Shown here: piece by piece, positions 1 through 64,000 of the stretch | Layout of the letters: the number at the start of each line of letters is the position of its first letter | How positions within the stretch are numbered: the stretch's first letter is position 1 | IMG/VR virus record: IMGVR_UViG_3300047299_000042 | Coordinates: 1-64,000 of that record | Length of the DNA: 64,000 bases | Strand: one strand, 5' to 3' | DNA from: a virus | The notes under the pieces: model-generated | The model's database searches: none | The model's input: only the letters and a program-made list of their open reading frames with translations | What the model was told of the DNA's origin: nothing | Made by a program: the position numbers and the translations under genes

Positions 1-1374
1 CCTATCTACGATACGGAGAAGGGTATGACCCCTAAAGGAGAGCTTAGGTTCTTTAAGACTAACAAGCGTGGTGCGACAGATGATATCTTTGCAGAGAAGA
101 TTGAGCTAGAGTCCTCTATCACCTTTAAGTCTGCAGATAAGTTTGCTTATGATGGTATGAAGCTGCACAGGTACTTAGGAGACGAGGCAGGTAAGACAAA
201 GAACGTTGACGTGTACGACAGACATCAAGTCTTGCAGTTCTGTCTCCAACAGGAAGAGAACATTATTGGCAAGGCTTTGTATACGACAACTGTCGAGGAG
301 ATGGAAGATGGTGGAGAGTCATTTAAGATGTTATGGGATGCCTCTAATCAACTTGAGAAGAATAAGAACGGTAGAACGCGTTCTGGCTTATACCAGTACT
401 TTATGCCAGCCTATAAGACATTGTTCTATGACAAGTTTGGTCAAGCCGATGAAGAGAAGGCTAAGGAGTTCTATATGGCAGAACGTGCTGCACTAGAAAG
501 CGACCCACGAGCGTTGGCTTCCTTTATTAGAAAGAATCCGTTTACAATCGGAGAAGCATTCTTTAGCGAGGCGGATACTTGTTTGTATGATGCGATGGCA
601 TTGAACAGACAGATGGAATCTATATCGTGGATTGCTGAAAAAGATTTATATTTGCGTGGGGAATTTGTTTGGGAAAAAGCAGAGCGTGACAGTAGGGTTG
701 TTTTCAACGAGACTTCTAATGGAAAGTTTTTAGTACATAAGAAGTTTAATATCTACGACTATGCAAACTTTAATCAGGTTGAGGAGTATGGAACCAAGAA
801 AGCCCCAAAGAATAACAAGAAGTATGCAATAGCGGTTGACCCTTTTGACCATAGCATTACGACAAGTAAGGAGCGGTCAGATGGGGCGTGTTATGTATAC
901 AGGCGGTACGATGCGGTGGATGAGTTTAGTGAGACGTTCTTAGTTGAATATCTTAACAGACCTGAGAAGGCTGAAATATTCTACGAGGATATGATTAAGC
1001 TTTGTCATTTCTTTGGATGCGAGATATTGTCCGAGGATAACAAAGTTGGCTTAATAAAATACTTTGAGTACAGAGGATATGAGAAGTTCTTAACTAAGAT
1101 GCCTAATTCCAACAAGTATGGAATCTCGGCAACGGTTAAGACGCATCAGCAGATTGCAGAAGTTACCGAAAGCTACATTACAGAGAACGTAGAAAAGGTT
1201 ATCTTTATGCGATTATTGCAAGACTGGTTAAAGTTTGATATTAACAAGACGACCAAGTTTGATGCCGCGATGGCATCTGGTTACACGTTAATACAGGCTA
1301 ACAAGTCAAAATTTGTAGGAAAAGTAGAGCAAAAACAACATATTTACGACATAAGGGAGATATTCCCATTTTAA
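1..1374 (+). CDS. terL: Terminase large subunit, C-terminal part (5' truncated)
   Basis: The reading frame is open from the first base, so the gene starts outside the window and the ATPase half is missing. What remains is the linker and the RNase H-like nuclease domain that cuts concatemeric DNA during packaging. The nuclease is recognised by a first acidic strand (AVDPFD, Asp codon at 838), a second acidic cluster (SEDN, near 1030-1041) and a terminal Asp (FDAAMASG, codon at 1261). The portal gene follows 3 nt later, the usual order in tailed phages. The first internal ATG at 25 is not a plausible start because the upstream codons are also open. Identification by pattern, no alignment was run. 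Confidence 0.82.
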   Translation, partial: PIYDTEKGMTPKGELRFFKTNKRGATDDIFAEKIELESSITFKSADKFAYDGMKLHRYLGDEAGKTKNVDVYDRHQVLQFCLQQEENIIGKALYTTTVEEMEDGGESFKMLWDASNQLEKNKNGRTRSGLYQYFMPAYKTLFYDKFGQADEEKAKEFYMAERAALESDPRALASFIRKNPFTIGEAFFSEADTCLYDAMALNRQMESISWIAEKDLYLRGEFVWEKAERDSRVVFNETSNGKFLVHKKFNIYDYANFNQVEEYGTKKAPKNNKKYAIAVDPFDHSITTSKERSDGACYVYRRYDAVDEFSETFLVEYLNRPEKAEIFYEDMIKLCHFFGCEILSEDNKVGLIKYFEYRGYEKFLTKMPNSNKYGISATVKTHQQIAEVTESYITENVEKVIFMRLLQDWLKFDINKTTKFDAAMASGYTLIQANKSKFVGKVEQKQHIYDIREIFPF

Positions 1375-1377
1375 GCT

Positions 1378-3678
1378 ATGATGGAACAAGATGTACCAAA
1401 GAATGTAGACTTTCCAAGTCATTTAATTGACACAGATAAGAAAGATAAGAACTGGATTGCCCAGTATATCAAAGCAGCTTGGAGAGATTTTGGGACTTAC
1501 TATCCTAATCAATTATACAACGGTCGCGAGAATTACCACGAGATTAAGCTGTATATGCTTGGCAAACAGTCAGTTAGTAGATATAAGAAGTTGGTTAACC
1601 CATCATCTACTGCAAACGAAGACCAATCTACTTCCAACATCAGCTGGGACATCTTACCTATCATCCCTAAGTTTCGTCGTATCGCGCTTGCTACATTAAT
1701 GAAGTCAGACTTCAATATCTCTGTAGATGCAATTGACCCTATAGCACAAGACGACAAGAATAAATTCTACGCAGATAATGCTGCAAAATTAATCCTTAAA
1801 GAAGAATTTGAGAAGCAAGGTGTTGACCCTGAGTTAATTCCTAACGCAGATATTGATGCGGCTAATCTTAAGGAGCTTGATATGTATATGAACTACTCAT
1901 ATAAGCATAGAATGGCTATTGAGATGGAGCAGGCTATTGACCTTGTGTTGAATATGAATAACTTCCCACAAGAACGCGCATTAGTTATTGAAGACCTTCA
2001 CGACTTTGGTATTGCAGGTTATAAAGAATACTTCGACGCTGCGGGCAACATTAAACTTCGTCGCGTAAATCCTTCTAATATGGTTATGTCTTATACGACT
2101 AATCCATCATTCAAGGATGTCCAGTATATGGGGGAGGTAGTAGAAATGACAATTGCTGACTTAAAAGAGTTAGCTGGAGACCAGATTTCTGCTGAGCAGT
2201 ATGAAATGATTGCCGAGAAGTATACTAACAAATTAGGTAATCCTACTTTAGTTAAGAACACTGGCTTCAATCAGACTCGTAACTATGATGGATTCCGTAT
2301 CTCAGTACTTGACATTGAGTTCTACTCAGTTAACAGTATGATTCTAGAAGAACGTGTTAACTCAAAAGGTAACGTTGTTGTAGGTCGTGCTTCCAAGATT
2401 AAAGGAAATCGCAAAGATAAAAAATATTCTAAGACAGACTATAAGGTAGTTTATCAAGGCAAGTGGATTGTAGACAGCGACGTATTCTTTGATTGCAAGC
2501 TTGCTACAAATATGAAGCGCGCGAAGTCAGACTTGACTAACACGACCTTATCTTACCACGTTGTGGCACCTAACATCTATCAGATGGTTACTTACTCGTT
2601 AGGTAGCCAAATGAAGGCTATTGCTGACCAGATTCAGTTGGCGTGGTACAAACTACAGAACGTGATGTTACGCGCGCGTCCTCGTGGTATTATGATTGAG
2701 ATTGGTGCACTAGAGAGTGTGCCTATCGGTAAAGGTGGCAAGGCTCTTAAGCCAATGGAAATCATTGACTTATACAACCAGACAGGTAATTTAGTGTACC
2801 GAAGATTGTCTGAAGAGGGTAACGCGAGCAATTATAAGCCTATTGAGGAGCTTGATAATGGTATTGGTAATGAGGCAGTACAATATTTTAACATCATTAC
2901 TAACAATATCCAGTTACTTCGCGACATTTTAGGATTTAATGAAATTACAGACGGTTCAACACCTGACCCACGGACATTAAATGGTGTGGCGAAGTATGCG
3001 TCTGAATCTACTAACAACTCATTAGACTTTATTAAACGTGCTGAAAGAGAGTTACTAGAGAAATTATGCTACAGTCTAACGCTTCGTATCCAAGATTCTG
3101 CTGAGAATGGCACTATTGAAGGATATATTCGTGCTCTAGGCAGCTCGTCAGTACAGTTCTTTAAGTTAGACCCTAACACAAGCGCACACGAGTGCGGATT
3201 AGTTATTACCCAGAAGCCTACAGAGTTTGAGAAGGAGAAGTTTGCGCAACGAGTTAACCTTGCTATTCAATCTGGACAGATTACTTTAGCAGACGCTATT
3301 ATGCTAGAGAACCTTGAGAATATGAAGTATGCTGAGGTGATGCTTGCATACAAGATTAAACAGAATGAGGACGAAAAGCAGAAGAAGGCGTTAGAAATGC
3401 AGCAAATGAATGGTCAGATTCAGCAGCAATCAGCTCAGGCAGCGGAGGCAGCTAAGCAACAGACCCTTCAGATGGAAATTAACCTTAAGTCGCAGTATTT
3501 GCAGCTTGAAAAGCAACTTGAAGGACAGTTATTAGCTATGAAGTTGCAGAATGAGGCTATGATTGAGCAAGGAAAACTTGAGGGCAAGATTAATACGGCT
3601 AAGATTGAGGCAGACAGCCGAGAATATATTGCCCAGATTAAGAACAGCAAAAAGGAGCTTGGAAATAAGCAACAATAG
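1378..3678 (+). CDS. Portal protein
   Basis: A 766-residue protein directly after the terminase. Length and position fit the large portal proteins of podoviruses and crAss-like phages, which form the dodecameric ring through which DNA enters and leaves the head. The body is mixed alpha/beta. The last roughly 110 residues are Gln/Lys/Glu-rich and look like a coiled coil, comparable to the barrel or crown extension of P22-type portals. The start is ambiguous between two adjacent ATGs (1378 and 1381). It is followed by a promoter and the scaffold-like gene. The role rests on context and size rather than on a diagnostic motif. Confidence 0.75.
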   Translation: MMEQDVPKNVDFPSHLIDTDKKDKNWIAQYIKAAWRDFGTYYPNQLYNGRENYHEIKLYMLGKQSVSRYKKLVNPSSTANEDQSTSNISWDILPIIPKFRRIALATLMKSDFNISVDAIDPIAQDDKNKFYADNAAKLILKEEFEKQGVDPELIPNADIDAANLKELDMYMNYSYKHRMAIEMEQAIDLVLNMNNFPQERALVIEDLHDFGIAGYKEYFDAAGNIKLRRVNPSNMVMSYTTNPSFKDVQYMGEVVEMTIADLKELAGDQISAEQYEMIAEKYTNKLGNPTLVKNTGFNQTRNYDGFRISVLDIEFYSVNSMILEERVNSKGNVVVGRASKIKGNRKDKKYSKTDYKVVYQGKWIVDSDVFFDCKLATNMKRAKSDLTNTTLSYHVVAPNIYQMVTYSLGSQMKAIADQIQLAWYKLQNVMLRARPRGIMIEIGALESVPIGKGGKALKPMEIIDLYNQTGNLVYRRLSEEGNASNYKPIEELDNGIGNEAVQYFNIITNNIQLLRDILGFNEITDGSTPDPRTLNGVAKYASESTNNSLDFIKRAERELLEKLCYSLTLRIQDSAENGTIEGYIRALGSSSVQFFKLDPNTSAHECGLVITQKPTEFEKEKFAQRVNLAIQSGQITLADAIMLENLENMKYAEVMLAYKIKQNEDEKQKKALEMQQMNGQIQQQSAQAAEAAKQQTLQMEINLKSQYLQLEKQLEGQLLAMKLQNEAMIEQGKLEGKINTAKIEADSREYIAQIKNSKKELGNKQQ

Positions 3679-3682
3679 TTTA

Positions 3683-3703
3683 TACATTTGCATAACCAAA
3701 CAA
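3683..3703 (+). promoter_or_regulatory. Bacteroidota-type promoter plus AACCAAACAA leader
   Basis: TACATTTG at 3683-3690 matches the -7 element TAnnTTTG. It is followed directly by AACCAAACAA (3694-3703), 9 nt before the start at 3713. The same promoter-leader pairing recurs at 6211, 15484 and 24860. Confidence 0.6.
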
Positions 3704-3712
3704 TAATATAAT

Positions 3713-4789
3713 ATGGCAGAGCCAATTAACCTAGACGAATTATTGTCTAAAGAAGAAACAATTGAGACACCAGAGGAAACATCAGAGACTTCCGAGGAAA
3801 CTTCTAGCGCAGATGATAGCACTGAAGACCAAGGAACTGATAATTCTAGTGAAGATAATGAGCCTCAGAACGTTGAGGCTTCAGTAGAAGATACCGAAAC
3901 AGTAGTAACTGAGGACGGATATGCTGAAGAAACTGTAGTTCAAGAGACTGATACGACTCAGTCTGAAGAAACAGAAGGCACTCCAACTGAAGCACCTGCT
4001 GCTCAGTATAAATTTAAAGACCCGTTCATTGAGAAAGCTGTACAGTACTACGAGACGTATGGTACGCTTCAGCCTTTCTTGAGAGCAACCGAAGTCGACT
4101 ATAATGAAATGTCTGACATTGAGGTACTTAAGGTTAAATTTGATGCAGAAAATGCAGACCTTAGTCCAAAAGCAAAGCAGAAGTTATTTGACAAGGAGCT
4201 AGAAAAGTACGGGCTAGATGCGTATGATGAAGAAGACCAAGAAGTCGGTCAAGCCTTACTAAAGCGAGATGCACAGAGGTTAAGAAAGACTTTCATAGAA
4301 GAGCAGATGCAATTCTTGAACAGTGTCCAATCACCACAAGCACAACCACAAGGTCCTTCGCAAGAAGAACTAGCTGCTCAACAAGAACAGAGCAGAAAAA
4401 TTATTAGTGAAGGAGTTGCTGCCGTTATCAAGGACAACATTATTAAAGTAGGGGCAAACGGAGAAGGTATTAATTACCAGATTCAAGACCCAAATGTTGT
4501 GGTTGACTACGCTATGGACTCGAACAAGTTCCTTTCCATCTTTGCAAAAGACGGAAGTGTTGATTGGGATAAGTGGACAAAAACAGTTGCATTCGCACAG
4601 AATCCAACTCAATTTATAAGCGAATTAATTAAACACGGCAAGTCTTTAGGACGCAAGGCTATGGAAGCGGAGCTAAAGAATGTCGTTCCTCCGACAGTAA
4701 ACAAGACGGTTGTTGAGTCTAACAGTATTGAAAGACCATCAGATGACCCAATTGGATTCTTACAGGGAATGACTATTACAAAAAAATAG
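3713..4789 (+). CDS. Scaffold-like head assembly protein
   Basis: A 358-residue protein between portal and capsid genes. The first 90 or so residues are very rich in Glu, Thr, Ser and Asp and probably disordered; the rest is helical and charged. Acidic, low-complexity proteins at this exact position are usually scaffolds that guide procapsid assembly and are removed before packaging. No protease motif was seen in it, and no separate maturation protease was recognised nearby. It has its own promoter and leader. The function is inferred from position and composition. Confidence 0.6.
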   Translation: MAEPINLDELLSKEETIETPEETSETSEETSSADDSTEDQGTDNSSEDNEPQNVEASVEDTETVVTEDGYAEETVVQETDTTQSEETEGTPTEAPAAQYKFKDPFIEKAVQYYETYGTLQPFLRATEVDYNEMSDIEVLKVKFDAENADLSPKAKQKLFDKELEKYGLDAYDEEDQEVGQALLKRDAQRLRKTFIEEQMQFLNSVQSPQAQPQGPSQEELAAQQEQSRKIISEGVAAVIKDNIIKVGANGEGINYQIQDPNVVVDYAMDSNKFLSIFAKDGSVDWDKWTKTVAFAQNPTQFISELIKHGKSLGRKAMEAELKNVVPPTVNKTVVESNSIERPSDDPIGFLQGMTITKK

Positions 4790-4815
4790 TGTTTAACAAT
4801 TAAATTATTTTAAAA

Positions 4816-6147
4816 ATGGCTATTGGAGCAGGTAACATCGACAGAACATTCTTGTCGACTGTATCATTCACAAACACGTTAGAGCAACGTGAAATTTTAA
4901 AGGACGTTTTAGACATATATGATGAGGAAGCGTCTATGTTGGATATCTTAGATTGGACAGGTAAGGCTAAGGCTTCTGCTCAAACTGAGTATTCTACAGT
5001 ACAAAACAACTTCTTGTATGCAACTGCTACAGTTAAGACTCCAGGTTCTTCTGCGGGTGCTGCTGGTGCTTCAGTTGATATCACTTGCGTTGGCGCAACT
5101 TCTGTTAAGCCAGTAGTAGGTGAGTTAATCTTGTTTGCAAGTGGTGTTGTAGGTTATGTATCAGCTGTTTCTGCTGCTACAGACTTCGTTGTAACTGTTA
5201 AGCCTGTTAACTCTGCGGATTCTATCCCAGCGGTTGCTACAGGAGCTAAGTTATCATTTATGTCTAACGCATATGCGGAAGGAACTGGTTCTAACCAAAT
5301 GCGTAAGTCTGACTTGATTAAGCGTTCTAACAAGTTGCAAATCTTTAAAACTAAAACTTCTATCACAGATATCGCTTACGGTTCTAAGATTGAGGTTGAG
5401 TTTAAGGGTAAGCCTTACTACTTCTTAAAGCAACAACACGATGCATATTTAAAGCACCGTATGGATATCCTTTATGCTATCTTGTTCGGTCGTGAGTCTG
5501 CAGGTTTAACTGATGCTGCTGGTAACGCTATCAACACAACTCGTGGTTTACGCGATACTATTGCTAACGCAGGTGGTATTTCTGCTTCTACAGCAACTGC
5601 TAATACTTTTGAATTGTCTGACATTGCTACATTATCTCGTTTAATGGATGCAAATCGTTGCCCTTCAGAGTATCAATTATGGGCTGGTGCTGATTTTGAC
5701 AATGCTTTTGACACTCAAATGTTAAGCAAACCATTGTTCGTTAACGGAGCTGTTAATTATGCTTCATTTGGTGGTAAGAAAGACATTGCAATCGCAATGG
5801 GTATTAGCTCATTCTCTGCATACGGACGTACTTTCCACAAGAAGCGTTTAAATGCATTATCTCACCCTCAAGTAACTTCAGTTGGCGGTGCTACTACATT
5901 CACTAAAGAATCTTACTTAGTTCCTGCTGGAAAGATTAAGGTTGAGCAAGGTGGTGGTCAAGTAGACCGTATGATGTTACGTTACTTAGAGATGCCAGAT
6001 GGCGTTAACTCTCGCTTCCGTGAGAAGATGTTGGGTGGTCTTGCACCAACTCCAACTTCAGACACTGATACTTTAGATATCGTGTACACTTCAATCGAAG
6101 GTTTAGAGACAGTAGGTAACGAGCACTTCGTTAAGTTCTCTATCTAA
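4816..6147 (+). CDS. Major capsid protein
   Basis: A 443-residue protein expected to form the icosahedral shell, presumably with the HK97 fold. Support comes from its place after the scaffold-like gene, its size, and codon use typical of a highly expressed gene. Residues about 70-150 are Ala/Val/Gly-rich beta sequence and look like an inserted small beta domain, as in several podoviral capsids. The leader before the ATG is A/T-rich (no Shine-Dalgarno). A strong terminator follows immediately, consistent with a separately dosed capsid message. Confidence 0.8.
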   Translation: MAIGAGNIDRTFLSTVSFTNTLEQREILKDVLDIYDEEASMLDILDWTGKAKASAQTEYSTVQNNFLYATATVKTPGSSAGAAGASVDITCVGATSVKPVVGELILFASGVVGYVSAVSAATDFVVTVKPVNSADSIPAVATGAKLSFMSNAYAEGTGSNQMRKSDLIKRSNKLQIFKTKTSITDIAYGSKIEVEFKGKPYYFLKQQHDAYLKHRMDILYAILFGRESAGLTDAAGNAINTTRGLRDTIANAGGISASTATANTFELSDIATLSRLMDANRCPSEYQLWAGADFDNAFDTQMLSKPLFVNGAVNYASFGGKKDIAIAMGISSFSAYGRTFHKKRLNALSHPQVTSVGGATTFTKESYLVPAGKIKVEQGGGQVDRMMLRYLEMPDGVNSRFREKMLGGLAPTPTSDTDTLDIVYTSIEGLETVGNEHFVKFSI

Positions 6148-6166
6148 TTCTAAGATGGATACAAAG

Positions 6167-6193
6167 AGAGGGGGAGTAATCCTCCTCTTTTTT
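6167..6193 (+). terminator. Rho-independent terminator after capsid gene
   Basis: AGAGGGGGA-gtaa-TCCTCCTCT hairpin with a single G-T pair, followed by a T run. It lies 20 nt after the capsid stop codon. Confidence 0.85.
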
Positions 6194-6210
6194 GTTTTAA
6201 GAATTATTGA

Positions 6211-6231
6211 TACATTTGCGTAACCAAACAA
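6211..6231 (+). promoter_or_regulatory. Promoter plus AACCAAACAA leader
   Basis: TACATTTG (6211-6218) with a TTTG 16 bp upstream, then AACCAAACAA at 6222-6231. The leader is 8 nt before the ATG at 6240. Confidence 0.6.
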
Positions 6232-6239
6232 AATAAAAA

Positions 6240-7055
6240 ATGAAAGCATCAGAGTATAATCTTTTCTCAGAAAAGATGGTCAGAAAGCTAGGGGCAAGAG
6301 AAAGAGCAACATACAGGTTGCATAATGTCAGAAATGACCCAGATAACCCAGGCAGATTATTAGTACCTTCAGCAGAGTTAATTCGGTCTACAGATGAAAT
6401 TATAGACCAAGGTACAGGTGAGTTTGTTAGAATTGCAGCTATTGAGCGTGCAAATGCTGATGGAACACCAGAATTTATTAGCATTGTCTTTAGTGCACAA
6501 AACTTAGGATATCTTTTCTTAGATGGAGGGAACCCTGTTCATCAAAGAATATACCAATTCTTAGAGTTATGTAATGAGAACTCTTCTAATCCTAATAGAA
6601 ACCAAGATGTTCCTGCGATTTTTTACCGTGTAGATGCTCAAAAAGAAGCTAAAAGCGAAAGAAACTTGCGTAAATTAATTGTAAAAGCAATTAACTTAGC
6701 ACTAGATTTAGATGACACCAAGGCAAGAGAAGTTGCTCTGGCACTTGGTATTGACGCAGAGTCTAATGAGGAGCTGCGTAATGAGCTAGAAGATTACGCT
6801 GGAGACTATCCAGAAGAGTTCTTAGAAGTAGTTGAGCGCGCTTCATTAGCGAATGAGACTGCGTTAAAAGATGCTGTTAAGAAAAATATTATTAAGAATG
6901 ATGTGAATGCATCGTGCTTTAAATGGGTTGAGACAGGAAAAGTAATTTACTCTTACACAAAAGGTAAGGATAAGAATTACTTTAAGGAATTAGCCGACCA
7001 CTTAGTAGAAACAAATCAAGATGAGCTTGAAGCCATCAAGAGCCGATTAGGCTAA
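6240..7055 (+). CDS. Head-associated protein of unknown function
   Basis: A 271-residue protein alone between two terminators, with its own promoter. The second half is charged and helical. The position directly after the capsid gene suggests a head decoration, completion or assembly factor, but no motif supports a specific role. Its isolated transcription unit implies an expression level set independently of the capsid and fibre genes. Confidence 0.45.
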   Translation: MKASEYNLFSEKMVRKLGARERATYRLHNVRNDPDNPGRLLVPSAELIRSTDEIIDQGTGEFVRIAAIERANADGTPEFISIVFSAQNLGYLFLDGGNPVHQRIYQFLELCNENSSNPNRNQDVPAIFYRVDAQKEAKSERNLRKLIVKAINLALDLDDTKAREVALALGIDAESNEELRNELEDYAGDYPEEFLEVVERASLANETALKDAVKKNIIKNDVNASCFKWVETGKVIYSYTKGKDKNYFKELADHLVETNQDELEAIKSRLG

Positions 7056-7098
7056 ATCCGACAACAGGATTGATTTGTTTGGTTGGGTTAATAAGAAG

Positions 7099-7129
7099 GC
7101 GTTACATATTGTAACGCTTTTCTTTTTTT
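7099..7129 (+). terminator. Rho-independent terminator
   Basis: GCGTTAC-ATATT-GTAACGC perfect 7-bp stem followed by TTTTCTTTTTTT. It separates the head genes from the fibre genes. Confidence 0.88.
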
Positions 7130-7148
7130 AAAGCAATATAAAATATCG

Positions 7149-7156
7149 TATATTTG
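7149..7156 (+). promoter_or_regulatory. Promoter of the tail fibre genes
   Basis: TATATTTG fits TAnnTTTG and lies 22 bp before the ATG at 7179, just after the terminator. Confidence 0.55.
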
Positions 7157-7178
7157 AACAAATTATCCTAAGCTGGTT

Positions 7179-8414
7179 ATGGCTATAAATTTTAATGCCC
7201 AATTTATTGTAAACGAGAAGACTTCGACAAGGGTGTTACGCCTAACCGATACCTCCTCAGGGTTTACTTTAGCAAAGGGTAACTTCTCGGTAACATTCCC
7301 TGATGGTTCTCAGGTTCTTCATACAGACTTTATCTCGCCCGATATTACCGCTCCAGGTGGCTCAATTGATATATCGCTATTGACTAGTATTAGTAACGAA
7401 GTTTTAACAGGCAACTATACAATTAATTTCGTTGCACAAAACGGTTCTGCTACAGAATATACTCTGCAAAGAACCTTCGACTTCAACTGGACAAAGCCAA
7501 CTAAGGCTATAACAAACCAGTCTGATGTGATGGTGCCTGATATCAGATTCGTAGATTCAACACCTTACGAAACATCTGGTAATTTTACAGGCGTACTGAC
7601 TAGAGACTTCTATACGTACACTCCTGCAGGAAGCGAGGTTGGAGCATTGAAGAAACAAAGCGTAGGAGACGTTTTAACGCCCTCTCACAGCTCGAAATAC
7701 TACGAGGGTATATATTTGGTCAACTCGGATATTTCCGTTGCTTATACGCACTCTTCTTACAGTTGGTTGACAGTAAGCTATGTCGACTTATTGCAAGAGA
7801 CTTATGACATCAGAGAGGCTCCTACTCAAGATGAGTTGGTTGCCTTGATGAATACTTACAAGGACCAGATTGAATCCTACAAAACTACTAATCCTGATGA
7901 GTACGAAAGACGTAATGAGGAGTATGACTTAGTAGTTGGATTGTATTCTCACTTGATTGCGCGTTACGAGACAGGAACACTAGATGGGTGTAAGCCTATA
8001 CTAGACCAGATACTTGGTTTATTGCCTCCGCAAAACCCATATACTTACAAGGCAACACAGATGTTGCCATTTACTTTAAACGTAGCAAATAACACTGCGT
8101 TTATTGTGTCTGATGGCGTAAATAGCGATAGCATACTTACTGGCGAAACGTTGCTTGTTGAATCAGCAAACTCTGGATTAGCCATTGCAGTAAGCAATAA
8201 TAAACTTACTTTTACAGCGAAATTAGGATATGTGTTTACGCAGTCCACTCCAGCGGCTGTCTGGACAATTAACCACGATTTAGAGAAATATCCTTCCGTT
8301 AGCATAGTAGATTCTGCAAATGATGAAGTTATAGGGGAGGTTAACTATACAAGTACAAGTCAAGTAGTAATAACATTCTCCGCAGCATTTAGCGGCAAGG
8401 CATTTTTAAATTAA
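7179..8414 (+). CDS. Tail fibre/baseplate-type protein
   Basis: A 411-residue, mostly beta protein. The N-terminal 120 residues look like an attachment domain. A charged helical stretch lies at roughly residues 205-260. The C-terminal about 60 residues form a small beta domain with the pattern WTINHDL...PSVSIVDS...VTFSAAFSG, which I recognise from many phage tail proteins of Bacteroidota and marine phages. A related end is present in the next gene. It is first in the fibre operon, so it may bridge tail and long fibre. Function by family resemblance and context. Confidence 0.55.
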   Translation: MAINFNAQFIVNEKTSTRVLRLTDTSSGFTLAKGNFSVTFPDGSQVLHTDFISPDITAPGGSIDISLLTSISNEVLTGNYTINFVAQNGSATEYTLQRTFDFNWTKPTKAITNQSDVMVPDIRFVDSTPYETSGNFTGVLTRDFYTYTPAGSEVGALKKQSVGDVLTPSHSSKYYEGIYLVNSDISVAYTHSSYSWLTVSYVDLLQETYDIREAPTQDELVALMNTYKDQIESYKTTNPDEYERRNEEYDLVVGLYSHLIARYETGTLDGCKPILDQILGLLPPQNPYTYKATQMLPFTLNVANNTAFIVSDGVNSDSILTGETLLVESANSGLAIAVSNNKLTFTAKLGYVFTQSTPAAVWTINHDLEKYPSVSIVDSANDEVIGEVNYTSTSQVVITFSAAFSGKAFLN

Positions 8415-8422
8415 CATAAGCA

Positions 8423-9631
8423 ATGGCAAAGAAGTTTTTAACCAGTTTAGATTTAACCAAGAATCAGATATTAAACGTCGCGATTCAGAATCTATCATCA
8501 GCTCCATCTTCTCCTGTAGCAGGACAAGTGTATTTTAATACAACTGATGCGCACTTATATTTCTATAATGGTACTGCGTGGGTTGACGCTTCTGGAGACA
8601 TCTCTGCTGTTGTAGCAGGTGCTGGTTTAGGCGGAGGCGGAACTACAGGTTCTGTTACATTAGACATCAACGTAGATAATGCTACGATTGAAATCTCAGC
8701 TGATGCTATTCAGGTTAAAGACCTAGGTATCACAACTGCTAAATTAGATAATGGTGCTGTTACTACTGTTAAGATTGGTGGCAACCAGGTTACTTTTGCT
8801 AAGATTCAAACCATTGCAAGCGGGAAGTTATTAGGTAACGTATCTGGTTCAACAGGAGACGTTGCTGAGGTTGATATTGTTACAGATACTAACCTAACAG
8901 GCGCTGCTAACTCAAACATTCCTTCTGCTGCTGCTGTTAAGGCTTATGTTGACGCTGCAACAGGTGGCTTAGGCAACTTAGAAGGAGGTTGGGATGCTTC
9001 AATCGGTGTCTTCCCTACTGGCTCCACTCCTGTATCAGGAACAAAAAAAGGAGACTATTGGTATGTTAGTTTTGGTGGCACAGTAGGCGGAGTGGCGTTT
9101 AATATTGGGGATGTTATTATTGCAAGAGTAGATAATGCGTCTGCAACTGTAGCCTCAGATTGGATTCAGTTAGAAGTTAACCGCGACCAAGCTACTGAGT
9201 CTACCTTAGGTTTAGTAACGTTAGCTACACAAACTGAAGTTAACACAGGAACTAACACAACAGATGCAGTAACCCCAGCTACATTAGCAGGTCGTACAGC
9301 TACAGAGACTCGTTCTGGTATTGCAGAAATTGCAACACAAACTGAAGTTAACACAGGTACTGACGATGCAACAATCGTTACTCCTTTAAAATTAAAGACG
9401 TTATTAGATAATCGCACAGGTGGTTATGCTGCTAACGTAGGAGATGGTACTGCGACTTCATTTGCTTTAACACACGGATTAGGAACAAGAGATGTTGTTG
9501 TAGCAATCTATGACAACTCAACATACGAAGAGGTAATCACTGATGTGGTTCTTACTTCAACTTCTGTAGTTACTGTGACATTTGCAGTAGCTCCAGCTTC
9601 AAACGCATACAGAGTAGTTATTAAAAAATAA
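8423..9631 (+). CDS. Tail fibre protein with repeats
   Basis: A 402-residue fibre component. It contains two near copies of the segment ATQTEVNTGT, about 40 residues apart, a repeat seen in fibre and collar proteins that form trimeric shafts. Its C-terminal domain resembles that of the preceding protein. The N-terminal 30 residues resemble those of the next, much longer fibre protein (both begin with a short TKFL/KKFL-type segment). It probably forms part of the adsorption apparatus with its neighbours. No enzymatic motif is visible. Confidence 0.55.
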   Translation: MAKKFLTSLDLTKNQILNVAIQNLSSAPSSPVAGQVYFNTTDAHLYFYNGTAWVDASGDISAVVAGAGLGGGGTTGSVTLDINVDNATIEISADAIQVKDLGITTAKLDNGAVTTVKIGGNQVTFAKIQTIASGKLLGNVSGSTGDVAEVDIVTDTNLTGAANSNIPSAAAVKAYVDAATGGLGNLEGGWDASIGVFPTGSTPVSGTKKGDYWYVSFGGTVGGVAFNIGDVIIARVDNASATVASDWIQLEVNRDQATESTLGLVTLATQTEVNTGTNTTDAVTPATLAGRTATETRSGIAEIATQTEVNTGTDDATIVTPLKLKTLLDNRTGGYAANVGDGTATSFALTHGLGTRDVVVAIYDNSTYEEVITDVVLTSTSVVTVTFAVAPASNAYRVVIKK

Positions 9632-9634
9632 TAG

Positions 9635-12600
9635 ATGACTAAGTTTTTAAATAATGCTGATATAAAAGGTTATATCGCCCAAACGGCTGTAACCTCATAT
9701 TTGCTAAAGGCAGACTCTACTGGTAGATTAGTTGCTGCTATAGCGGGAACGGATTATCAAGCTCCTACTACAGCATTGTTGCCATCTGGCGGAACTGCAG
9801 GTCAGATTCTTGCTAAGATTGACGGGACTAACTACAATACTCAATGGATTGATAATTATACCCCTCAAGTAAAGCACGACGTTAAATTAGGGGCTGCCTT
9901 ATCTAAGGGTACCCCTGTTTATGTTTCTAATGCCAACGGCACCAATATGATTGTTTCTGCGGCATCTAATGCTTCGGAGGCTACTTCATCTAAGACGCTT
10001 GGTTTATTGGAATCTGGAGGCGTTCTAAATGATACTGTTAAGGTAGTTACAGAAGGTTTACTTGCAGGCTTAGACACGTCAACTGCTACAGCGGGAGACC
10101 CTGTGTGGTTAGGACCTTCTGGTACGTTATTGTACGGATTAGCGAACAAGCCAGTTGCACCTGTTCATATGGTGTTTATTGGTATTGTGACGCGTGTGCA
10201 ATCTAACAATGGCGAAATCTTTGTTAAAGTACAAAACGGGTTTGAGTTAGAAGAACTACATAACGTAGCTCTTTCTTCTGTTGCAGATGGGCAAGGGTTG
10301 TTTTATGAATCAGCAACAAACCTTTGGAAGAATAAGACTATTGCAGCGGTACTTGGTTATACGCCAGCTAATGGTGCAAATTACCTTCCATTAACTGGTG
10401 GAACGCTAACAGGAGCTTTAAGCGGTACGAGTGCTACGTTTAGTGGTTTAACGGTTGATAATAATCAAAATGCTTCTACTTGGATAATTGCTAAAAATCA
10501 GAATGCTGGCTCAGGTGCTGCTGCTGGATTCTTAATGACTAATAATACTGGAGATTTGGGAGCTATTAGTTTACTTTCAAGTGGTAACTCCCCAGCAAAT
10601 GGTTTATTTATTAGAACATTAAGTACAAACTCATTAATTCTAGGAACTAATAGCACTGCAAATTTAACTATTGCAAATGGAGGAGCCACCACGTTTAGCT
10701 CTAGTGTTACGGCGACGAAATTAGCTTTAAATACTACGGTTTCTTCTAGTACATTAGAGGTTTTAGGCACAAATAGTCAATGGGCTGGAAGTTTTACGGG
10801 AAATTCTTCTGCTAGTAGTTCTTATGGTGTTGTTGTAGTAGCAGGAACTAATTCAAATGATATTGCTTTTAGAGTTAATAATGCCGCTAACTCTTCAACA
10901 TATTTTAATGTTAGAGGAGATGGCAACGTCGGCATAGGGACTACTTCGCCAGCAGGAAAATTATCTACATATGGAGGCGAAATTGGTACTCAGATTACAT
11001 TTACTAAAGATTCGCCATCTGGAGCATACGGAAGACTAGGTCAAGATTCAAATGGTACATTCTTAACTCAGAATGCTAAGTGGGATGGAACTTCTTGGAC
11101 ACGCGATAATACAGGCGGAGTTCCAATGGCTCTTGCTTTGCATAATGGTAATGGAAGATATGAGTTCAGAATAGCAGCTAATGGTGCTAATCCAATATCT
11201 TGGACTAATGCATTGGTAATTGAATCCAATGCGGCAGCTACGTTTGCGGGTAGTCTAACTGCAAATGGAACCTTTAATTTTGCTGCAACTGGAAATGTTT
11301 TATTTACGTCTAATGATGCCAATAACTACGCTAGATTTACTGGTAATTCAGCGAGTGCTCAAATAGGTTTATTCAGAGCGTCTGATGGAGGTATGTATAT
11401 TGGTGGGGCTGCTGCTGGGTTTAGAGTATTTGATTCTAGCTTTAATACAAGATTACTTTTAGCTCCAGGAGGTCAGCTGCAATTAAACACATACACCTCC
11501 GCAACATCTTACTCTGGCACCGCCGCAGGATATCTAGCATTTGATTCTTCTGGGAATGTTATAACGGTAGCAGGTGTTGCAGCAACGGATAATACTAAGT
11601 TGCCGTTAGCTGGTGGGACGATGACTGGTGCTTTAGTTGTTTCGGCTGGAGATAGAGGTTTTGAAGTAAATGCATCTGGTGGTATATCATTGTACTCTAA
11701 CGAAATTAATGCAGGTGCTCTTGGTGGTACAGGCACTATTTATTTAGGATGGAGAAGAACATCTCAAATTAATGTAGGTGTACCTATTTCTTCTAATAGT
11801 ACAATTGCCGCAATAGGAGCTATATCAACTACTGTGGCAGCTAGTGCTTGGGGATTCTTAGCTACTACATCTGGATATAGCAATGGTTCTGGTATTTGGT
11901 TTTCAACTAATGTTGGAGAGTTGTTGTTAAGAAAAGCTGATGGTACATTATCTACTAGAATATCAGCTGATGGAACAAATGCTTTTATAAATAACAATAA
12001 TATTCTTCACGCAGGTAACTATAACTCTTATTCTCCAACATTAACAGGAGGAGGAGCAAGTGGTACTTGGGGGATTAATGTTACAGGTTCTTCTCGTTCA
12101 TTATTATTTAGTGGAGACTCAGCTAAAGCATTTTTAGATGGTTTATGGGCTGGAGGAGGCTCTTATCCTGGATATCAATTCACTGGAGGGAACTCTCGAT
12201 TTGGATTTAGTTCAACAGGAGGGGTGGTTGATGTTTATGCTGATGGAAACTTTTATGCGACAGATAGTAGTCATTTAGTTTTACACGCAGGAAATTATAA
12301 CTCATATTCGCCTACATTAACTGGAGGAGGTGCTAGTGGCACTTGGGGAATAAATATTTCAGGAACTGCAACTTATGCAAATAATGCAAGTGGAGGATTT
12401 ACTAATACAGGTACACACGGTTCATCTTTTATTCAAAATGAATTACCAGCTTCCGCTAATGGAGCTGGAACAGGAAGAGTAGTTTTGAGACAATGGTGCT
12501 CTGAGCCTGGAGTTACTTGGGACTGGGCGGGCTTTGGATATAATGTATCAAATGACAATGGCTCTCCTGCTGGCTTTGGAAGATTCAATACTTCTTTCGG

Positions 12601-14668
12601 TCAAGCATATATGAGGTTCTCTACCAGTGGCGATTTGTATTTTTATAATACAACTACTGGTGGTACAAGAACTCAATCAATGTTATTATCAAGTGTAGGT
12701 AATGCTAGTTTTTCGGGAAAAATAAGTAATGGTTCAGTATGGATTAATAATGGAGTAGACAATAACTCATACAACGAAAATATCCGATTATTTGCTGCTC
12801 CTAATGGAGTATCTGTTATTGCTTTTAATGCGTCAGGAACATCAGGAACTCCATCAGGCGGCTCTATTTTAGGATTTGATGATAGGCTTGAATTTAGAAA
12901 AGGAGGAGATGCTTGGCAACTTAGAATATTTTCTGGCAATGTAGAAGCGTCTGGAAGTTTTAGAGCACCTATATTTTATGACTCAAATGATACTGGATAT
13001 TATTTAGACCCAAATGCAACAGGTACAGCATTAAGACTTGGAGGTAATATTTTCGCAAATGGTTCATTTGGAACAAATGGATATGGTTCTGGAGCTCTTG
13101 TTGGTAGAGTATTTGCCCCTAAAGGAGCCACATTCTCATTAAGTGCGTACGCAAACATCACAGGTGCTATAAAAATTAGATTACCACAACGTGCAAATGA
13201 CACAATGTGGTCTATGAAAGTTAGAATATATAATTATAATGCTTATGATACTTCTGAATACCTATTGGGCAATTATTCTTATAGTGCTGGTGCGTGGAAT
13301 TATTCAGCTACATATTTAGGAGGTACTAGCTCTGTTGGAAGAACTGTTAGATTCGGCAATGAGGGAGGGTATGACTGTGTATGGATTGGAGAGACTTCGA
13401 CTGGCTGGGTACACCCTGTGGTTTCTGTAATGGATTTTATGGGCGGCTATTCTAATGGCAGTTGCGAAAACTGGGATGATAACTGGGATATAACTATTGT
13501 CTCTGCCTTTGGAAATGTTGGGGCAGCTATTGCTCCAAACATTAATTTTAATGAAGCATATTCTTATTCATATAGAGGTAATGGAAATGTAGCGGGGACA
13601 GGTTCCGCATCTTATCATCCATCTGGCATATATAGCACAGGCACAAACTGGCTATATGGTACTATGTATTTGAATAACAACACTATATATGATGCTAACA
13701 ATATTTATAATAGTGGATGGTTTAGAAATAACAGCAACCTCCAAGGATTATATAATCAAGCTGTTAATCAACATTTTTATGCTAGTGGTACATTTTGGAA
13801 TATAACAACTAACGGAGGGAGTGATGGCGGGTTAATTATAAGAACAGACCATCAATCAACAATAAAAGGGTATCTTTTCTATAACTCAAGCGGATTTGGT
13901 TTGTTAAATAACTCAGGCGATTGGGCTATTAGAACAAATTACGGAGGTAGCAATACAGGTGGCGAGCTTTATGGAAGTTGGTCTATTAATACAGCTACAA
14001 GTGGAGCTACTTTGACATTAGGAGCCGTTGATAACTCTAGAACCTATAATGACACCCTCAGACACGGTCTTGTAATAAATGCACCATATTATCCTCATAT
14101 TGATGTAAATGCAACTGCTAATAGCGGTAACCCTACTCACGGTCCTGTTATATCAATGACTGGTGTTAAGACTGGAGGCGGATATAGAAGATGGGGCATG
14201 GGTATTGCAAATGTTGACCCAGGATATTTTTCTATTGGGTGGTATGACAATGAGGCTAATCCTCATTATGGTGTTGGTCATAGCTGGAGTTTAGGTGGAC
14301 GTTTTGTAATTGATACTGCTGGTAACATTTGGTGCACAGGAGACATTACAGCTTACGGAGCCCAATCTGATGCAAGACTTAAAATAATAAAAGGTAAAGT
14401 GCCTAATGCACTAGAAGGTATCTTAAAATTAAATGGATATCGTTTTGACTGGAAAGAAAGAGATGTAAAAATCACCACATTTGTAGAAGATATTGGAGTT
14501 GTTGCACAAGAGGTGGCAGAGGTATTCCCTGAGCTTGCCAGAGAGGGAGAAGATGGATGGATGTCTGTAAGATATCAAGGCTTAACTGCAGTGTTAATTG
14601 AGGCTGTAAAAGAACAACAAAAGCAAATAGAAGAACTTAAATCTATTATCAATGACATTACAAAGTAG
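9635..14668 (+). CDS. Long tail fibre with C-terminal S74 self-cleaving chaperone
   Basis: A 1,677-residue Gly/Ser/Asn/Thr-rich beta protein, probably the receptor-binding fibre. The C-terminal hundred residues are a peptidase S74 intramolecular chaperone: SDARLK places the expected Ser-Lys pair at S1578 and K1583, followed by the EDIGVVAQEV-type helix and a terminal coiled coil. In this family the domain trimerises the fibre and then cuts itself off. Two copies of a segment containing HAGNYNSYSPTLTGGGASG occur about 290 bp apart (12,000 and 12,287), a sign of internal duplication. The next gene overlaps its end. Confidence 0.85.
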   Translation: MTKFLNNADIKGYIAQTAVTSYLLKADSTGRLVAAIAGTDYQAPTTALLPSGGTAGQILAKIDGTNYNTQWIDNYTPQVKHDVKLGAALSKGTPVYVSNANGTNMIVSAASNASEATSSKTLGLLESGGVLNDTVKVVTEGLLAGLDTSTATAGDPVWLGPSGTLLYGLANKPVAPVHMVFIGIVTRVQSNNGEIFVKVQNGFELEELHNVALSSVADGQGLFYESATNLWKNKTIAAVLGYTPANGANYLPLTGGTLTGALSGTSATFSGLTVDNNQNASTWIIAKNQNAGSGAAAGFLMTNNTGDLGAISLLSSGNSPANGLFIRTLSTNSLILGTNSTANLTIANGGATTFSSSVTATKLALNTTVSSSTLEVLGTNSQWAGSFTGNSSASSSYGVVVVAGTNSNDIAFRVNNAANSSTYFNVRGDGNVGIGTTSPAGKLSTYGGEIGTQITFTKDSPSGAYGRLGQDSNGTFLTQNAKWDGTSWTRDNTGGVPMALALHNGNGRYEFRIAANGANPISWTNALVIESNAAATFAGSLTANGTFNFAATGNVLFTSNDANNYARFTGNSASAQIGLFRASDGGMYIGGAAAGFRVFDSSFNTRLLLAPGGQLQLNTYTSATSYSGTAAGYLAFDSSGNVITVAGVAATDNTKLPLAGGTMTGALVVSAGDRGFEVNASGGISLYSNEINAGALGGTGTIYLGWRRTSQINVGVPISSNSTIAAIGAISTTVAASAWGFLATTSGYSNGSGIWFSTNVGELLLRKADGTLSTRISADGTNAFINNNNILHAGNYNSYSPTLTGGGASGTWGINVTGSSRSLLFSGDSAKAFLDGLWAGGGSYPGYQFTGGNSRFGFSSTGGVVDVYADGNFYATDSSHLVLHAGNYNSYSPTLTGGGASGTWGINISGTATYANNASGGFTNTGTHGSSFIQNELPASANGAGTGRVVLRQWCSEPGVTWDWAGFGYNVSNDNGSPAGFGRFNTSFGQAYMRFSTSGDLYFYNTTTGGTRTQSMLLSSVGNASFSGKISNGSVWINNGVDNNSYNENIRLFAAPNGVSVIAFNASGTSGTPSGGSILGFDDRLEFRKGGDAWQLRIFSGNVEASGSFRAPIFYDSNDTGYYLDPNATGTALRLGGNIFANGSFGTNGYGSGALVGRVFAPKGATFSLSAYANITGAIKIRLPQRANDTMWSMKVRIYNYNAYDTSEYLLGNYSYSAGAWNYSATYLGGTSSVGRTVRFGNEGGYDCVWIGETSTGWVHPVVSVMDFMGGYSNGSCENWDDNWDITIVSAFGNVGAAIAPNINFNEAYSYSYRGNGNVAGTGSASYHPSGIYSTGTNWLYGTMYLNNNTIYDANNIYNSGWFRNNSNLQGLYNQAVNQHFYASGTFWNITTNGGSDGGLIIRTDHQSTIKGYLFYNSSGFGLLNNSGDWAIRTNYGGSNTGGELYGSWSINTATSGATLTLGAVDNSRTYNDTLRHGLVINAPYYPHIDVNATANSGNPTHGPVISMTGVKTGGGYRRWGMGIANVDPGYFSIGWYDNEANPHYGVGHSWSLGGRFVIDTAGNIWCTGDITAYGAQSDARLKIIKGKVPNALEGILKLNGYRFDWKERDVKITTFVEDIGVVAQEVAEVFPELAREGEDGWMSVRYQGLTAVLIEAVKEQQKQIEELKSIINDITK

Positions 14669-15008
14669 TGGAGCAATAAGTTTGTCTCAAATTAAGACGG
14701 AGCTAAATAATACCTCTAACTCAATAAGAACTTTAAGTGCTGCGGCAGGTAAGTCGCAGCCAGATTCTTTTAGTGAATTCTATGGATATAGTGCCGCTCC
14801 AGTATCATACACATATAGTATAGTGGCATATAATGGATACACTACAGTACAGGGAACTTATACAACAAAAACAGGTACCCCAAATACAAGCTTTTCTTTT
14901 TACAACTATTCTGGTTCAGGAGGTGTTGTGGGAAGCGTTTGTGCTCAATCAGGCACTGTTGTAATAACAAGTGGTAATGGGACAAAAACACAAGGTTCAA
15001 CTTGTTAA
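14652..15008 (+). CDS. Small tail-associated protein
   Basis: A 118-residue protein overlapping the fibre gene by 17 nt. The N-terminus (MTLQSSGAISLSQIKTEL) is a well-known opening of small structural proteins in many aquatic phages, where it precedes a short helix and a YG-rich turn. The rest is Ser/Thr/Gly-rich beta sequence with two cysteines near the end. A role at the fibre tip or as fibre assembly partner is inferred from position. Confidence 0.55.
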   Translation: MTLQSSGAISLSQIKTELNNTSNSIRTLSAAAGKSQPDSFSEFYGYSAAPVSYTYSIVAYNGYTTVQGTYTTKTGTPNTSFSFYNYSGSGGVVGSVCAQSGTVVITSGNGTKTQGSTC

Positions 15009-15043
15009 TTTTATTAATTTTAAACTTTAAACAATAAATAATA

Positions 15044-15475
15044 ATGGCTTTAAAAATCACAACCCAAATCGGGACAGACAAAGGCATCACATCTGAAGCT
15101 TATGTACGCATTGCAAACTACCACTTGAGTAAATTTGGCTCAGCAAACTTCCAAGTTGAAATCTATCAATCAGAAGAAGATGTTCCTACTCCAGGTAATT
15201 CTATGCCAGGTATGATGGGAGGACAAGCTAGAAACCAACAAATTGGAGACAGCATTTATGTTCAATTAACTAAGCAGGTCACAGAAACAGTTAGCTACCC
15301 AACACCAGGAGTAGACGCTGAGGGTAACGCATTACCTGACCGCGTAGAAACCATTACTAAGTCCGTACCTGATTTATCTTCAGCCGAAGGAGTAGATATC
15401 TTTGCATTTGGATACTCTCACTTGAAGGCTAAGCTAGTAGACTTGTTCGGGGCAGACAACGTAGTAGACTGCTAA
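15044..15475 (+). CDS. Hypothetical protein of the structural region
   Basis: A 143-residue soluble protein after the fibre genes, with an A-rich leader before its ATG. The Met/Gly/Pro-rich loop in the middle (around residue 55) separates two alpha/beta halves. It is not recognised; a minor structural or assembly role fits the location. Confidence 0.45.
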   Translation: MALKITTQIGTDKGITSEAYVRIANYHLSKFGSANFQVEIYQSEEDVPTPGNSMPGMMGGQARNQQIGDSIYVQLTKQVTETVSYPTPGVDAEGNALPDRVETITKSVPDLSSAEGVDIFAFGYSHLKAKLVDLFGADNVVDC

Positions 15476-15483
15476 TTATTTCT

Positions 15484-15509
15484 TATATTTGTCAAAAATA
15501 ACCAAACAT
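15484..15509 (+). promoter_or_regulatory. Promoter plus AACCAAACA leader
   Basis: TATATTTG at 15484-15491 and AACCAAACAT at 15500-15509, 10 nt before the ATG at 15520. Confidence 0.55.
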
Positions 15510-15519
15510 AGAATTAAAA

Positions 15520-15951
15520 ATGGAGAAGATTAAATTAAGTGTAATGGAGATGGTTGGACTAGAGGCTGAATTAAACGGCTTAGTCAACCAAGAAAATGGA
15601 GAAGTTATCGCCAAAGGATTATTGGGCGAGAAGCTTGACTTAGTAACCAAGTATCGTCTTAAGAAATTATCTGATGCACTAGCTGCAGAAAAGAAAATTA
15701 TCGATGAGCTTCGCGGAGAATTAATTAAGAAATTTGGCGAAGAAGGCGAGAACGGGTCATTCTCTATTCCTATGTATAGCGACGAAGAGAAGAAGATAGA
15801 AAATCCCAACTATACTGAGTTTAAATCTCAGTACGATGCGTTAATGGTAGACGAGAAAGAATTCGACTACACACCATTATCTATCAAGGATTTGAAGGAC
15901 ATTAAGACTGACGAACGTTACGACTTAGTATTCCGTTTAATCAAAGAATAA
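15520..15951 (+). CDS. Charged helical protein, possibly an assembly factor
   Basis: A 143-residue, Lys/Glu-rich, largely helical protein with its own promoter and conserved leader. Similar small charged proteins in phage structural regions act as assembly chaperones, but no specific match is claimed. Its stop codon overlaps the next start (TAATG). Confidence 0.4.
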   Translation: MEKIKLSVMEMVGLEAELNGLVNQENGEVIAKGLLGEKLDLVTKYRLKKLSDALAAEKKIIDELRGELIKKFGEEGENGSFSIPMYSDEEKKIENPNYTEFKSQYDALMVDEKEFDYTPLSIKDLKDIKTDERYDLVFRLIKE

Positions 15952-16076
15952 TGAACTTGGTAGCATTAGGGATTATATATGGGGCGATTTGCATAGTAGC
16001 AGTCGCCCTTTTATCTTATCGGATTATTAAGAATCCTGATGGAGAGCGCTTTACCTATAAAAAGGTTTTGCCGTAG
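15951..16076 (+). CDS. Small single-pass membrane protein
   Basis: A 41-residue protein starting within the TAATG that ends the previous gene. One hydrophobic segment covers about residues 3-23 and is followed by a short basic tail, so it should sit in the inner membrane with the tail in the cytoplasm. It may belong to the lysis group that begins here. Coupled translation with the upstream gene supports it being real. Confidence 0.5.
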   Translation: MNLVALGIIYGAICIVAVALLSYRIIKNPDGERFTYKKVLP

Positions 16077-16089
16077 CGCAAAAGACAAT

Positions 16090-16097
16090 TATCTTTG
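16090..16097 (+). promoter_or_regulatory. Promoter of the lysis-region genes
   Basis: TATCTTTG matches TAnnTTTG. A TTTTG lies about 21 bp upstream. The next start is at 16119. Confidence 0.5.
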
Positions 16098-16118
16098 TCA
16101 TAGATATTTTAGAAGAAA

Positions 16119-16400
16119 ATGGATAACACTATTGAGCAACTAAAGGCTTACTTATTCCCGACAGCTATAAGCATTATGTCGCTGATGATTTGGCACGATG
16201 TCAATGAGATGAAAGCGGACATTAAGCAGTTAATCGTTCAATCAAATGTAGATAAAACAAGGATAGATAACCTAGAAAGACAAATCTACAAAACAGGGTA
16301 CAGCGTACCTAATCCCCCTTCTAAACTACCGCTTCAGGTAGATATGCGTCAAGTAGTGGCAATAAGACCAGACGAAGACGAGAAAAAATACTACTTGTAA
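16119..16400 (+). CDS. Membrane-anchored coiled-coil protein, possible holin or spanin component
   Basis: A 93-residue protein with one hydrophobic segment (about residues 10-26), then a helical, coiled-coil-like stretch to about residue 57, and a Pro-rich, acidic C-terminus. This layout resembles small lysis proteins of phages (holin regulators or i-spanins). Lying upstream of a second membrane protein and the endolysin supports a lysis role, but this is inferred. Confidence 0.45.
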   Translation: MDNTIEQLKAYLFPTAISIMSLMIWHDVNEMKADIKQLIVQSNVDKTRIDNLERQIYKTGYSVPNPPSKLPLQVDMRQVVAIRPDEDEKKYYL

Positions 16401-16434
16401 CACAGCAAGCATTTATATACTAACCACTAATATT

Positions 16435-16725
16435 ATGTCATTTATCAGTTCTCTTTTTCGCGATGACAACGACATTAATGAAAAGTCTGTCTTAGGCTTT
16501 CTTTCGTTTGCGATTCTTTTCATCTACGGCATTGTAGATGTAATAACAGGTCTTGAAGGTAAAGTATTCGTTATCGAACCAATCATCTTAGAAGTATTCG
16601 CTGCGTTAACAGCAGGTTGTTTTGGTATCTCGTCTTATGAGAAAGTACAAAACCGCAAAACTGATGCTGAGCGCGAAAAGAACTTACCTGGCGGATTAGA
16701 CCCGCTTCCAGAAGATGAAGGTTAA
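16435..16725 (+). CDS. Holin-like protein
   Basis: A 96-residue protein with two hydrophobic segments (about residues 19-39 and 47-66) and a charged, hydrophilic C-terminus. Two membrane segments plus a charged tail is the class II holin layout; holins open the inner membrane so the endolysin can reach the cell wall. The endolysin is three genes downstream. No sequence-level family match is claimed. It overlaps the next gene by 11 nt. Confidence 0.5.
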   Translation: MSFISSLFRDDNDINEKSVLGFLSFAILFIYGIVDVITGLEGKVFVIEPIILEVFAALTAGCFGISSYEKVQNRKTDAEREKNLPGGLDPLPEDEG

Positions 16726-17320
16726 TATAGCCCTCTTCGTGTGTTGTATGATTGCTATCTTCTATGCTTACACAAAGCATATGGAAGCAGGAGAAGCTCG
16801 CCCTAACGACACGTTGATTGTACACGATACATCTTGGATTAAACACGACTCTATTATCGAGAAGACGAAGATTGCTTACAAAGAAGTAATCGTCAACGTG
16901 ATGTCTAAACCTGAGATGTTGCCAGATACGAACTACGAGAACCTGAAGCGTCAATATATGGCGTTACTTCAGTTGTATATGAATAAGCTGGTTTACTCAG
17001 ATACAATTAGGGTTGGCACTTACGGATACATTGCGGTATTAGATACCATTAACGAAAACAAAATAAAATACAGACGTACGCGTGATAATTTTGACATACC
17101 AGTTGTTAAGGAAACTAAAACTATCACTAAGTACGCACCACCTACCCGCAACCTATTTGTTGGAGCAGGTGTCAACGTTAACAATGCTCTTGGAATAAGG
17201 GGTGCTGAAGCGGGATTAATATTGAAAACAAAGAAAGACCAGCTGTATAACATTAAAGCGTCTGTCGATTTAGATGGTAAAGTTATGTACGGTGTTGGTT
17301 ATTATTATAAACTAAAATAA
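16715..17320 (+). CDS. Signal-anchored periplasmic protein with beta-rich C-terminus
   Basis: A 201-residue protein with an N-terminal hydrophobic anchor (about residues 4-19), a helical periplasmic middle region and a C-terminal 55 residues of alternating beta strands ending in YYYKLK. The helix-plus-anchor layout recalls spanins, which link inner and outer membranes in the last step of lysis. The terminal aromatic strand recalls outer-membrane beta proteins. Its location within the lysis genes favours an envelope role. Confidence 0.42.
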   Translation: MKVNIALFVCCMIAIFYAYTKHMEAGEARPNDTLIVHDTSWIKHDSIIEKTKIAYKEVIVNVMSKPEMLPDTNYENLKRQYMALLQLYMNKLVYSDTIRVGTYGYIAVLDTINENKIKYRRTRDNFDIPVVKETKTITKYAPPTRNLFVGAGVNVNNALGIRGAEAGLILKTKKDQLYNIKASVDLDGKVMYGVGYYYKLK

Positions 17321-17321
17321 G

Positions 17322-17510
17322 ATGAACTTATTACAAAAGATTAAATTGTTCTTTTTCCCTGTGAAGAAGAAAGCAATCGACAAGATTGTAGAAGAAATTA
17401 AAGAAGCAGCTGTAGACAACGAAGAATTTGAGAAGGCAGCTATTGAGATTGCAGAAAAGATTGTAGGTACTAAGCCAAAGAAAAAGTACTACGCAAAGAA
17501 AAAGAAATAA
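17322..17510 (+). CDS. Small basic protein
   Basis: A 62-residue protein with a hydrophobic N-terminus, an amphipathic Glu/Ala helix and a strongly basic Lys/Tyr tail. It is tightly spaced (1 nt on each side) between the signal-anchored protein and the endolysin, so it is probably translated with the lysis genes. It could associate with the membrane. Not recognised. Confidence 0.42.
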   Translation: MNLLQKIKLFFFPVKKKAIDKIVEEIKEAAVDNEEFEKAAIEIAEKIVGTKPKKKYYAKKKK

Positions 17511-17511
17511 T

Positions 17512-18360
17512 ATGCTATTAAGACTAGGTTCATTTGGAGAAGACGTTACTAAGCTACAAGTTAAGCTTGGCGTAGACCCTATTGGCAAGTTTGGTCCTAA
17601 GACAGAGGCTGCAGTAAAAGGTTGGCAGTCAGCACACGGTTTAACACCTGATGGCATTGTAGGAGATGCGACGTGGGCGAAGATGTTTGCTCCAGCTATG
17701 GAAATACCTGCGCCAAATGTTATCGTCTCTCCTGCGCCAGTTGTAGCGCCTGTACTTAATCTTGAGAAGCTAAAAGGTCATATACCGCAATCTATTATTG
17801 ACCAGATTCCTGATACAGCGGCTAGATTTGGAATTACTACGCCATTAAGATTGGCGCATTTTCTTGCACAAGCGTCTCACGAGTCTGGAGGATTTAGGGC
17901 ATTCTCTGAGAACTTAAATTACAGTGCAAAAGGGCTATGCGGTATATTTAGGAAGTATTTTCCATCTGTTACTATTGCGCTGCAATACGAGCGCAAACCT
18001 GAGAAGATTGCAAACAAGGTATATGCTTCTCGTATGGGTAACGGAAACGAGGCTTCTGGAGAAGGATGGAAGTACAGAGGGCGTGGAGCATTGCAAACTA
18101 CGGGTAAATCAAACTACCAAGACTTTGCTAACTTTATGCAAATGCCTGAGATTATGAGTAACCCCGATTTAGTCGCCACTAAATACGCCCTTGCTTCAGC
18201 TGCATTCTTTTTTAAGAAAAATAGCCTATGGAGTATTTGCGACCAAGGAGCATCTGATGAAGTAGTCAAAAAGTTGACTAAACGAATCAATGGCGGGCAA
18301 ATCGGAATTTTAGATAGAATTAAACATTTTAAGGAGTTTTACCATTTATTGGTTGCATAA
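17512..18360 (+). CDS. Endolysin: peptidoglycan-binding domain plus GH19 glycosidase
   Basis: A 282-residue muralytic enzyme. Residues 1-60 form a PG_binding_1 domain (FGEDVTKLQ, FGPKTEAAVKGWQ, DGIVGDATW). A Pro-rich linker follows, then a GH19 chitinase/lysozyme-like domain from about residue 85. The catalytic Glu is expected in ASHESGGF (E124), with the family motif YRGRGALQTTGKSNY near residues 188-202. GH19 enzymes in phages cut the glycan strands of peptidoglycan at lysis. There is no signal peptide, so release should depend on a holin. The stop overlaps the start of the next gene (TAATG). Confidence 0.88.
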   Translation: MLLRLGSFGEDVTKLQVKLGVDPIGKFGPKTEAAVKGWQSAHGLTPDGIVGDATWAKMFAPAMEIPAPNVIVSPAPVVAPVLNLEKLKGHIPQSIIDQIPDTAARFGITTPLRLAHFLAQASHESGGFRAFSENLNYSAKGLCGIFRKYFPSVTIALQYERKPEKIANKVYASRMGNGNEASGEGWKYRGRGALQTTGKSNYQDFANFMQMPEIMSNPDLVATKYALASAAFFFKKNSLWSICDQGASDEVVKKLTKRINGGQIGILDRIKHFKEFYHLLVA

Positions 18361-18956
18361 TGAATCAAATAAAAGACCATTATGTTTATTGCGTTACTAA
18401 TTTAGTCAATGGAAGAAAATACATTGGCTCTCATAGTGGCAACATAGATGACAAGTATTTAGGTTCAAAGGTAGTTTTAGCTAAAGCTATTTCTAAATAT
18501 GGCTCTAATAATTTTGCTAAGCAAATACTGTGGGCAGGAGAACTTCAGTATATGAGAGAAATTGAAACTTATTGGTGCGAACAATTTGATGTAGCCAATA
18601 ACGCATTGTTTTATAACAGGACAAACAAAGGAACAGGATATCCACTAGGGGTGCCTAATCCTAAATTATCTGAGTCTCGCAAAAATATGAAGATTGTACC
18701 TTGGTGCAAAGGAGAGACCAAGGAGACAAATGAAACGGTTAGATTAATATCAGAAAAATTAAAAGGCAAACCATCTGGGATGAAAGGCAAGGTGGCGAGG
18801 AATAAAGGTATGCCAGGCACGATGTTAGGTAAAAAACACACTAAAGAAGCCTATGCAAAGCTTTTTTGGGCAAGAGAAAAAGTAGAATGCGACATATGTG
18901 GACGAATGATAGGCATTAATAATATTAAAGTCCACAAAAGAAAACAACATAGTTAA
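18360..18956 (+). CDS. GIY-YIG homing endonuclease
   Basis: A 198-residue nuclease. The N-terminus carries the GIY-YIG fold: a YVY strand at residues 8-10 and KYIGSH near 19-24, with a metal-binding Glu (REIETYWCEQF) further on. The middle contains Lys/Gly-rich segments resembling NUMOD3 DNA-binding repeats (KGKPSGMKGK). The C-terminus has a CxxC...HxxxxH zinc-finger-like element. Such free-standing nucleases spread by cutting alleles that lack them. It is inserted with overlapping stop/start codons between the endolysin and the next gene. Confidence 0.82.
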   Translation: MNQIKDHYVYCVTNLVNGRKYIGSHSGNIDDKYLGSKVVLAKAISKYGSNNFAKQILWAGELQYMREIETYWCEQFDVANNALFYNRTNKGTGYPLGVPNPKLSESRKNMKIVPWCKGETKETNETVRLISEKLKGKPSGMKGKVARNKGMPGTMLGKKHTKEAYAKLFWAREKVECDICGRMIGINNIKVHKRKQHS

Positions 18957-19081
18957 TGGCAAAGCAAAAACCATCATCGGAGAATAAAAAGGTTGTATTT
19001 GGTGTACGTCGTAACGGCAAGCACAAGAAGACAAAAGGTCCTAAAGAAAGCCCTTCTAAGAAGAGCAGAGGGCAAGGGTAA
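18956..19081 (+). CDS. Tiny basic protein
   Basis: A 41-residue, Lys/Arg/Ser-rich protein that starts in the TAATG ending the endonuclease gene and stops 2 nt before the next ATG. Small basic proteins like this may bind nucleic acid. It is too short to identify; the coupled start and codon use support translation. Confidence 0.45.
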   Translation: MAKQKPSSENKKVVFGVRRNGKHKKTKGPKESPSKKSRGQG

Positions 19082-19083
19082 TT

Positions 19084-19542
19084 ATGAGACTATTGCTAAG
19101 CATATTGTTGTTTTGGTTTATGAAACCACAAGAAATAACTGTAGCATCTGTACAGAATAATGTACAGATTGGCGCTCTTGCTGGCAATAGAAACTTAGAG
19201 TTTGGTGTGAAGAATATGCTAGAGGAGTTTTTGCAAGAAGCAGGACACGATATCTCCGATGATGCACCAACTCAGATTAAGGTAGAGATTCTTTATTTAG
19301 ACGTATTGAAAACTCAGTCTAACCTATCAGTATTCCACAACAACAAGGAAGCTGTAGTTATTAGAATGAGAGGCAAATTAATACAAGATGGCAAGGTTAA
19401 GAAAACCGTTATTGTTGAAGAGCAAGCTGAAGAAGTTTCTATGGCTATGCTACTAATAGACGAAGGTGGTAAATTTAATCAAGCCTCCCTAAGTGCCGCT
19501 CTAAAAAAGTCTTGTAACACCTTAATCACTAAGCTCTTATAA
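19084..19542 (+). CDS. Exported protein, envelope cassette gene 1
   Basis: A 152-residue protein with a hydrophobic N-terminus (about residues 2-13) that reads as a signal peptide or anchor, followed by an alpha/beta domain. The domain (a helix after LEFGVKNMLEEFL, then strands with an EEQAEE segment, then a C-terminal helix) has the general look of small periplasmic subunits that accompany CsgG-like or LptE-like outer-membrane proteins; this is only an impression. It opens a run of five exported proteins. Its stop overlaps the next start (TAATG). Confidence 0.45.
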   Translation: MRLLLSILLFWFMKPQEITVASVQNNVQIGALAGNRNLEFGVKNMLEEFLQEAGHDISDDAPTQIKVEILYLDVLKTQSNLSVFHNNKEAVVIRMRGKLIQDGKVKKTVIVEEQAEEVSMAMLLIDEGGKFNQASLSAALKKSCNTLITKLL

Positions 19543-21317
19543 TGAAAAAACTCCTCCTAATTGTCCAGTTTTTTGCTCTATTAACTGGACATTCTTACGC
19601 TCAGACAGTCAAACTAAGTTTGCAAAACGCAAACACTAATACCAACATTAACGGGAATGTAATTAACAAGGGAGACGAGTTCCTTGTAACCGTTATGGCG
19701 GATGGCAATGGTAACACATCTACCCGTTCATTATACTTTGACTTTGAATACCAGAACACCGCATTTCAATTAATGACTGTTAACCACACAGGCACAGGCG
19801 GGAACGGAGGTATTATACCTTATGGCTCACAAATCTCAATGAGCTATCAAGACTACCCAGGATATAGCTACAACAAGACGTCGCTAAACACTACTGATAA
19901 CGGTAACACTAACTACAATAACTGTCAGTACACCTATACGCAAGGTGGACCTAAGTCAATCTTACGCGTATATCTTAACTGGTCTATTGCATCTGGAGGA
20001 TTAGGTAAGGATAGATTATTAGTATTAAAGTTCAAGTTAAAGACAGACGCTCCTGGATACGCTTGGAATCCTATTGCAATGAACTTTGCGGCAGCGTTTA
20101 ATCAGAATGGTACTGCAGGTTCTACGTTGATGACAACGCCTCTTACAAGCGTTATTATGCTAGACCCTACTGCTACTAAGTACGTTAATCCAACGATTGA
20201 TTACAACGCAAATGTGGACGCTTTATCGCTTCATCGTATTGCCTTTACAGACAGTGCTGCTAACACAACTTACTTAGTGGACGCATTATCTGATGGAACG
20301 ATTCCTGTTGACCAAACACGATTCAAGCCTAACACCGTTTACCACGTTAGAACCTTGTTTAATATGGACTCTGTAAAGGATTTATCTACTGCAGCGGTAA
20401 CTGTATCCGACTACACAACTGCTCAAGCAGAGTTTGTTACGCAGAACCTAGATGGTACATTTAGAAATCAAAACATCATTACAGGAGCGGGGTATTATGC
20501 AGCAGACGTGAACTACAATAAGAAGTTGGATGGAGGAGACTTAGTGCGTTTGTATGCGCAGGTAACAGGCGTAGAGAACTTAGTTACACTTCCTGCTAAC
20601 TATGCTGCTGGCACAGATATGTATATGAGTGTGCCTACGTTCACAGACTCTACATTCAACAAAATGACAGTAGCTAACTGGAAAGATGTAGACAAGAACT
20701 ATGTTAGATTTAAGACAGCAGAGATTGGTAAGAACCTACCGCTAAAGCTCAAATTCGTTATTCCAGGAGACATTAACAGGAGCCATAGCTCTCAGGTTGT
20801 AATAAATAATTCTATCGCAACTAATGCTGTGCCTAGTGTTGCGAAGTCAATGGCTAAGACTCAGACAGCCAATCTATTAATCAACACGCCTCAATTTATT
20901 CCAGCTATTGATGTCACAATTCTTGGAAAAACTGTGACAACTAACAGCTTTGAGATACCTGTTAAAGTAAATACTGGAGCAAGCAATGTTGCGGCACTAC
21001 AATTTGAGTTCGTTTATGACCCAACAAAAGTTAAATTTGTAGAGCTGTTTAATGAGCTACCTAATACTTGGCATACCTTTGTTGATAATAAGGCTGGACG
21101 CGTAAGATTTGGTGCTTTAGACAAAGAGCTAAAGAACCCAGTGACAGGAGAATTAACTCCGTTTAAGCTGAAGTTTGAGACAATAGGTAATGGTGCCGAC
21201 ATTAATACAGTGATTCGCGTATCTCCTAATATGGATGCAGCGTCTAAGACAGGTTACCAACTAGGCATTAACTTAAACCTAGAGACCATAAAACTAACGG
21301 GTATAAATAACTTTTAG
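19542..21317 (+). CDS. Secreted protein with cohesin-like and dockerin-like segments
   Basis: A 591-residue exported protein. The signal peptide ends around residue 21 (HSYAQ). Residues about 25-190 and 455-590 each show the cohesin-like pattern: a GDEFLVTV or EIPVKV strand, then a strand ending in FEYQNTAF or FVYDPTKVKF. Between them, DVNYNKKLDGGD (residues 322-333) fits the calcium-binding loop of dockerins and EF-hands (D1, N3, N5, D9, D12). In cellulosomes, cohesin and dockerin bind each other; here the pairing could mediate self-assembly or surface attachment. This is unusual for a phage. The domain calls come from pattern only. Confidence 0.55.
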   Translation: MKKLLLIVQFFALLTGHSYAQTVKLSLQNANTNTNINGNVINKGDEFLVTVMADGNGNTSTRSLYFDFEYQNTAFQLMTVNHTGTGGNGGIIPYGSQISMSYQDYPGYSYNKTSLNTTDNGNTNYNNCQYTYTQGGPKSILRVYLNWSIASGGLGKDRLLVLKFKLKTDAPGYAWNPIAMNFAAAFNQNGTAGSTLMTTPLTSVIMLDPTATKYVNPTIDYNANVDALSLHRIAFTDSAANTTYLVDALSDGTIPVDQTRFKPNTVYHVRTLFNMDSVKDLSTAAVTVSDYTTAQAEFVTQNLDGTFRNQNIITGAGYYAADVNYNKKLDGGDLVRLYAQVTGVENLVTLPANYAAGTDMYMSVPTFTDSTFNKMTVANWKDVDKNYVRFKTAEIGKNLPLKLKFVIPGDINRSHSSQVVINNSIATNAVPSVAKSMAKTQTANLLINTPQFIPAIDVTILGKTVTTNSFEIPVKVNTGASNVAALQFEFVYDPTKVKFVELFNELPNTWHTFVDNKAGRVRFGALDKELKNPVTGELTPFKLKFETIGNGADINTVIRVSPNMDAASKTGYQLGINLNLETIKLTGINNF

Positions 21318-21318
21318 A

Positions 21319-21672
21319 ATGAAAAGGATACTTGCATTTTTGTTGATAGTGAGCTTGGCAGCTTGTCAGGACATTGAAACATTAGAGAAAGAAACTAGCC
21401 TAGGGGTGGCTCCTAGCGCAACAGATATTACTAGCTTGGTAGTAGATGGCAAGCAGGCGACTATTGTAGCAAACACAGTAGTTGGCGCTAAGTACTCTGT
21501 TCAGATATACAAGTTTGGAAAAACCGAACCATTTAAGACAGTTGGTTTTACAGCAACATCTGTAGCCACAATAAAGTGTATCCAGTTGGATACAATCTCT
21601 CGTGGGTTATATGACCTTACATTAACAGATGTTTCGGGAGTAACAATTAAAAAACCTTTAATCATTAATTAA
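21319..21672 (+). CDS. Lipoprotein, envelope cassette gene 3
   Basis: A 117-residue protein with a clear lipobox, SLAAC, giving a lipidated Cys near residue 16. The residues after the Cys (QDIETLEKE) are acidic, loosely like the lipoprotein export signal that sends Bacteroidota lipoproteins to the cell surface. The mature part is a small beta domain. It is 1 nt after the cohesin-like gene and 1 nt before the next, so the group is co-translated. Confidence 0.62.
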   Translation: MKRILAFLLIVSLAACQDIETLEKETSLGVAPSATDITSLVVDGKQATIVANTVVGAKYSVQIYKFGKTEPFKTVGFTATSVATIKCIQLDTISRGLYDLTLTDVSGVTIKKPLIIN

Positions 21673-21673
21673 A

Positions 21674-21979
21674 ATGGCAGAAGAACAAGAAGGCGGAGGC
21701 TCATTAAAGAGCATCCTTATCGGATTAGCAAGTACTATCGCGCTAGGTGTAGGTGGATTTGTAACAAAACAATTAACAGGCGAAGAGGAAGCTGCTCAAC
21801 CAGCGGCTGCTGTATCGGCTCCAGCTCCAGTTATTAACATTACAACTAATAACACACAGCAACAAAAGCAAGCAGCATCAGCTGGCGGCACAAGAGTTGT
21901 TGAGCGGGTTGTAGAAAAACCAGCGGCACCTAAGAAGAAGACAGAAAAAGAAGAGTTAGAGGAGGCACCAAAGTGGTAA
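21674..21979 (+). CDS. Small membrane protein with Ala/Pro/Lys tail
   Basis: A 101-residue protein with one hydrophobic, Gly-rich segment (about residues 13-31) and a long, low-complexity tail of Ala, Pro, Gln, Val and charged residues, probably extended. It might act as an inner-membrane partner reaching into the periplasm. It sits in the exported-protein cassette. Not recognised. Confidence 0.45.
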   Translation: MAEEQEGGGSLKSILIGLASTIALGVGGFVTKQLTGEEEAAQPAAAVSAPAPVINITTNNTQQQKQAASAGGTRVVERVVEKPAAPKKKTEKEELEEAPKW

Positions 21980-21991
21980 TATCCCAACATT

Positions 21992-22009
21992 AGTGTGATA
22001 TATTGCACT
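21992..22009. promoter_or_regulatory. Palindromic operator candidate 1
   Basis: AGTGT-GATATATT-GCACT is an 18-bp palindrome (one mismatch), 99 bp before the GIY-YIG/XRE start. It shares arms and 8-bp spacing with the site at 22073-22090. Confidence 0.5.
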
Positions 22010-22072
22010 CAATGATGCAAAAAGCCAACTTTGCTGAAAAATAGAGACCTATTAATTTGATAATCTGACATA

Positions 22073-22090
22073 AGTGCTATATATTGCACT
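22073..22090. promoter_or_regulatory. Palindromic operator candidate 2
   Basis: AGTGC-TATATATT-GCACT is a perfect-armed 18-bp palindrome, 18 bp before the ATG at 22108. An operator here would let the encoded XRE domain repress its own gene. Confidence 0.55.
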
Positions 22091-22107
22091 ATATAATAAA
22101 GCAAATA

Positions 22108-22683
22108 ATGGCAGACTTTTTAATATATGGTCTCAGATGCCCAGAGACTGGATTTTATAAGTACATTGGCAAGAGCTCTAATGGATTATCTAGACCTAAA
22201 TCGCATTTAACATTATCGCATAATCATTCTATTAGGTTATGGGTAGAAGAACTTAGAGATAAAGGATTATGTCCATTGATTGATATTATAGAGGAATGTG
22301 ATTCAGTTCAGTTACTTGAAAGAGAAAAGTATTGGATAAGCTATTACCACAATTCAGTATATCCATTAATGAATATTATAGAATACAAGGGTATAAATAT
22401 TGAAAAACTTAGAGAAGAACTAAAAGCAGAGGAGCAAATTTTAATGCATAAAATTAATGCGGTAAAAGAGGACATTGAGAATCTATCTAATATTTATAAA
22501 TTTATTAAAACAATTAGAAAGAAAAGAGGCGTCACACAAGAACTTCTTGCCAGTCTTTCAGGTGTTGGCTTAAGGACAATTAAGCAAATTGAAACTGGTA
22601 AATCTAATCCTACATTTAAGACACTAGAAAATGCATTAGATGTATTAGGGTACAAATTGGTTCCTATTTTAAAAAATAGCTAG
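22108..22683 (+). CDS. GIY-YIG endonuclease fused to an XRE-type HTH domain
   Basis: A 191-residue protein. The GIY-YIG part is at the N-terminus: LIYGLRC and KYIGKS, a conserved Arg/Lys-His stretch and a metal-binding Glu in LLEREKYWI. A coiled-coil-like linker follows. The last about 65 residues are an XRE/lambda-repressor HTH (KRGVTQELLASLSGVG, TIKQIETGKSNPT). The ATG at 22108 was chosen over a TTG 24 nt upstream because it begins the GIY strand and follows an A-rich leader. The HTH may target the nuclease or repress its own gene through the two upstream palindromes. It interrupts the envelope cassette. Confidence 0.8.
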   Translation: MADFLIYGLRCPETGFYKYIGKSSNGLSRPKSHLTLSHNHSIRLWVEELRDKGLCPLIDIIEECDSVQLLEREKYWISYYHNSVYPLMNIIEYKGINIEKLREELKAEEQILMHKINAVKEDIENLSNIYKFIKTIRKKRGVTQELLASLSGVGLRTIKQIETGKSNPTFKTLENALDVLGYKLVPILKNS

Positions 22684-22737
22684 CGCATCATTAGGCATAC
22701 AATAGTGCACATTTGAGGCGTTTTATTGTGCATAATT

Positions 22738-22840
22738 CCGAATTAGTGTTACTTATTTGCCAAAATCTGTAACAAAATGTTGCCAAATTCGGAAGTTGGT
22801 AAAAACCCAAACCGTAAAACTTGTAAACTGTGCAAGTTTT
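22738..22840 (+). other. Structured intergenic DNA with nested hairpins
   Basis: CCGAATT (22738-22744) pairs with AATTCGG (22786-22792), enclosing a GTTAC/GTAAC stem and two TTGCCAAA copies. A second perfect hairpin, AAAACTTG/CAAGTTTT (22816-22840), resembles a weak terminator. The stretch 22684-22871 has no gene. Confidence 0.4.
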
Positions 22841-22871
22841 GATAATAGGGTTTGCATTACTAATATAAACT

Positions 22872-23576
22872 ATGAAGAAGATATTACTCCTATTACTATG
22901 CTCACTAGGAGCAACAGCACAAGTAGCCTCTGTTAAGACAGAAGCTTACACAGCCTCATTTGAAAAGAAGATTAATATCGATTCATTGATGGACTATGAA
23001 GGTCCAAAGATTCCTATTCAGCTATTATCTTTAGGCATTAATGAAGACGTCTATGCGGCGTATCCTGAGCTTAAAGACAAGCGTGTGGGGCTTGGAGTTA
23101 CCAACATTGTTATTGAGTTCCTAGAGGAAACTAACCGTTTTACGTTTACTGAGGATAAAGCGGAAATTAAGAACAGAATGGTAAAGCAGTTCCAAGCCTC
23201 ACAGGCTGGTATCTCAGAAAACAAACTAGATGGCAGAGGCAAGATTAAGCTTGCTCAGTACTTTGTTTACATTGAATGCTACGACTTCTCAATTAGCGAA
23301 GACGAGTCTATTTCTATTAAAGGCGACACAAAACAAACTGTAGTCACACGACTAGGTTTACAGGTAAAATTCGTCAATGCGGAGACTGGAGAGTTCTTTA
23401 CAGGCTCAGGGTTAGGAGAAGCTAAAACAACACGCGAAGCTACCTTAATGAATGACGGAAACTTTGCAGAGGTTAAGTTCAATCAGTCTACTATCGGTAC
23501 GACAACTAAGAAAGCATTAGAGAATGCTGCGGCTAAGATTATCGTTCGAATGATTAAGAAGAAGATATTCAAGTGA
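22872..23576 (+). CDS. CsgG-like outer-membrane secretion protein
   Basis: A 234-residue exported protein with a signal peptide ending near residue 17 (GATAQ). The mature part follows the CsgG-family order: VTNIVIEFLEETNRFTF, a basic helix, a segment that places an ENKLDGRGKIKLAQYFVYIEC strand, then LGLQVKFVNAETGEFFTGSG and a C-terminal helix with repeated Ala/Lys. CsgG forms a pore for curli export; CsgG-like genes are known in a few marine phages. No lipobox Cys is present, unlike classical CsgG. Its neighbours are also exported. Confidence 0.6.
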   Translation: MKKILLLLLCSLGATAQVASVKTEAYTASFEKKINIDSLMDYEGPKIPIQLLSLGINEDVYAAYPELKDKRVGLGVTNIVIEFLEETNRFTFTEDKAEIKNRMVKQFQASQAGISENKLDGRGKIKLAQYFVYIECYDFSISEDESISIKGDTKQTVVTRLGLQVKFVNAETGEFFTGSGLGEAKTTREATLMNDGNFAEVKFNQSTIGTTTKKALENAAAKIIVRMIKKKIFK

Positions 23577-24859
23577 AATGGTTATGGCTCTTAATCCTTA
23601 TTCTGACATTCTTTGGAGTTAAAGGTCAGGTATTAACGCAGACATTCGTAGACCCTTGTTCTGGCAAAGTAACTGTTGTCACAGTACCACTTGCCAATGG
23701 AAAAACCACAATAGTTTATAGAGGACAATACAGAGTAGTAACGGCAAACGATATTACTTCAGGTGCATTACAAGCCTGGATTAACGACTTAACAGTCAAC
23801 TTCCCTTGCCCGCAAGCTACCGTTGCCGTACAACAAACTGTATCTAACGCCGTATCACAAGCCGTAGCGGCAGCAACAAGTGCGGCAACAGCAACTGCTA
23901 CAGCAGCTGCAACTTCGGCAGCTACATCTGCGGCAACATCAGCTGCCTCCTCAGCAGCATCAGGAGCAGCATCTTCAGCAGCAAGTAGTGCAGCAGCATC
24001 AACACCAGCTCCTAGTAGCACACCTTCATCAAGCAGTTCAAGTAGTTCATCTCAAGGCGAGAGTAGCTCTCCTAAAACGGAAGCTAAATCAGAAACGAAG
24101 TCAGAGTCTAAGAGCGAGCCTAAAAGCGAAGAGAAGTCTGAATCTAAATCAGAGTCGAAAAATGAAAGCAAGAAAGAATCTAAATCAGAAAAGAAAAGCG
24201 AAACCAAGAAATCGAACGCTGTGGCGAATCCGATTATATATAGCTCGGACTTTACAGTCGCTCCATCAAGTGATGTTGTTTCTATTATCGCAAGCGTAGG
24301 GATGAGTCAAAGCTCACTAATGGGCAACTCCTCTTGGGGCATATCTTCTATGATATGGTCTACGTTCGACCAGTTTGCTCTATCAGGCAGATACACCTTA
24401 ATAAACTTTGAGTCAGGTAAGATGCAGTCTATCTCCAACTTTGGTATCACAGGCGTTTATTTAGGCGGTACAACGCTTGGATTTGTTACTGCTGCACATA
24501 TTCAACCTTTGGGTAAATACGGTGTCTCAGGAGCCAACTATACGCTTAGTGTTGCTGGCGCAGATGCGGGTCTCAACATCAGCAATAACATAATGTTGTT
24601 CTATACTATTCCTGTTAAGGTTAGTAAGAGGGTTACGGTGTCGCCAGATGTTTATCTATCAGGAAGCTCTACGGGGTATTTAACTGCCCAGCAGAAGTTT
24701 GTAACGTCGGATGATATTGGCATACTTACAGGCGCATCATTTGATATTGCTCTAACTAAGCGCTTTAAGTTCAACTTCGCTTTAAAGACTGGATTCAACA
24801 CTAATCCAATTATTCCGCAAAGTTATTTGGGTATGATTGGGACAAAGATAAATTTATAG
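23573..24859 (+). CDS. Secreted protein with Ala/Ser and Lys/Ser/Glu repeats and a beta-barrel-like C-terminus
   Basis: A 428-residue exported protein overlapping the CsgG-like gene by 4 nt. The signal peptide runs to about residue 19. A short N-terminal domain has paired cysteines. Residues about 85-160 are almost only Ala, Ser and Thr; residues about 160-215 are short KSES/KSEK repeats. The last about 200 residues are alternating aromatic and small residues typical of outer-membrane beta-barrels (final strand ending GTKINL). The translational coupling suggests it works with the CsgG-like protein. The repeats could span the periplasm or the cell wall. Confidence 0.5.
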   Translation: MKWLWLLILILTFFGVKGQVLTQTFVDPCSGKVTVVTVPLANGKTTIVYRGQYRVVTANDITSGALQAWINDLTVNFPCPQATVAVQQTVSNAVSQAVAAATSAATATATAAATSAATSAATSAASSAASGAASSAASSAAASTPAPSSTPSSSSSSSSSQGESSSPKTEAKSETKSESKSEPKSEEKSESKSESKNESKKESKSEKKSETKKSNAVANPIIYSSDFTVAPSSDVVSIIASVGMSQSSLMGNSSWGISSMIWSTFDQFALSGRYTLINFESGKMQSISNFGITGVYLGGTTLGFVTAAHIQPLGKYGVSGANYTLSVAGADAGLNISNNIMLFYTIPVKVSKRVTVSPDVYLSGSSTGYLTAQQKFVTSDDIGILTGASFDIALTKRFKFNFALKTGFNTNPIIPQSYLGMIGTKINL

Positions 24860-24881
24860 GTATATTTACCCAACCAAACAA
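24860..24881 (+). promoter_or_regulatory. Promoter-like element plus AACCAAACAA leader
   Basis: A TATATTTA near 24860-24867 (one base off TAnnTTTG) precedes AACCAAACAA at 24872-24881, 6 nt before the ATG at 24888. Confidence 0.45.
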
Positions 24882-24887
24882 TAAGAT

Positions 24888-25091
24888 ATGATTCAGTTTA
24901 TGATACCATCGGACGCAATCAGCGACACAGAGATGGAACACATTAAATTTCTGGGCATTCAAGATTCTAAGATAAAATCTCTTTTAGACATACTAGATGG
25001 CATTTCAGAGATTCCAGTAGAGTCAAAGTTAGAGTTAGAGACTAATGTATTAGATGCATTAGGGGAGATTGTTTCAAGATTAAGAAAGTAG
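24888..25091 (+). CDS. Small acidic hypothetical protein
   Basis: A 67-residue, helical, acidic protein with its own leader and followed by a strong terminator, so it is a one-gene transcription unit. Nothing in it is recognised. Confidence 0.45.
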   Translation: MIQFMIPSDAISDTEMEHIKFLGIQDSKIKSLLDILDGISEIPVESKLELETNVLDALGEIVSRLRK

Positions 25092-25119
25092 CAAATTTTT
25101 TCATATAGGTCTTTTTACT

Positions 25120-25156
25120 AATGCCTTGGTTCTGTGAGCCAGGGCATTGTCTTTTA
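25120..25156 (+). terminator. Rho-independent terminator
   Basis: AATGCCTTGG pairs with CCAGGGCATT (one G-T), followed by a TCTTTT tract. It ends the envelope-cassette region and precedes the connector genes. Confidence 0.85.
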
Positions 25157-25170
25157 TAGATAAAATTTCA

Positions 25171-25178
25171 TAACTTTG
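25171..25178 (+). promoter_or_regulatory. Promoter of the connector/nozzle operon
   Basis: TAACTTTG fits TAnnTTTG, with TTG at 25147-25149. It lies just after the terminator and 24 bp before the ATG at 25202. Confidence 0.55.
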
Positions 25179-25201
25179 GATAAATATAACATTATCGTAT
25201 A

Positions 25202-25888
25202 ATGGCAATTTTAATCAAGGATGCGCACGACTTCATTCGTTCCATCATAAAGAAGAATAAAGGCGGCTTTGTTAGTCCAGGAGATATTGATATCGCGATT
25301 AATCGTGGCGTATCTGACTGGATGAGTGCTGTTATCTATAAGTATAAGCAGACAGGTAAGTTTGACTATGACCACTTGTTTGTTAAGAAGAAGACGTTTA
25401 CTGTTAGCGCTGCAACAGGAACCCAAAGCTTATCTACATCTGATTACGTTGAAGCTTTAACCGTTTATTTAACTACAGGAGGAAGTACAAAAGAGGGCAC
25501 TATTTATAACTGGGATGAATTCTTAGAGATTCAAAATAGCTCTATTTTAGCTCCTAGCTTAGATTATCCTGCAGCAACAATATTTGTAGTAGAGGAGTCA
25601 TCTGTCAATGTACCTAAGATTCAATTCTCTCCAGTTCCTGTAAGTGGTAATTATGACTATACTTTAGTCTATATGAGAAAACCTGCTAAGGCAGTTTATA
25701 CTTATACTACTAGTAATGGCAATATTACTTATGTAGATTCTGGTCACGTTGATATCGATATCGATGATAGATATTTCACAGATATTATGACTAGAGCATT
25801 AATGTACCTAGGAATCTCATTAAAAGATGGGGATATTGCATCTGCTGAGGCAATGAAAGACGCTAACCAACGTTCTGACGAAAGATAA
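25202..25888 (+). CDS. Head-tail connector/ring protein 1
   Basis: A 228-residue protein opening a run of structural genes. A helical N-terminus is followed by beta strands with a long aromatic loop. Size and order (three proteins of 210-250 residues, then one above 1,200) match the stacked ring proteins beneath the portal in podoviruses and crAss-like phages. Assigned from context. Confidence 0.5.
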   Translation: MAILIKDAHDFIRSIIKKNKGGFVSPGDIDIAINRGVSDWMSAVIYKYKQTGKFDYDHLFVKKKTFTVSAATGTQSLSTSDYVEALTVYLTTGGSTKEGTIYNWDEFLEIQNSSILAPSLDYPAATIFVVEESSVNVPKIQFSPVPVSGNYDYTLVYMRKPAKAVYTYTTSNGNITYVDSGHVDIDIDDRYFTDIMTRALMYLGISLKDGDIASAEAMKDANQRSDER

Positions 25889-25890
25889 TT

Positions 25891-26529
25891 ATGACAACTA
25901 AAAACATATTAGCCGAGCAGATACAGAGGTTATACGCTCGCTTTTTGGATAAAGACAACCCATCTGATGTAATTGACTTAAGAGAGGTGAAGTTGCTTAT
26001 AAACCAAAGTATCAATAAGGTACTTAAGTTGCAGGTAGCTGACTCATTTAAGGCTGGAATGGTTGATGTACCTAAGTGCAATCTAATTGAGTACACTTGT
26101 ACTGTAACAGCAGAAACTAATAACAACCGTTCTTATATTACATTGCCTGCTATTCCATTAACATTACCTATGGATATGGGAATTTGGTCTATTGCTGCAG
26201 CAAATGGAGCTATGACCCCTTATATTCCTATCCCTGCTCAAGATGTTCTTGTTTTTCAAGGAGCTAACTTAAGTTATTTGGAAGGTAAGATTGGATACTA
26301 CCTACAAGGTAAAAAAGTTTATTTTACTAAGAATATTACCTTGACAGCTAATGGAACGGTTACATCTGTTATAGTTAACTTATTAGTATCCGACTTTGGT
26401 GTTATAACAGATACAGAGGTATTGCCAATTTCTCCAGAAGTAGAATCTGCTATTATTGATGATGTATTGCAGATAATCAGTAACGGGCGAGTATCACAAG
26501 CTGAACTTGCTAGTAAACAACAACAATAA
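25891..26529 (+). CDS. Connector/ring protein 2
   Basis: A 212-residue protein 2 nt after the preceding gene and overlapping the next by one base (TAATG). The N-terminus is helical and similar in layout to its neighbours, with a beta-rich middle. It is likely another ring between portal and nozzle. No diagnostic motif. Confidence 0.48.
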   Translation: MTTKNILAEQIQRLYARFLDKDNPSDVIDLREVKLLINQSINKVLKLQVADSFKAGMVDVPKCNLIEYTCTVTAETNNNRSYITLPAIPLTLPMDMGIWSIAAANGAMTPYIPIPAQDVLVFQGANLSYLEGKIGYYLQGKKVYFTKNITLTANGTVTSVIVNLLVSDFGVITDTEVLPISPEVESAIIDDVLQIISNGRVSQAELASKQQQ

Positions 26530-27287
26530 TGAAGACTAAGAGCCTAGATGTTATTGTAAGAGACGTGCTATTAGATAGCGGCTTACCTTTGCATTATTAT
26601 ACAAGATACCTACACCACGGACTACGTTGCTTAGATGAACTCTCTATGGACTTTGATATGGGCAACGTTAAGACTGTTGTTCTTAGTGTTACTGATTATC
26701 GTCGTGCCATTTTGCCTGCTGATTTTGTTGACGTTGTGGATGTATCTGGAAAGCACGGTGAGAAACTTTTACCCCTAGAGCGAGTACATAACTTAAATAA
26801 ATTATATAATCGTGACACAGAGGGTAATAAGATTCCTTATCCTGCAGAGCAATCAGTTAATTACGATGCTGAATTTAATTATAACTTAATTAGCGGTGGT
26901 GCAACTATGAACTCCAGAGGTGAGTTGATTGGTCGCTTCTACGGTCGTCAAAGAAACCCTTTAATGACCTACGATATTGACACTGTTAATTCGGAACTAG
27001 TGTTCAGCAACACAATGGACTTAGTCGAGGTTACATTAACTTATATTACCTCAGCAGTTTCTCGTTCTACAGCTAACGTAGTAACGCCATACGCTACTGA
27101 CGTGATAAGTAAGTACATTGTAATGATGGCGGCAAAGGCTGAGAAAGCAAGATTAGGAGAGTATCAATTAGCGCAACAAGATTACCTTAATGCTCGTAGA
27201 ATTTTTAGAGCTAGAATGAATGCAATGGATTATGCAGAAATGATTGCACTCATTAGAAACGGTATCCACGGCGCACTTAAAAACTAA
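26529..27287 (+). CDS. Connector/ring protein 3 (tail-tube gp11-like role)
   Basis: A 252-residue protein. A helical start with paired His/Tyr residues (LHYYTRYLHHGL) is followed by a beta domain and a C-terminal helical bundle rich in Ala and Arg. Its place just before the very large nozzle protein matches tail tubular protein A of T7-like phages, which bridges portal and nozzle. Inference from gene order. Confidence 0.5.
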   Translation: MKTKSLDVIVRDVLLDSGLPLHYYTRYLHHGLRCLDELSMDFDMGNVKTVVLSVTDYRRAILPADFVDVVDVSGKHGEKLLPLERVHNLNKLYNRDTEGNKIPYPAEQSVNYDAEFNYNLISGGATMNSRGELIGRFYGRQRNPLMTYDIDTVNSELVFSNTMDLVEVTLTYITSAVSRSTANVVTPYATDVISKYIVMMAAKAEKARLGEYQLAQQDYLNARRIFRARMNAMDYAEMIALIRNGIHGALKN

Positions 27288-27295
27288 TTAACATA

Positions 27296-30200
27296 ATGGC
27301 TAAAGTATCTTTAAAAGCTACAGGCGGATTAAATAAAGATGTAGACTTGAATTTATTGCCTGAAGGCGATTATTCAGATGCAACTAATATAATCTTTGAT
27401 TCAGGTAAAACAGGTGGGGCTGGAGCTATTAAGATGCTTGAGTCAATATCTGCGGCTGGCATTGATTTCTCTACTCATACTGTTAAAGAAACTTATCAAG
27501 CTGCAGACAATCAAATATATGTTTTAACCAAAAATGGTTCAACAGCATATATTTATAGAATTCCTACAACACTAGATTCTAAGACACTTATCCTTAGTTA
27601 CACACATAGTGTATCGACAGACTTTTCACCTGACTTAAAGGTGCTAGATAGTAATATTATCTGGAACTACCACGGTACAGGAACTCCATTATTGTTTTCT
27701 TTAGATGGCTGGTCTACTGCTGTAACACCTGCTATTGAAGACTTGAAACTAGTTAAGCGCACGCCTAACAACGTATTCACAGTAGAAAAGAACCAAGGAA
27801 CTCCTGATTCAGGATTAGAGTTCTTGGAGACTAGAGACTTTCAGTTTGCTGGTAGATACCAATATCGTTCGGGAGAATACTCAGCACTAAGTGCTTATTC
27901 TCAAATGTACAAAGGAGCTGACGGGGTGTCTAGCTACACTTTTACTTATTCTTTTACAGGCGCTCCTGCTAACGCGGAATACTTTGAGTTATACACTAGA
28001 ATAGGTAATGCGGGGATTTGGAGACGAATTGACACTGCTAAGATTGGAACTGACACAGGATTAAGCTGGACAGGTCAAATCTATGAGAGTTTAGATACAG
28101 TAATTACTGCTAAGCCATTTGATTCTGTTCCTGTAAGTGCCAAACATATTGAGATTGCTAAGAACAGAGTTTTCTTGGCAAACATTGTTGACGACTATGA
28201 CGTATCTTCAGCTAACTTAGACTTTACAATTTCTGAGGTATCAGGAAGCGACTATCGACCAGAAACAGCAGGAGGAACTTATGGAACATATTTAACTTCT
28301 AGTAATCTTTTAGAAGCAGCTATTAGTAGCAAAGAATCTACTTCTACGGCTTATTATAAACCGTTTGCTAATGATTCTACATATGGCATTGGATTAGCTT
28401 ACTACGATGAAGCTATGAAGACTCGTGGTGTTGAAAAGTATGTTAAGTTTAAGACAGGTAAATTTGCTTATCCTATACTTCCTACAATTAGAGTTGGATT
28501 AAACTCAGGGTGGGTAAAGCCTAGCTGGGCAAAGTATGCACAACTAGTATATACTAAGAATATTTCTAAGTCATACATTTACGAAGGATTTGCAAGTAAT
28601 ATCTTTTTTGAGCTGAAGTCGTTTACAACTGATAATACAACAAAGGCTATTACTGAGATTACCACTATCTCGCAGTCGTTAACTGAGTTAGAAGCAAAAA
28701 ATGTTAAGTATCTAGTTGTTGATTTAATGGGTATGTTCAGAGCTGGATATATATATAATTTCTCAGCTGACGATAGAATTTCTATTAATACACCTAACGG
28801 AATACTTGACTTAAAAATAGACAGTCAAAGCGATAATTTCTTGTACTGTAAGTATGATAAAGGAACTATGGCTAACGCAACAATACCAGTTGCAAAAAAC
28901 CTGTTCTTTGAGATTTATACGCCTAAGCAAGTTCCAGAAGATGAATCATTATTATTCTACGAATACGGTAATTTAATGGACATCACTTCTTGGACAGCAT
29001 CAACTCCTATTGATGTTTCTGGCGCAGGCACATTGAATGCCAATAAACTTCTTGGGGATATGGTATTCTCCAAGATTGATTTACCTGTTTATTCTATTGC
29101 TCCTTTCTTATACAATACAACAAAAGAATTGCCAGAGCAGATTACTGATAACGTGGTAACTACATCTAATGGATTTGTATATCAAAACTTAACTAGGTTT
29201 GCTACGTCATCTAATTTAACTCCAAGTCCAGTAACATCAAAAATGGTGTTCTCCTCGTTTGCTACAAATGGAGATGGAGCAAAGATATTAGATAGCTCGA
29301 ACATTGAAGTTAGCTCAGGTGATTATATTGCATTATCTGGATTTTATGATGCAGGAGACCAAGAGTCGGAAAACAAGATATCTTTGACTACAACGCTTAC
29401 TGCAAGTATGTCAATTACCAGACCTTTTGGCTCGACTAACACTCCTTATTTGACTTGGACGTTAAGCGGTCAGATATATCAAGTTCCGTATAACAATACA
29501 ACAAACACATACGGCGCTCCTGTAGCCTATGGCTCGTTACAGAACTTCTTGGTAAGTGCTGACTATACTTACTATTTTACAGGGAGTGGAACAACATCAA
29601 ATGGCACATACGACATTGAGATAACAAAAGATATTTTGCTATCTGCCAACGCTGATATTACCGCTAATGATAAGTTTTATTTAGACGTAACCCTTGGATT
29701 AGTAGCTGGAGGAACTGATTTCTCTTCAGGTTCAGTTACTATTGCAAAGAAATCTTCTGCCACTGCAGGTATTGTATTCTCCCTTAATGGAGACCGTATT
29801 AAACCAAAGGTTATTACAACTTACAATGCTAACGCAATTATTTCAGGGACTACGGCTAAATTAGTAACACGAGCGTCTTCTACAGCAACAGCTAATCCGT
29901 TCTGGAATACTTCAGCGGGTAAGCCTGCGGTACTTGTATCTAAGAATTTAAATCCTACAGGAAGAAAGAATACAATACGCTACGGAGGTAATTATGTAGC
30001 AGGTACTAAAATTAACAACCTAAGCTCATTCTTTGCGCTAGATAGCGACGACGTACCTGTAGAGAATGGAGAAATTATGTCATTGCAAAGAGTTTCTCGT
30101 TTACAGGGTACTGGTAATATGTTACTTGCGTTGTGTAAAAACGAGACAGCATATGTGTTGTTAGGCGAGCAAGAATTAACTCAAAGTAACAACCAGAGCA

Positions 30201-31000
30201 TATTATCTATCTCATCTAATGTAATAGGCACTATTCGTAATCTAGGATACAACTATGGATTACAAGAAAAACAGTCAGTGTTTAACTACAAAGGAAACGT
30301 TTGGTGGTGGGATGATTACAACAAGAAGGTTGTTAAATACAACGAGCAAGGGATTGAGCTTGTAAGTGATATATCTATGCGCTCTCATTTTTTGACTAAG
30401 TCAGGAGATGCTAAGTTTGCCTTTGACCCATTCTATAATATGTGTTTTGTTTCCATTGGTAGCGACACAACATCTATTGGGTACTCAGACACTGAAAAAA
30501 GGTGGAAATCTACTTTTACATTTAAAACAGATTTTGCTGAGAGCTACGGAGATAAGATGGTATTGTTTAAGAACGGTATTGTGTATAAGTCATTGCAGTC
30601 AGGATATAACGCATTCCTAGGGGCTCCAGCTGTTGATTCTACGATTACTTTTACGCTTAATAGTAGATTACCTATTATGCCTTTAAATGTGTCTGTAACG
30701 CACGATATGAACGTTATGGACTACACGCAACCTAACGGAGTTAAAGCTTCTTTATTGTCTATTACTATTACAAATGAGAATAGTCAAACAAGTGCAATAA
30801 ATGAAACAAACTTTATTGCAGAGGATAATAGATTGTATGCGCATATCTTAAGAGATAGCTCATCAACAGGTGGCTTAATAGAAGGAAACTACATAATTGG
30901 CTATCTAAATAATTTTGTTGTATCTTTAAAGGATAAAACTCAGAATATGAGGTTGAATTCCTTAGATATAGAAATACAAGCAGTATCAGGACACTCATAA
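27296..31000 (+). CDS. Large tail nozzle/stabilisation protein
   Basis: A 1,234-residue, beta-rich protein. The opening (GGLNKDVDLNLLPEGDY, then a NI...G strand) is a pattern I recognise from tail-stabilisation or muzzle proteins of podoviruses and crAss-like phages, which close the tail and trigger DNA release. Many short Ser/Thr-rich repeats suggest a beta-propeller or stacked beta layout. It follows the ring proteins and precedes the internal proteins, as in those phages. Confidence 0.65.
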   Translation: MAKVSLKATGGLNKDVDLNLLPEGDYSDATNIIFDSGKTGGAGAIKMLESISAAGIDFSTHTVKETYQAADNQIYVLTKNGSTAYIYRIPTTLDSKTLILSYTHSVSTDFSPDLKVLDSNIIWNYHGTGTPLLFSLDGWSTAVTPAIEDLKLVKRTPNNVFTVEKNQGTPDSGLEFLETRDFQFAGRYQYRSGEYSALSAYSQMYKGADGVSSYTFTYSFTGAPANAEYFELYTRIGNAGIWRRIDTAKIGTDTGLSWTGQIYESLDTVITAKPFDSVPVSAKHIEIAKNRVFLANIVDDYDVSSANLDFTISEVSGSDYRPETAGGTYGTYLTSSNLLEAAISSKESTSTAYYKPFANDSTYGIGLAYYDEAMKTRGVEKYVKFKTGKFAYPILPTIRVGLNSGWVKPSWAKYAQLVYTKNISKSYIYEGFASNIFFELKSFTTDNTTKAITEITTISQSLTELEAKNVKYLVVDLMGMFRAGYIYNFSADDRISINTPNGILDLKIDSQSDNFLYCKYDKGTMANATIPVAKNLFFEIYTPKQVPEDESLLFYEYGNLMDITSWTASTPIDVSGAGTLNANKLLGDMVFSKIDLPVYSIAPFLYNTTKELPEQITDNVVTTSNGFVYQNLTRFATSSNLTPSPVTSKMVFSSFATNGDGAKILDSSNIEVSSGDYIALSGFYDAGDQESENKISLTTTLTASMSITRPFGSTNTPYLTWTLSGQIYQVPYNNTTNTYGAPVAYGSLQNFLVSADYTYYFTGSGTTSNGTYDIEITKDILLSANADITANDKFYLDVTLGLVAGGTDFSSGSVTIAKKSSATAGIVFSLNGDRIKPKVITTYNANAIISGTTAKLVTRASSTATANPFWNTSAGKPAVLVSKNLNPTGRKNTIRYGGNYVAGTKINNLSSFFALDSDDVPVENGEIMSLQRVSRLQGTGNMLLALCKNETAYVLLGEQELTQSNNQSILSISSNVIGTIRNLGYNYGLQEKQSVFNYKGNVWWWDDYNKKVVKYNEQGIELVSDISMRSHFLTKSGDAKFAFDPFYNMCFVSIGSDTTSIGYSDTEKRWKSTFTFKTDFAESYGDKMVLFKNGIVYKSLQSGYNAFLGAPAVDSTITFTLNSRLPIMPLNVSVTHDMNVMDYTQPNGVKASLLSITITNENSQTSAINETNFIAEDNRLYAHILRDSSSTGGLIEGNYIIGYLNNFVVSLKDKTQNMRLNSLDIEIQAVSGHS

Positions 31001-31012
31001 CAATAATACAAA

Positions 31013-31990
31013 ATGGATTTAACTAAATTAACTCCCTGGGGAATGGCTGCAAACGCAGCAGGTGGATTAATTGGTCTTGTTGGAGCATTTGGTAAAAAAG
31101 ATGAAGCGCAAAAACAATTAGATGCGCAACGTCAATTTACTATGTTGCAGCGGAATAAATTTGAAAGCGGATATGGAGATTTGATTAATCAAGCTAAAGG
31201 AGCCAAATTATATCAAGGAGATTTATCTCGTTATACAAAAGTTGAGCAACAGGCTGATTTAGCTAAACGAATGGCATCTGGTATGTCTCGTGGAGCTGGA
31301 GAGCAAATTGCGAGAGACCAAGCAGCCCAAACATCTGCAAATGCACTAGCTGCAGCAACAAGAGGAGCAGGAAGTGGTACAGATATTATGACTGCCGCTT
31401 TAATGGCTCAGCAAGGAGAAAATCAAGCTCAGAATGCTATTAGTTCACGTTCTGCTCAAGAACAAATGGCTATGCAAAATATGGCTCAGCAACAACAATT
31501 TGCCTCCCTAGGTCAGACTGCTGCCGCAGCTGCACGAGAAAGGGGCTTAGAGTTTCAATCGCTAGCAAACAGACAGCAAAATGTTTTAGCTCTTTCTCAA
31601 CAAAAACTAGAAGGGGGTATGCAACTTGAGCAAGATTTGTTTGACCAAGAGCAAGCTAAAGCAGCTGCATTGCAAGAAGCAAAAAGTGCAATTTGGTCTG
31701 GTATTGGAGGTATTGCATCAGGAATTGGTACTGGTATGATGCAAATGGGTAACCAAGCCACGCAGTTTAAAAACCTAAAGTCATTATATAATACTGGTAT
31801 AGATAACTCCATTAAGTCAAGACCAGAGGTATCTGCATTGTACGGAAACCCGTTAACAGGTGGCACTTTGCCTTCAATTAGTGGTGGAGGATTTAAATTA
31901 GGAACCCCTACAATGACTGCGCAACAATCTTTTGACTCCCAATATTCTTGGAACCCAATTAATAAAGAATGGTTCTCAACTAGTAATTAA
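31013..31990 (+). CDS. Internal virion (cargo/ejection) protein 1
   Basis: A 325-residue, Gln/Ala-rich, mainly helical protein. There is a hydrophobic Gly-rich stretch at about residues 9-27 and another at about 223-245. Long Gln/Ala coiled coils with Gly-rich hydrophobic patches are typical of proteins packed inside podovirus heads and injected with the DNA to make a channel across the envelope. The location after the nozzle gene fits. Confidence 0.58.
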   Translation: MDLTKLTPWGMAANAAGGLIGLVGAFGKKDEAQKQLDAQRQFTMLQRNKFESGYGDLINQAKGAKLYQGDLSRYTKVEQQADLAKRMASGMSRGAGEQIARDQAAQTSANALAAATRGAGSGTDIMTAALMAQQGENQAQNAISSRSAQEQMAMQNMAQQQQFASLGQTAAAAARERGLEFQSLANRQQNVLALSQQKLEGGMQLEQDLFDQEQAKAAALQEAKSAIWSGIGGIASGIGTGMMQMGNQATQFKNLKSLYNTGIDNSIKSRPEVSALYGNPLTGGTLPSISGGGFKLGTPTMTAQQSFDSQYSWNPINKEWFSTSN

Positions 31991-31992
31991 TT

Positions 31993-33504
31993 ATGGCAGG
32001 ATTCGTTTATAACCCAGCGGAAAGTATTAAGCAAGATTTTCAGCAGACAGGTTCTGCAATGGGAAACATTTTTGCGCAAGTAATTCAGCAACAGCAAAGA
32101 GATTATGCTCTTGCTGAGAATGCTTTTGCAAATATAGAAGCGCTTAAAAAAGACCTTAATATTTATGGTCAAAAAAGCATTACGTCAAAAGCTAATGCCT
32201 TATTAGGTCACGCAAGCTCAGCTATCCTGTCTAATGGAAAGCTTGATTACAGTAAGATGGGTGAGATTCGTCAAGCTGTTTCTGATATTAAAGACTTAAA
32301 GACAGGATATGACTTAGGTGCAAAAGAGTACGAAAAAATACTCCAAATGGGCTTAGCCAATAAAGAAAACTTGACTAGTTTCGAAGGATTCTACAAGGAT
32401 TTATCAGAAAAGATGTCAGATGAAAATTTAATTAAAAATCCACGAGACCTTCAAGCTGCTTTAGCGGACACATATACTAAGAATTTAGATGCTACTAAAA
32501 TGTTTGGGAAAGCATATTTAGCAGCTAATCCATATAAGAAATTTTCTCAAGACGTTAAAGACCCTAAGACAGGGGCTATGGTTAGAATACAAGGAGAGCT
32601 GCCAGCTGGATGGAAATTAAGTCCAGACGGAACTCCTATCCCGCCAGATGCTGTAACTGTAAAAAATGCTGATGGAACTACTTCAACACTAGATTATGCA
32701 GACCAGGCTTTAATGCAAATAAAGGCTTCTAATCCAGACGTACTTGTTGCAATGCGCCGCCAAGCTGGATTTGCATCAGAGAATATGACTGATAAGCAAT
32801 TAGTTGAATATTATACAGCTAAGATTCCAATGACTTCTCAAACGCAGCAACTTAAATCAGCAGAAGAGATTCAGAAAGAAAAACTTGTCGTAGAAGAAGC
32901 TCAATTTAAAGTTAAAAACCAAGGTCGTGTATTGAATGCACAATTAGGGCAAGTTGCAGCCTCTACTAGAGCAGCAAATGCTACAGCGGCTCTTAGCGAG
33001 CAACAATTAAAACTATACCAAGAGCCAAGAACATTAGCTGATTATAAGCAATTAGGCATCAAATTTAATCCTGACGGAACAATAAACTATAACTTAGGCG
33101 GAGGCGTTCCTACGGATTTAGTGAAGCCAGATAATACTACAATGAAAGTGGTTGCTTCTGAAATTTTCACTAAGCCTAATGGTAAAAAATATTTAAAATA
33201 TTATATTCCTAATGCATCAAAAGATATTGATGAGCAAATTAGAGCAGGATTCCAAGGCTCAACTGCAAAAGAAATACCATTGCCAGATAATTTTGTAGAA
33301 AGTCAAACTTATAATAACTTGCAAAATGCTGTAATGGGCAATAAAAAAGGTAAAAAGGCAATTATATCAAGTGCATTAAAGTATCTTCCTAGTGCGATTG
33401 ACTTATATAGCCAGCCGATTCCAGCAACCCCAGCGGCAGCAGCTAGCACTAAATCACCAGCTCAAAACATTCCAGCAGGCTCAGTGCCTCTAGAACAATG
33501 GTAA
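31993..33504 (+). CDS. Internal virion (cargo/ejection) protein 2
   Basis: A 503-residue, helical, Gln/Lys/Ala-rich protein 2 nt after the first internal protein. A short beta domain lies near the middle, and an Ala/Pro-rich tail ends the protein. It is probably a second ejected protein, comparable in role to T7 gp15. No enzymatic motif seen. Confidence 0.5.
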   Translation: MAGFVYNPAESIKQDFQQTGSAMGNIFAQVIQQQQRDYALAENAFANIEALKKDLNIYGQKSITSKANALLGHASSAILSNGKLDYSKMGEIRQAVSDIKDLKTGYDLGAKEYEKILQMGLANKENLTSFEGFYKDLSEKMSDENLIKNPRDLQAALADTYTKNLDATKMFGKAYLAANPYKKFSQDVKDPKTGAMVRIQGELPAGWKLSPDGTPIPPDAVTVKNADGTTSTLDYADQALMQIKASNPDVLVAMRRQAGFASENMTDKQLVEYYTAKIPMTSQTQQLKSAEEIQKEKLVVEEAQFKVKNQGRVLNAQLGQVAASTRAANATAALSEQQLKLYQEPRTLADYKQLGIKFNPDGTINYNLGGGVPTDLVKPDNTTMKVVASEIFTKPNGKKYLKYYIPNASKDIDEQIRAGFQGSTAKEIPLPDNFVESQTYNNLQNAVMGNKKGKKAIISSALKYLPSAIDLYSQPIPATPAAAASTKSPAQNIPAGSVPLEQW

Positions 33505-33524
33505 TATAATAGAAAACTTAAAAT

Positions 33525-36500
33525 ATGGCTAAGAATAGATTAATAAAAAGCTCTCGCGGAAACGGATACGGAATATTAGATGAAGAAACTAATATGGTTA
33601 CGCCAGTATCTTTTGATGCTAACAAATTAATTGAAAGCAAAAAAGGGAACGGATTTGGTCTTCAATTTGGAGATTCTGTTGTACCAGTTGATATTACAGG
33701 GCTAGAGCAGTCTGATATTAATTTATTTAAAAAAAAAGTCGATACGGAATCATCATTGGCGAAAGCTTCTACGGCTACGAAGAAGGACGAGGATGGGTTC
33801 TGGGGAGGATTATCTGACACTTTTGACCTTTCTATAAGAAGGATGGCAGGCTCTACTATTGCTGGTGGAGCTACGTTCTTAACAAAACTTCTTACAGGTG
33901 CTATAAAAGGAGCTGTAGGAGAGGATGACATAAGAGGACAAAAAGAAATCAAACCCCTTGTTGATGTATTAGAAGCGCCTTCTGAATGGCTATCGCAAAA
34001 GGCTATGGAGTACAATGAAAAAACGACTCCTAAGATAGAAAAGAGCGCTATTGCAATGGGTCTTAAAGAAGAGAACCTATATCGCCCAGCCAATGAATTA
34101 ATTAGAGAAGATGTTGGTCAAGGATTCCTTAAAATAGGTATTGAAGGAGTCAAACAATTACCGCAAATAATTGCAACTGCTGCTGCTGGGCAATCTAAAA
34201 TGGCTCAATTTGCTTCTTCTGCAACGCTAGCAGGCACTCAGGCTATTCAAGAGGAGTACGAAAAAGATAAAGATGTATCAGGTATAGACATATTCCAGTC
34301 AGGGGTAAAAGGGGTTGTCGAAGGTTTAACCGAGATGATTTTTGATACCGACTTAAAAACACTTCGTAAAACTGGAGAAGCTATAGTAGACGTTACAATG
34401 GATGGGGCTACTGATGTCATAAAAAATATCATTAAAAGCCAAGGTAAAAAGGAGGCAAAAGAAGTTATCGTCAGAAACTGGGGTGGCGTAATTATGGAAG
34501 GTCTTAAGGGGGCTGGACAAGAAGCCCTAGAGGAGGGTATTGCTAATGCGGCAGGTTTTGTTGTTGATACAATTGACGCAGGAAAACTAGACAAAAAAGA
34601 CTACGATAAATTGCTAGATGATTTCTATGACTCCATACTTGTTGGTGCATTTATGGGAGGTGGAATCAGTTCAATTGGCGCATCCGTATCAAAGCAAAAG
34701 TTAACAAAAGAACAAGAAAAACAAGTATCTAGACTACAGGATGTTGTAAACGATGAATCTATCCCGACTGAAGCAAGAAATATTGCAAAGGAAAAGATAG
34801 ATGATATTGTTAAGTATAATTTTGGTATAGCAAATGACAACTATAAATTAGTTGCCAATCTTCCTGTTGACCAACGAGTTGAAGCTTTAAAGCTTACTAA
34901 TAAAATAGAAGACTTTGAGTATGCTAAATCGATGGCAAAAACAGAAGACCTTATTGCTACTTTTGATTTAAAGATAGAAGACTTAGAAAACAAGAGAAAG
35001 GCTATCTTTGATGAATTTGATGCATCAGGAGTAAAAGCCGCAGCAGAAGCTCGTAAGACTCAATCAGAAAAAGACATAGAGGCAGCTAGTCAATATTTTG
35101 AAAGTTCTGATATGTTAAATAGCGTTAATAACGCATTAGCTCCTATCCAAGAGCGATTAAATAGCAACAAAGAGATTGACGAAAACGAATTAGATAAGTC
35201 GGCAGATGAACTATATGCCATTGCTGACAAGGTAGAGAAAGATGAAACTTTAACTCCAGAACAGAAGGCGTTAATTAACGACCCCATATTCGAACAAATA
35301 CAAAAATTAGATAGCTATGAATTTGCAACAAAGACTGATTTTACAGAGATTACCCAAAGACAAACAACTAAAAGTACTAGAGAAGTTGGAAGAGTTGAAA
35401 GGCAAGGAGCAGCTCAATCAGTTGCAAACAGCCGATGGGCAGGAAATCCAATCACAGTTACAATCGAAGATGGAACAGTAACCAATACTGTTGCTGAAGT
35501 AACTAGTTCAGGTAAGATTGTTTTAAAACCAAAAGTATCTTTCAACAAGAAATCCCAGATACGAGACGAGCAAAATAGAGTCTCTAAAAATCCTATTGTT
35601 GTAGATACCAACTTTACGGAATTTGTAGAGAGTAAATTTGATGAAGATGGAAATGTTTCTGGAGTTGTACTAAAAGACAATAGAAATAATACAAAATTTG
35701 AGATTAATAACCCTGATTTAGCTTTAGATATTGCTTTAAAGGCTAAGCAGGATAAATTAGGTACAGTTTCTGATGCAGTGTTTGAGCAGGTTGTAAAGGA
35801 TGAAACTGTGGGTATGGATATTACTTGGACTACCAAGTTGGCTGGCAGAAAAGCTCCTGTAGTGGCACAAACTACACAGGAAACGGCACCTGTTCAGCAA
35901 GAAAGTCCTACGCAAAATTTAACTCCTCGTCAAGCTGTTGAAGTTGATAGTGCATTTGAGAGACGCACAGATAACCCTATATTAAATACATTAGGCGCAC
36001 AAGTTAAGAGTATTGTATCTAACGCTTATAAAGCACTAAAATCTATATCCCCTAATTCTAGAATGGTTATTTATGATAACGAAGATTCTATGATTGAGGG
36101 TCTTGTGAACGAAGGGGTTGACAGAGATAAAGCTATAGAAGTTGCTATGGGAGCTGGTGGGTTATTTAATCCTTCGACTGGTAATATTCATATTAATAAA
36201 GGGGCAAAAGATTCTTCAGGTAATGTAATTAATACATTGACAGGCACAACATTGCCTCACGAAATAACTCACGCTGTATTGTTCCCTTTAGCGAAGCAGA
36301 ATCCTAAAGAATTTGCTAATATGGTAGACCGTATTCTACCATTTATACCAGAGCCACAGCGTACTAGATTACAAGAGTTTGCAGGTCAATACGAAGGAGA
36401 TGGCGTAGATGCACAAGCGGAAGAATTCTTGTCTGAATTAGGTGGCATGATAACAAGAGGAGAGGTTAAGTTCACTCCTAGTAGATTACATAAAATCAGA

Positions 36501-39500
36501 ATGGCTATCAAAGAATTTATTCAAAAGGTAGCTAAAAAGCTGAATAACAAAGAGTTAGCTAAACTGGCAGATAAGTTGTTCCCTGAATCTTCTTCAGTAC
36601 AAGAAGATATGAAATTCTTTAATGATTTAGCTCGGTCAATTCAGTCAGGTAGCAAAATAAACGCCTCAAGAATATCTGCTCTAGCAGAGAAGCAATCTAC
36701 AGAAAAAGCTATTAGTGAGCAAGATGCCCAAGATATTGATAATATTAATGGTGATTTTACAGGCGAGTTATATGAGCCAACTAATTTAAACATTACAGGA
36801 ACAATCACAAATCCTGCTCCATCAACAGGTAGAAGCTCAAGAATTCGCCAAAGTAGAGGAGATATTAATGTTATAGAACATCCAACGTTTGAAAAGAAAA
36901 ACTTAGTTGGCAAGAAATATAGCGTTACAATGTCTGACCATACAAAAGTTGGAGAGTATGTTAACGAAAAAACTGGAGTCAAAATTAGCAACTTAATGGG
37001 TGGCGTTTTCTATCCGTATGTTAAAGGAGTTAGGGATGCAGGTTTAGCTTGGGCGTCAGTTACTACTAAGGCTGCAAGAGAAATGATTATTAATGCTGCA
37101 AACCAAGATTACACCTTGGTTTACAGAATGGCTCGCTCAACAGGTAGTCGAGGCAACCAAAACTTTAATGAGGTTGCTTTTGCTGAATTAACTGCACCAG
37201 TTAATAATGGTAAAGTTTCTGAAAAGGAGTTTTTGAAACGATTGAACGACAAGTTAAACTCTGTATCAGGAGGCAAGCAACTTGTGGCTGGCAAGGCGTT
37301 TTTAGATAAGTATGGCTCAGAATCAAAAAACAAGATTACTGTTAAGGAGAAGAATGATAAAGGGGAATTAGTTGAAGTAACTAAGAAAAGAAAAGAGATA
37401 ACAAGCCTATCTCAATTTAATGAATCTTTGAAAAAGGAATCATTTGGTAGCAGAGGTTCTTTTTGGAGCACACTACTAAAGGATAGCTGGGATAAAAAAA
37501 GTACAGGAGATTGGTACAAGTTTTTAGAAAAATATAACGTAGCTTCTATTGCTGATATTGTAGATGGATTAGCTGAGCAAGTTACAGATTCAGCTAATGA
37601 CCACGATGTTGTAGCTGTACTTAAACTTGATAAGCCAGAATATGACGAAAGGGGTAATGTTAAAATTTATACCACTAATAAAGATTTAGTTAACGAAGCT
37701 AAAGGTGTTTATTTTATAGATGCCCCGTCACACCCTAGCTACCCATATGTAGTTAAAGGTGAGCCAGTTGGAGTATTAGACGAGTTTAATAATATATCAG
37801 ATTATTTCCCTGTTATCAATGACTGGATTCAGTCGGGTAGATTAAATTCGCCTTATAAGGCTGTAGAAACAATGAGTAGAGAGCTTATCTCAAGTAGAGA
37901 TATGCTTAGACAGCAAAAGATACCTAACGCTACGCAGGCATCTAAAAAAGCTTTTGAACAAAAAAGAAAGTTTGACATTAAGAAGTTCCCAACAGAAGTT
38001 CAGAAGTGGCTGTTTGACAGACAGATAAATATTAGACGCGCTTTAAAAGATGCTGATATGGAATTCTCTTTATATGCTTTAGTGAATAAAGCTGGAGCTT
38101 CTCCGTTAGCAAACTTTAAATTTCAAGAAGTATTTAAGGATGTCTATGGTGGATTATCAAAAGAGCAGATATCTAGATTAGATGATTTTGTTTTCTTACG
38201 AAGAGTTATAGCACTTGACTCTAATTTTGACAACCAGAAAAACTTAATTAATAAAAAAATACGGGATTTAATTGAACTTAGAAAAATTGCTGAGACAAAA
38301 GAAGAGCTTAACGCAATAAACAAAGAGATTAATGATTTATCAGAATTAAGGAAAGAAAAGGATAGACCATTACACCCTGTGCATACAACAGCAGGAGGTA
38401 AAGAGGTTGCCACCAATAAAGAGTCGGCTGAAAAAACACTTGAAGATTATAAGAAGTCTTTAGGAGAAGAGGAGTACAATAAAATGTACGATAGGTCTAA
38501 TAGGTATTTTAAAGCTTTTTCTAATCTATTAAAATACAAGTATGAAAACGGTCAAATAACCAAGGAAGAGTACGATATGTATAAGGACTATAATTATAGT
38601 CCGAGAAGATTTTTCGAGCATATGTTCGGAGATACGGATGCTTCTATTTATTCAAATAGAGGCGTTTCATTGAGTGCAGATGAAATTAAATTAGTCGGGA
38701 AGGGGAGTCTAGATTTCTTGGAAACAGATTCAATGAAATTGTTACACGCGGCAATGGTTGCTACCGAGAATAAGGTAATGACCAATAAAGCATTAAAGGT
38801 ATTCTTCCAAGAGGCAGCTGGCAAGAATCTTTCATTCTTTAAAGAGTTAAATTACGAAAGAAGAGCTGATGGCTCTATCGCTACAAACAAAGATGGCTCG
38901 CCAAAATACAAAGAGGCTTCTTATGGGTTTACTAATATGATTTTCAAAGTTAACGGAGTTAATCAAGGATTTCAATTGGACTCGTCATTAGCTAAAGAGT
39001 TTCTGGATGTAGAAAAGTGGAATACAAATCACACTGCATATAAGATATTATCTAAAGCTACAGGCGCTCAAATACTAAGACAGCTTGCGACTGGTATGAA
39101 CGTTGGGTTCTTTATTACTAACATACCAATTGACTTACTGTCTCAAGTGCATTTTAATGACGTTTATAATGGAGCTGGAGTTGGCGTAGCTGGGGAGTAT
39201 CAAAAAGCCATTACAGGAACATTATCAATGGCTAAATCTTTGATAGCAAACGATAAGCTAGCACAAGAATTAACGCTAGAGTATGCTCAAGCAGGGGGAC
39301 TAATGATGACCCAAACTCAAGAGGGTACATCTGGGAAACCTGTATTAGGTGCTATAGAAGAGGGTCTATCTTACTTTGGTAATGTATCAGAGTTAGCTTC
39401 TAAATTAAATGCTTACAACTCTGTAAAAGAAAGAGAGATAGCTAAATATAAAGAGCAAAACAATGATAATGACCCAGACGCGGAGGCTTTAGAGAATATT

Positions 39501-40832
39501 AAAGCTAGAGCAGTATTTGAAGCTAGAGGTGCTATGGACTTTCATAGAGGAGGGTTGTTGACAAAGTATTTAGATGGGTTTATCCCTTATTTAAATGTTG
39601 CCTTCCAAGGTACTCGAATCACAGCAGAATATATAAAGAATAATCCAGCGAAGTTCTTTAATAAGATTGTTCAAACTGGATTAGGAGTAATGGCACTGAC
39701 ATTATATAATATGATGGTAGCTGGTGACGAATGGGATAATGATGATTTGCGTCAAGCTAAAACAAATAAATTGTTAATATTCTCTCCATTTAAAAACAGC
39801 GATGGGACTCATTCTTATGCAGAGATTCCTGTTCCAACAGGAGTCAAAGCTTTCTGGAATTTGTTCCAAAATATGGGAGAGGGAGTTTATTATAAGCATA
39901 TTGCAAAAACGCCTGAAAAACTAAATGGTATTTTAGCAAAAACATTGGCAGACGATTTAGCTATGTTTGTGCCAAAAGCAACAACAATGCTACCTCCAAC
40001 AGCAAAGGCTATTTATGAGTATGCTAGCAACACAAATCTTTGGACAGGAAGAAATATAACATACGAAGTTGTAAACACTAAAGATGAGGGCAAACTTGAT
40101 GAGAATGTCTTAGGTTTCTATAAGATATTGGCTAAAGCTGCGGATAGTTTAGGTATTGAAGTATCGCCTATAAGAACACAGAAATTAGTAGAGGATATGA
40201 TTACCAATCCGCACACTAACATTGCGGTAGGATTAGCCTACTCAATGGTAGACAAGGTCGTAAACGCAATCCCAGAGAAACTAGGAGGTTTGCCAGAAAA
40301 AGAGCAATCAAAGTATTCTAAGCAAAATTTAGGTGATTTTAGTATTCAACCTATTAAAGATTTAGTGGGTAGAGCTACTGGAACTACAGATAAAAAGAAC
40401 AACGGTAAATACATTGATGTTCAAGAAATAGTTGAGCAAGAGAATAAAAATGTAGGCTCTTACAGACAGGAAATCAAGTATGACTTGCAAAAAATGGCTG
40501 AGGGCAAAATACCTATGGACAAGGCACTTGACTACATAACTTCCTTAAGCGACATTGGAGATAAAAAATTTGCATCTAATTACTATAAGGCATTAACACA
40601 AGAATCTTACTTGAATATCCCTAGTAATAAATTTAGATATGGAGCAATTGGATTTGGGGCAACATCTGATGAGTCAAGGGCAAAAGTTCTATACGCTTCG
40701 TTCCCTAATATGAATGTATTAGAAAATGAACAAATAATGAAAGACTTAAAGATAATGGGTATCGCAAGTCCAATGACAATAATGTATTACAAGAAAATTT
40801 ACGAGAACAAAGGAGTTTTAAAAGAAAGATAA
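33525..40832 (+). CDS. Giant polyvalent internal protein with a zinc-peptidase-like motif
   Basis: A 2,435-residue protein in the position of the large ejected protein (T7 gp16 role). Residues 912-916 read HEITH, a gluzincin-type HExxH, inside LPHEITHAVLF, with possible third ligands in a SELGG helix about 65 residues later. Residues about 1,840-2,130 (AQILRQLATGMNVGFFITNIP... to the pre-membrane segment) resemble the large polyvalent-protein domain LPD38. Hydrophobic helices occur near residues 220-300 and 2,050-2,065. Polyvalent proteins are injected with DNA and carry several counter-defence or remodelling domains. The peptidase could open peptidoglycan cross-links or cut host proteins. 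Domain calls by pattern. Confidence 0.65.
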   Translation: MAKNRLIKSSRGNGYGILDEETNMVTPVSFDANKLIESKKGNGFGLQFGDSVVPVDITGLEQSDINLFKKKVDTESSLAKASTATKKDEDGFWGGLSDTFDLSIRRMAGSTIAGGATFLTKLLTGAIKGAVGEDDIRGQKEIKPLVDVLEAPSEWLSQKAMEYNEKTTPKIEKSAIAMGLKEENLYRPANELIREDVGQGFLKIGIEGVKQLPQIIATAAAGQSKMAQFASSATLAGTQAIQEEYEKDKDVSGIDIFQSGVKGVVEGLTEMIFDTDLKTLRKTGEAIVDVTMDGATDVIKNIIKSQGKKEAKEVIVRNWGGVIMEGLKGAGQEALEEGIANAAGFVVDTIDAGKLDKKDYDKLLDDFYDSILVGAFMGGGISSIGASVSKQKLTKEQEKQVSRLQDVVNDESIPTEARNIAKEKIDDIVKYNFGIANDNYKLVANLPVDQRVEALKLTNKIEDFEYAKSMAKTEDLIATFDLKIEDLENKRKAIFDEFDASGVKAAAEARKTQSEKDIEAASQYFESSDMLNSVNNALAPIQERLNSNKEIDENELDKSADELYAIADKVEKDETLTPEQKALINDPIFEQIQKLDSYEFATKTDFTEITQRQTTKSTREVGRVERQGAAQSVANSRWAGNPITVTIEDGTVTNTVAEVTSSGKIVLKPKVSFNKKSQIRDEQNRVSKNPIVVDTNFTEFVESKFDEDGNVSGVVLKDNRNNTKFEINNPDLALDIALKAKQDKLGTVSDAVFEQVVKDETVGMDITWTTKLAGRKAPVVAQTTQETAPVQQESPTQNLTPRQAVEVDSAFERRTDNPILNTLGAQVKSIVSNAYKALKSISPNSRMVIYDNEDSMIEGLVNEGVDRDKAIEVAMGAGGLFNPSTGNIHINKGAKDSSGNVINTLTGTTLPHEITHAVLFPLAKQNPKEFANMVDRILPFIPEPQRTRLQEFAGQYEGDGVDAQAEEFLSELGGMITRGEVKFTPSRLHKIRMAIKEFIQKVAKKLNNKELAKLADKLFPESSSVQEDMKFFNDLARSIQSGSKINASRISALAEKQSTEKAISEQDAQDIDNINGDFTGELYEPTNLNITGTITNPAPSTGRSSRIRQSRGDINVIEHPTFEKKNLVGKKYSVTMSDHTKVGEYVNEKTGVKISNLMGGVFYPYVKGVRDAGLAWASVTTKAAREMIINAANQDYTLVYRMARSTGSRGNQNFNEVAFAELTAPVNNGKVSEKEFLKRLNDKLNSVSGGKQLVAGKAFLDKYGSESKNKITVKEKNDKGELVEVTKKRKEITSLSQFNESLKKESFGSRGSFWSTLLKDSWDKKSTGDWYKFLEKYNVASIADIVDGLAEQVTDSANDHDVVAVLKLDKPEYDERGNVKIYTTNKDLVNEAKGVYFIDAPSHPSYPYVVKGEPVGVLDEFNNISDYFPVINDWIQSGRLNSPYKAVETMSRELISSRDMLRQQKIPNATQASKKAFEQKRKFDIKKFPTEVQKWLFDRQINIRRALKDADMEFSLYALVNKAGASPLANFKFQEVFKDVYGGLSKEQISRLDDFVFLRRVIALDSNFDNQKNLINKKIRDLIELRKIAETKEELNAINKEINDLSELRKEKDRPLHPVHTTAGGKEVATNKESAEKTLEDYKKSLGEEEYNKMYDRSNRYFKAFSNLLKYKYENGQITKEEYDMYKDYNYSPRRFFEHMFGDTDASIYSNRGVSLSADEIKLVGKGSLDFLETDSMKLLHAAMVATENKVMTNKALKVFFQEAAGKNLSFFKELNYERRADGSIATNKDGSPKYKEASYGFTNMIFKVNGVNQGFQLDSSLAKEFLDVEKWNTNHTAYKILSKATGAQILRQLATGMNVGFFITNIPIDLLSQVHFNDVYNGAGVGVAGEYQKAITGTLSMAKSLIANDKLAQELTLEYAQAGGLMMTQTQEGTSGKPVLGAIEEGLSYFGNVSELASKLNAYNSVKEREIAKYKEQNNDNDPDAEALENIKARAVFEARGAMDFHRGGLLTKYLDGFIPYLNVAFQGTRITAEYIKNNPAKFFNKIVQTGLGVMALTLYNMMVAGDEWDNDDLRQAKTNKLLIFSPFKNSDGTHSYAEIPVPTGVKAFWNLFQNMGEGVYYKHIAKTPEKLNGILAKTLADDLAMFVPKATTMLPPTAKAIYEYASNTNLWTGRNITYEVVNTKDEGKLDENVLGFYKILAKAADSLGIEVSPIRTQKLVEDMITNPHTNIAVGLAYSMVDKVVNAIPEKLGGLPEKEQSKYSKQNLGDFSIQPIKDLVGRATGTTDKKNNGKYIDVQEIVEQENKNVGSYRQEIKYDLQKMAEGKIPMDKALDYITSLSDIGDKKFASNYYKALTQESYLNIPSNKFRYGAIGFGATSDESRAKVLYASFPNMNVLENEQIMKDLKIMGIASPMTIMYYKKIYENKGVLKER

Positions 40833-40833
40833 G

Positions 40834-40980
40834 ATGATAAAGAAGGTAAAAGGAGGCTACAAGTTAGTCTCCAAAACAACTGGACGTAACCTTGGAACTG
40901 CTAAGACTAAAGCAGGTATAGAAAAACGTGAGAAACAAGTAAATTATTTTAAGTATCTTGCATCGAAAAAGAAGAAATAG
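40834..40980 (+). CDS. Small basic protein, common phage type
   Basis: A 48-residue basic protein 1 nt after the giant gene and 2 nt before the next. It opens with a GGYKLVSKTTGRNLGT segment and ends in a poly-Lys tail, a pattern I recognise from short conserved proteins in many aquatic phages. The function is unknown; possibly nucleic-acid binding. Confidence 0.55.
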   Translation: MIKKVKGGYKLVSKTTGRNLGTAKTKAGIEKREKQVNYFKYLASKKKK

Positions 40981-40982
40981 TT

Positions 40983-41450
40983 ATGGCAAGTTTAATAGAG
41001 ATGCAAAAGATGGCTGTTCAGAAGCAGGCATTTGGCAAATTAATGAATGACTACTCACAGCCTGCTGGCGAAAATGAGTCAGGCGAATCGCCTCAAGAAG
41101 AGCTGTTATGTGAGATGTTAGAAGCATCTGCACAGGCAAAAGTTTTCCATTGGCAAACTTCTTCTTTTGCAGAACACGAGGCAATGGGCGAATTCTATGA
41201 TGGATTCAATGACTTAATGGATAAATTCATTGAGGCTTACCAAGGTTGCTATGGTCGTATTATGTTAGGATGCGAGCTAGAAGTTAAGCCTTATACAATG
41301 GATGCACCAGTAGCATTCTTGACTTCATTTAAGCAATATGTATCAGGAGACGCTAGAATGTTAGTTATAGGTAACGCCGCTTTGTCTAACATCTTAGATG
41401 AGATTAACGGATTAGTAGAGCAAACTTTATACCGCCTAACTTTTAAGTAA
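40983..41450 (+). CDS. Dps/ferritin-like helical protein
   Basis: A 155-residue, helical protein. The segment KVFHWQTSSFAEHEAMGEFY followed by DLMDKFIEAYQG places His, His, Asp and Glu with the spacing of the Dps ferroxidase signature (HW...H...D..E). Similar proteins of unknown function are widespread in aquatic phages. It might bind iron or use only the fold structurally. Context is late small genes after the internal proteins. Confidence 0.55.
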   Translation: MASLIEMQKMAVQKQAFGKLMNDYSQPAGENESGESPQEELLCEMLEASAQAKVFHWQTSSFAEHEAMGEFYDGFNDLMDKFIEAYQGCYGRIMLGCELEVKPYTMDAPVAFLTSFKQYVSGDARMLVIGNAALSNILDEINGLVEQTLYRLTFK

Positions 41451-41451
41451 T

Positions 41452-41949
41452 ATGAAGAAATGCTCTTCTTGTAAAAGCGAGTTGGATTTGAGTGAATTCT
41501 TTAAGCATAGTCAGACATTTGATGGACATCATAGTTGGTGTAAAAAATGCTGTAAAGAGGGGAATAATAAATCAAGGGCTAAGCTTAATTCAACAATAGA
41601 GGGGAAAGCAAGTATTTTTTTATTAAATGCTAGAAAATCTGCAATAAAAAGAGGCAATGAGTTTGAGTTAGAAATTTCCGATATTGTAGATATGTGGAAT
41701 GAGCAATTAAATGTTTGTCCATATTCTGGTATTGTAATGACATTAGAATCTGGTAAATTTAACACTGTTTCAGTAGAAAGAATTGACAGTAAAATTGGAT
41801 ACACAAAAGACAATACAATACTTGTTTGTAGCGCAATAAATAGAATGAAATCAGACTTTGAATTCAATCAATTTTATGATTTATGCAAATCAGTAACTAT
41901 ATTTTTAAGTGATAATGATTTAAATATCCAAGTTGGAGCTTACAAATGA
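41452..41949 (+). CDS. HNH-type endonuclease (homing) 1
   Basis: A 165-residue protein with an N-terminal zinc ribbon (CxxC at residues 4-7 and CKKCC near 30-34). A second domain follows, with CPYSGIVM, then VSVERIDSKIGYTKDN and NRMKSD. This Cys...ERID...GY...N order is the HNH-like fold used by many phage-encoded endonucleases, where Asp and Asn replace classic His residues. It lies 1 nt after the Dps-like gene and overlaps the next start, typical of a mobile insertion. Confidence 0.7.
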   Translation: MKKCSSCKSELDLSEFFKHSQTFDGHHSWCKKCCKEGNNKSRAKLNSTIEGKASIFLLNARKSAIKRGNEFELEISDIVDMWNEQLNVCPYSGIVMTLESGKFNTVSVERIDSKIGYTKDNTILVCSAINRMKSDFEFNQFYDLCKSVTIFLSDNDLNIQVGAYK

Positions 41950-42098
41950 AAAAGAAAAATGGGTTATATGATGCGATTCACGCTAAGCGGAAACGAATTG
42001 AAGCTGGTTCTGGAGAAAAAATGAGAACTCCTGGTACTAAAGGTGCACCTACAGCTAAACAGTTTAAGCAAGCGGCTAAAACAGCTAAGAAGAAATGA
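41946..42098 (+). CDS. Small basic conserved phage protein
   Basis: A 50-residue basic protein overlapping the endonuclease gene by 4 nt (ATGA). The HAKRKRIEAGSGEKMR core followed by GTKGAPTA is a pattern I recognise from short proteins in many aquatic phages; function unknown. Its stop overlaps the next start. Confidence 0.6.
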   Translation: MKKKNGLYDAIHAKRKRIEAGSGEKMRTPGTKGAPTAKQFKQAAKTAKKK

Positions 42099-42406
42099 TT
42101 AACGAAGCTATTAAAAACAAGCTAGAGAAGTACGGATTACAAGGTGTAAATAAGCCCAAGAGAAGTACGCATAACGGCAAGTCTCATATTGTCCTAGCAA
42201 AGGAAGGAGACCGCGTTAAACTTATTCGCTTCGGGCAAGCAGGTGTTAAGACAAACCAGACTGCAGGTCAACGTGAGGCGTTTAAATCTCGTCACGCAAA
42301 GAACATTGCTAAAGGGAAAATGAGCGCCGCGTGGTGGGCTAATAAAATTAAATGGTCTCCAAGTAAAACAGCATCCCCATCAAAGAAATGGGTTAAAGGT
42401 TCATAA
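42095..42406 (+). CDS. Conserved small phage protein
   Basis: A 103-residue basic protein beginning in the ATGA that ends the previous gene. It carries the well-conserved stretch VKLIRFGQAGVKTNQTAG followed by FKSRHAKNIAKGKMSAA, seen in many phages as a small late protein of unknown function. Probably structural or DNA-associated given the charge. Confidence 0.6.
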   Translation: MINEAIKNKLEKYGLQGVNKPKRSTHNGKSHIVLAKEGDRVKLIRFGQAGVKTNQTAGQREAFKSRHAKNIAKGKMSAAWWANKIKWSPSKTASPSKKWVKGS

Positions 42407-42408
42407 TT

Positions 42409-42915
42409 ATGTTATCTAATTTATCAGATTTATTGTTTAGTAGAGTAGACCCTGACCCAGTTCAGACGCAATCTCAAACTTCTATGGTGACAATGTCACC
42501 TCAGTCACAAGCTCAGGCTTCAGCACCTATGCCACAAGCTAAGTATCTGCAAGCAGGACAACCTGTTAAGCAGTTTAATGCTGTAACAGCTAATATGAGC
42601 GCAGCTAATCCTACAGGAGCTATTGCTGAAGACCCATACAAAGCATTACTTAAGGGAGACTATACAGCGTTAAACCCTAAAGATTTTGGAGGTTCATCTC
42701 AAAAAGCTTTTGAAGCGGAATCTGATATGATGAAGTTTAAGCGCTCAAGAATGAGAGATGGAATCTCTGAAGCAGAACTCAATAAGATGTTATATTTTAG
42801 AGAGCAAGCAGATGAAAAAAGAGCTGAGCTCACAAAGTCAGGTAACTTGTCTAGAAAGCAAATCGATGACAAGGTAATGCAGCATCTAAAGTCACTTGGA
42901 TACACTGGATACTAA
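42409..42915 (+). CDS. Late hypothetical protein
   Basis: A 168-residue protein. The N-terminal third is Gln/Ser/Pro-rich and probably disordered; the rest is helical and charged. It is probably a minor virion protein, by position only. The next gene overlaps its last 20 nt in another frame. Confidence 0.42.
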   Translation: MLSNLSDLLFSRVDPDPVQTQSQTSMVTMSPQSQAQASAPMPQAKYLQAGQPVKQFNAVTANMSAANPTGAIAEDPYKALLKGDYTALNPKDFGGSSQKAFEAESDMMKFKRSRMRDGISEAELNKMLYFREQADEKRAELTKSGNLSRKQIDDKVMQHLKSLGYTGY

Positions 42916-43369
42916 GCCACATAAACGTAACTGCCCTGTATGCCAAAAAGAACTTGGATACAAGGATATTTACGAAAGGAACAGGTCAGTTAAGAAAAAC
43001 TTGCCCTGCAAACCCTGCTCTAGTATTTTAAAGAACCATAAAGGTTATTATCAAGAAATAGAGATAGCTTGGTTTAATACTAAAGTCAGAAGGGCTAAGC
43101 AAAGAGATTACGAGTTTACGATTACAATAGAAGACGTTTGGGACATCTACATCGCGCAAGATAAAGTCTGCGCCTTGTCTGGTGTCCCAATTGATTTTAA
43201 GACTACAGCATCTTTGGACAGGATTGACAATGCAGTGGGATATGTGCGCGAGAATATACAGATAGTCCACAAAGACATTAACTATATGAAGTATACATAC
43301 TCTCAGGATTACTTCATAAAAATGTGTAACTTAGTGGCTTCAAAACATAATGTTGAGCGTGAGTCGTAA
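42896..43369 (+). CDS. HNH-type endonuclease (homing) 2, non-ATG start
   Basis: A 157-residue paralogue of the nuclease at 41452. The zinc ribbon (CPVCQ, CKPC) is followed by CALSGVPI, then ASLDRIDNAVGYVRENIQIV and NYMKY. No ATG is available before the conserved zinc ribbon: the only usual start is TTG at 42896, which overlaps the preceding gene by 20 nt. A frameshift that joins it to that gene is an alternative. The two copies differ enough to be separate insertions. Confidence 0.65.
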   Translation: MDTLDTKPHKRNCPVCQKELGYKDIYERNRSVKKNLPCKPCSSILKNHKGYYQEIEIAWFNTKVRRAKQRDYEFTITIEDVWDIYIAQDKVCALSGVPIDFKTTASLDRIDNAVGYVRENIQIVHKDINYMKYTYSQDYFIKMCNLVASKHNVERES

Positions 43370-43392
43370 ACTCCTCATTCACTTCGTAGAAT

Positions 43393-43662
43393 ATGAAAAA
43401 ATCAGCTGAGTACTACAAGAAGAATCCAGAAAGCTATGCTAAGAAATTAGCATACGACAAAAAGCATAATGCTAAACCAGAACAACGTGCCAAGAGAGCT
43501 GAGTTGGTTAAGGTTAATCGCGAACGTGGTACTTACGGAAATGGTGATGGACTAGACGCTTCTCATACTAAGAAGGGTATTGTAATGAAGAAGGCTTCTG
43601 TTAACAGAGCATCTAAGTCAGATACAGCTGGCGACAGACGCGCGCGCGGAGGCAAAAAGTAA
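43393..43662 (+). CDS. Small basic conserved phage protein, last late gene
   Basis: An 89-residue Lys/Arg-rich protein opening with MKKSAEYYKKNPESYAKK and containing a GNGDGLDASHTK turn, a pattern I recognise in many aquatic phages. Function unknown. It is the last plus-strand gene; the converging minus-strand gene ends at the very next base. Confidence 0.58.
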   Translation: MKKSAEYYKKNPESYAKKLAYDKKHNAKPEQRAKRAELVKVNRERGTYGNGDGLDASHTKKGIVMKKASVNRASKSDTAGDRRARGGKK

Positions 43663-43803
43663 TTACTCTTTATCTTCTCCCAAGAAATCCTCTCCTTTAT
43701 AATCAGGATGATTCTTTTGCATATACTCTATGCCCTTAATCCAGTTATAAGTAATGATATAGAATATGCCAAAGCCTATGATGATGGCGAATAATGTTGT
43801 CAT
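43663..43803 (-). CDS. Small membrane protein, end of early arm
   Basis: A 46-residue protein with one hydrophobic segment (residues about 3-19) and an acidic cytoplasmic or periplasmic tail. It overlaps the upstream gene by 4 nt (ATGA). Its stop codon abuts the stop of the converging late gene, leaving no room for a terminator. Confidence 0.5.
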   Translation of the reverse strand: MTTLFAIIIGFGIFYIITYNWIKGIEYMQKNHPDYKGEDFLGEDKE

Positions 43804-44045
43804 TTTTTATCTCTTAGTTTTTCTAGTCTCTCTTCTAAGTCTGCTCGTTTTTTAAAGATAAGATTCTGTATCTCATCCCAGAATCGGTAGCTATCCATTC
43901 TGTCTTTATTGTGATATACCTCGCGCTTAATTTCTTCGGCGACAAATAATGCTATGGTATCTGTTTTTACGCTAAAGGGTAAATCTAACCTATTTATCCT
44001 GCTCTCTAGCTCCCATAGTTCGCCATCTTTGTATCTATCTGTCAT
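43800..44045 (-). CDS. Small charged helical protein
   Basis: An 81-residue charged protein. The start at 44045 was chosen because it overlaps the upstream stop by 4 nt (ATGA), whereas an upstream in-frame ATG (44087) lies inside the previous gene. The C-terminus is Leu/Glu/Arg-rich and helical. Not recognised. Confidence 0.48.
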   Translation of the reverse strand: MTDRYKDGELWELESRINRLDLPFSVKTDTIALFVAEEIKREVYHNKDRMDSYRFWDEIQNLIFKKRADLEERLEKLRDKK

Positions 44046-44188
44046 CTTCTTTTTATATAATAAATCTTTATTCCAAAACTTAGCCAAGAAAAAGTCAAGC
44101 TCCCATACCCCATACCACCATACTTATACCAAGTGATAGCAGGGAGAAACTCAAAAATAGTTTCCAGCTTAACAAATGTTACTTTCAT
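44042..44188 (-). CDS. Small hydrophobic/aromatic protein
   Basis: A 48-residue protein rich in aromatic and hydrophobic residues, probably membrane-associated. Both ends overlap neighbours by ATGA, so it is translationally coupled within the early operon. Confidence 0.45.
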   Translation of the reverse strand: MKVTFVKLETIFEFLPAITWYKYGGMGYGSLTFSWLSFGIKIYYIKRR

Positions 44189-44709
44189 TGTAGTAGTGTT
44201 GATTCGTAAATTACTTTCTTGTCTAAGCCCTCCTTTTTAGGCGCTTCATATATTTTCATTACATCCATTGCTTTAACGAAGTACGCCTCAAATATGACCC
44301 CTTCTTCGATGGATACTAGCGCTAAGTAATCCTTGTTAGAAGGATTAATTGTTACAGGGTCATTAGGTTGGAACACCCAGCTAGTAGGATATAGTCCCAT
44401 CGCAACACAAGACTTAACGTGGATTTTTACATCGCCACAGGTAATGTCAGCGTCGTATGATTTTTTCTTTGCTGAGTATACCATTATATCAGGCATTGTG
44501 GCGTCCTTGCCATCACGTTGAAGATAATTCCATACGGCAAACTCAGCCATCTTTCCCACATAAATATCAGCTATAATCTTCTTTACATCTGACTGATTTC
44601 GCTCAGCGTACTTTTCGATGTTTGTATTAAATACTTGTTTGGAAAACATATCGGCTAACTTTTCCTGATAGGTGTCAGGCGCGATAAGCTTTAGTTTCTT
44701 TAGTTGCAT
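44185..44709 (-). CDS. Putative PD-(D/E)XK nuclease
   Basis: A 174-residue protein. GKMAEFAVWNYL supplies a conserved Glu, then PDIMVY, then YDADI and DVKIHVKS, which together match the order of a restriction-endonuclease-like fold (E...D...x-V/H-x-K). It sits next to a RusA-like resolvase and an HTH protein at the end of the early arm, suggesting DNA processing or recombination. The exact catalytic residues are not certain. Confidence 0.5.
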   Translation of the reverse strand: MQLKKLKLIAPDTYQEKLADMFSKQVFNTNIEKYAERNQSDVKKIIADIYVGKMAEFAVWNYLQRDGKDATMPDIMVYSAKKKSYDADITCGDVKIHVKSCVAMGLYPTSWVFQPNDPVTINPSNKDYLALVSIEEGVIFEAYFVKAMDVMKIYEAPKKEGLDKKVIYESTLLQ

Positions 44710-45076
44710 AGGATAAGATGTGGACGGTTAACTTATAGTGCTTCTTCCCTAGGCTCTCATCAGGATAAATTTGAATACCTTTGCAGAATTTTTTAGAGTC
44801 ATCTACTATGTAGTGAGCCTTCTTCATAGTATCCTCTAATATCTTAATCATAGGCACAGTATTGCTGGCGTCTAAGCGACTATTGAAGTACAATGTGATA
44901 ATATACTTGTCTATCTTTTTTGTGCGCTTAGGAAGCAATTTAAGGAAGAGGTTAGCCCAGAACTCTTTCTCTTTGTTACGGAAAGACCAGTGCCTATTCG
45001 CGTACCATTTATTAAGAGATAAGTCAACCCCTTCCCATTCTATTTGTATTGTTGCAATCTCTTCGTCTATTACCAT
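44675..45076 (-). CDS. rusA: RusA-like Holliday junction resolvase
   Basis: A 133-residue protein. The RusA signature is visible: LDASN (D69, N72) followed by a helix with K78, then YIVDDSKKF (D92, D93). In RusA these acidic residues bind the metal that cleaves four-way junctions. A resolvase lets a phage clear branched DNA before packaging. The start overlaps the upstream HTH gene (TAATG) and the end overlaps the next gene by 35 nt. Confidence 0.7.
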   Translation of the reverse strand: MVIDEEIATIQIEWEGVDLSLNKWYANRHWSFRNKEKEFWANLFLKLLPKRTKKIDKYIITLYFNSRLDASNTVPMIKILEDTMKKAHYIVDDSKKFCKGIQIYPDESLGKKHYKLTVHILSYATKETKAYRA

Positions 45077-45306
45077 TAGTGGATTCTTAGTGTCTTATCT
45101 CCAACGGTTAAGTTAACGTCGAGAGCAATTGGATGACCATTGGCTGACAAGTTTCTAACCATTTTGCCTAGCAGATTAAATCCTATGCCGCGTTGGTTAT
45201 TTTCGAGTCCTGATATTTGCTGAACGGTATTGAATCCCGCTTCTCGTGCAAACACCGCCTGTGTCATTCCAAGCTCTGTTCTAATCTCTTTTATTATGTT
45301 TATCAT
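45076..45306 (-). CDS. XRE-family HTH protein
   Basis: A 76-residue protein with a helix-turn-helix in the first 50 residues (LGMTQAVFAREAGFN, VQQISGLEN). It is probably a small transcription regulator or a DNA-binding early protein. The ATG at 45306 was preferred over one 18 nt upstream because it follows a purine-rich leader and starts at the expected helix. It overlaps the small gene upstream and the resolvase downstream. Confidence 0.7.
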   Translation of the reverse strand: MINIIKEIRTELGMTQAVFAREAGFNTVQQISGLENNQRGIGFNLLGKMVRNLSANGHPIALDVNLTVGDKTLRIH

Positions 45307-45418
45307 CTTCTTTCTCTTTGGCAAACTTAGCTTTAGCTGAGTCTATCTTTTGGCGGTGCAGGTTGTACAATTGTGTCCCAATGTTCTCCCACACCTCATT
45401 GAATGTTCTATTTTCCAT
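45281..45418 (-). CDS. Small charged protein
   Basis: A 45-residue helical, charged protein. Its start overlaps the upstream stop (TAATG) and its end overlaps the HTH gene by 26 nt, so it lies in a chain of coupled genes. Not recognised. Confidence 0.45.
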   Translation of the reverse strand: MENRTFNEVWENIGTQLYNLHRQKIDSAKAKFAKEKEDDKHNKRD

Positions 45419-45888
45419 TATGATATAGTTACCCTGATTGAAGTTGAACTACTCTTAACAGGAGGGAAATATTCCATTGTCTCACCTGTCTCCTCGTCAA
45501 CTAAAGTTGTCTTTGATTTAAGTGTTTTCGCAAAGGCTTCAATGTCCTTAAGTCTCTTGGACTCAGCATCTACGCGAGCTTTCTGTTCCGCCCACACCTT
45601 TGATTCTGAGAAGTCATACTTAACACCTGCCTCAACCGCTTTAACGGTAGTTCCTAGAACGTCAGCTTCGTTTCTGTCGTATGTTTCTAGTTCACTAATT
45701 GCAAAGTCTTTTAGACCCTTCTCTAACTCCTCTAGCAAGAATATGTACTTTCTACATAGTGCTAGGTCTTTTAGAGGTTCTCCGCCATTATGAGCGATAT
45801 CCTCAAGATATCTGCTCACAATGTTTGTCATTTCTCGTTTATCAGCGGAGACAATCGTTGTCTTCTTTAATGTGGCTAACTCAAACAT
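45418..45888 (-). CDS. Early protein of unknown function next to SSB
   Basis: A 156-residue, helical, charged protein. An upstream extension inside the SSB gene is open but unlikely; the ATG at 45888 (MFELATLKKTT) is 1 nt after the SSB stop. The middle is an Ala/Glu/Lys helix and the end a beta segment. Being next to SSB suggests a role in replication or recombination, similar to Gp157- or Erf-like accessory proteins, but no motif confirms this. Confidence 0.45.
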   Translation of the reverse strand: MFELATLKKTTIVSADKREMTNIVSRYLEDIAHNGGEPLKDLALCRKYIFLLEELEKGLKDFAISELETYDRNEADVLGTTVKAVEAGVKYDFSESKVWAEQKARVDAESKRLKDIEAFAKTLKSKTTLVDEETGETMEYFPPVKSSSTSIRVTIS

Positions 45889-45889
45889 A

Positions 45890-46612
45890 TTAGAAAGGTA
45901 ATTCGCTAGAGTCAGCAGGTTCGTCAAATGCAGGGATAAACGATTCTTGTGCTGGAGGCATAATTGGCTCAGGTTGTGGTGCTGATACCTCATCTGCAGT
46001 AGAGTTACCGCTTGCCTTACGCGCTTTGAAATAAGAAACTAACTCGTCATAGTTCTTATCAGAAGATGCGCTTACCTCAGCTTCAATCTTGTCTCCAACT
46101 TGGAACACAGGTACACTATATTTAACTGAACCCTTCTTCTCGTCCTGAGCGCCAATTACATTGATGTAACTTCCTAGGAAAAACTTACGATGGTCTTTAG
46201 AGAAGTTAGACCAAGTTCCTAGAGCCGCGCCTTTCAAAGAAATGTTGATAATCTCTCCGTTCAACTCAGCATATAAGCTAACGTGGTAATCTCCGCCAGC
46301 TGAATTAACAGATGGCTTGATGTCTTGATATAATCCATCAGCAAGAATCTTGTTGTTAAATGTACGAACTACTAACTTTTCAGTTTTTGTAGACTTAACC
46401 TCGTTAGAGAAAATGCCTGATTTTGATGGTTCGTGCCATCCTTTGATAGTTGCGAACTCATCATAATGAATGAATTTAACTGGAAGAGATAATTTCTTAG
46501 TCTCTTTAGCTTCCTTATCCCAATAAGTGAAACATTTTTCGTTAGAAGACCAAGATAAGTACTTCTTAACTGGTGATTGGATTACTCCGAAGTAAGCATC
46601 TGAACGTGCCAT
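45890..46612 (-). CDS. ssb: Single-stranded DNA-binding protein
   Basis: A 240-residue protein. The N-terminal 150 residues are beta-rich with aromatic residues (KCFTYWDKEAKE, WSNFSKD), as expected of an OB fold that coats single-stranded DNA. The C-terminus is a disordered Pro/Glu-rich tail ending in PADSSELPF, the acidic tip that SSB proteins use to recruit host and phage replication enzymes. The AACCAAACAA leader lies 9 nt before its ATG. Confidence 0.68.
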   Translation of the reverse strand: MARSDAYFGVIQSPVKKYLSWSSNEKCFTYWDKEAKETKKLSLPVKFIHYDEFATIKGWHEPSKSGIFSNEVKSTKTEKLVVRTFNNKILADGLYQDIKPSVNSAGGDYHVSLYAELNGEIINISLKGAALGTWSNFSKDHRKFFLGSYINVIGAQDEKKGSVKYSVPVFQVGDKIEAEVSASSDKNYDELVSYFKARKASGNSTADEVSAPQPEPIMPPAQESFIPAFDEPADSSELPF

Positions 46613-46621
46613 ATTTTTTAT

Positions 46622-46631
46622 TTGTTTGGTT
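46622..46631 (-). promoter_or_regulatory. AACCAAACAA leader of the SSB gene
   Basis: Exact copy of the leader, 9 nt before the start at 46612. It touches the stop of the upstream small gene, so it acts within an operon rather than only after promoters. Confidence 0.55.
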
Positions 46632-46807
46632 TAATAATTAACTGGTTCTGGAATTTCGAATTGTGTTAAGAATACTGCTCGATTAGTCATCCTATCGATT
46701 CTTCGTTGAATTCTTGACTTTAATGCACCTCTTTTAGTGTAATTGTTTTGGTCGTTTACGAGTACCTCAGCCTTGCTGATTACGTCGCTGTAGCGTGTTT
46801 TTCTCAT
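46631..46807 (-). CDS. Small basic protein upstream of SSB
   Basis: A 58-residue basic, helical protein that begins the SSB operon, about 20 nt after a strong promoter. It opens with MRKTRYSDVISKAEVL and has an Arg-rich middle. Probably nucleic-acid binding; not recognised. Confidence 0.48.
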   Translation of the reverse strand: MRKTRYSDVISKAEVLVNDQNNYTKRGALKSRIQRRIDRMTNRAVFLTQFEIPEPVNY

Positions 46808-46827
46808 TGTTTTATTGATTTCTTTGA

Positions 46828-46858
46828 CAAAGATACGGGTTAATATTTATAAAACAAA
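46828..46858 (-). promoter_or_regulatory. Strong Bacteroidota-type promoter of the SSB operon
   Basis: TTTG (46855-46858) and TATCTTTG (46828-46835) are separated by 19 bp, the full consensus arrangement. It drives the genes from 46807 down to 43663. Confidence 0.72.
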
Positions 46859-46865
46859 TAGTTTA

Positions 46866-46900
46866 CAAAAAAAAGATAGCCCGCATAACAGGCTATCTTT
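46866..46900 (-). terminator. Rho-independent terminator
   Basis: AAAGATAGCC pairs perfectly with GGCTATCTTT across a 9-nt loop and continues into a run of T on the minus strand. It closes the operon that ends at 46935. Confidence 0.85.
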
Positions 46901-46934
46901 AACACACAATGAAATCAAATCAACAACTATTCGC

Positions 46935-47279
46935 TCAATGTTTTTTGCTTGGTTGGGTGACGTACTTATAAGTAACAATTTCCGCGCCATCGTAAAACTT
47001 GACTTCATTTTCTGCCCTTGTGTCATTCTTTAAGGCAGCTAATTCTTCTTCTAACTTAATCACATCTTTCTTTAATCGAGTAAGGTATACTAATGCATCC
47101 ATTAACTCTTCTCTTAGGTGTTGTGCCCACTCGGATACTGACAAATCTGTCCTGTCCATATCAGTTCCATATTTATCGTATCCTTTCTTGGCTCTATCAC
47201 CAAACTCTTTTATGATTTCAAATACTACACTATCTGTGAATGTAGTTACTTGTTCAACTTCTTCATTTTTCAACTCCAT
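46935..47279 (-). CDS. MazG-like nucleotide pyrophosphohydrolase (probable)
   Basis: A 114-residue helical protein. GDRAKKGYDKYGTDMDR followed by WAQHLREELMDALVYLTRL resembles small phage MazG-type enzymes, in which acidic residues on two helices bind Mg and hydrolyse (d)NTPs. An alternative start 33 nt upstream would overlap the previous gene further. It might adjust nucleotide pools or alarmones. Moderate confidence in the family only. Confidence 0.48.
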   Translation of the reverse strand: MELKNEEVEQVTTFTDSVVFEIIKEFGDRAKKGYDKYGTDMDRTDLSVSEWAQHLREELMDALVYLTRLKKDVIKLEEELAALKNDTRAENEVKFYDGAEIVTYKYVTQPSKKH

Positions 47280-47628
47280 ATTCTCTAAAAATTGCTGATA
47301 CTTTGGTTGCACATTCTATTTTCTTTTCTTCTTCTAGTAGCTCTAGTTTCAAAGCTATCTCATAAAGATAGTCTGCCTGCTGGGATGCATCAATAAAGTG
47401 ATGAACTAAGTCATCAGCAACATCTTTCTCATTCTGTTTAAAAAGATAATCAACTTGTGCCTCCAGTTCCTTCACTAATAGGTTAGAATACTGTTTAATC
47501 CTATGGAAATGAAAGTTAGACGGGACAACTTTCTCGTCTATAAAGTCTCTTAGGGACTGACACTTAGCGTAGTAGGTGACCATATCCCGAATCTCTTGGT
47601 CTTCGAGTGCTCTTCTTTGTTTTCTCAC
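47263..47628 (-). CDS. Early hypothetical protein with GTG start
   Basis: A 121-residue, helical, charged protein. It is predicted to start with GTG at 47628 because an AACCAAACAA leader lies 4 nt before it; the next ATG would remove about 12 residues. Both ends overlap neighbours. Not recognised. Confidence 0.42.
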   Translation of the reverse strand: MRKQRRALEDQEIRDMVTYYAKCQSLRDFIDEKVVPSNFHFHRIKQYSNLLVKELEAQVDYLFKQNEKDVADDLVHHFIDASQQADYLYEIALKLELLEEEKKIECATKVSAIFREYGVEK

Positions 47629-48086
47629 GTTGTTGTTTGGTTTATATATGATTGTATTGTCCTTAAATCAATTATTCCGCCGTTGTTTCTAAAGAACTTA
47701 TAGATGTTCCAAGCGGAGATACCTAGCATATGGGCTTCTTCTACAAACATCTTGCGGGCTTTTAGCACCCATAGCCACTTGCCTTCTTTGTAGAACTTGT
47801 CTAGTAGCTCTTTGTTGTACTTACCTGAGAAGCGTTTAATCTTCTTACGAATCAACTCATTCAAGTAAGCCTCGTTGTCCCACATCTCCTTCTTGCGCAG
47901 ATAAATCTTGTTGCGCTCAGTCCGTTTGTGAAGATGAAAGAATCCATTGTCTGTCATCTCAACTAGGTGTGGATAACTACACTTTTGACAACGAAATGTT
48001 CTTCCTAAATGCCTGCGTACTAATCTTAACTCGTGAGGATTGTGGCATTCTCTGCAATCTGTACGATGAAAATCTATTTTAGGCAT
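47625..48086 (-). CDS. Zinc-ribbon protein, possible transcription or DNA-binding factor
   Basis: A 153-residue basic protein. A CxxC (residues 16-19, CREC) and a second CxxC (CQKC, near 33-36) form a zinc ribbon at the N-terminus. The rest is helical and Lys/Arg-rich and ends with an HTH-like segment (ISAWNIYKFFRNNGG). It could bind DNA or RNA. The start overlaps the previous stop by one base. Confidence 0.45.
   Translation of the reverse strand: MPKIDFHRTDCRECHNPHELRLVRRHLGRTFRCQKCSYPHLVEMTDNGFFHLHKRTERNKIYLRKKEMWDNEAYLNELIRKKIKRFSGKYNKELLDKFYKEGKWLWVLKARKMFVEEAHMLGISAWNIYKFFRNNGGIIDLRTIQSYINQTTT
47633..47642 (-). promoter_or_regulatory. AACCAAACAA leader inside an upstream coding end
   Basis: Exact copy lying in the last codons of the gene at 47625-48086, 4 nt before the GTG at 47628. 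Confidence 0.5.
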
Positions 48087-48328
48087 TAGTCCCAGTCAGT
48101 GTCAACAAATAAAGGGGAGTCAGCGCCAAGGCTTCCTCTTACATTGTATTCAAAGTAATCAATGGCATCGTCTTCGCTCATATCTCTACACAGAATCTCA
48201 ATACACTTTGGAACTGAGTAAACTAACTTCATCTGTTGTTGCTCTAGCCCAATGATTGCATCATCAAATCCATCTGCCACAACAAAAGTTGTTTCGTCAT
48301 TAAAGTACTCTAATATCTTGTTTACCAT
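48086..48328 (-). CDS. Small acidic hypothetical protein
   Basis: An 80-residue acidic protein ending in DTDWD, tightly packed between neighbours (2 nt and 1-nt overlap). Acidic early proteins of phages sometimes mimic DNA or inhibit host enzymes, but nothing specific is visible. Confidence 0.42.
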   Translation of the reverse strand: MVNKILEYFNDETTFVVADGFDDAIIGLEQQQMKLVYSVPKCIEILCRDMSEDDAIDYFEYNVRGSLGADSPLFVDTDWD

Positions 48329-48330
48329 AA

Positions 48331-48600
48331 TTACATTTTAGATGATAGTCTACCAATCACCTCTTCAAGGATTTCCCTTGTCAAAGGTTGGTGGTCAGTG
48401 TCGTGGTCTTGAGAAAAGTTAGCTAACTTATTCTTCTCAGCTAGGCTTACTTTCTTTAGTAACCATTGTAACTCATCGATTCGAGTCTTGTATTCGTCGC
48501 AACGCTCTTCGCTAACGTACTTTGTTAGTTTCTCTTGGTTGGCTTCTTTTAGTTTTGCCCGCATATTATTCATACGGTCAAGTATTATTTTCTTTATCAT
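48331..48600 (-). CDS. Small charged coiled-coil protein
   Basis: An 89-residue Lys/Glu/Leu-rich helical protein. Its ATG lies 13 nt downstream of the tRNA-like RNA that ends at 48614. Not recognised. Confidence 0.42.
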   Translation of the reverse strand: MIKKIILDRMNNMRAKLKEANQEKLTKYVSEERCDEYKTRIDELQWLLKKVSLAEKNKLANFSQDHDTDHQPLTREILEEVIGRLSSKM

Positions 48601-48613
48601 ATCTTAAGTATAG

Positions 48614-48733
48614 CGGCAAGAGCGGGGTTCGAACCCGCACGAATGGATTGATTTTTGTGGTGTAATTTTCCATTCTAACCAACAATTAGCGTCTCCCATA
48701 GCGAATATTTACGCATACTTCCGCCACCTTGCC
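48614..48733 (-). tRNA. tRNA-like RNA D with D-loop and variable-arm insertions
   Basis: GGCAAGG at the 5' end pairs with the 3' TCTTGCC (one G-U), and GCGGG-TTCGAAC-CCCGC is a perfect T arm. A Leu/Ser-type D arm (GCGGAAG...GAGACGC) carries an inserted hairpin of about 20 nt, and a GAATGG/CCATTC stem forms a long variable arm. The central arm CTAA-TTGTTGG-TTAG would give anticodon GTT (Asn), uncertain. No encoded CCA. At 120 nt it is far longer than normal; it could be a decayed or modified tRNA. Confidence 0.6.
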
Positions 48734-48757
48734 AAAAAAAAATGCTGTCTTTCCAGC
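48734..48757 (-). terminator. Short hairpin with a 9-nt T run
   Basis: GCTG-GAAAGA-CAGC followed by A and nine T on the minus strand, directly before the tRNA-like RNA D. The 4-bp stem makes it a weak terminator. A perfect AGTTATAC/GTATAACT hairpin lies just upstream. Confidence 0.5.
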
Positions 48758-48847
48758 TGTCAAGTTATACTTACACCAACTCGTATAACTATTTGCCCTC
48801 TCCCTACTCACGCCATCGGGACTTGTGCGCTTTGTCGTAATGGTGTT

Positions 48848-49090
48848 TTAGTCTAAAATCTTACGCCATTTTTGTTGTGTGTCATAAGTATTAGTTACAT
48901 ACTCATTAAGTTCCTTTATTGCTGTTTCTACATTTTCAAAAGCAATCTCTTTACATCCAACTCTTACGACACAGCCTCTACTTAAAAATCTAAGGCTAAC
49001 TTCGTATTCGCGAAGACAATCTTTATTAGAGGGCTTGTACTCGCTAATTTCAGGAGTTTTTTCTACTGGAATTGGTTCTACGTTGTTCAT
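48848..49090 (-). CDS. Small hypothetical protein within the tRNA-like cluster
   Basis: An 80-residue protein starting at 49090 (MNNVEPIPVEK). A longer open frame upstream only reads through the tRNA-like RNA A and was rejected. The AACCAAACAA leader is 8 nt before the ATG and overlaps the ACCA end of that RNA. Mixed alpha/beta; not recognised. Confidence 0.5.
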   Translation of the reverse strand: MNNVEPIPVEKTPEISEYKPSNKDCLREYEVSLRFLSRGCVVRVGCKEIAFENVETAIKELNEYVTNTYDTQQKWRKILD

Positions 49091-49098
49091 TTTATTTG

Positions 49099-49108
49099 TT
49101 GTTTGGTT
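49099..49108 (-). promoter_or_regulatory. AACCAAACAA leader fused to a tRNA 3' end
   Basis: Exact leader copy. Its first base is the last A of the ACCA of tRNA-like RNA A, and it lies 8 nt before the ATG at 49090. Confidence 0.55.
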
Positions 49109-49182
49109 GGTAGTCAGGACAGGATTCGAACCTGTATCTACTCCGTATTCTTCATATGCGTCTACCATTCCGCCACCTGACT
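49108..49182 (-). tRNA. tRNA-like RNA A, 75 nt with encoded ACCA
   Basis: Acceptor AGTCAGG/CCTGACT (7 bp) followed by ACCA; T arm ACAGG-TTCGAAT-CCTGT; D arm GCGG-AATGGTAG-ACGC of the Leu type. The 22 nt between D and T arms do not form a clean 5-bp anticodon stem; the best fold has one mismatch, so no anticodon is assigned. RNA C has the same body with a different, compensating acceptor stem. Confidence 0.68.
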
Positions 49183-49261
49183 AAGTAGTGGAGCGTCACT
49201 TATTTCTAAGTTATCCACTTCGGTTACATTATCTTTCGATAAGAGGCTTTACCGAGCCCAA
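49183..49261 (-). ncRNA. Structured spacer between tRNA-like RNAs A and B
   Basis: Two perfect tetraloop hairpins, TTATC-GAAA-GATAA and ACTTA-GAAA-TAAGT, plus TCGGT/ACCGA and GTGGA/TCCAC closing stems. No gene fits. The dense pairing suggests a structured transcript rather than passive spacer. Confidence 0.4.
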
Positions 49262-49405
49262 GGTAGTCAGGACAGGATTCGAACCTGTATGATTAACCCC
49301 ATACTTGACGCAATTATGTCACGCACGCACTTTCCTATGTTAATCTATCCTGCCAATAGCGTCTACCATCGGCAGGGGACACCCCTACCCTTCCGCCACC
49401 TGACT
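49262..49405 (-). tRNA. tRNA-like RNA B with inserted D-loop hairpin
   Basis: Same acceptor, D arm and T arm as RNA A, but with a 22-nt insertion in the D-loop that forms GGTAGGGG-TGT-CCCCTGCC, and with an enlarged variable region closed by GATTAAC/GTTAATC. The central arm is CTAT-TGGCAGG-ATAG. The 3' end reads ACC but not a full CCA. About 144 nt long. Confidence 0.58.
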
Positions 49406-49531
49406 AAATTTGAATAGCTTAGGTACTATTCGCGAGGCGTTTCCTACTGTTGCGCCAACCACCGTTCAGGATGTATGCACCATCTAACGGTTCTCATCAG
49501 TTCTCTGTGCATAGCATAGATGAGAGTCTGA
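49406..49531 (-). ncRNA. Structured spacer between tRNA-like RNAs B and C
   Basis: Stems TCTCATC/GATGAGA, CCGTT/AACGG (with an inner GATG/CATC) and GGCG/CGCC are visible on the minus strand. No gene fits. Confidence 0.38.
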
Positions 49532-49602
49532 AATAGGGACAGGATTCGAACCTGTATCTACTCCGTATCCTTCATATGCGTCTACCATTCCGCCACCCTA
49601 TT
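49532..49602 (-). tRNA. tRNA-like RNA C, paralogue of A
   Basis: Acceptor AATAGGG/CCCTATT; D and T arms identical to RNA A; one base change in the central region. The acceptor differs from that of A on both strands of the stem, so pairing is conserved. No CCA is encoded. It is the first RNA after the cluster promoter. Confidence 0.62.
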
Positions 49603-49690
49603 TACCGCAGAAGACGCCCACTAATAAGGTATAGACGACTCCCGATTTCCTTCTTTCAACTGAAAGATGAACTTGTTTTTAACCCTGACC

Positions 49691-49721
49691 CAAAGGTAGT
49701 AAACGTTTTTGTTAAGTCAAA
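49691..49721 (-). promoter_or_regulatory. Consensus promoter of the tRNA-like cluster
   Basis: TTTG (49718-49721), 19 bp, TACCTTTG (49691-49698): the same N19 spacing as at 46828. It overlaps the end of the gene at 49712 and lies about 90 bp before RNA C. Confidence 0.7.
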
Positions 49722-49951
49722 TTTTTGGACAAATAAATTTTAAACTCTCTTATTGCCCTGTAAGATGCCTGTTGCGCTCGACCTTTGGCGTGAATTAATC
49801 TGCTAAGATTTGTCCTTACCATATCAATGTCGCTATGGACTATCACACCTTGTTTAAAGTTTACCTGTTTTGGTTCAACATTTTCTTCAAGGTACTTAGT
49901 AGCCCACTGGATTGCTTTTTCATAGTTTTCATTCTTTGCATTGTCTGCCAT
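49712..49951 (-). CDS. Small basic helical protein
   Basis: A 79-residue charged protein. Its start lies 91 nt inside the previous gene in another frame, a long overlap; the start choice (MADNAKNENYEKA) follows an A-rich leader. Not recognised. Confidence 0.42.
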   Translation of the reverse strand: MADNAKNENYEKAIQWATKYLEENVEPKQVNFKQGVIVHSDIDMVRTNLSRLIHAKGRAQQASYRAIREFKIYLSKNLT

Positions 49952-50118
49952 CTTACGTCTACCTTATATAAATACCAATCAAAAATCTTAATGTGTGGGA
50001 CTAGGTTATACACTAGCTCCCTTGGGACGAACTGATACTTCTCCATCCTGTAAATCGTGCCACAAAACTTGAGGTAAAAACCTCTAACACGTCTGAAATT
50101 ATACCTCTTGAATTCCAT
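49861..50118 (-). CDS. Small basic protein, aromatic-rich
   Basis: An 85-residue basic protein starting at 50118 (MEFKRYNFRRV), overlapping the end of the upstream gene by 20 nt. A longer frame starting at 50238 is antisense-like to the upstream gene and was not used. Its C-terminus overlaps the next gene widely, so the last 30 residues may be dispensable. Confidence 0.38.
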   Translation of the reverse strand: MEFKRYNFRRVRGFYLKFCGTIYRMEKYQFVPRELVYNLVPHIKIFDWYLYKVDVRWQTMQRMKTMKKQSSGLLSTLKKMLNQNR

Positions 50119-50332
50119 CTCTGAATTTGCTGATAGTGGAAACGTTTGTCTTTGTCCATCCGTGGTAAGCAAGGTTAGCCTCGATTCGGTCATTGACTGC
50201 ACCAAGCAATCTGTAACGATAGTTTCCTTCTTTATCATAGTAATTGACCTTTAGTTCGTTATAGTCCACAACACAAACCTCGTTTGCATCGGCTGACTTG
50301 TAGTACATTAATTTAATTTTCTTCGTCTTCAT
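50099..50332 (-). CDS. Small hypothetical protein
   Basis: A 77-residue alpha/beta protein (MKTKKIKLMYYKSADANEV). Overlaps on both sides show coupled translation. Similar short proteins with Tyr/Asp-rich strands recur in this arm, suggesting a family of small early proteins. Not recognised. Confidence 0.42.
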   Translation of the reverse strand: MKTKKIKLMYYKSADANEVCVVDYNELKVNYYDKEGNYRYRLLGAVNDRIEANLAYHGWTKTNVSTISKFRDGIQEV

Positions 50333-50501
50333 CGTAAGTAAGTTGTTTAACGAGGTCTTCCATATAAGCTGCCTTAAAGGCTACCTCTTTGTTGCCATTC
50401 CAAAATTCGCTATAATGTTCTCGGGGTATAGCGTACCAAAGGTTTTCATAGGCGTTCCGCCAGAACACATATGGGTAAAGAAAGATTGATTTATTTTGCA
50501 T
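50313..50501 (-). CDS. Small aromatic-rich protein
   Basis: A 62-residue protein with Tyr/Trp-rich N-terminus and acidic C-terminus (YDEDEEN). The ATG at 50501 follows an A/T-rich leader; one 12 nt upstream overlaps the previous stop. Not recognised. Confidence 0.4.
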   Translation of the reverse strand: MQNKSIFLYPYVFWRNAYENLWYAIPREHYSEFWNGNKEVAFKAAYMEDLVKQLTYDEDEEN

Positions 50502-50506
50502 ATTAT

Positions 50507-50728
50507 TTACCATCTTGATTGCCCATATTTACCTTCTTTCCAGCCTTTTTCGTGGGATTCATTCGCTATTCTGCTATATTCTTTTTGCTCCATTGACTTA
50601 GCTTTCTCCCATATATTGACCCTTATTTCGTGGTATTCTTCAGGAGCAATTTCTCCGTTAACTACCGCCGAGTTTAAGTCAGATAATTTGTCTTCAGCCC
50701 ATTCAACTGCTGTTTGTTTATTTCCCAT
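50507..50728 (-). CDS. MGNKQTAVEW-family small protein, copy 1
   Basis: A 73-residue charged helical protein. The N-terminus MGNKQTAVEW is identical to that of the upstream gene, and the same opening occurs in small proteins of other Bacteroidota phages (from memory). The start lies inside the preceding gene's end. The junction is part of a duplicated DNA segment. Confidence 0.5.
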   Translation of the reverse strand: MGNKQTAVEWAEDKLSDLNSAVVNGEIAPEEYHEIRVNIWEKAKSMEQKEYSRIANESHEKGWKEGKYGQSRW

Positions 50729-50750
50729 ATGTTTCGTTGTAATATTCTTC
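50699..50750 (-). repeat. Direct repeat copy 1 across a gene junction
   Basis: About 50 bp, nearly identical (4-5 differences) to 50898-50949. It covers the end EYYNETYGK, the stop and the start MGNKQTAVEW. Confidence 0.7.
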
Positions 50751-50927
50751 TGAATCCATATCTACTGCATAGGTTCCTACATATGCTCCTCCATCAAATG
50801 CATCCATTATCTGTTCTTTTTCCTTTTCTTTTGCTTGTTGATATAATTCTTTTTCATACAAGTCTACTCTTATAAAAACAGGCAATTGCATCATCAACCA
50901 TTCTACTGCTGTTTGTTTATTTCCCAT
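50718..50927 (-). CDS. MGNKQTAVEW-family small protein, copy 2
   Basis: A 69-residue protein with the same N-terminus as its downstream neighbour and the same C-terminus (EYYNETYGK) as its upstream neighbour. It therefore looks like the product of a tandem duplication that spans gene junctions. Function unknown. Confidence 0.5.
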   Translation of the reverse strand: MGNKQTAVEWLMMQLPVFIRVDLYEKELYQQAKEKEKEQIMDAFDGGAYVGTYAVDMDSEEYYNETYGK

Positions 50928-50949
50928 AAGTTTCGTTATAATATTCTTT
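50898..50949 (-). repeat. Direct repeat copy 2 across a gene junction
   Basis: Partner of 50699-50750; same junction between two small genes. Confidence 0.7.
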
Positions 50950-51120
50950 TTTAAATGATTCTTTATCCCATATCTTCATAAAATGCTCGCAGGTATTATC
51001 CTCCTTAATAGGAGTCTCTGCGAAATACGCCTGCCTCCACTTACTTGGGGTGGCAGTATAACGATAACACGTTTCTTTAATGGGGCAATTGCCTCCCCAG
51101 CACATTGCTATATCAGGCAT
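50917..51120 (-). CDS. Small Cys-rich protein
   Basis: A 67-residue protein with four cysteines (CWGGNC, ETCYRY, NTCEHF), likely binding zinc or an iron-sulphur cluster. The C-terminus (EYYNETYGK) is duplicated in the downstream gene. The CxxxxC...C...C layout recalls small phage proteins described only as hypothetical. Confidence 0.48.
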   Translation of the reverse strand: MPDIAMCWGGNCPIKETCYRYTATPSKWRQAYFAETPIKEDNTCEHFMKIWDKESFKKEYYNETYGK

Positions 51121-51131
51121 TGTCTTGTTGT

Positions 51132-51443
51132 TTAAATGGATTCACTATATTGTATTTGTTCGTTCTTTACTTCTTCAATAAACGGTTGGTTCTCCAATTC
51201 TTCAATCACAATATTGATTGCTTCGGGATAATGGGTGTCACCACTTCTAAAATGTATACCAACTAAACCCAATACCTCATTATTAATATAGTGACGGTTC
51301 TTACCCTTACCATTTATAATTTCATGGTCCATTGAAACATCATTCCAATCCTCTAACACACATTGATGCCCACCTTTGATTTTGTAATGTAGTCTAACAA
51401 TGTTATTGTGACTGAATTGTTTAATAAATTCTCCTAGTTTCAT
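51132..51443 (-). CDS. Hypothetical protein
   Basis: A 103-residue alpha/beta protein. Its ATG overlaps the upstream stop (TAATG). A His/Asn-rich middle region is seen, but no known motif. Confidence 0.42.
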   Translation of the reverse strand: MKLGEFIKQFSHNNIVRLHYKIKGGHQCVLEDWNDVSMDHEIINGKGKNRHYINNEVLGLVGIHFRSGDTHYPEAINIVIEELENQPFIEEVKNEQIQYSESI

Positions 51444-51571
51444 TAGTATTGTTGTTTATAATATATTTCTAATATCAATGGTAATACTGCAGCAAACCAA
51501 TAACACATTATGCACAATAAATCTGCTATTTCAAGACCATTCTTATTAATAATTCTTCTTAATAGTTTCAT
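51443..51571 (-). CDS. Small single-pass membrane protein
   Basis: A 42-residue protein with a hydrophobic segment (about residues 16-36) after a basic N-terminus. It shares a base with the next start (TAATG). Possibly an inner-membrane early protein, for example one that blocks superinfection; no direct evidence. Confidence 0.45.
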   Translation of the reverse strand: MKLLRRIINKNGLEIADLLCIMCYWFAAVLPLILEIYYKQQY

Positions 51572-51579
51572 TTGTCTTG

Positions 51580-51786
51580 TTATTTATCAATATGAATAAG
51601 AAAACTAATCTTGCGTTTGATTGTTGGATATGTCTCCAATAACCATTGTGTCAAAGGACATTTTGGGTCATAATCATCAATATGAAACTCTAAGTAAGTA
51701 TGAACTTTGTGGTCACTTATTATGTATTGTTGTAATTCTTCAGGTATCTCTGATAGCTTAATTATTGATTTTGTTATTGTTTTCAT
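51580..51786 (-). CDS. Small hypothetical protein
   Basis: A 68-residue alpha/beta protein overlapping the upstream gene by 4 nt. Not recognised. Confidence 0.4.
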   Translation of the reverse strand: MKTITKSIIKLSEIPEELQQYIISDHKVHTYLEFHIDDYDPKCPLTQWLLETYPTIKRKISFLIHIDK

Positions 51787-52043
51787 TGTCCTAAATATTT
51801 AGCAATCCCTTTTTCTACATCTTTAAACGTCTCGGGATACAAAGTAGCAATACTGAAATGCCGTCTCTCATATTCCCAAGTTCTATTGCGTCCTGTGAAC
51901 ACAATCATTAGGTAGTGGTTGTTGTCGCCACCCTCCTTTAAAAGCATTAGGCTCCCCGCATCTGGAACCATATAGTACAAGAATCCTAAAGAAGATATAT
52001 GCTTCTTAGTCTTGTTAAGTAGAAGTTGTTTACTCCGAGTCAT
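51783..52043 (-). CDS. Hypothetical protein
   Basis: An 86-residue protein. The start at 52043 overlaps the upstream stop by 14 nt; a longer frame from 52127 is out-of-frame reading of the upstream gene. Strands with Tyr/Gly/Asp suggest a compact beta domain. Not recognised. Confidence 0.4.
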   Translation of the reverse strand: MTRSKQLLLNKTKKHISSLGFLYYMVPDAGSLMLLKEGGDNNHYLMIVFTGRNRTWEYERRHFSIATLYPETFKDVEKGIAKYLGQ

Positions 52044-52317
52044 AGTCGTACTTGAGCAAGAAAAGGTTGATGATGTTCTCGTCCATATACACATAGTCAT
52101 TGTTGGAGAATCTAATATCTCCATCAATCATTGTCATCTTATAGTTCTTAATGAACTTGATGAAATCGCCAAGGATTAAGTTCGGGTTAGATAGCTTTGA
52201 GTTAATCAGAGCCTGACCCTTCTCGCCGTGAACATAGCCACGATGATACGCACCCCTTAGGGAAATCTTTACTTCCTCTAAGATGTCTTCTAATTCGTCG
52301 TTTAATACGTCTTTCAT
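52030..52317 (-). CDS. Acidic hypothetical protein
   Basis: A 95-residue acidic protein ending KYDYDSE. It starts immediately after an AACCAAACAA leader that runs straight into its ATG. It overlaps the nuclease gene upstream by 4 nt. Not recognised. Confidence 0.42.
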   Translation of the reverse strand: MKDVLNDELEDILEEVKISLRGAYHRGYVHGEKGQALINSKLSNPNLILGDFIKFIKNYKMTMIDGDIRFSNNDYVYMDENIINLFLLKYDYDSE

Positions 52318-53090
52318 TGTTTGGTTGGTTTATAATTTTTGAACATTAACTCTATTGTTGATTGATAATCCTTACATTCAATTACCTGATAGGATTCATT
52401 CTCCTCAAACAACCACACCAAATACAATCGACCTATCTTGATATTAGTATTCTTCTCTATGATATATTTATAGAGATTTAGCTGAAGCGAATACGCCTCG
52501 TACTCACATTCTTCTATGAATGATATCGGGGCTTTGAATCTCTTACGATACTCCGACTTCATTCGTATCTGCTTGTTGGTTTTGTAGTCCCAAATCTGAT
52601 ACTCTTGTAACTTCTCATTCCAAAACAATCCGTCAACCATACCCCCTACCCCAAGTTCAGCATCGCCTACAACTAACTCCATTGCAACAGGAGTAAGGGC
52701 AGGGGAGGAGTCACGATAGAAATCCAAGAACATATTCACACACACATCGTATCTCTCTTTAATGTGGTCTTCGCCGAATTTATCGATTACCATCTGAGAG
52801 TTGTATGGGAAGATTTTATTGAACCAATAGTTCTCAGCAAAGTTGTGTACTAGCGTACCCTTTATCCCTGCAAACTCTCGTTTATAATCCCAATCAGCAA
52901 GTACATCCTCGACAGGGATACCTTGCTTTTCAGCAACCTTTCTCGCCATAAACTTTGAGTCAAACTCAGGCTTAAATAGCTTAAGGAATCCAGTCCCTGA
53001 TACCAACTCTTGCTCGCCTATAAAATACTTATGAGGTTCGTCGTAGTACTTGATGTGTGAGAACTTCTTGAGTTCTTGGAATACGTTCAT
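52314..53090 (-). CDS. RecB/Cas4-like PD-(D/E)XK exonuclease
   Basis: A 258-residue nuclease. The RecB-family series is complete: GTLVHN (H82), GMVDGL (D153), IWDYKT (D168, K170) and SLQLNLY (Q203, Y207). Such enzymes degrade or resect DNA ends and, in phages, often work with a recombinase or helicase. It lies in the replication operon beside the DnaB-type helicase, which supports a recombination role. A Cys cluster typical of true Cas4 was not seen. Confidence 0.76.
   Translation of the reverse strand: MNVFQELKKFSHIKYYDEPHKYFIGEQELVSGTGFLKLFKPEFDSKFMARKVAEKQGIPVEDVLADWDYKREFAGIKGTLVHNFAENYWFNKIFPYNSQMVIDKFGEDHIKERYDVCVNMFLDFYRDSSPALTPVAMELVVGDAELGVGGMVDGLFWNEKLQEYQIWDYKTNKQIRMKSEYRKRFKAPISFIEECEYEAYSLQLNLYKYIIEKNTNIKIGRLYLVWLFEENESYQVIECKDYQSTIELMFKNYKPTKQ
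52317..52326 (-). promoter_or_regulatory. AACCAAACAA leader adjoining a start codon
   Basis: The last A is also the A of the ATG at 52317, giving AACCAAACAATG. It lies within the nuclease gene's end. Confidence 0.5.
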
Positions 53091-53491
53091 AGTCTATCGT
53101 TGTTTATTAATTTTTTTTGTATCCAAAACCAAGAATTTTCATACCACATTTTCCAATTTTTAGCATACATTTTGCCTGATTTTGGATAATAGTTGAAGTC
53201 CCCCCAAAAGTCATTATTAGTATCAATATTCAGGATTACGCCATTAAACTTAAGTGTGAAGCCTTTGTCTAGCAAAGCGTCAATTTTGCTACTCTTTAAA
53301 AAGCCACTCATTTTATTGAGCCTAAAAGTATTTGAGTTGAGTCTATTAGTTCTATTAAAGGCGTAATTAGAGTCTTCTTCTAGCTCTTTTTCTAGTTCTT
53401 TAATCTCGCTTCGCATTTCCATTCTATACTCCTTGTATTCTTCAAGAATAGGGAGTACATCTTCTTTGGTTTTAATTTCTATCCAAGCCAT
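53087..53491 (-). CDS. Replication-operon protein of unknown function
   Basis: A 134-residue protein between helicase and nuclease genes, overlapping the latter by 4 nt. The first 65 residues are a Glu/Lys coiled coil, the rest a Trp/Tyr/Asn-rich beta region. Its position suggests an accessory role in replication. Confidence 0.42.
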   Translation of the reverse strand: MAWIEIKTKEDVLPILEEYKEYRMEMRSEIKELEKELEEDSNYAFNRTNRLNSNTFRLNKMSGFLKSSKIDALLDKGFTLKFNGVILNIDTNNDFWGDFNYYPKSGKMYAKNWKMWYENSWFWIQKKLINNDRL

Positions 53492-53492
53492 A

Positions 53493-54914
53493 TTAAAAAG
53501 GTTCTATAGTTACATTGTTATCAAAATCTACTTCCATCTTATTAATTACTGAGTTCTTGTAGGCAGGCTCAATTGCCGTAAACCTAAACAACTCTTCCTC
53601 TTCATCAGCTATTCTATTCGTGGTGACATCGCAATACCTTACAACACCACCTGTCATACCATCCCTGTTTTTAAGGATAATAAACTCTAGCGTGTAGTCC
53701 ATATCAGGGACAGGGAGATTGTTAGCGCGCGCTTCTGCTTGAGCATAGTAGTAAGGTCTATACAATCCAATCACAACTGATGCATCCTGCTCGATGTTAC
53801 CTGAACTTCTGATATCAGATAACTGAGGACGCTTGTCGCTTCTGCCCTCAGCGCCACGAGACAATTGACTCAGGCAAATGATAGGAATGTTTAACTTACG
53901 AGTTAACTTCTGAATTTTATTGGATACAGACGATACCTGACTAAAGTCGTCCTGCCCTCGCATCTGATTGTCTCGAATCAACTGCATATAGTCAATATAA
54001 ACTATGTCTATTTTGTTTTTACGACATTCCGTTGTCAAGACCATTGATAGGTAGTTTATGTCTCGATTATCTGAGTCATAAAAGAATATCGGTAGCGACT
54101 TCAACTCTCTTGCATTTGACCTGCGAATCTTCTGAACATCTTCTTGGGTGATACGATTAGCCTTGATATCTGAGTATTTATACTCTGGTGCTTCAGATGA
54201 AATATAACGATACATTAAAGATTCCTTCGGCATCTCAAGTGACAAGAATAACACACGCTTACCTGACTTAGCAGATGACTTAGCAAAGTCTAAACCCACA
54301 ATAGTTTTACCCATTGATGGTCTAGCCGCTATCACAACCATACCCTCTTGCCATCCGCCTAAAGCATAGTTCAACTTTCGTGAACCTGTGTCGATGCCCG
54401 AAAACTTTACGTTTCCTGCGTTGACCTCCAATCTGTCCATCACCTTGTCATACACCTCTCCTAACGAGAAAATGTCGGTGCTTACCACGTCCTGCTCTAT
54501 CTTTGTAACACCTTGGTCTATGATAGTCTGAATCGTAGTGACGTCTTCGTTTCGGTCGATAGCCGACTGAATGCTATTAGTCAAGTCTTGGTACTGACGC
54601 TTCTTCTCTAAGTCCTTTAATTCAGCGCAAGCCGTTGTCAACTCAATGGTTGTCTTGGGAGTCATCGTTAATAGCATCGGTGGCTCATCTGATAGGTAGT
54701 AAGGATTGTCGCTAATGCGCTTAAATATATCGAAACGAGTGTAAGCCTTATTGTCTAAATAAAACTCCTTCATCGTCAGATATGACTCCTTAAATAGGTC
54801 GTAAGTAAATGCGTCCTCGCCTATAATCTTAACCGCATCCTTTACTAGGTGGGGTTTGTCAAGGAGGTAGGCTATTACGTCCGACTCGAGTAATGGTATG
54901 TTTAGTCTTGGCAT
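53493..54914 (-). CDS. dnaB: Replicative DnaB-type helicase
   Basis: A 473-residue helicase. The N-terminal helical domain is followed by a RecA-like core: Walker A ARPSMGKT (197-204, K203), FLSLEMPK with the catalytic Glu region, Walker B YIDYMQL (D308), and the arginine-rich SRGAEGRSDKRPQLSDIRSSG segment. It unwinds DNA at the fork as a hexamer and should recruit host primase and polymerase. No primase domain is attached. It follows the O-like initiator by 1 nt, a lambda O/P-like order with the helicase itself replacing the loader. Confidence 0.9.
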   Translation of the reverse strand: MPRLNIPLLESDVIAYLLDKPHLVKDAVKIIGEDAFTYDLFKESYLTMKEFYLDNKAYTRFDIFKRISDNPYYLSDEPPMLLTMTPKTTIELTTACAELKDLEKKRQYQDLTNSIQSAIDRNEDVTTIQTIIDQGVTKIEQDVVSTDIFSLGEVYDKVMDRLEVNAGNVKFSGIDTGSRKLNYALGGWQEGMVVIAARPSMGKTIVGLDFAKSSAKSGKRVLFLSLEMPKESLMYRYISSEAPEYKYSDIKANRITQEDVQKIRRSNARELKSLPIFFYDSDNRDINYLSMVLTTECRKNKIDIVYIDYMQLIRDNQMRGQDDFSQVSSVSNKIQKLTRKLNIPIICLSQLSRGAEGRSDKRPQLSDIRSSGNIEQDASVVIGLYRPYYYAQAEARANNLPVPDMDYTLEFIILKNRDGMTGGVVRYCDVTTNRIADEEEELFRFTAIEPAYKNSVINKMEVDFDNNVTIEPF

Positions 54915-54915
54915 T

Positions 54916-55563
54916 TTAGTAGTTGTCAGGGATTGTGATTTCGGTTATTTTATTTGCTGATAGTGGAATCGGCGTAGGCTTGTCACCCACTACCTCATCC
55001 TCCCATACTCGGTGTGCAAGGTAGCGCTCAGGGTCTTTCCTATACTTCACCTCTCTACTAGCTATGTAACTAGGCAGAGCATTAAATATTGCTTCTATCT
55101 CAGATGTCTTTAGCTTAGTCCATTTAGCTTTAGCCTTGTCCTTCCCTACCTTCTTATTGTAGGTATTCCAAAACTCTTCAAATCGTTCAATAGAGTTATT
55201 ATTTTCTTTTTTATTATATTCTTTATTATGTGGTGTTTTGACAACGGAGGTATGGTGTTGTAGCACCAGAGGGGTATGGTGTTCTGAAAGCAGAGGGGTA
55301 GTCAATCTAATCTCTCTTGAATCGACTTCATTATTCTCCTTTCTCTTGATGACTCTTGTTATTAATTTCTTCTTTTCCAAGCCTAATAGACAAGTCCTAA
55401 CACCATCTAACTTCATACCCAATGCATCAGCTATGTACTGATTACTCGCAAAGCAATAGCCTTCTTTAGCAGATAAACTATGGATTAATCCCATCAGATT
55501 TTTCTCCGATGCGGTTAAGTCCGTTCGTGCTAGTAAATCATATGGGATTATTATAAAATTCAT
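54916..55563 (-). CDS. Lambda O-like winged-helix replication initiator
   Basis: A 215-residue protein. The first about 85 residues form a winged helix (SEKNLMGLIHSLSA, NQYIADALGMK, GLEKKKLITRV), as in phage O/RepA/DnaD-like initiators. A short His/Thr-rich linker follows, encoded by three iterons. The C-terminus contains a helical domain (FWNTYNKKVGKDKAKAKW) that in related proteins loads the helicase. It would bind the iterons at 63.4 kb and within its own gene. It overlaps the upstream gene by 4 nt. Confidence 0.72.
   Translation of the reverse strand: MNFIIIPYDLLARTDLTASEKNLMGLIHSLSAKEGYCFASNQYIADALGMKLDGVRTCLLGLEKKKLITRVIKRKENNEVDSREIRLTTPLLSEHHTPLVLQHHTSVVKTPHNKEYNKKENNNSIERFEEFWNTYNKKVGKDKAKAKWTKLKTSEIEAIFNALPSYIASREVKYRKDPERYLAHRVWEDEVVGDKPTPIPLSANKITEITIPDNY
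55195..55299 (-). repeat. Three iterons plus AT-rich flank inside the initiator gene
   Basis: Units at 55276-55299 and 55252-55275 (24 bp) and 55230-55251 (22 bp) share the core ACACCA(T/C) with ACC..TC.G. On the minus strand they are followed by an AT-rich stretch (55195-55229). They match the four units at 63376-63468. Lambda places its origin iterons inside O in the same way. Confidence 0.72.
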
Positions 55564-55796
55564 AATGCTGTTTTTAACTCTTCGTTGATTGCGTTCAAGT
55601 CATTTACCATACCTTGGACTAGTCTAGCCAACTTATCGAATGACTCCATATTAGGTCGCGCATATTTAAATAGAGCAGAGTACTCTTTAATTTCTTGCTC
55701 AAGTTTAACTTTGCGCAGGTTAAGTATTGCTCGGTGACACATTATCTCCAACTCGTCGCCAACGAATGGATTTGGGTAAACAACTTGTTCTTCCAT
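55560..55796 (-). CDS. Small helical protein at the start of the replication operon
   Basis: A 78-residue protein starting at 55796 (MEEQVVYPNPF); an upstream extension runs through the terminator hairpin and was rejected. It is largely helical after residue 20. Its ATG lies 5 nt after a T run, so its expression depends on read-through or on a second start of transcription. Not recognised. Confidence 0.5.
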   Translation of the reverse strand: MEEQVVYPNPFVGDELEIMCHRAILNLRKVKLEQEIKEYSALFKYARPNMESFDKLARLVQGMVNDLNAINEELKTAL

Positions 55797-55801
55797 AGTA
55801 C

Positions 55802-55845
55802 AAAAAAAATAAGCCCCCAAACCTTGTTGCGCAGGAGAGGGGGCT
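55802..55845 (-). terminator. Rho-independent terminator of the leader RNA
   Basis: AGCCCCC (55839-55845 side) pairs with GGGGGCT (55812-55818 side), followed by ATTTTTTTT on the minus strand. Confidence 0.78.
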
Positions 55846-55905
55846 GGTTCAAGTTGCCTTGAATACCGAATGAGATGACCGCAACTTCACCTCATCCGCT
55901 AGTAC
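55802..55905 (-). ncRNA. Structured leader or small RNA ending in a terminator
   Basis: After the promoter at 55910 the minus strand carries a long-range stem AAGTTGC/GCAACTT (55881-55887 with 55851-55857), a GATGAG/CTCATT-type stem and finally AGCCCCC...GGGGGCT with eight T. This ends 5 nt before the ATG at 55796. It is either a stand-alone small RNA of about 100 nt or an attenuator of the initiator-helicase operon. Confidence 0.6.
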
Positions 55906-55909
55906 GTTT

Positions 55910-55941
55910 CAAATGTACAACATTAGTTTTAATTAATCAAC
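55910..55941 (-). promoter_or_regulatory. Promoter before the replication operon
   Basis: TACATTTG at 55910-55917 with GTTG about 20 bp upstream. It lies between the gene at 55933 and the leader RNA. Confidence 0.55.
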
Positions 55942-56211
55942 TTCCGTTAGATAATTTATATTCATTAACGGAATCCCAATAGTTCTGAACATCTCAGTTG
56001 GGTGCTGAAAGATTAGTGTGCGAAAGTCCGCCGTTCCCTCAAGGAATACCATAAAGTTTGACTTCTCTCGGTTAACTAATCGGTACTCAACAAGGTACTT
56101 CTGACCTCCTATCAACTTGCTTGTGTCTACGTTAGGGTTGTTTACCTCATAGATATTCTTTCTTAAACCTGTTTTCTCGATTAAGACTGTGTGGATTACT
56201 TTTCTTGACAT
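55933..56211 (-). CDS. Hypothetical protein
   Basis: A 92-residue beta-rich protein (MSRKVIHTVLIEK). It precedes the replication-operon promoter, which lies in its last codons. Not recognised. Confidence 0.42.
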   Translation of the reverse strand: MSRKVIHTVLIEKTGLRKNIYEVNNPNVDTSKLIGGQKYLVEYRLVNREKSNFMVFLEGTADFRTLIFQHPTEMFRTIGIPLMNINYLTEVD

Positions 56212-56213
56212 AA

Positions 56214-56450
56214 TTATTTCTTATTTAAAATGATTTCAAAATTACCTTGTGCGATTACCGCGCGACCATCGGCGGTGTTAAATGTGATACCCTTGCCGTA
56301 GATTCTAAAGTTGTCTACGCAATAGGTACTAAACTCAGTCTTGATTGTATACCTACTCTCATCTCGTGATAGGTACAATGTGATTGCCACGCCGATAATA
56401 CATATCGCGCCTACTGCAACTATTACTAATTCATTAGCTATTCTTCTCAT
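56214..56450 (-). CDS. Small single-pass membrane protein
   Basis: A 78-residue protein starting at 56450 (MRRIANELVIV), with one hydrophobic segment (about residues 6-27) and a beta-rich soluble domain. An upstream ATG at 56495 lies further inside the preceding gene. Possibly anchored in the inner membrane with a periplasmic domain. Confidence 0.45.
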   Translation of the reverse strand: MRRIANELVIVAVGAICIIGVAITLYLSRDESRYTIKTEFSTYCVDNFRIYGKGITFNTADGRAVIAQGNFEIILNKK

Positions 56451-56712
56451 ATTCTTTTGGTATAGGGAGGCGTAGTCTTTTAGAACCCGCCTCAATTAAT
56501 CTCTTTCTACGGGACTTTCCATCGTAGCGTAAGGTAAAGTATCCACAAGGTCTAAGACGTGCGCTTAGAGTGCCACTACAAGACTCGCAAGGGTAGGACA
56601 TCGAGTAAAAAGGGTCTCGTCTATCCCACTCCTTTTGAATCTCTTCGGGGTTGTTCTCGTAGCCACACCATTCGCAAGTTACCTTGTGTATTAATTGATG
56701 ACTGCGACCCAT
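56434..56712 (-). CDS. Zinc-ribbon protein
   Basis: A 92-residue basic protein with two CxxC pairs (CEWC near residue 13 and CESC near residue 42) and an Arg/Lys-rich C-terminus. Probably a zinc ribbon that binds nucleic acid. It overlaps the gene downstream and shares its first base with the stop upstream. Confidence 0.45.
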   Translation of the reverse strand: MGRSHQLIHKVTCEWCGYENNPEEIQKEWDRRDPFYSMSYPCESCSGTLSARLRPCGYFTLRYDGKSRRKRLIEAGSKRLRLPIPKEYEKNS

Positions 56713-57026
56713 TAGATTTCTACTTCAATTTGTTTAACGATTGTATTTCCTTTGTATGTGGTTACTTCTTGATAGTCAGTAACACGAGATGTTAGTGTGC
56801 CATCGGGTGATTCAATGATGTGAACCCATACCTTGCGGGGGTTTTTTAAAAGATATACATCACTAAGGCTTGCGTGATAAGCTACATCTTTCACCCATCC
56901 GATAGCCATATTATTTCTAATAGACGTGATTTCAAATGGGTCTTTGTGGTAAACTGAGTATGCGCTATATAAACCTGTTTGGTATAACGCGTTGTCGAAT
57001 TCGATAATTCCTATTTCTTTTTTCAT
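56712..57026 (-). CDS. Hypothetical protein
   Basis: A 104-residue beta-rich protein starting at 57026 (MKKEIGIIEFDN). The start is set by an AACCAAACAA leader 4 nt before it; an upstream extension reads through that leader. Not recognised. Confidence 0.45.
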   Translation of the reverse strand: MKKEIGIIEFDNALYQTGLYSAYSVYHKDPFEITSIRNNMAIGWVKDVAYHASLSDVYLLKNPRKVWVHIIESPDGTLTSRVTDYQEVTTYKGNTIVKQIEVEI

Positions 57027-57030
57027 TGTT

Positions 57031-57040
57031 TTGTTTGGTT
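57031..57040 (-). promoter_or_regulatory. AACCAAACAA leader
   Basis: Exact copy, 4 nt before the ATG at 57026 and directly after the tiny gene's stop. Confidence 0.52.
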
Positions 57041-57130
57041 TTATAATACGATTAAAAAATAAGCTAAGCATACTGCTGAAATGATTATGGCAACCTCCAA
57101 GAGGTCGACGTAGGTGTTTTTAGAATTCAT
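57041..57130 (-). CDS. Tiny single-pass membrane protein
   Basis: A 29-residue peptide with a hydrophobic segment covering residues 9-29. It starts 11 nt inside the upstream gene. Peptides this short are easily over-called, but the perfect fit between the two genes supports it. Confidence 0.38.
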   Translation of the reverse strand: MNSKNTYVDLLEVAIIISAVCLAYFLIVL

Positions 57131-57392
57131 CTTTTGTTCTGATAGTTAATTTAACTGGGCTTGGATTTTGGTAGTCAGCAAAGTTTCCATATGTTACCTC
57201 ATAAATACTAACGTTGATATCGTCATCGTATAAAATGTGGATATCAAATGTAACTCCGTTGAACTCGAACGCGCTCCATTCATCTAACTCCGAATAAGGG
57301 ATAATTATCTCGCAATCAACCTTGTTGACGCGGGCATACACACACATCCTCTGCTTAAAAGGATTGATAATTACATTAAACTTTGTTGCCAT
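57120..57392 (-). CDS. Hypothetical protein
   Basis: A 90-residue beta-rich protein with many Asp/Ile/Val strands. Both ends overlap neighbours. It resembles in composition the Asp/Tyr-rich protein at 57844; not recognised. Confidence 0.4.
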   Translation of the reverse strand: MATKFNVIINPFKQRMCVYARVNKVDCEIIIPYSELDEWSAFEFNGVTFDIHILYDDDINVSIYEVTYGNFADYQNPSPVKLTIRTKDEF

Positions 57393-57603
57393 TTTCTATG
57401 ATGTCTAGTAGTTTCTGAGTCTCTACATTGCACTGAGAAATATTGTCCTCGAGTGCGCTATGTAGGGCGTACAATTCATTAATCAATACGTCGACTAGGT
57501 CGTCCGTATACAACTTTGCAAAGTGTTCCATCTCTTGTGGAAACACCTCACCAACACGACAATCTAATATCGCATTGATGATTTTCTCTCGTTGGTTTCC
57601 CAT
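57376..57603 (-). CDS. Small helical protein
   Basis: A 75-residue helical protein starting at 57603 (MGNQREKIINAIL). A GTG 24 nt upstream is an alternative. A possible 17-codon reading frame (57603-57656) ends in the TAATG at this start. Not recognised. Confidence 0.4.
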   Translation of the reverse strand: MGNQREKIINAILDCRVGEVFPQEMEHFAKLYTDDLVDVLINELYALHSALEDNISQCNVETQKLLDIIENGNKV

Positions 57604-57664
57604 TACTTGTTGTTGTTTAGTAGCCACATTAGGTGGGCTAAGTCTTCTTGATTCATTGTGTTAT

Positions 57665-57847
57665 TTAGCTAAGTGAACTGATAAGTGCTTCGAGGTCGTC
57701 TATGATTGTAACCTCGGGGAATAAGTCAATCTGAACAATGTCGGTAGTTAAACCATTCTCATCCGTGTACATTCTATTGCAAAGTTTTGTCCGCAGTTCA
57801 TCTAGTAACTTAACGGATAGGTTAATCGTTGCTTCGTGCTTTGTCAT
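57665..57847 (-). CDS. Small hypothetical protein
   Basis: A 60-residue protein whose ATG overlaps the upstream stop by 4 nt (ATGA). Helical N-terminus and acidic middle. Not recognised. Confidence 0.4.
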   Translation of the reverse strand: MTKHEATINLSVKLLDELRTKLCNRMYTDENGLTTDIVQIDLFPEVTIIDDLEALISSLS

Positions 57848-58260
57848 TTGTTATAGTAGTTTAAATAATTATTTAAGTTGCCAATTGTGTCTAGTATTTC
57901 GACTTCATAAGAGTTGTCCGTATCAATTAATGTGTAGCCGTCCGAGTCAACCTTTGTCCCATAAACAGACACTACATTAACTAATGTGTCCTCATATGAA
58001 TCGGTATAATAATTGACATCAAACACCTCTCCGTTACATTCGAATCCGTGCCAAAAATCCCCTATATCTCCTTCGGTTAAATCAAAGTTGAACATCTCCT
58101 CCTTGAACCATAAGGTTAGTTCCATCCTATTATAGTTTATAATAGCATAGTTTATTTTACTATTACAAGACTCACATAGGTCACCTTCAAACCACAAGTC
58201 GTGTCTACCTTTGTGGTCACCGCAATTAAAGCATTGCCAAATATCTTCTTGCTTTGTCAT
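57844..58260 (-). CDS. Acidic protein with N-terminal zinc ribbon
   Basis: A 138-residue protein. CFNC near residue 10 and CESC near residue 30 form a zinc ribbon. The rest is strongly acidic and Tyr/Asp-rich. Such combinations occur in small phage inhibitors and in DNA mimics, but no family is recognised. Confidence 0.42.
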   Translation of the reverse strand: MTKQEDIWQCFNCGDHKGRHDLWFEGDLCESCNSKINYAIINYNRMELTLWFKEEMFNFDLTEGDIGDFWHGFECNGEVFDVNYYTDSYEDTLVNVVSVYGTKVDSDGYTLIDTDNSYEVEILDTIGNLNNYLNYYNK

Positions 58261-58264
58261 TTGT

Positions 58265-58564
58265 TTAGTCTATTAAGGTTGCAAAATAATTAGTTGCTTG
58301 TCTTTCAAAAGATTCCATTGAATCCTCATCTTTGTATACTTCTGATAGGAACATTTCGTAGTCTTCACTGATTGCCCTAAGTAGGTCGTGAGAATGCGCG
58401 TCATCTTCTTTATAATAAGTCCTTATGGCAATTAAGCTAAAGGCAAAGAATCGATAGTCGTGCTTAATCCAAGGCTCTAGTTTTTCTAGTTCTTCTAGTT
58501 CTACTAATGGTCTCAATATTTCTTCGCTAGTAAGTGGAAAGTTGAATTTAGGATTTAGGTTCAT
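58265..58564 (-). CDS. Hypothetical protein
   Basis: A 99-residue acidic helical protein overlapping the upstream gene by 4 nt. Not recognised. Confidence 0.4.
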   Translation of the reverse strand: MNLNPKFNFPLTSEEILRPLVELEELEKLEPWIKHDYRFFAFSLIAIRTYYKEDDAHSHDLLRAISEDYEMFLSEVYKDEDSMESFERQATNYFATLID

Positions 58565-58755
58565 CGCTTTATTTGGTCTATGATTGTATAATATTTGTCA
58601 TATAATGTGTTGAATACATCTTGAAAGTATTCGGTGTAATTGGTGATGCCCGCTTCAGGGTCTTCGTACAAAGAAGACTCATCAGACACCCAATGCAAAA
58701 GTTCTTTGTGTGCAAGTTCGCTCGCAAGTTCTACTATGTTTATTTTGACTTCCAT
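58561..58755 (-). CDS. Small hypothetical protein
   Basis: A 64-residue helical protein starting at 58755 (MEVKINIVELA). An upstream extension overlaps the previous gene and was rejected. Not recognised. Confidence 0.4.
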   Translation of the reverse strand: MEVKINIVELASELAHKELLHWVSDESSLYEDPEAGITNYTEYFQDVFNTLYDKYYTIIDQIKR

Positions 58756-58757
58756 AA

Positions 58758-59018
58758 TTATGCTTGGTTTAAATTGTTGCTCGTGGAATCTGACATTGCC
58801 ACGCGGATTTGATTCTTGGTTGCGTAGCGAACTACCCAATCCATTTGCTTCTCGGATATCTTACCCATCCAAAAAAATATGTCCATAATTTGTCTAATCT
58901 TAGGCGCTTCTTTGTCGCCCGTATTAGCATACATCCGCTCCTTGCAGAACTTGTTAATCTCATAGATGTAACGCATCTGCAACTCGTTGTTGGTTTCTAA
59001 AATTTCCCTTACGTTCAT
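58758..59018 (-). CDS. Hypothetical protein
   Basis: An 86-residue charged helical protein (MNVREILETNNEL). Not recognised. Confidence 0.4.
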   Translation of the reverse strand: MNVREILETNNELQMRYIYEINKFCKERMYANTGDKEAPKIRQIMDIFFWMGKISEKQMDWVVRYATKNQIRVAMSDSTSNNLNQA

Positions 59019-59022
59019 AGTG

Positions 59023-59247
59023 TTATTTATTTAAATGCGCTCTACTACCATAAGGATAAAAAGTCCACCTATCTGACTCGTTATCTTCAAAGTCCAAGGC
59101 TATCTCAATATTCATAAGAGATGCCATCACCTCGTGCAATTTTCCGTCTCTAGGATAATTGTCATTAAGAAATTTTGCGATGCACTCAACCTCATCCATT
59201 ACTAAGTTAGTGCGACGCTCAATAAGTTCTTTTGAATAAGTTTCCAT
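59023..59247 (-). CDS. Small helical protein with hairpin leader 1
   Basis: A 74-residue protein starting at 59247 (METYSKELIERR). An in-frame extension upstream reads through the conserved hairpin and is spurious. The hairpin ends 9 nt before the ATG, so it may control translation. Not recognised. Confidence 0.45.
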   Translation of the reverse strand: METYSKELIERRTNLVMDEVECIAKFLNDNYPRDGKLHEVMASLMNIEIALDFEDNESDRWTFYPYGSRAHLNK

Positions 59248-59256
59248 TGTATGAAT

Positions 59257-59275
59257 GCGGTTGCCTATACACCGC
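59257..59275 (-). promoter_or_regulatory. Conserved translational hairpin 1
   Basis: GCGGT-GTATAGGCA-ACCGC on the minus strand, preceded by AACCTT. It ends 9 nt before the ATG at 59247. Confidence 0.65.
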
Positions 59276-59287
59276 AAGGTTAAATGA

Positions 59288-59503
59288 TTATATAGCATTA
59301 TTTTCTCTTATATTCTTTAAGCATAATGAAAAGAATAATATCTGATGGCAATTATATATAGCATATCCACTACTAGACAAGTCTTTTATTGTATCAGATA
59401 ATTTGCGAGAGGCTTTCTCTACTCCAAACTCTCTTGTAATTTCGTTTGCATAAGTAATTGCATCCTTATAATACTTGTTGTCAATTTTATTTATTGTATT
59501 CAT
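59288..59503 (-). CDS. Small helical protein with hairpin leader 2
   Basis: A 71-residue protein starting at 59503 (MNTINKIDNKYYK). The extension through the hairpin is rejected as above. The hairpin is identical to hairpin 1 over more than 30 bp. Not recognised. Confidence 0.45.
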   Translation of the reverse strand: MNTINKIDNKYYKDAITYANEITREFGVEKASRKLSDTIKDLSSSGYAIYNCHQILFFSLCLKNIRENNAI

Positions 59504-59512
59504 AGTATTGTT

Positions 59513-59531
59513 GCGGTTGCCTATACACCGC
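59513..59531 (-). promoter_or_regulatory. Conserved translational hairpin 2
   Basis: Same stem and loop as hairpin 1; ends 9 nt before the ATG at 59503. Confidence 0.65.
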
Positions 59532-59543
59532 AAGGTTAAATGA

Positions 59544-59960
59544 TTAATGTTTTTTAGTTCTATTTAACTTGTTTAATATATCTACGACTTCTGAATCATC
59601 AATCAATTCAATGGTTTGTCCGTCGTATTTAAAATCCTCTACGGGCAAATACGCATAGTAATATTGGTCGAAATTAATTAGACTAAAGCTATCGTAAGCG
59701 CCATCGCAATCAGCCTCAAAACTCCAAGTAAGAAATCCGTAGCGCATCTCTTGGCTAGAATTAACTTCTTTCATCTTAACAAAGTAAAACTCATTGCCAC
59801 TAGATTTTGAGCGAATCATTGTGTCCGTAAATTGAACAATACATCCGTCTATAATTACGGGCAAAAACAAGTCTTGCTGATGCTCGTAGATGTTCCAATT
59901 CTTTATGCAATTTTCAGTTATAGCCCCCGTGATTGGAGGATTTGATATTGAGGTTCTCAT
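59544..59960 (-). CDS. Acidic hypothetical protein with hairpin leader 3
   Basis: A 138-residue acidic beta-rich protein starting at 59960 (MRTSISNPPITG). The frame extends upstream through the hairpin but the ATG 8 nt after the hairpin is preferred. Not recognised. Confidence 0.45.
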   Translation of the reverse strand: MRTSISNPPITGAITENCIKNWNIYEHQQDLFLPVIIDGCIVQFTDTMIRSKSSGNEFYFVKMKEVNSSQEMRYGFLTWSFEADCDGAYDSFSLINFDQYYYAYLPVEDFKYDGQTIELIDDSEVVDILNKLNRTKKH

Positions 59961-59968
59961 TATAGGTT

Positions 59969-59988
59969 GCGGTTGACCTATACACCGC
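59969..59988 (-). promoter_or_regulatory. Conserved translational hairpin 3
   Basis: GCGGT/ACCGC stem with one extra loop base relative to hairpins 1 and 2; ends 8 nt before the ATG at 59960. Confidence 0.62.
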
Positions 59989-60000
59989 AAGGTGATGATG

Positions 60001-60918
60001 TTATTTAGATAAGATTAATTCGACTGCCTCGTGCGCCTTAGTAGATGCGCTCATAATCAACTTAGGGTCTGACTTGAACTTGCTAATCCATCCGTTGATG
60101 TATGCTTGGCTATTCTTAAAGTCATCTATCGCCGTTTGAATGCCCGTGATAGCCTCTAAGTATAGTGCGCCTAGTTCAGCTACTAACTCCTCTTTGCTAT
60201 ACTCATCAGAGCCAAAACTTGCCATCTTGTCTAGGCGGTCAAGTCTAGTCTTGTGACCCGTTGAGTGGATAGCCTCGTGAAAGAATACCTTGTAGTAGTC
60301 ACCATTAGATTTCCATTGCTCGGTAGTTTTAGCGGGCATATGGATAAAGTCACCGCTAGGAGAGTAGTAAGCGCGACCTTGACCGCTATGCTTCAGCGTT
60401 ACCTCTTTGCACCAAGCCTCAAGGATTGATTCAGCGTGTGCGTCTGCCTCTAGTTCACTAACCTCTACAGGTTGCGATGGGGTGTCAAGTGGTAGGTCAG
60501 TTTGTGAGATAGAGAATACCTTGAACACTTGTAAGTAGAACGCCTTCTTAGCTTGCTTTTGTAGGTGGCTTGGAACATCTTCTAGGCGGGCAAAGTATTG
60601 GGTCTTACCCGCAATCTCGACCGCAAAGTTGACCTTCCAAAGGTAGACATCCGTAGACTTCTCGCCCTTGTTAACACGACCGCCTAGCTTAGATACTTGA
60701 GCGAATGTATACCACTTGTTTACCCATCCCTTGGCGATTGCCTTGCCCGATAGAATGAACTGATTAATGCCTCGGTAGGGTTTCCCTTGTGAGTTGATAG
60801 CTGACCATTGCATAGTCGTGCTATCCTTAAAAGGTTTGAACCATTGCAAGCCTTTAGCTTGTAGTCCTTCGATGATTGTGTTATTGATGTTTTCGATTAA
60901 TTCTGCTTGAGTTGCCAT
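60001..60918 (-). CDS. ardC: ArdC-like antirestriction protein
   Basis: A 305-residue protein. The N-terminal about 100 residues are the ArdC single-stranded DNA-binding domain (WFKPF...INSQGKPYRGINQF...VNKGEKSTDVYLWK). The C-terminal domain is a metallopeptidase-like fold with HEAIH (214-218) and a downstream Glu (E248, in EELVAELGA). ArdC proteins protect incoming DNA from host restriction and are often expressed early or on entry. Its place at the promoter-proximal side of the early arm fits early protection. Confidence 0.85.
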   Translation of the reverse strand: MATQAELIENINNTIIEGLQAKGLQWFKPFKDSTTMQWSAINSQGKPYRGINQFILSGKAIAKGWVNKWYTFAQVSKLGGRVNKGEKSTDVYLWKVNFAVEIAGKTQYFARLEDVPSHLQKQAKKAFYLQVFKVFSISQTDLPLDTPSQPVEVSELEADAHAESILEAWCKEVTLKHSGQGRAYYSPSGDFIHMPAKTTEQWKSNGDYYKVFFHEAIHSTGHKTRLDRLDKMASFGSDEYSKEELVAELGALYLEAITGIQTAIDDFKNSQAYINGWISKFKSDPKLIMSASTKAHEAVELILSK

Positions 60919-60958
60919 TGTATGATTTGATTAAGTTATTTAAAAGTTGAGCGTGGAA

Positions 60959-61174
60959 TTACTTGTTGCGTAGGTTATTATTGCGAGCCGAAGCCTCAGA
61001 AAATAATGAGATGATAAATCCCATTACTGCCACTACAAAGTGAGCCTCTCGGTCAATTGTAGTGTCATTAAAATACCAAGACTTAACGATGCCATACAAG
61101 GCGAATGCGACTAGTAATAAACCTGCGATATAGGTAATGTTATTTGCTATTGAAATTTTCTTGCGTGTGTTCAT
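60959..61174 (-). CDS. Two-pass small membrane protein
   Basis: A 71-residue protein with two hydrophobic segments (about residues 8-29 and 44-60) around a short hydrophilic loop. Early phage membrane proteins of this type are often superinfection-exclusion factors; here that is only a suggestion. Confidence 0.5.
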   Translation of the reverse strand: MNTRKKISIANNITYIAGLLLVAFALYGIVKSWYFNDTTIDREAHFVVAVMGFIISLFSEASARNNNLRNK

Positions 61175-61186
61175 TGTATGTTAATT

Positions 61187-61267
61187 TAAGATTTGAATGA
61201 TTTGGATTAAAGCGCTCCCTACCATATAGATAGCGAGCGCAAAGAAGAATGGGATTAAATATTTCAT
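61187..61267 (-). CDS. Tiny hydrophobic peptide gene (tentative)
   Basis: About 26 codons from an ATG at 61267 encode a Phe/Ile/Ala-rich, membrane-like peptide (MKYLIPFFFALAIYM). It fills the gap between two early genes. The exact stop should be rechecked; confidence is low because of its size. Confidence 0.35.
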
Positions 61268-61272
61268 ATACA

Positions 61273-61530
61273 TTAGGTTAAAATGATTCTAAAAGGAACG
61301 TCATTATAAGTAAAGGTCATTTCAAGAAATCCGTTGTCCATAATCGGCAACTGCTTAAAGTTATCTAGCTTAGAAACAATAAGATGTCTCATCCATTCGG
61401 GGCTATATCTGCCTTGAAATTTAACCTCTCGTCTGTCTATTGAGATGTCGTAAACGCAGGTATCAATGGCGTAAAGATTTAATTTTTGTGATACTGCTTG
61501 AACTGCTGATAATGTTGCTTGTAATTCCAT
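61273..61530 (-). CDS. First early protein, with hairpin leader 4
   Basis: An 85-residue alpha/beta protein (MELQATLSAVQAV). It is the promoter-proximal gene of the minus-strand arm, 10 nt after hairpin 4. Not recognised; early position suggests host takeover. Confidence 0.48.
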   Translation of the reverse strand: MELQATLSAVQAVSQKLNLYAIDTCVYDISIDRREVKFQGRYSPEWMRHLIVSKLDNFKQLPIMDNGFLEMTFTYNDVPFRIILT

Positions 61531-61540
61531 TTGATTTCAC

Positions 61541-61557
61541 TCGGTTACCTACACCGA
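61541..61557 (-). promoter_or_regulatory. Conserved translational hairpin 4 (variant)
   Basis: TCGGT-GTAGGTA-ACCGA: the outer pair is T-A instead of the G-C of hairpins 1-3, a compensatory change, and the loop is shorter. It ends 10 nt before the ATG at 61530. Confidence 0.58.
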
Positions 61558-61576
61558 AAGGATAGTTGATTTGATT

Positions 61577-61637
61577 TGGTGACTAGGGAGGGAGTCGAAC
61601 CCTTCCGCCTTTGACATTCGCAAGCCGTTGCCTAGTC
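61577..61637 (-). tRNA. Miniature tRNA-like RNA E with encoded ACCA
   Basis: GACTAGG/CCTAGTC forms a perfect 7-bp acceptor followed by ACCA. The T arm AAGGG-TTCGACT-CCCTC has one mismatch at its base. Only 26 nt separate acceptor and T stem, too short for normal D and anticodon arms (total 61 nt). It could be a truncated tRNA, a tRNA-like 3' end of a longer RNA, or a minimal tRNA mimic. Confidence 0.55.
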
Positions 61638-62728
61638 TTAAAATTCATAGTTTCGTTTCAACCTTGTTGCCTAGGGAGTCAATTTCAGAGGTTAGCCTCT
61701 TAGTCTATTGCCTAGGCGGGAGTTCAGTCTATGGATAGTATCGGGTGTCCCTACGCACTATCGAGCGGAATGTTTACGGGGTTCAGCCGTTAGTTCGTGA
61801 TTTCAGAACTAAACAAGATGTCAAAGAACTTTTTAATCATACTCTCAAAGACTTGCGCTTCTAGTCTCGTGGCTACTTCGCTAGGCTAACCTTGCTACTC
61901 TTGCCGACCCTCAGATGGTAACCCGTACCTCTTAATTTACCGCCCTTATCTTTTACCCTTTGAACCCGTTGGGAATCGTTATCCCCGATTGGCAAAGTAA
62001 AATTAGGTAAATCTTTTGGTTTATCAATACCTTGGTTCTCTCAAACCCCTAGTAGTAGACGAAATGGCTAATTGTGTCGACGAAACTCCATTTTACCCCA
62101 TATTTCTTAGATAAATACAATGAATTTTAATGATTTAGTATTATTCAAAGAAACTCCCTTTTATATACTATATGTATAACACTATTACACCCCTCAAAAT
62201 ACCCCGATTTTGCGTCTAAGCGATTATCTCGAATAGGGCTTATAGAATGGACATTTGAACACGAAAGTGTCTTAAATCGAAGATTTGACCCCTTAAAATG
62301 AATGCTAGTAAAATGGGGGTTTTGTTTTAAAGGTGATGTGAGGAAGGATAATTCCCCTAGGACAAATCCGCCCCCATTTAATCTATTGCCACATTATTTT
62401 GTCGCATTACTCCTTACCTCCAAACCTTGGGCATAGTTTCTTCTCTCTAAAGGAATGAATCGGAAAGATACTACCGACAAGGTGACCATTGTACCACACT
62501 GATACATTGGAAAATTATTATTGTATCATAAGAATACATTGGGCATAATTTTGGATTTCTGATTCTGAAATGTGACCCCACCCCATCGCGAAAAGTCGTT
62601 TGTCGTCTGCGTGCGCGACCCGTCGGATAGTATATATAACCCTCAGAGCACAACTACGTGCTGCTAAAAATTGACATTACAGTAATATATATCTATCTTT
62701 ACCTTTACAAACCAAACAAACATTTAAA
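61638..62728. other. Noncoding divergence region between early and late arms
   Basis: About 1.1 kb with no convincing gene. On the left are three TTGCCTAG copies 39 and 41 bp apart (61628, 61667, 61708; the first overlaps RNA E), a hairpin AGAGG-TTAG-CCTCT (61687-61700) and GATAGT/ACTATC (61734-61762). The right part is AT-rich with promoter-like words. It probably holds the early promoters and structured leader RNA. A clean minus-strand TAnnTTTG was not found. Confidence 0.5.
62668..62719 (+). promoter_or_regulatory. Promoter-like element plus AACCAAACAA leader
   Basis: TTGAC upstream and TATCTTTA around 62693-62700 (one base from consensus), then AACCAAACAA at 62710-62719, 9 nt before the ATG at 62729. 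Confidence 0.5.
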
Positions 62729-63373
62729 ATGCTTACTTACGATATCAAACAATCGCCACCTAGCACGGTCGTGGTTGAAGTCGGTGCTGCTATGGATGAC
62801 ACTGTCCAGTACGGTAATTTGAAGCTCCATATAGACCCAGAATTTAATCCTACACACTACGCAAGAATTTATGGTCGAGTAATAGCTGTGCCAGAAGGAA
62901 AAGCCTACAACGAAGAAGGATTTGAGATAGAAAAAGAAGTGCAGGTAGGCGACATTATATACTTCCATTACTTAACTACATCCGATGAAACGAACTGTAT
63001 CTACGGGAACTATTATAAAGTACCTTATTATTGGATATTTTGTGTCGTTAGGGGTGGTAATATATTACCTGTTGGGGGCTGGACTCTTTGCGAGCAGGTG
63101 GTTGAAGAGGAATTTAATACCGTTGAAGTATCTGGTCAGAAAGTTGAAGCGATAACATCGGCATCTGGACTAGTGATTGGTCTCAACAAGAAGCCTTCAA
63201 CTAAGTTCGCAAGACTGTCCCACATTGGCAAACCTTTAGTAGGTCAAGATGAGTTAAAAATCAGCGCAGGTTCTATGGTTATTATCAATAAGAATGCAAA
63301 CTTTAAAAACACAATTGAAGAAAAAGAATACTATACAGTGCGTCAGAGCGACATTTTGTGTGCAAAAGCGTAG
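62729..63373 (+). CDS. GroES-like co-chaperonin (tandem fold, tentative)
   Basis: A 214-residue protein. ARIYGRVIAVP, then VGDIIYFHYL, then WIFCVVRGGNILPVGGWTL follow the order of strands and roof loop of GroES folds. A second half (SGLVIGLNKKP, AGSMVIINKN, YYTVRQSDILCAK) repeats the pattern. T4 gp31 is a shorter phage co-chaperonin that helps host GroEL fold the capsid protein. Here the gene opens the late arm, which fits. Pattern-based only. Confidence 0.5.
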   Translation: MLTYDIKQSPPSTVVVEVGAAMDDTVQYGNLKLHIDPEFNPTHYARIYGRVIAVPEGKAYNEEGFEIEKEVQVGDIIYFHYLTTSDETNCIYGNYYKVPYYWIFCVVRGGNILPVGGWTLCEQVVEEEFNTVEVSGQKVEAITSASGLVIGLNKKPSTKFARLSHIGKPLVGQDELKISAGSMVIINKNANFKNTIEEKEYYTVRQSDILCAKA

Positions 63374-63375
63374 GT

Positions 63376-63510
63376 ACCCCTCTGGTGCTGTAACACCATA
63401 CCCCTCTGGTGTCAGAACACCATACCCTCCGTTGCTGTAACACCATACCTCTGGTGTCAGAACACCATATAATATATAATATAATATATAAGTTAATATA
63501 TACTAATAAA
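63376..63510 (+). other. Iteron-type replication origin candidate
   Basis: Four tandem units: 63376-63399, 63400-63423 (24 bp), 63424-63446 (23 bp), 63447-63468 (22 bp). Each ends in ACACCAT; three also hold an inverted TGGTG...CACCA. They are followed by an almost pure A/T tract (63468-63510), suitable for strand opening. The same units lie in the initiator gene. Confidence 0.72.
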
Positions 63511-63539
63511 CGCGCGAGAAAAAATCAAACTTTGCAATC

Positions 63540-63562
63540 AAAGGAAAACTTGTTTTTCCTTT
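63540..63562 (+). terminator. Weak terminator-like hairpin
   Basis: AAAGGAAAA pairs with TTTTCCTTT around a short loop. No T run follows, so termination is doubtful. Confidence 0.35.
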
Positions 63563-63624
63563 AGTTGAGAAGAAAAAAAAAGAATTGGGACGCCGCGCCG
63601 CCGCCAGCTAAAACAAAACATACT

Positions 63625-64000
63625 ATGGCACTATTTAACAAAGAAGAGTTTTCTGATTTAGCAATACCAGTCCTTGACGACAACCTTGGAAAAAATCCAA
63701 TTCTCAAACAGGTATTTGGTAACCTACCCAGTTCAGACATTCCACTTATCATTTACATTGGACTGATATACGACCAGAAGAGTCCGCTACGATTAAAGAT
63801 ATCTAACATACAGGAGCGTAAGGAGGAGGCTGCTGAGATGGCTGGACTTAAACACGACCTGGAGGATATCTTTGATTTAAAGGACGCAAATCTACTCAAG
63901 TATATCAACCTGTACCTTCGCCACCAATCGTCCAAAGTATGGTCCATTTTGGCAGCCAACGAGGAAGTTCTTTGGCAGTATCAGGGCGAACTATTATCTC
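63625..64000 (+). CDS. Packaging-side protein, 3' truncated
   Basis: The frame is open from the ATG at 63625 to the window end (125 codons). The start MALFNKEEFSDLAIPV follows an A-rich leader. A helical segment IYDQKSPLRLKISNIQERKEEAAEM resembles proteins found just before the large terminase gene in Bacteroidota phages (from memory). If the genome is circular, the terminase start would follow. It may be a small terminase or packaging-linked protein. Confidence 0.52.
   Translation, partial: MALFNKEEFSDLAIPVLDDNLGKNPILKQVFGNLPSSDIPLIIYIGLIYDQKSPLRLKISNIQERKEEAAEMAGLKHDLEDIFDLKDANLLKYINLYLRHQSSKVWSILAANEEVLWQYQGELLS

Follow-up and report, generated by a model that had tools for sequence, protein, structure and literature searches.

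Some phages are known to carry genes of the type VIII (curli) secretion system: clusters with csgG, csgF and csgA-B genes were described in pelagiphages (PMC7029224, PMC9599517), and a role in lysis was proposed for CsgGF of a methylophage (PMC9004378). A cassette found in a 64,000-nt stretch of viral DNA (hereafter the window) is similar to the clusters of pelagiphages and methylophage Melnitz in that several genes for envelope proteins, one of them of the CsgG fold, stand together (PMC7029224, PMC9599517, PMC9004378). As with the phages carrying curli clusters, both podophages and myophages have the genes, and the host does not. The composition, however, is different. The pelagiphage and Melnitz clusters contain true CsgG and CsgF, those of pelagiphages also CsgA/B, FecR, HK and AC, whereas the partners of the CsgG-fold protein (CSG) in our cassette are a predicted 12-strand barrel (BAR), a cargo with cohesin or T9SS-tail domains (COH), a second CsgG-like protein (LIP) and an inner-membrane protein (TM). 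None of the cassette proteins matched the Pfam families of CsgG, CsgF, CsgE or curlin repeats. Among 50,697 phage records the only match to CSG was a protein of phage immuto annotated as hypothetical; these records gave no sequence link to pelagiphage CsgG.

The gene set as a whole fits no described system that we found. A publication describing it was not found in the open-licence literature, the cassette parts tested did not match any functionally named PHROG family, and none of them was found in PADLOC.

Table 1. Genes of the cassette and of its surroundings in the window
Feature	Coordinates	Strand	Description	Basis
HOL	16435..16725	+	small, two membrane segments, holin-like	
SPA	16715..17320	+	N-terminal membrane anchor and periplasmic region, spanin-like	position
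Endolysin	17512..18360	+	peptidoglycan-binding and GH19-like	
GIY-YIG-type ORF	18360..18956	+	between endolysin and LIP, outside the module	sequence
LIP	19084..19542	+	exported, 152 aa, YajG/Lipoprotein_16- and CsgG-like	
COH	19542..21317	+	exported, 591 aa	cohesin-like N domain, dockerin-like loop, cohesin C domain
LPP	21319..21672	+	lipoprotein, 117 aa, body resembling T9SS C-terminal sorting domain	
TM	21674..21979	+	single-pass inner-membrane protein, 101 aa	one N-terminal membrane segment
GIY-YIG + HTH ORF	22084..22683	+	homing type, between TM and CSG, outside the module	Pfam HTH_3 1.2e-12, GIY-YIG 1.8e-4
CSG	22872..23576	+	exported CsgG-fold protein, 234 aa	AlphaFold2, Foldseek, alignment
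BAR	23573..24859	+	exported, 428 aa, GTG start	

All the named ORFs are present on the + strand (Table 1). The original prediction described five exported proteins and one membrane protein, packed with 1–4 nt spacing directly after the endolysin gene. Signal peptides at the N-termini of COH, CSG and BAR, the lipobox of LPP and the one membrane segment of TM agree with this description; the window LIP has a leader that is short and weak (1.6 is exceeded in no 19-residue stretch), and relatives of LIP have clear leaders or anchors. Tight packing was observed inside blocks only: LIP and COH share one base, COH/LPP and LPP/TM are spaced by 1 nt, and CSG and BAR overlap by 4 nt, but 892 nt holding the GIY-YIG + HTH ORF separate the end of TM from the start of CSG. 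Nor does the cassette follow the endolysin directly, as the second GIY-YIG-type ORF and a 127-nt gap come between them. The ORF between TM and CSG has counterparts in only two relatives (L001 and L010), and the one behind the endolysin has no homologue in any of 80 relatives. Most relatives have neither insertion; in many of them the endolysin precedes LIP, and TM and CSG overlap (−6 nt). In the window, one homing-type insertion splits the cassette and another parts it from the endolysin; both had been missed. In the window the cassette is placed between fibre genes and ring/tail genes.

Conservation of the cassette was assessed in 66 distinct loci in which CSG is flanked by 6.5 kb or more on each side. 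COH, TM, CSG, BAR and LIP were present together in all 66. An independent scan started from LIP found COH and TM in 52 of 52 loci, and CSG and BAR in 51 of the 52 with enough downstream sequence. This five-part core spans 15 CSG clusters and is found in unrelated phages, alongside crAss-like portals (podophages) as well as in contractile-tail phages with sheath genes, including the cultured Flavobacterium phage immuto. Sheath-bearing rows in the CSG tree are L055, L080 and immuto only (no sheath match was found in the genome of L084), and the CSG of L055 falls inside a clade with crAss-like CSGs (support 99/94). What is conserved here is a phage module, not a loose neighbourhood; the outcome that would have refuted the original prediction, genes not kept together in relatives, did not occur. 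In immuto the cassette adjoins replication genes, while the sheath gene is located far away, at 148 kb, and a pair of HOL and endolysin homologues is about 30 kb away from it. The immuto counterparts are gp015 (COH), gp016 (TM), gp017 (CSG), gp018 (BAR) and gp019 (LIP); the phage is grown on Flavobacterium sp. LMO8.

Relatives of CSG are encoded on more than 500 environmental viral stretches. A host origin of CSG was tested and rejected: 297 Bacteroidota genomes contained no relative except on one phage contig, and none was found in plasmids.

CSG, the most conserved part of the cassette (71% mean column identity), was modelled by AlphaFold2 with moderate confidence (pLDDT 68.7, pTM 0.61). CsgG structures took all of the first 22 places among the Foldseek matches of the model in PDB, with probability 1.0 and E values of 2.8e-7 to 5.6e-6, in agreement with the CsgG-like fold proposed originally; the TM-score was about 0.4, a likeness at the fold level only. 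Structure alone revealed this likeness, since single-sequence and profile searches of Pfam and PDB did not find CsgG for CSG. At E ≤ 1 none of 24 CSG family members matched the Pfam CsgG family (PF03783), and profile–profile comparison of the CSG family with true CsgGs gave a weak match (E 0.006) in the correct register. Same-fold matches in PDB also included PelC, LptE, HpaA and GNA1162, none of which is known to us as a CsgG-type pore. The fold predicted for CSG is that of CsgG, PelC, LptE, HpaA, GNA1162 and FlgT, to which LIP is distantly similar.

The original prediction went further and spoke of a CsgG-like pore. Unlike CsgG, CSG has no lipobox in the window (none was seen in aligned relatives either), and its hairpins are reduced and charged. 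Hairpin 1 has 20 residues, 30–40% of them charged, versus 25 residues with 8–16% charged in real CsgGs; hairpin 2 has 28–30 aa versus 32–37 aa, which leans against membrane spanning. Because of the shorter and more charged hairpins, the missing lipobox and the absence of a Pfam CsgG match, a CsgG-type pore is doubtful.

The similarity of LIP to CsgG, missed earlier, was detected with a LIP profile, which matched the CSG family at E 1.6e-4. The window LIP has no lipobox; its match to Pfam Lipoprotein_16 (E 7e-4) is below the cut-off (19.7 versus 25 bits), and 11 of 20 relatives gave weak but consistent matches to the same family (best 9.2e-5). TraT is an outer-membrane surface exclusion lipoprotein. 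LIP is similar to it by weak profile matches (E 0.014, 3 of 20 relatives), and differs in that the window protein has no lipobox.

BAR was foreseen as a barrel-like protein, and its model, also of moderate confidence (pLDDT 65.7), has a C-terminal beta-barrel (residues 221–427) with 12 predicted strands. An N domain with two invariant cysteines (29 and 79) is followed by a long helix and an S/A/E/K-rich linker. The best solved structure matching BAR was FapF, the exporter of functional amyloid in Pseudomonas (E 3.8e-7), which has the same combination of a 12-strand barrel and an N-terminal periplasmic extension; matches to the 12–14-strand barrels NanC, KdgM and OmpG were nearly as good. However, no sequence kinship of BAR to FapF was found, and the cassette has no other Fap parts. 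Profile matches of BAR in PDB and NCBIfam were rejected as artefacts of the low-complexity linker. Loops predicted to be outside vary more than the periplasmic turns.

The cohesin/dockerin-like partner of the original prediction is COH, which in the window scored 25.1 bits against Pfam Cohesin (PF00963; cut-off 24.1) and has a dockerin-like calcium-loop motif at residues 322–333. Its N and C domains match each other at the profile level (E 2.6e-4). Among 26 proteins occupying the COH slot, 14 had a Cohesin match and 10 a T9SS tail (best 1.9e-11); TIGR04183 scored over the cut-off in COH of L080 and in immuto gp015. The slot in other phages may hold C-type lectin (Lectin_C), LamG or PA14 domains or the T9SS tail; the first three fit displayed binding domains. 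No reverse transcriptase of a diversity-generating retroelement that could serve the lectin slot was found in 10 records.

Many relatives' COH proteins end, like T9SS cargo, in a sorting domain (TIGR04183/PF18962). COH of the window has no such tail; here the domain apparently resides on a separate lipoprotein, LPP, whose body resembles it. The LPP profile matched T9SS tails at E 2.2e-6 (unrelated controls, 0.04–0.4); a direct library match of the window LPP to a T9SS sorting domain was not found. Fused tails were observed in 26 loci and separate LPP in 63, with both in none and neither in four (four raw ‘both’ matches were LPP itself). LPP has a strict lipobox LAAC (residues 13–16), and acidic residues follow its cysteine (88% at +3, 76% at +5). 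The acidic motif recalls the signal for surface export in Bacteroidota, which in F. johnsoniae reads SDDFE (PMC5080379); the motif is similar but not identical to the published consensus. Judged by sequence, LPP looks like a T9SS-like tail on its own lipid anchor. We know of no described T9SS cargo of such kind. Both the tails on relatives' COH and the tail-like body of LPP had been overlooked. We rejected LPP and TM as an ordinary o-/i-spanin pair: LPP is tail-like and absent in 25 of 66 loci, which speaks against an essential o-spanin. TM has a Pro/Ala-rich tail and a conserved VINI.NNNTQQQ-like stretch.

Chances are about even, in our judgment, that the cassette is a phage-specific trans-envelope assembly displaying COH on the infected flavobacterial cell, usually carried with lysis genes. 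TM would be the inner-membrane part; periplasmic rings or scaffolds could be formed by CSG and LIP, both of the CsgG/YajG type; and BAR would be the outer-membrane barrel, its N domain and long linker reaching back into the periplasm. COH would be the surface cargo, with LPP replacing the tail fused to COH in other phages and probably anchoring or routing it. The subunits would contact one another, and expression would be late. Since COH of the window has no T9SS tail, its probable surface location in this phage follows from the LPP argument and from relatives. The use that seems most likely, at slightly under an even chance, is altering the surface of the doomed cell, which would then no longer be bound by other phages or by progeny of the same phage. 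Candidate purposes include keeping other phages out, masking debris and helping at lysis. A more specific version is tentative: lytic flavobacterial phages would have a display machine of their own that uses or imitates the host T9SS. A T9SS-type tail, fused to the cargo or carried separately by a lipoprotein of the phage, would bring a protein with two cohesins or with lectin domains to the surface of the infected cell. The route would be a ring of the CsgG fold, the YajG-like protein and the 12-strand barrel, and the result a cell closed to other phages or debris hidden from progeny.

A lysis role would also agree with the repeated linkage of the cassette to endolysin and holin genes. In 12 of the 15 CSG clusters, and in at least five different arrangements, an endolysin of one family is found no more than about 5 kb away; HOL is in or adjoins the cassette in 58 of 66 loci (in immuto it is beside the endolysin), and SPA is linked in 38 of 66. 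These endolysin and HOL counts, along with the lysis role proposed for the methylophage proteins, speak for a breach of the outer membrane, where the cassette would extend the holin–endolysin–spanin set and CSG/BAR would replace or add to classical spanins. We find this rather unlikely, given the distance of the immuto lysis pair from a cassette located beside replication genes, the lack of an obvious place for COH lectin domains and T9SS tails in membrane disruption, and the spanin-like gene already present in several arrangements.

The nearest folds, CsgG for CSG and FapF for BAR, and the curli clusters of pelagiphages would also agree with curli-like or functional-amyloid secretion, with CSG and/or BAR exporting COH or an amyloid and aggregating cells (‘sibling capture’). 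This appears improbable in view of the missing Pfam matches to CsgG, CsgF and curlin, the CSG features that depart from CsgG (no lipobox, short and charged hairpins) and the absence of a link to pelagiphage CsgG. Exported proteins in or on the particle, as a part of the virion or adsorption apparatus, could be suspected from the neighbouring fibre and ring/tail genes of the window. Tailed phages assemble in the cytoplasm, and the cassette parts carry export signals, which makes plain virion components unlikely; with the immuto cassette so far from the sheath gene, a virion or adsorption role is the least probable of these explanations, a very faint one.

If the display reading is true, type IX-like display by a phage would be a direct handle on envelope remodelling by Bacteroidota phages. 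The exchange between LPP and the fused tail makes a clear testable prediction on how type IX tails work and, with phage immuto in culture, the question is answerable at the bench.

The five core parts of the cassette (the cohesin-like protein COH, the membrane protein TM, the CsgG-like protein CSG, the barrel protein BAR and LIP) occurred together in all 66 distinct loci in which the sequence extended 6.5 kb or more to either side of CSG. Accessory parts were less constant among these loci: a holin-like protein (HOL) was present in 58, endolysin in 55, the small lipoprotein LPP in 41 and a spanin-like protein (SPA) in 38. A reverse scan seeded with LIP found CSG and BAR in 51 of 52 complete loci and COH, TM and endolysin in all 52, in agreement with a cassette kept together in related phages, as the original prediction supposed. 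CSG relatives in IMG/VR numbered 106 at first pass and >500 when searched with an alignment; such counts refer to contigs, many fragmentary and some near-duplicate, collapsed to distinct loci where so stated.

Cassette genes and intervening ORFs in the window
Feature	Position	Remark
GIY-YIG-type ORF	18360-18956	between endolysin and LIP
LIP	starts 19084	weak leader in window; relatives with clear leaders or anchors
COH	starts 19542	signal peptide
LPP	starts 21319	lipobox
TM	starts 21674	single N-terminal membrane segment
GIY-YIG + HTH ORF	22084-22683	between TM and CSG
CSG	starts 22872	signal peptide
BAR	starts 23573	signal peptide

All cassette ORFs lie where they had been placed, and the proposed row of exported genes stood, though the leader of LIP in the window is weak. 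The proposed run with 1-4 nt spacing directly after the endolysin did not hold throughout, as two GIY-YIG-type ORFs intervene. None of 80 relatives has a homologue of the first, and L001 and L010 alone carry one of the second; together with the few-base overlap of TM and CSG in many relatives, this suggests that the ancestral cassette was probably uninterrupted. Several lineages carry between TM and CSG a membrane protein of 185-195 aa (motif GF..LL..MM.RRW.ITA.VL; L012:7393-7971, L061:6947-7504, L056:7351-7938), which is absent from the window and had no family match.

The 22 best PDB matches of the CSG model (pLDDT 68.7) were all CsgG, followed by a FlgT-type ring protein, HpaA, GNA1162, PelC and LptE. 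We conclude that CSG has a predicted CsgG-like fold; the pore originally proposed is unsupported, because CSG did not match the Pfam CsgG model, has no lipobox and, compared with CsgGs from E. coli and Bacteroidota, has shorter hairpins with a higher share of charged residues. LIP gave weak yet recurrent YajG-type matches and matched CSG in a profile comparison (E 1.6e-4). BAR, the other protein modeled (both at moderate confidence), has an N domain with two invariant cysteines, a long linker and a predicted 12-strand barrel, which fits the barrel-like protein with a long linker first proposed; its best structural match was FapF, with OmpG, NanC and KdgM close behind. Loops predicted to lie outside are more variable than periplasmic turns.

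COH has two cohesin-like domains flanking a dockerin-like calcium loop, in line with the predicted cohesin/dockerin-like partner. In other phages, 10 of 26 proteins in the COH position carry type IX secretion (T9SS) sorting tails; C-type lectin, LamG, PA14 or GEVED domains also occur there. LPP itself appears to resemble such a tail (profile match at E 2.2e-6, against 0.04 to 0.4 for unrelated controls), with E-values here, in the LIP-seeded scan and in the fused-tail/LPP survey relative to those small custom sets only. The two forms replace each other: among 93 distinct loci, 26 carry the tail on another exported protein and lack LPP, 63 encode LPP but no fused tail, no locus combines the two (four raw entries, where LPP itself was matched, were not counted) and four have neither. 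In three of these four, two other small lipoproteins occupy the place of LPP. Acidic residues follow the LPP cysteine at +3 (88%) and +5 (76%), similar but not identical to the surface-export signal on lipoproteins of Flavobacterium johnsoniae (PMC5080379). Several lineages encode an additional exported protein after BAR or LIP, a possible second cargo, in some cases with dockerin-like loops (L079:11910-13574, L080:10329-11399, L084:12284-13513, L075:10192-11295, L056:9933-11072).

The window covers nearly all of a 64,940-base record of what is, judged by sequence, a crAss-like podophage. PHROG families matched its terminase, portal and structural proteins, and isolate relatives of the portal are Flavobacteriia phages (Flavobacterium, Cellulophaga, Maribacter, Tenacibaculum). 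The window also encodes a 1677-aa fibre protein (9635-14668), whose end resembles an intramolecular chaperone (S74-type) domain, and two genes for tRNA-Phe, both with anticodon GAA, ∼350 bases apart on the minus strand (49108-49182 and 49530-49602). Among 46 virus records tested, 16 have a crAss-type portal and 5 others sheath genes; the CSG of one sheath phage, L055, nests among crAss-like CSGs in a supported clade (support 99/94). The module is thus shared across phage lineages. Its five core parts are also encoded, as gp015-gp019, by the cultured Flavobacterium phage immuto, which is 160 kb long and has a tail-sheath gene. In L043, CSG (8001-8705) is 78% identical to window CSG and its cassette neighbours 87-93%, a mismatch that may be a sign of recombination within the cassette. 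The module was not found in plasmids, nor in 297 Bacteroidota genomes apart from one phage contig.

Curli clusters carried by phages have been described in pelagiphages and one methylophage (PMC7029224, PMC9599517, PMC9004378). Like this module, they include a protein of CsgG fold and occur in more than one phage family; however, the CsgF and curlins of those clusters are absent here, and CSG does not pass the test for the CsgG family. The tested parts fitted no functionally named PHROG and no PADLOC model, and no paper on this gene set was found in the open-licence literature. Taken as a whole, the module had no counterpart among the described systems found, whereas its individual folds are already known.

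Each envelope layer is predicted to hold at least one product: TM the inner membrane, CSG and LIP the periplasm, BAR the outer membrane, and COH with LPP the outside. With these placements and the subunit contacts we infer, the products would form a trans-envelope assembly displaying COH on the infected cell. Endolysin lies within ∼5 kb of the cassette in 12 of the 15 clusters of CSG, and five or more arrangements occur; this points to late expression and is compatible with a role in lysis. Since the immuto lysis pair is ∼30 kb away, linkage to lysis genes is not obligatory. Surface display of binding domains, in turn, points to altered adhesive or receptor properties of the cell, and a surface so altered may exclude other phages or keep progeny off debris.

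Follow-up and report, generated by a model that had tools for sequence, protein, structure and literature searches.

Locus organization and predicted leader RNA

The stretch of DNA analysed here, hereafter the window, covers 64,000 nucleotides (positions 1 to 64,000) of the IMG/VR virus record IMGVR_UViG_3300047299_000042. The record, a contig of 64,940 bases, comes from a virus of Bacteroidota. For the terminase, the closest counterparts are found in Flavobacterium, Cellulophaga and Tenacibaculum phages, with ~32% identity for the best matches. On the minus strand, a predicted promoter, an RNA of ~100 nt and a terminator follow one another between a gene encoding 92 aa (55933-56211) and a gene encoding 78 aa (55560-55796), both also on the minus strand. 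The latter, for which no family match was found, opens an operon that continues on the same strand with a replication initiator of 215 aa carrying an HTH_36 domain (54916-55563; PF13730, 5e-9; PHROG 270, replication initiation protein, 4e-29) and a DnaB-like replicative helicase of 473 aa (53493-54914; PF03796, 3.5e-66; PHROG 19). The original prediction had placed a promoter, a structured RNA of about 100 nt and a terminator just before an initiator-helicase operon. All these parts are present, on the minus strand (the prediction had not stated the strand), and the family matches agree with the identity it gave to the two replication genes.

The putative promoter (55910-55940, minus strand) consists of a TTG box (55940-55938), which overlaps the 3' end of the 92-aa gene, followed after 20 nt by TACATTTG (55917-55910). 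From its consensus, we take it to be a Bacteroidota-type -33/-7 pair. The TTG/-7 box pattern has 10 matches in the window versus 5.8 ± 2.2 expected, which is weak evidence taken alone; both boxes and their 20-nt spacing are conserved in 14 distinct sequences (window included), with a spacer that has itself diverged. From 55940 down to 49720, the minus strand carries no further consensus promoter. An imperfect inverted repeat, which may be an operator, surrounds the -7 box (55900-55922); it is not kept in all relatives, reading TTGTAC...GTACAA in one clade and TTAGAT...ATCTAA in the other.

The predicted leader RNA extends over 55802-55905 (minus strand), its ends being deduced from the promoter and the T run, and contains three hairpins on that strand. 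According to fold and alignment, the 5' hairpin P1 (55867-55898) has 12 pairs (55898-55887 with 55878-55867) and the loop AGUUGCGG. The alignment also supports P2 (55848-55863), with six pairs closed by a GNRA tetraloop, GCAA or GUAA (UUCAAG-GCAA-CUUGAA in the window). The terminator hairpin P3 (55812-55845), again recovered by both fold and alignment, combines outer arms (55845-55839 with 55818-55812) and an inner stem (55835-55833 with 55824-55822). It is followed by a run of eight T (55809-55802, minus strand), the last of which lies 5 nt ahead of the ATG at 55796, exactly the distance originally noticed. A 105-nt minus-strand RNA is predicted to fold at -42.9 kcal/mol, compared with -26.7 ± 2.9 for shuffled sequences (z -5.7; 0/200 as good); the plus-strand fold is weaker (140 nt, z -2.95). 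The site at 55802-55845 was absent from the list produced by a simple terminator scan.

The loop of P1 exposes the sequence GUUGCG (55880-55885, minus strand; hereafter X), which is complementary to CGCAAC in the terminator loop (55831-55826; X'), so that six pairs are possible between the two hairpins, a potential kissing pair. A different contact had originally been proposed, a long-range AAGTTGC/GCAACTT stem. Its letters are indeed there (55887-55881 and 55857-55851), but the key contact is the one between loop 1 and the terminator loop: the long-range stem competes with two better hairpins, shows no double change in relatives and has three broken cells in their alignment.

Conservation of the kissing pair in close relatives

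A search with the helicase retrieved 36 loci, comprising 15 with the RNA, 12 ending too near the helicase for the RNA to be visible, the locus L027 and 8 distant ones (~36% helicase identity). A DNA pattern scan gave 20 matches and added the contigs L038 and L044; three of its matches (L041, L054 and L055) were dropped as coding sequence. The resulting set of close relatives, picked by sequence similarity and not by pairing, comprised the window and 17 contigs and contained 14 distinct RNAs. In the INPHARED collection we found no DNA relative of the 801-base region.

P1, P2, P3 and the promoter boxes with their spacing are conserved in all 14 distinct RNAs. In P1, 97.6% of the cells of this clade alignment are paired and two pairs show changes on both sides, whereas the six pairs of P2, a hairpin seen in the window's clade only, are all invariant. 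The kissing pair is intact throughout (84/84 cells paired), includes two pairs with double changes and has a covariation score reached by 0/500 shuffles. The double changes are GUUGAG/CUCAAC in L017 and L021 and GUCGCG/CGCGAC in L020; since these three belong to one clade, they rest on at least two events, and few more. X is identical in the other 11 of the 14 distinct sequences. Conservation in relatives had been named in the original prediction as a way to check it, and the comparison came out in its favour. The stretch CGGUAUUCAAGGNAACUUGAA (55848-55868) is invariant in the 14 sequences save one loop position; such conservation goes beyond the needs of base pairing, so that a protein-binding site is possible there.

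The 92-aa upstream gene precedes the RNA in the relatives too, even where the downstream gene is different. This is the case of L044, where another gene follows the T run; the same gene (125 aa) is found in L003, two genes ahead of the homologue of the 78-aa gene. The RNA thus keeps its position directly ahead of the first ORF. In L027 (3440-4468), a gene homologous to the one at 62729 on the plus strand of the window occupies the place expected for the leader and the first gene, and the control region of this locus seems to have been exchanged.

Distant relatives, cultured phages and controls

A covariance model built from the 14 close RNAs (R1), used with filters off for distant searches, had a single match in the window. 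It also matched nine divergent loci weakly (L030-L037 and L095; E 0.001 to 1.1), each of which has complementary loops, among them GUUGCAG/CUGCAAC, GUUGCGA/UCGCAAC, GUCGAG/CUCGAC and GUCGCAG/CUGCGAC. The initiators in their operons are different (DUF6291-like, PHROG 11233 or a further HTH-like protein), and DnaB or a primase/helicase comes next. The replication families found behind the leader differ, from HTH_36 with DnaB to DUF6291 with DnaB or primase/helicase, and others.

Kissing pairs also occur in cultured phages: GUGAGACG/CGUCUCAC in Flavobacterium phage filifjonk9-1, UGAGAGC/GCUCUCA in Flavobacterium phage elemoA_7-9A and a 9-nt pair in Tenacibaculum phage JQ, which exceeds the loop limit of our descriptor and was read by eye. 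In Cellulophaga phages phi13:2 and phi19:3 there is a 9-nt pair, CUCUCACAA/UUGUGAGAG, whose 5' partner lies outside any hairpin. A promoter combined with a kissing site occurs once each in the window, in the whole filifjonk9-1 record and in 50,000 bases of elemoA_7-9A. We saw no kissing leader in Cellulophaga phage phi39:1, Riemerella phage CRP6, a Vibrio phage or two faecal phage contigs. As judged from these sequences, the design recurs in the same position in many unrelated Bacteroidota phages, its loops differing from leader to leader while still matching each other.

To count such leaders we used a descriptor. A first, tight version missed filifjonk9-1, elemoA_7-9A and phi13:2, which were spotted by eye; these three informed the loosening that led to the fold-based descriptor used for all later counts. 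It was applied to loci with a DUF6291-type initiator, 80 of them viral (the best 80 of 538 confirmed) and 17 from bacterial genomes. A kissing leader lay within 900 nt of the initiator in 72/97 loci; of the bacterial-genome loci, 3/17 had one, which we count against the leader model. For a count blind to pairing, one locus was too short and was dropped, and the remaining 96 yielded 10 duplicates, 47 distinct terminator-like sites 3-25 nt ahead of the initiator ATG and 39 loci without a site at that distance, the latter likewise counted against the model. As many as 46 of the 47 distinct terminators kiss, and the sole exception (L181) has an 8-nt complement that does not lie in a hairpin.

Controls were much lower. 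Of the 197 distinct terminator-like sites lying no more than 900 nt upstream, 64 kiss versus 3.9 ± 2.1 when their 5' parts were shuffled (maximum 9 in 50 rounds), and when different X sequences were cross-paired 133 of 3882 combinations (3.4%) were complementary; shuffled and cross-paired controls amounted to 2-3% overall. Under a stricter terminator rule, applied to all loci except L038-L092 (mostly duplicates) and counting some sites at two T-run starts, kissing occurred at 40/43 DUF6291 starts versus 36/139 other ORFs, most of the latter 36 opening a replication operon or encoding a homing endonuclease. Screening of 6363 terminator-like sites in the same loci left 53 entries that combine a promoter with a kiss; in many cases one site was counted twice, and an ORF follows each.

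In an alignment of 37 leaders (A6), whose rows were picked for complementarity, all seven kissing pairs show double changes (58 such cells against a reference value of 11.4 ± 4.0), and 98.3% of the cells are paired versus 39-55% in slid controls. Overall, there are about thirty distinct loop sequences of 6-9 nt, and the duplex energies calculated for four loop pairs range from -9.2 to -13.8 kcal/mol. The possibility that ordinary terminators carry complementary loops by chance would agree with the 6-nt matches present in about 1-3% of terminator-like sites (9/302, 11/411, 4/313 and 4/463, true sites included), but the pairing-blind count and the double changes in both the clade and A6 make it extremely improbable.

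A second model (R2), built from A6, found in 241 kb two matches only, in filifjonk9-1 and elemoA_7-9A (E 0.024 and 0.23), and missed in the same 241 kb the elements of the window itself, L005, L017, L020, L095 and JQ. It gave 0 matches in 295 bacterial genomes, a search that had no positive control. In six genomes reached via our loci, R2 had four weak matches in three of them, and the descriptor detected no promoter with a kissing site there.

Mobile copies of the leader

Two of the relatives contain a second leader, with the loops GUGAGAG/CUCUCAC, ahead of a NUMOD4 endonuclease gene (L017:4915-5075 and L026:3815-3975); an HNH domain was evident in the gene of L017. The two copies occupy different places in their genomes, that of L026 being located between the genes for initiator and helicase. 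Over the stretch that starts with the -7 box and ends with the T run they are one letter apart, whereas the DNA in front of them differs. A further leader (L121) precedes a T5orf172/MUG113 gene, presumably also of an endonuclease-like kind. Since homing endonuclease genes in two locations have a copy in front of them, the module is portable.

These copies bear on whether the RNA acts by itself or on the genes behind it, two options that the original prediction had left side by side. A stand-alone RNA of ~100 nt would act on host polymerase, an mRNA or a protein, the kiss simply folding and protecting it, and the operon would live on leaky read-through. Its own promoter and terminator and its very stable fold would suit such a role, and the invariance of P2 hints at a binding site within the window's clade. 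As to possible targets in trans, the sequence of X' is present 14 times on one strand of the window and 13 times on the other. Nevertheless, dozens of phages have the T run right next to the start codon, the RNA stays directly ahead of the first ORF when another gene is inserted (L044), a near-identical leader precedes homing endonucleases at two places, and the loop sequences vary freely, which argues against a fixed loop target. We consequently regard a stand-alone RNA as unlikely. An attenuator is favoured for two reasons: unrelated phages have the T run close against the ATG (TTTTTTTATG in 43/97 loci, duplicates included), and homing endonuclease genes carry the leader along with them.

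Proposed control and comparison with known systems

At the level of sequence, the alignments and counts establish the architecture of the leader, its placement and the conservation of its pairing. While its structure and placement are well supported, the direction and the signal of the control are what we infer. That promoter and terminator would be used as such, that the operon would be expressed by read-through and that the kissing complex would be the controlling element we deduce from three features: the lack of another consensus promoter between 55940 and 49720, the T run abutting the ATG, and a distance of 16 nt from the -7 box to X in 21/31 leaders. The reading that we consider probable is that of a cis-acting leader in which a kissing complex between the 5' hairpin and the terminator sets termination and, in this way, the read-through into the replication operon. 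As predicted from the comparison, the first hairpin exposes a loop X of 6-9 nt and the terminator hairpin exposes in its own loop the exact complement, X', allowing the two hairpins to form a kissing complex, with the first start codon of the operon almost directly after the T run. Most transcripts would be RNAs of ~100 nt that stop at the T run. Expression of initiator and helicase, which no intervening consensus promoter serves, would depend on read-through. The level of read-through would be set by whether the kissing complex exists when the polymerase reaches the U tract. We expect the complex to lock the terminator, its strengthening rather than delaying being our choice, and also to mask the translation start of the read-through RNA; release might come from a phage or host factor recognising the complex.

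The original prediction had evoked plasmid copy-number RNAs. In plasmid pT181 the initiator mRNA is attenuated by an antisense RNA. In pIP501, repR is likewise controlled by RNA-induced attenuation in the leader (PMC4981023). As in both plasmids, the leader of an initiator gene would be terminated prematurely and loop-loop contacts would decide the outcome; in the plasmids, however, the partner loop belongs to a separate antisense RNA, whereas our leader carries the two loops on its sense strand. The nearest known control is the attenuation of plasmid initiator genes by antisense RNA, and it differs in that very point. The analogy holds for the layout, with a leader and terminator before an initiator gene, and fails for the mechanism. 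The plus strand near the site carries no antisense promoter with both boxes (TTG-N18-21-TAnnTTTG), only a lone TAACTTTG at 55706, and both partners are on one RNA. Plasmid attenuators also have an exclusive antiterminator helix. The AAGTTGC/GCAACTT stem could compete, but shows no covariation, and we saw no alternative antiterminator helix in the predicted fold.

The leader might still work in trans, terminated RNAs kissing the nascent leaders of other genome copies so that termination increases as copies rise, with the loops as an incompatibility code between phages. The position ahead of initiator genes, the fully complementary 7-nt loops, the 30 distinct loop sequences and the precedent of RNA-induced attenuation in the repR leader of pIP501 (PMC4981023) would be consistent with it. 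Yet X and X' are on one molecule, where pairing in cis should beat pairing in trans, which makes copy-number feedback by the terminated RNA less likely; in addition, there is no consensus antisense promoter, and X, being the same in 11/14 sequences of the clade, is not hypervariable. Such feedback appears rather improbable.

Returning to control in cis, other known systems share particular traits with this leader. The kissing complexes between RNA I and RNA II of ColE1, together with Rom, are intermolecular and involve an antisense RNA; here too there can be two 7-nt loops that are fully complementary, and a protein could recognise the complex regardless of its sequence, although a single RNA is involved and one partner is the terminator loop. 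The leaders of T4-type homing endonucleases contain expression-limiting hairpins that hide the ribosome site. Ours resembles them as a structured leader that would restrain a homing endonuclease gene and differs in using a terminator with a kissing loop, not the hiding of a ribosome site. Type III toxin-antitoxin loci have the same order of promoter, structured RNA, terminator and ORF; an antitoxin role was rejected, as there are 0 tandem repeats and the downstream genes encode replication proteins (initiator, DnaB) or endonucleases.

In phage lambda, the late promoter is followed by the terminator tR', giving the short 6S RNA, and the late genes are controlled through Q. The likeness in sequence layout, a short terminated RNA with an operon beyond the terminator, raises the possibility that a phage antitermination protein carries polymerase past a promoter-proximal terminator, with the kissing complex as its loading site. 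The succession of promoter, ~100 nt, terminator and operon, and the lack of another consensus minus-strand promoter before 49720, would fit. We recognised no candidate for this protein, though, and unrelated phages as well as mobile endonucleases use the leader, so that a common factor would be needed; we deem this scheme rather improbable. For lambda 6S, we know of no kissing loop.

Rfam contained no match to the site at the gathering threshold, and a search of the site at E values up to 5 returned nothing relevant; one plus-strand match, with E 0.89, was far below threshold, and 20 further loci gave 0 matches. In the literature covered, PMC2864571 and PMC4981023 included and most subscription papers and preprints excepted, we found no kissing-loop leader of this kind. 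DUF6291 was not mentioned in that literature either.

It is quite possible, though we advance it tentatively, that these leaders form a widespread, hitherto undescribed class of RNA switches in which the terminator loop is read by the 5' hairpin of the same transcript, with 6-9-nt loops that drift freely and always match, gating replication operons and some mobile endonucleases. If so, the loop codes could prevent different leaders, including those of co-infecting phages, from interfering with one another. To our knowledge, little is known about the timing of replication genes in Bacteroidota phages, and the recurrence of the leader at these genes suggests that an RNA controls virus replication in a way not yet described. 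The element is compact and present in cultured Flavobacterium and Tenacibaculum phages. A terminator with a loop programmable by a partner loop would also make a simple, orthogonal gene-control part for Bacteroidota.

Other elements of the window

On the minus strand, the window also encodes an ArdC-like antirestriction protein with a zincin domain (60001-60918; PF08401, PF18818). A 51-nt repeat occurs in three minus-strand copies (59240-59290, 59496-59546 and 59953-60003), all of which stop at or next to the start codon (ATG) of a small early gene, and contains a hairpin, CCTTGCGGT-GTATAGGC-AACCGCA, directly ahead of the start codon. The same hairpin precedes various genes in L005, L006, L009, L011, L026, L038 and L044, and the repeat looks like a second, separate mobile leader element.

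Follow-up and report, generated by a model that had tools for sequence, protein, structure and literature searches.

A putative translational pseudoknot at a near-constant distance from start codons of unrelated genes in phages, mostly of Bacteroidota

The sequence studied here comes from an IMG/VR virus record of 64,940 bases, most of which is covered by the window, that is, the whole stretch of 64,000 nucleotides that was analysed. Four copies of a short element lie in it ahead of four small frames. A previous reading from the sequence alone (hereafter the sequence-only reading) had described them as four hairpins at a near-constant distance from ATGs, and this holds: the gaps are 9, 9, 8 and 10 nt, and all copies are on the minus strand. 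Copy 1 (59257..59279) comprises a CCT (59279-59277), the two strands of a stem, GCGGT (59275-59271) and ACCGC (59261-59257), hereafter stem 2, and an AGG (59266-59264) in its loop; it lies 9 nt 5' of an ATG (A at 59247) and is matched by our covariance model with an E-value of 1.2 × 10-4 in 1 Mb. Copy 2 (59513..59535) is identical in sequence and stands 9 nt before an ATG (A at 59503). Copy 3 (59969..59992; E-value = 1.1 × 10-5), with the loop GTATAGGTCA, stands 8 nt before an ATG (A at 59960). Copy 4 (61541..61561) exhibits a short-loop form 10 nt before an ATG (A at 61530), and is matched with an E-value of 0.32 in one search and 3.9 × 10-4 in another. The stem is GCGGT/ACCGC in three copies and TCGGT/ACCGA in copy 4; the loops are GTATAGGCA (twice), GTATAGGTCA and GTAGGTA. 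The frames that follow, all on the minus strand, encode hypothetical proteins of 74 aa (59023..59247, copy 1), 71 aa (59288..59503, copy 2) and 85 aa (61273..61530, copy 4), and a protein of 138 aa without a Pfam match (59544..59960, copy 3).

The pattern CGGTGTAN{0,4}GGN{0,4}ACCG matches the window exactly four times, whereas 100 dinucleotide shuffles average 0.01 matches. Searching the whole 64,940-base record with the covariance model returned the same four copies, the next being a single match at an E-value of 1.6. Copies 1 and 2 should be counted as less independent, because their flanks are alike (88% identity over 51 nt) and may stem from one recent duplication. Single-sequence folding of the copies is unremarkable (z about -0.4 to -1.2), so that the evidence for the element is comparative. 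DNA and protein searches of a named phage collection with the window sequence found nothing, and two of the proteins encoded 3' of the element have no relative in that collection. Other features of the record are two tRNA-Phe (GAA) genes (49108-49182 and 49530-49602), about 350 nt apart, and the start context CATACAATG, which is repeated at three window genes (59240-59253, 60911-60924 and 61167-61180), two of them without the pseudoknot described below.

The element is found in hundreds of places in many unrelated phages, mostly of Bacteroidota, with the consensus of an A-rich run followed by CCUY-N-CGGU-GUAN-AGG-YNA-ACCG-N'. Scanning IMG/VR, for which all copy numbers are lower bounds, with the pattern CCTTNCGGTGTAN{0,3}GGN{0,4}ACCG returned at least 119 stretches. 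Aligned in register, they begin with an A run and CCTT; one free base, CGGTGTA, in most cases NA, then GG, one to three bases, ACCG and the counterpart of the free base come next, and an ATG frequently follows closely. Of 119 distinct rows among the matches listed, 102 have a Watson-Crick pair between the free base and its counterpart (67 G-C, 18 T-A, 11 A-T and 6 C-G). When G was barred from the middle of the 5' strand and the 3' strand was left free, at least 87 distinct matches were obtained, 10 of which pair at all four tested pairs; among the matches listed, 8 of these 10 represent one swap, CTGT/ACAG, and in 7 of those 8 an ATG follows after 7-10 nt (by eye). With the two outer pairs free (58 distinct matches), one pair is C-G in 58/58 and the other is standard in 54/58. 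Model matches in flanks that had not been selected by pattern add the stems ACGAT/ATCGT, TCAAT/ATTGA, TCCAT/ATGGA, TCACT/AGTGA, TCCGT/ACGGA and CGGC/GCCG. A few G-U pairs are tolerated. Judged by these comparisons, stem 2 (NCGGU/ACCGN') pairs and covaries at all five pairs, two of the alignments behind the pair counts being fitted to the structure and so leaning towards it, related sequences not being independent, and alignment A2 being built from 27- and 29-nt copies only. The compensatory nature of the stem changes, as previously proposed, is confirmed by both pattern scans and model matches across many phages; relatives were checked for loss of pairing, and no such trend was seen.

The sequence-only reading took the element for a plain hairpin. 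Its stem is real, and a further feature that it did not remark, an upstream CCU complementary to the AGG of the loop (stem 1), makes a pseudoknot the better fit, as the 5' CCT can pair with the loop AGG. The element is thus likely to fold as an H-type pseudoknot. Stem 1 is near-invariant (26/26 in the aligned set) and therefore exhibits no covariation of its own. In an IMG/VR scan left free at both stem-1 strands, 45 distinct matches carry CCT as well as AGG, 44 carry neither, and no match has just one of them. An ATG frame begins within the next 44 nt in 35/45 matches that have the two motifs, versus 7/44 that lack them. A record of 327 kb contains two copies with GCC and GGC, 9 nt before an ATG, and a third with GCC and GGT, a wobble match (by eye). 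The compensatory support for stem 1 comes from this one phage (GCC/GGC), and a scan for further variants of this kind returned the same 327-kb record only. The second copy in locus L096 has ACT with AGA, one stem-1 pair being lost.

The position of the element relative to start codons was assessed on 194 distinct model matches, which remained from 205 after 11 sharing the element and the next 20 bases were merged. The underlying searches took in 36 loci chosen for having matches and 60 chosen loci (the latter including 9 of the 120 loci L213-L332 and none of L124-L186), and matches from two other model searches, whole records among them, were left out. An ATG-started frame of at least 30 codons begins 6-13 nt downstream in 135 of the 194, with 97 of these at 8-10 nt, a fraction that is lowered by the chance-like matches kept within the model's E-value limit; many GC-rich single matches of the first pattern scan likewise look like chance. 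At random places in the same loci, 4.6% have an ATG frame at 5-13 nt. A Shine-Dalgarno (SD)-like string lies between element and ATG in 1 of the 135 matches with the 6-13 nt gap and in 22 of the 30 matches (of 194) that have their ATG at 15-43 nt, a test biased to the longer gaps, where such strings arise more often; the other 29 of the 194 have no ATG frame within 44 nt. Annotated coding sequences start 8-10 nt after the element in Kolpuevirus Bc03, cr50_1, Podoviridae ctfjg026 and Capybara microvirus Cap1_SP_66. In phage cr116_1 (L344 4058-4375) an unannotated frame of 105 codons lies directly 3' of the element, and in Riemerella phage PJA1 the annotated coding sequence begins within the element, with a candidate ATG 22 nt on.

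From the position of the element, translational control is the best inference as to its putative function. Of the starts behind it, 69% have an A at -3 and 59% have one at -6. SD pairing is reported to be inhibited in Bacteroidota (PMC9976891), and in Flavobacterium an A at -3 and -6 is reported to favour initiation (PMC6847099). Taken with the A at -3 and -6 observed here, these reports favour a translation-initiation module. Against it, the same Flavobacterium source indicates that structure near the start codon usually lowers initiation (PMC6847099), which would favour a repressive role. An SD mimicry by the loop AGG was rejected as the main idea: the AGG lies about 16 nt from the ATG, and the copies that have an SD have it separately.

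The 163 proteins encoded 3' of the element fall into 117 clusters (blastp), which strongly supports the earlier proposal that conservation lies with the element rather than with the protein. Chance or coding constraint as the origin of the element is ruled out by the shuffle controls and by the same diversity of downstream proteins. In the window, an ArdC-like gene (60001-60918; Pfam ArdcN and MPTase-PolyVal) and the genes starting at 61174 and 59018 lack the element, and look-alikes of these three genes in L090, L044 and L036/L075 carry it (likeness by eye). Because look-alike genes differ in having it, the element seems to behave as a module that genes acquire and lose. A protein family was also encountered behind it: at six loci in Bacteroidales bins (L191, L192, L195, L198, L201 and L211), the frame of each member begins 6-10 nt after an element with the stem CCGGT/ACCGG, and members with an intact frame of listed length have 357-366 aa.

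The carriers include tailed phages, crAss-like phages, the 327-kb phage, Riemerella phages, single-stranded DNA Microviridae and prophage-like DNA of Bacteroidota. Bacterial genome contigs contributed 26 stretches, most of them titled Bacteroidota and some Clostridia or Saccharibacteria. The element also occurs within spacers of CRISPR-like arrays, in a Porphyromonadaceae bin (L187 220-705) and a Clostridia bin (L207 2501-3290). Copies cluster: among the matches listed, all 9 in the 327-kb record share one strand and fall within 48.2-68.7 kb, and all 15 in another whole record fall within 38.5-44.8 kb. One element each is present in the crAss-like pieces covered by the search, namely the two halves of Bc03 and 50 kb each of cr116_1 and cr50_1. 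Since microviruses of about 5-6.5 kb carry the element too, a dedicated phage protein as its ligand, which had been suggested as a possibility, is unlikely, and their presence among the carriers points to a host target. The constant place of the element, its independence of the gene and its presence in gene-poor phages together point to a target common to many bacteria, which would most simply be the ribosome.

Upstream of copy 4, ahead of the first gene of the cluster, is a further feature that had escaped the sequence-only reading. It is a tRNA-like minihelix (61577..61637, minus strand) with a 7-bp acceptor (GACTAGG/CCTAGTC), a T-arm with the loop TTCGACT (4/5 pairs) and a 3' ACCA, for which neither ARAGORN nor Rfam called a tRNA. 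We infer that it is likely a processing site. Further CCTAGG-bearing strings occur upstream (within 61577-61740, minus strand) and may be more minihelices of this kind. Among 18 distinct short-loop copies, a hammerhead core lies shortly upstream in 6 and a T-arm with a complementary stem in 6. The same test before long-loop copies gave one hammerhead-like and seven T-arm-like strings, which we put down to chance or to a tRNA farther away. When copies were split by upstream flank, which gives 20 short-loop copies by adding L044 11102, a strict test for a 7-bp acceptor and T-arm was positive in 4 of 20 short-loop copies (the window's included) versus 4 of 173 long-loop copies, the latter appearing accidental. 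Predicted hammerhead ribozymes are located between phage genes just 5' of the short-loop pseudoknot at L036 3027-3075, L044 11746-11794, L109 1361-1409 and L004 11416-11464, with RF00163 scores of 36.4 and 34.4 (L036 and L044, over the 34-bit cut-off) and 31.6 and 31.5 (L109 and L004, below it); no hammerhead (RF00163) was found in the window's own record. The distance from the predicted cut or acceptor end to the CCT is about 10-26 nt, and less in L037 6517 (by eye). In locus L109, moreover, the genes that open an early cluster are separated by several tRNA-like or minihelix elements (600-1075), with T-arm matches of the tmRNA model at 803 and 1046.

These upstream elements bear on two other explanations. 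One holds that the pseudoknot is a 5'-end stabiliser, shielding short-leadered or freshly cut mRNAs from 5'-end-dependent nucleases, its closeness to the AUG reflecting only short leaders. Such a role would suit the cutting sites that are predicted for most short-loop copies, about 10-26 nt ahead of them, and the promoter-like box (TAnnTTTG) 14-27 nt upstream in a few copies; this Bacteroidota -7 box exhibits no overall enrichment upstream of the element (17/287 versus 4.1% in the control). However, the link to hammerheads and T-arms is restricted to the short-loop form, most copies being long-loop without such an element, and shielding needs no sharp gap of 8-10 nt to the AUG. We consider stabilisation improbable as the main function, albeit a serious rival.

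The other explanation places the element at the DNA level. Phage N4 has single-stranded DNA hairpin promoters that are read by a phage RNA polymerase. A hairpin with a conserved loop and a stem that varies yet stays paired recalls such promoters, and crAss-like phages encode RNA polymerase subunits according to their annotations. This reading is nevertheless very hard to sustain, for the element is present in microviruses of 5-6.5 kb (the features listed in the microvirus record parts, from microviruses of 5.4-6.5 kb, include no polymerase gene), the few G-U pairs tolerated argue against it, and copies lie downstream of hammerheads, tRNA-like elements and, in a few cases, host-type promoter boxes. 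With such elements upstream, transcription can begin ahead of the element, which is then part of the RNA. From this association the element would be read in RNA rather than in DNA.

No family of Rfam 15 covers the element when the window is searched at gathering score, nor does any fall on it at lax E-values in eight sequences (window 59000-62700, L004 11000-14020, L036, L037, L044, L109, L336 and L341). The translational operator of gene 32 in T4 and RB69 is reported to be a pseudoknot of about 28 nt, 5' of the SD and start codon (PMC535899). With the likely fold, the present element would be alike in being a phage pseudoknot upstream of a start codon; here stem 2 covaries and stem 1 is near-invariant, with GCC/GGC in one phage. 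The operator differs in serving one gene through that gene's own protein and in its UUAAA repeats downstream, whereas the present element precedes unrelated genes, many of them with starts without an SD, and the diversity of the 163 downstream proteins shows no restriction to a single-strand-binding-protein gene. The leader of E. coli rpsO (S15) forms a pseudoknot at the ribosome-entry site, where it meets the 30S subunit. The element would resemble this docking on the 30S platform in its place at ribosome entry, but the rpsO leader autoregulates a ribosomal protein, has another sequence and size, and no such gene follows here. PreQ1 class I and other small H-type riboswitches are likewise very small pseudoknots in 5' UTRs; unlike them, the present element has no Rfam match, precedes genes that do not form one pathway, and lies upstream of the SD and not in it. 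The STAXI motif (RF01728) is described as pseudoknots near mobile-element and antirestriction genes (PMC2864571); its tandem repeats with UUCG loops set it apart, and none of six records had an RF01728 match over the family cut-off. HHphage, a hammerhead reported 13 nt upstream of the start codon of a halovirus early gene (PMC3088659), is alike in placing a ribozyme just before a virus gene, and the available part of that source describes no pseudoknot of the present kind. The literature covered on pseudoknots and structured RNAs in phages or Bacteroidetes, with a search for the core string, yielded no described counterpart in the portions available; the tables of motif surveys may list the element without a name.

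The gene 32 case lends weight to a second serious rival, a regulated switch or operator, in which a small ligand or a widespread protein of the host would bind to the pseudoknot and so close or open translation of the next gene. Conserved nucleotides in the loop and stem 1, with a stem 2 that is variable yet paired, are the usual look of ligand-binding RNAs, the site beside the AUG suits occlusion, and T4 gp32 is reported to repress its own mRNA via a pseudoknot 5' of the SD (PMC535899). Yet the genes behind the element share no pathway, phages with very few genes carry it too, and an Rfam riboswitch match is absent in the sequences scanned. We regard such a switch as somewhat unlikely.

The best explanation, which we hold with moderate confidence, is a modular translation-initiation pseudoknot of the 5' UTR that would act through the host ribosome. 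In cis in the phage mRNA, stem 2 would close the loop GUANAGGYNA, the AGG of which would pair with the upstream CCU. The pseudoknot would sit directly 5' of the ribosome-entry region, 8-10 nt before the AUG in mRNAs of Bacteroidota type without an SD, and upstream of the SD where there is one. As a portable module, it would dock on a conserved host component, our best guess being the 30S platform or the region of bS1, where the SD helix would lie, and docking would help to place the start codon, a positive effect. The transcripts of one phage group would be cut shortly upstream by a hammerhead or tRNA-like minihelix, which would bring the 5' end of the mRNA close to the pseudoknot. More tentatively, it is possible that the element is an IRES-like portable pseudoknot common to single-stranded DNA microviruses, crAss-like phages and very large phages, which replaces the SD helix on SD-blind Bacteroidota ribosomes and which one phage group pairs with ribozyme or tRNA-like cutting of early transcripts into short-leadered units.

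The way in which translation begins in Bacteroidota when there is no SD pairing is described as an open question (PMC6847099; PMC9976891), and an element of some 25 nt that stands at a fixed distance from the AUG in unrelated phages offers a direct handle on SD-free initiation. It flags small hypothetical genes in phages, is present in CRISPR spacers, and would serve as a compact part for gene expression in gut bacteria. The translational pseudoknots compared here serve one gene or pathway; a gene-independent leader RNA common to single-stranded and double-stranded DNA phages is unusual.
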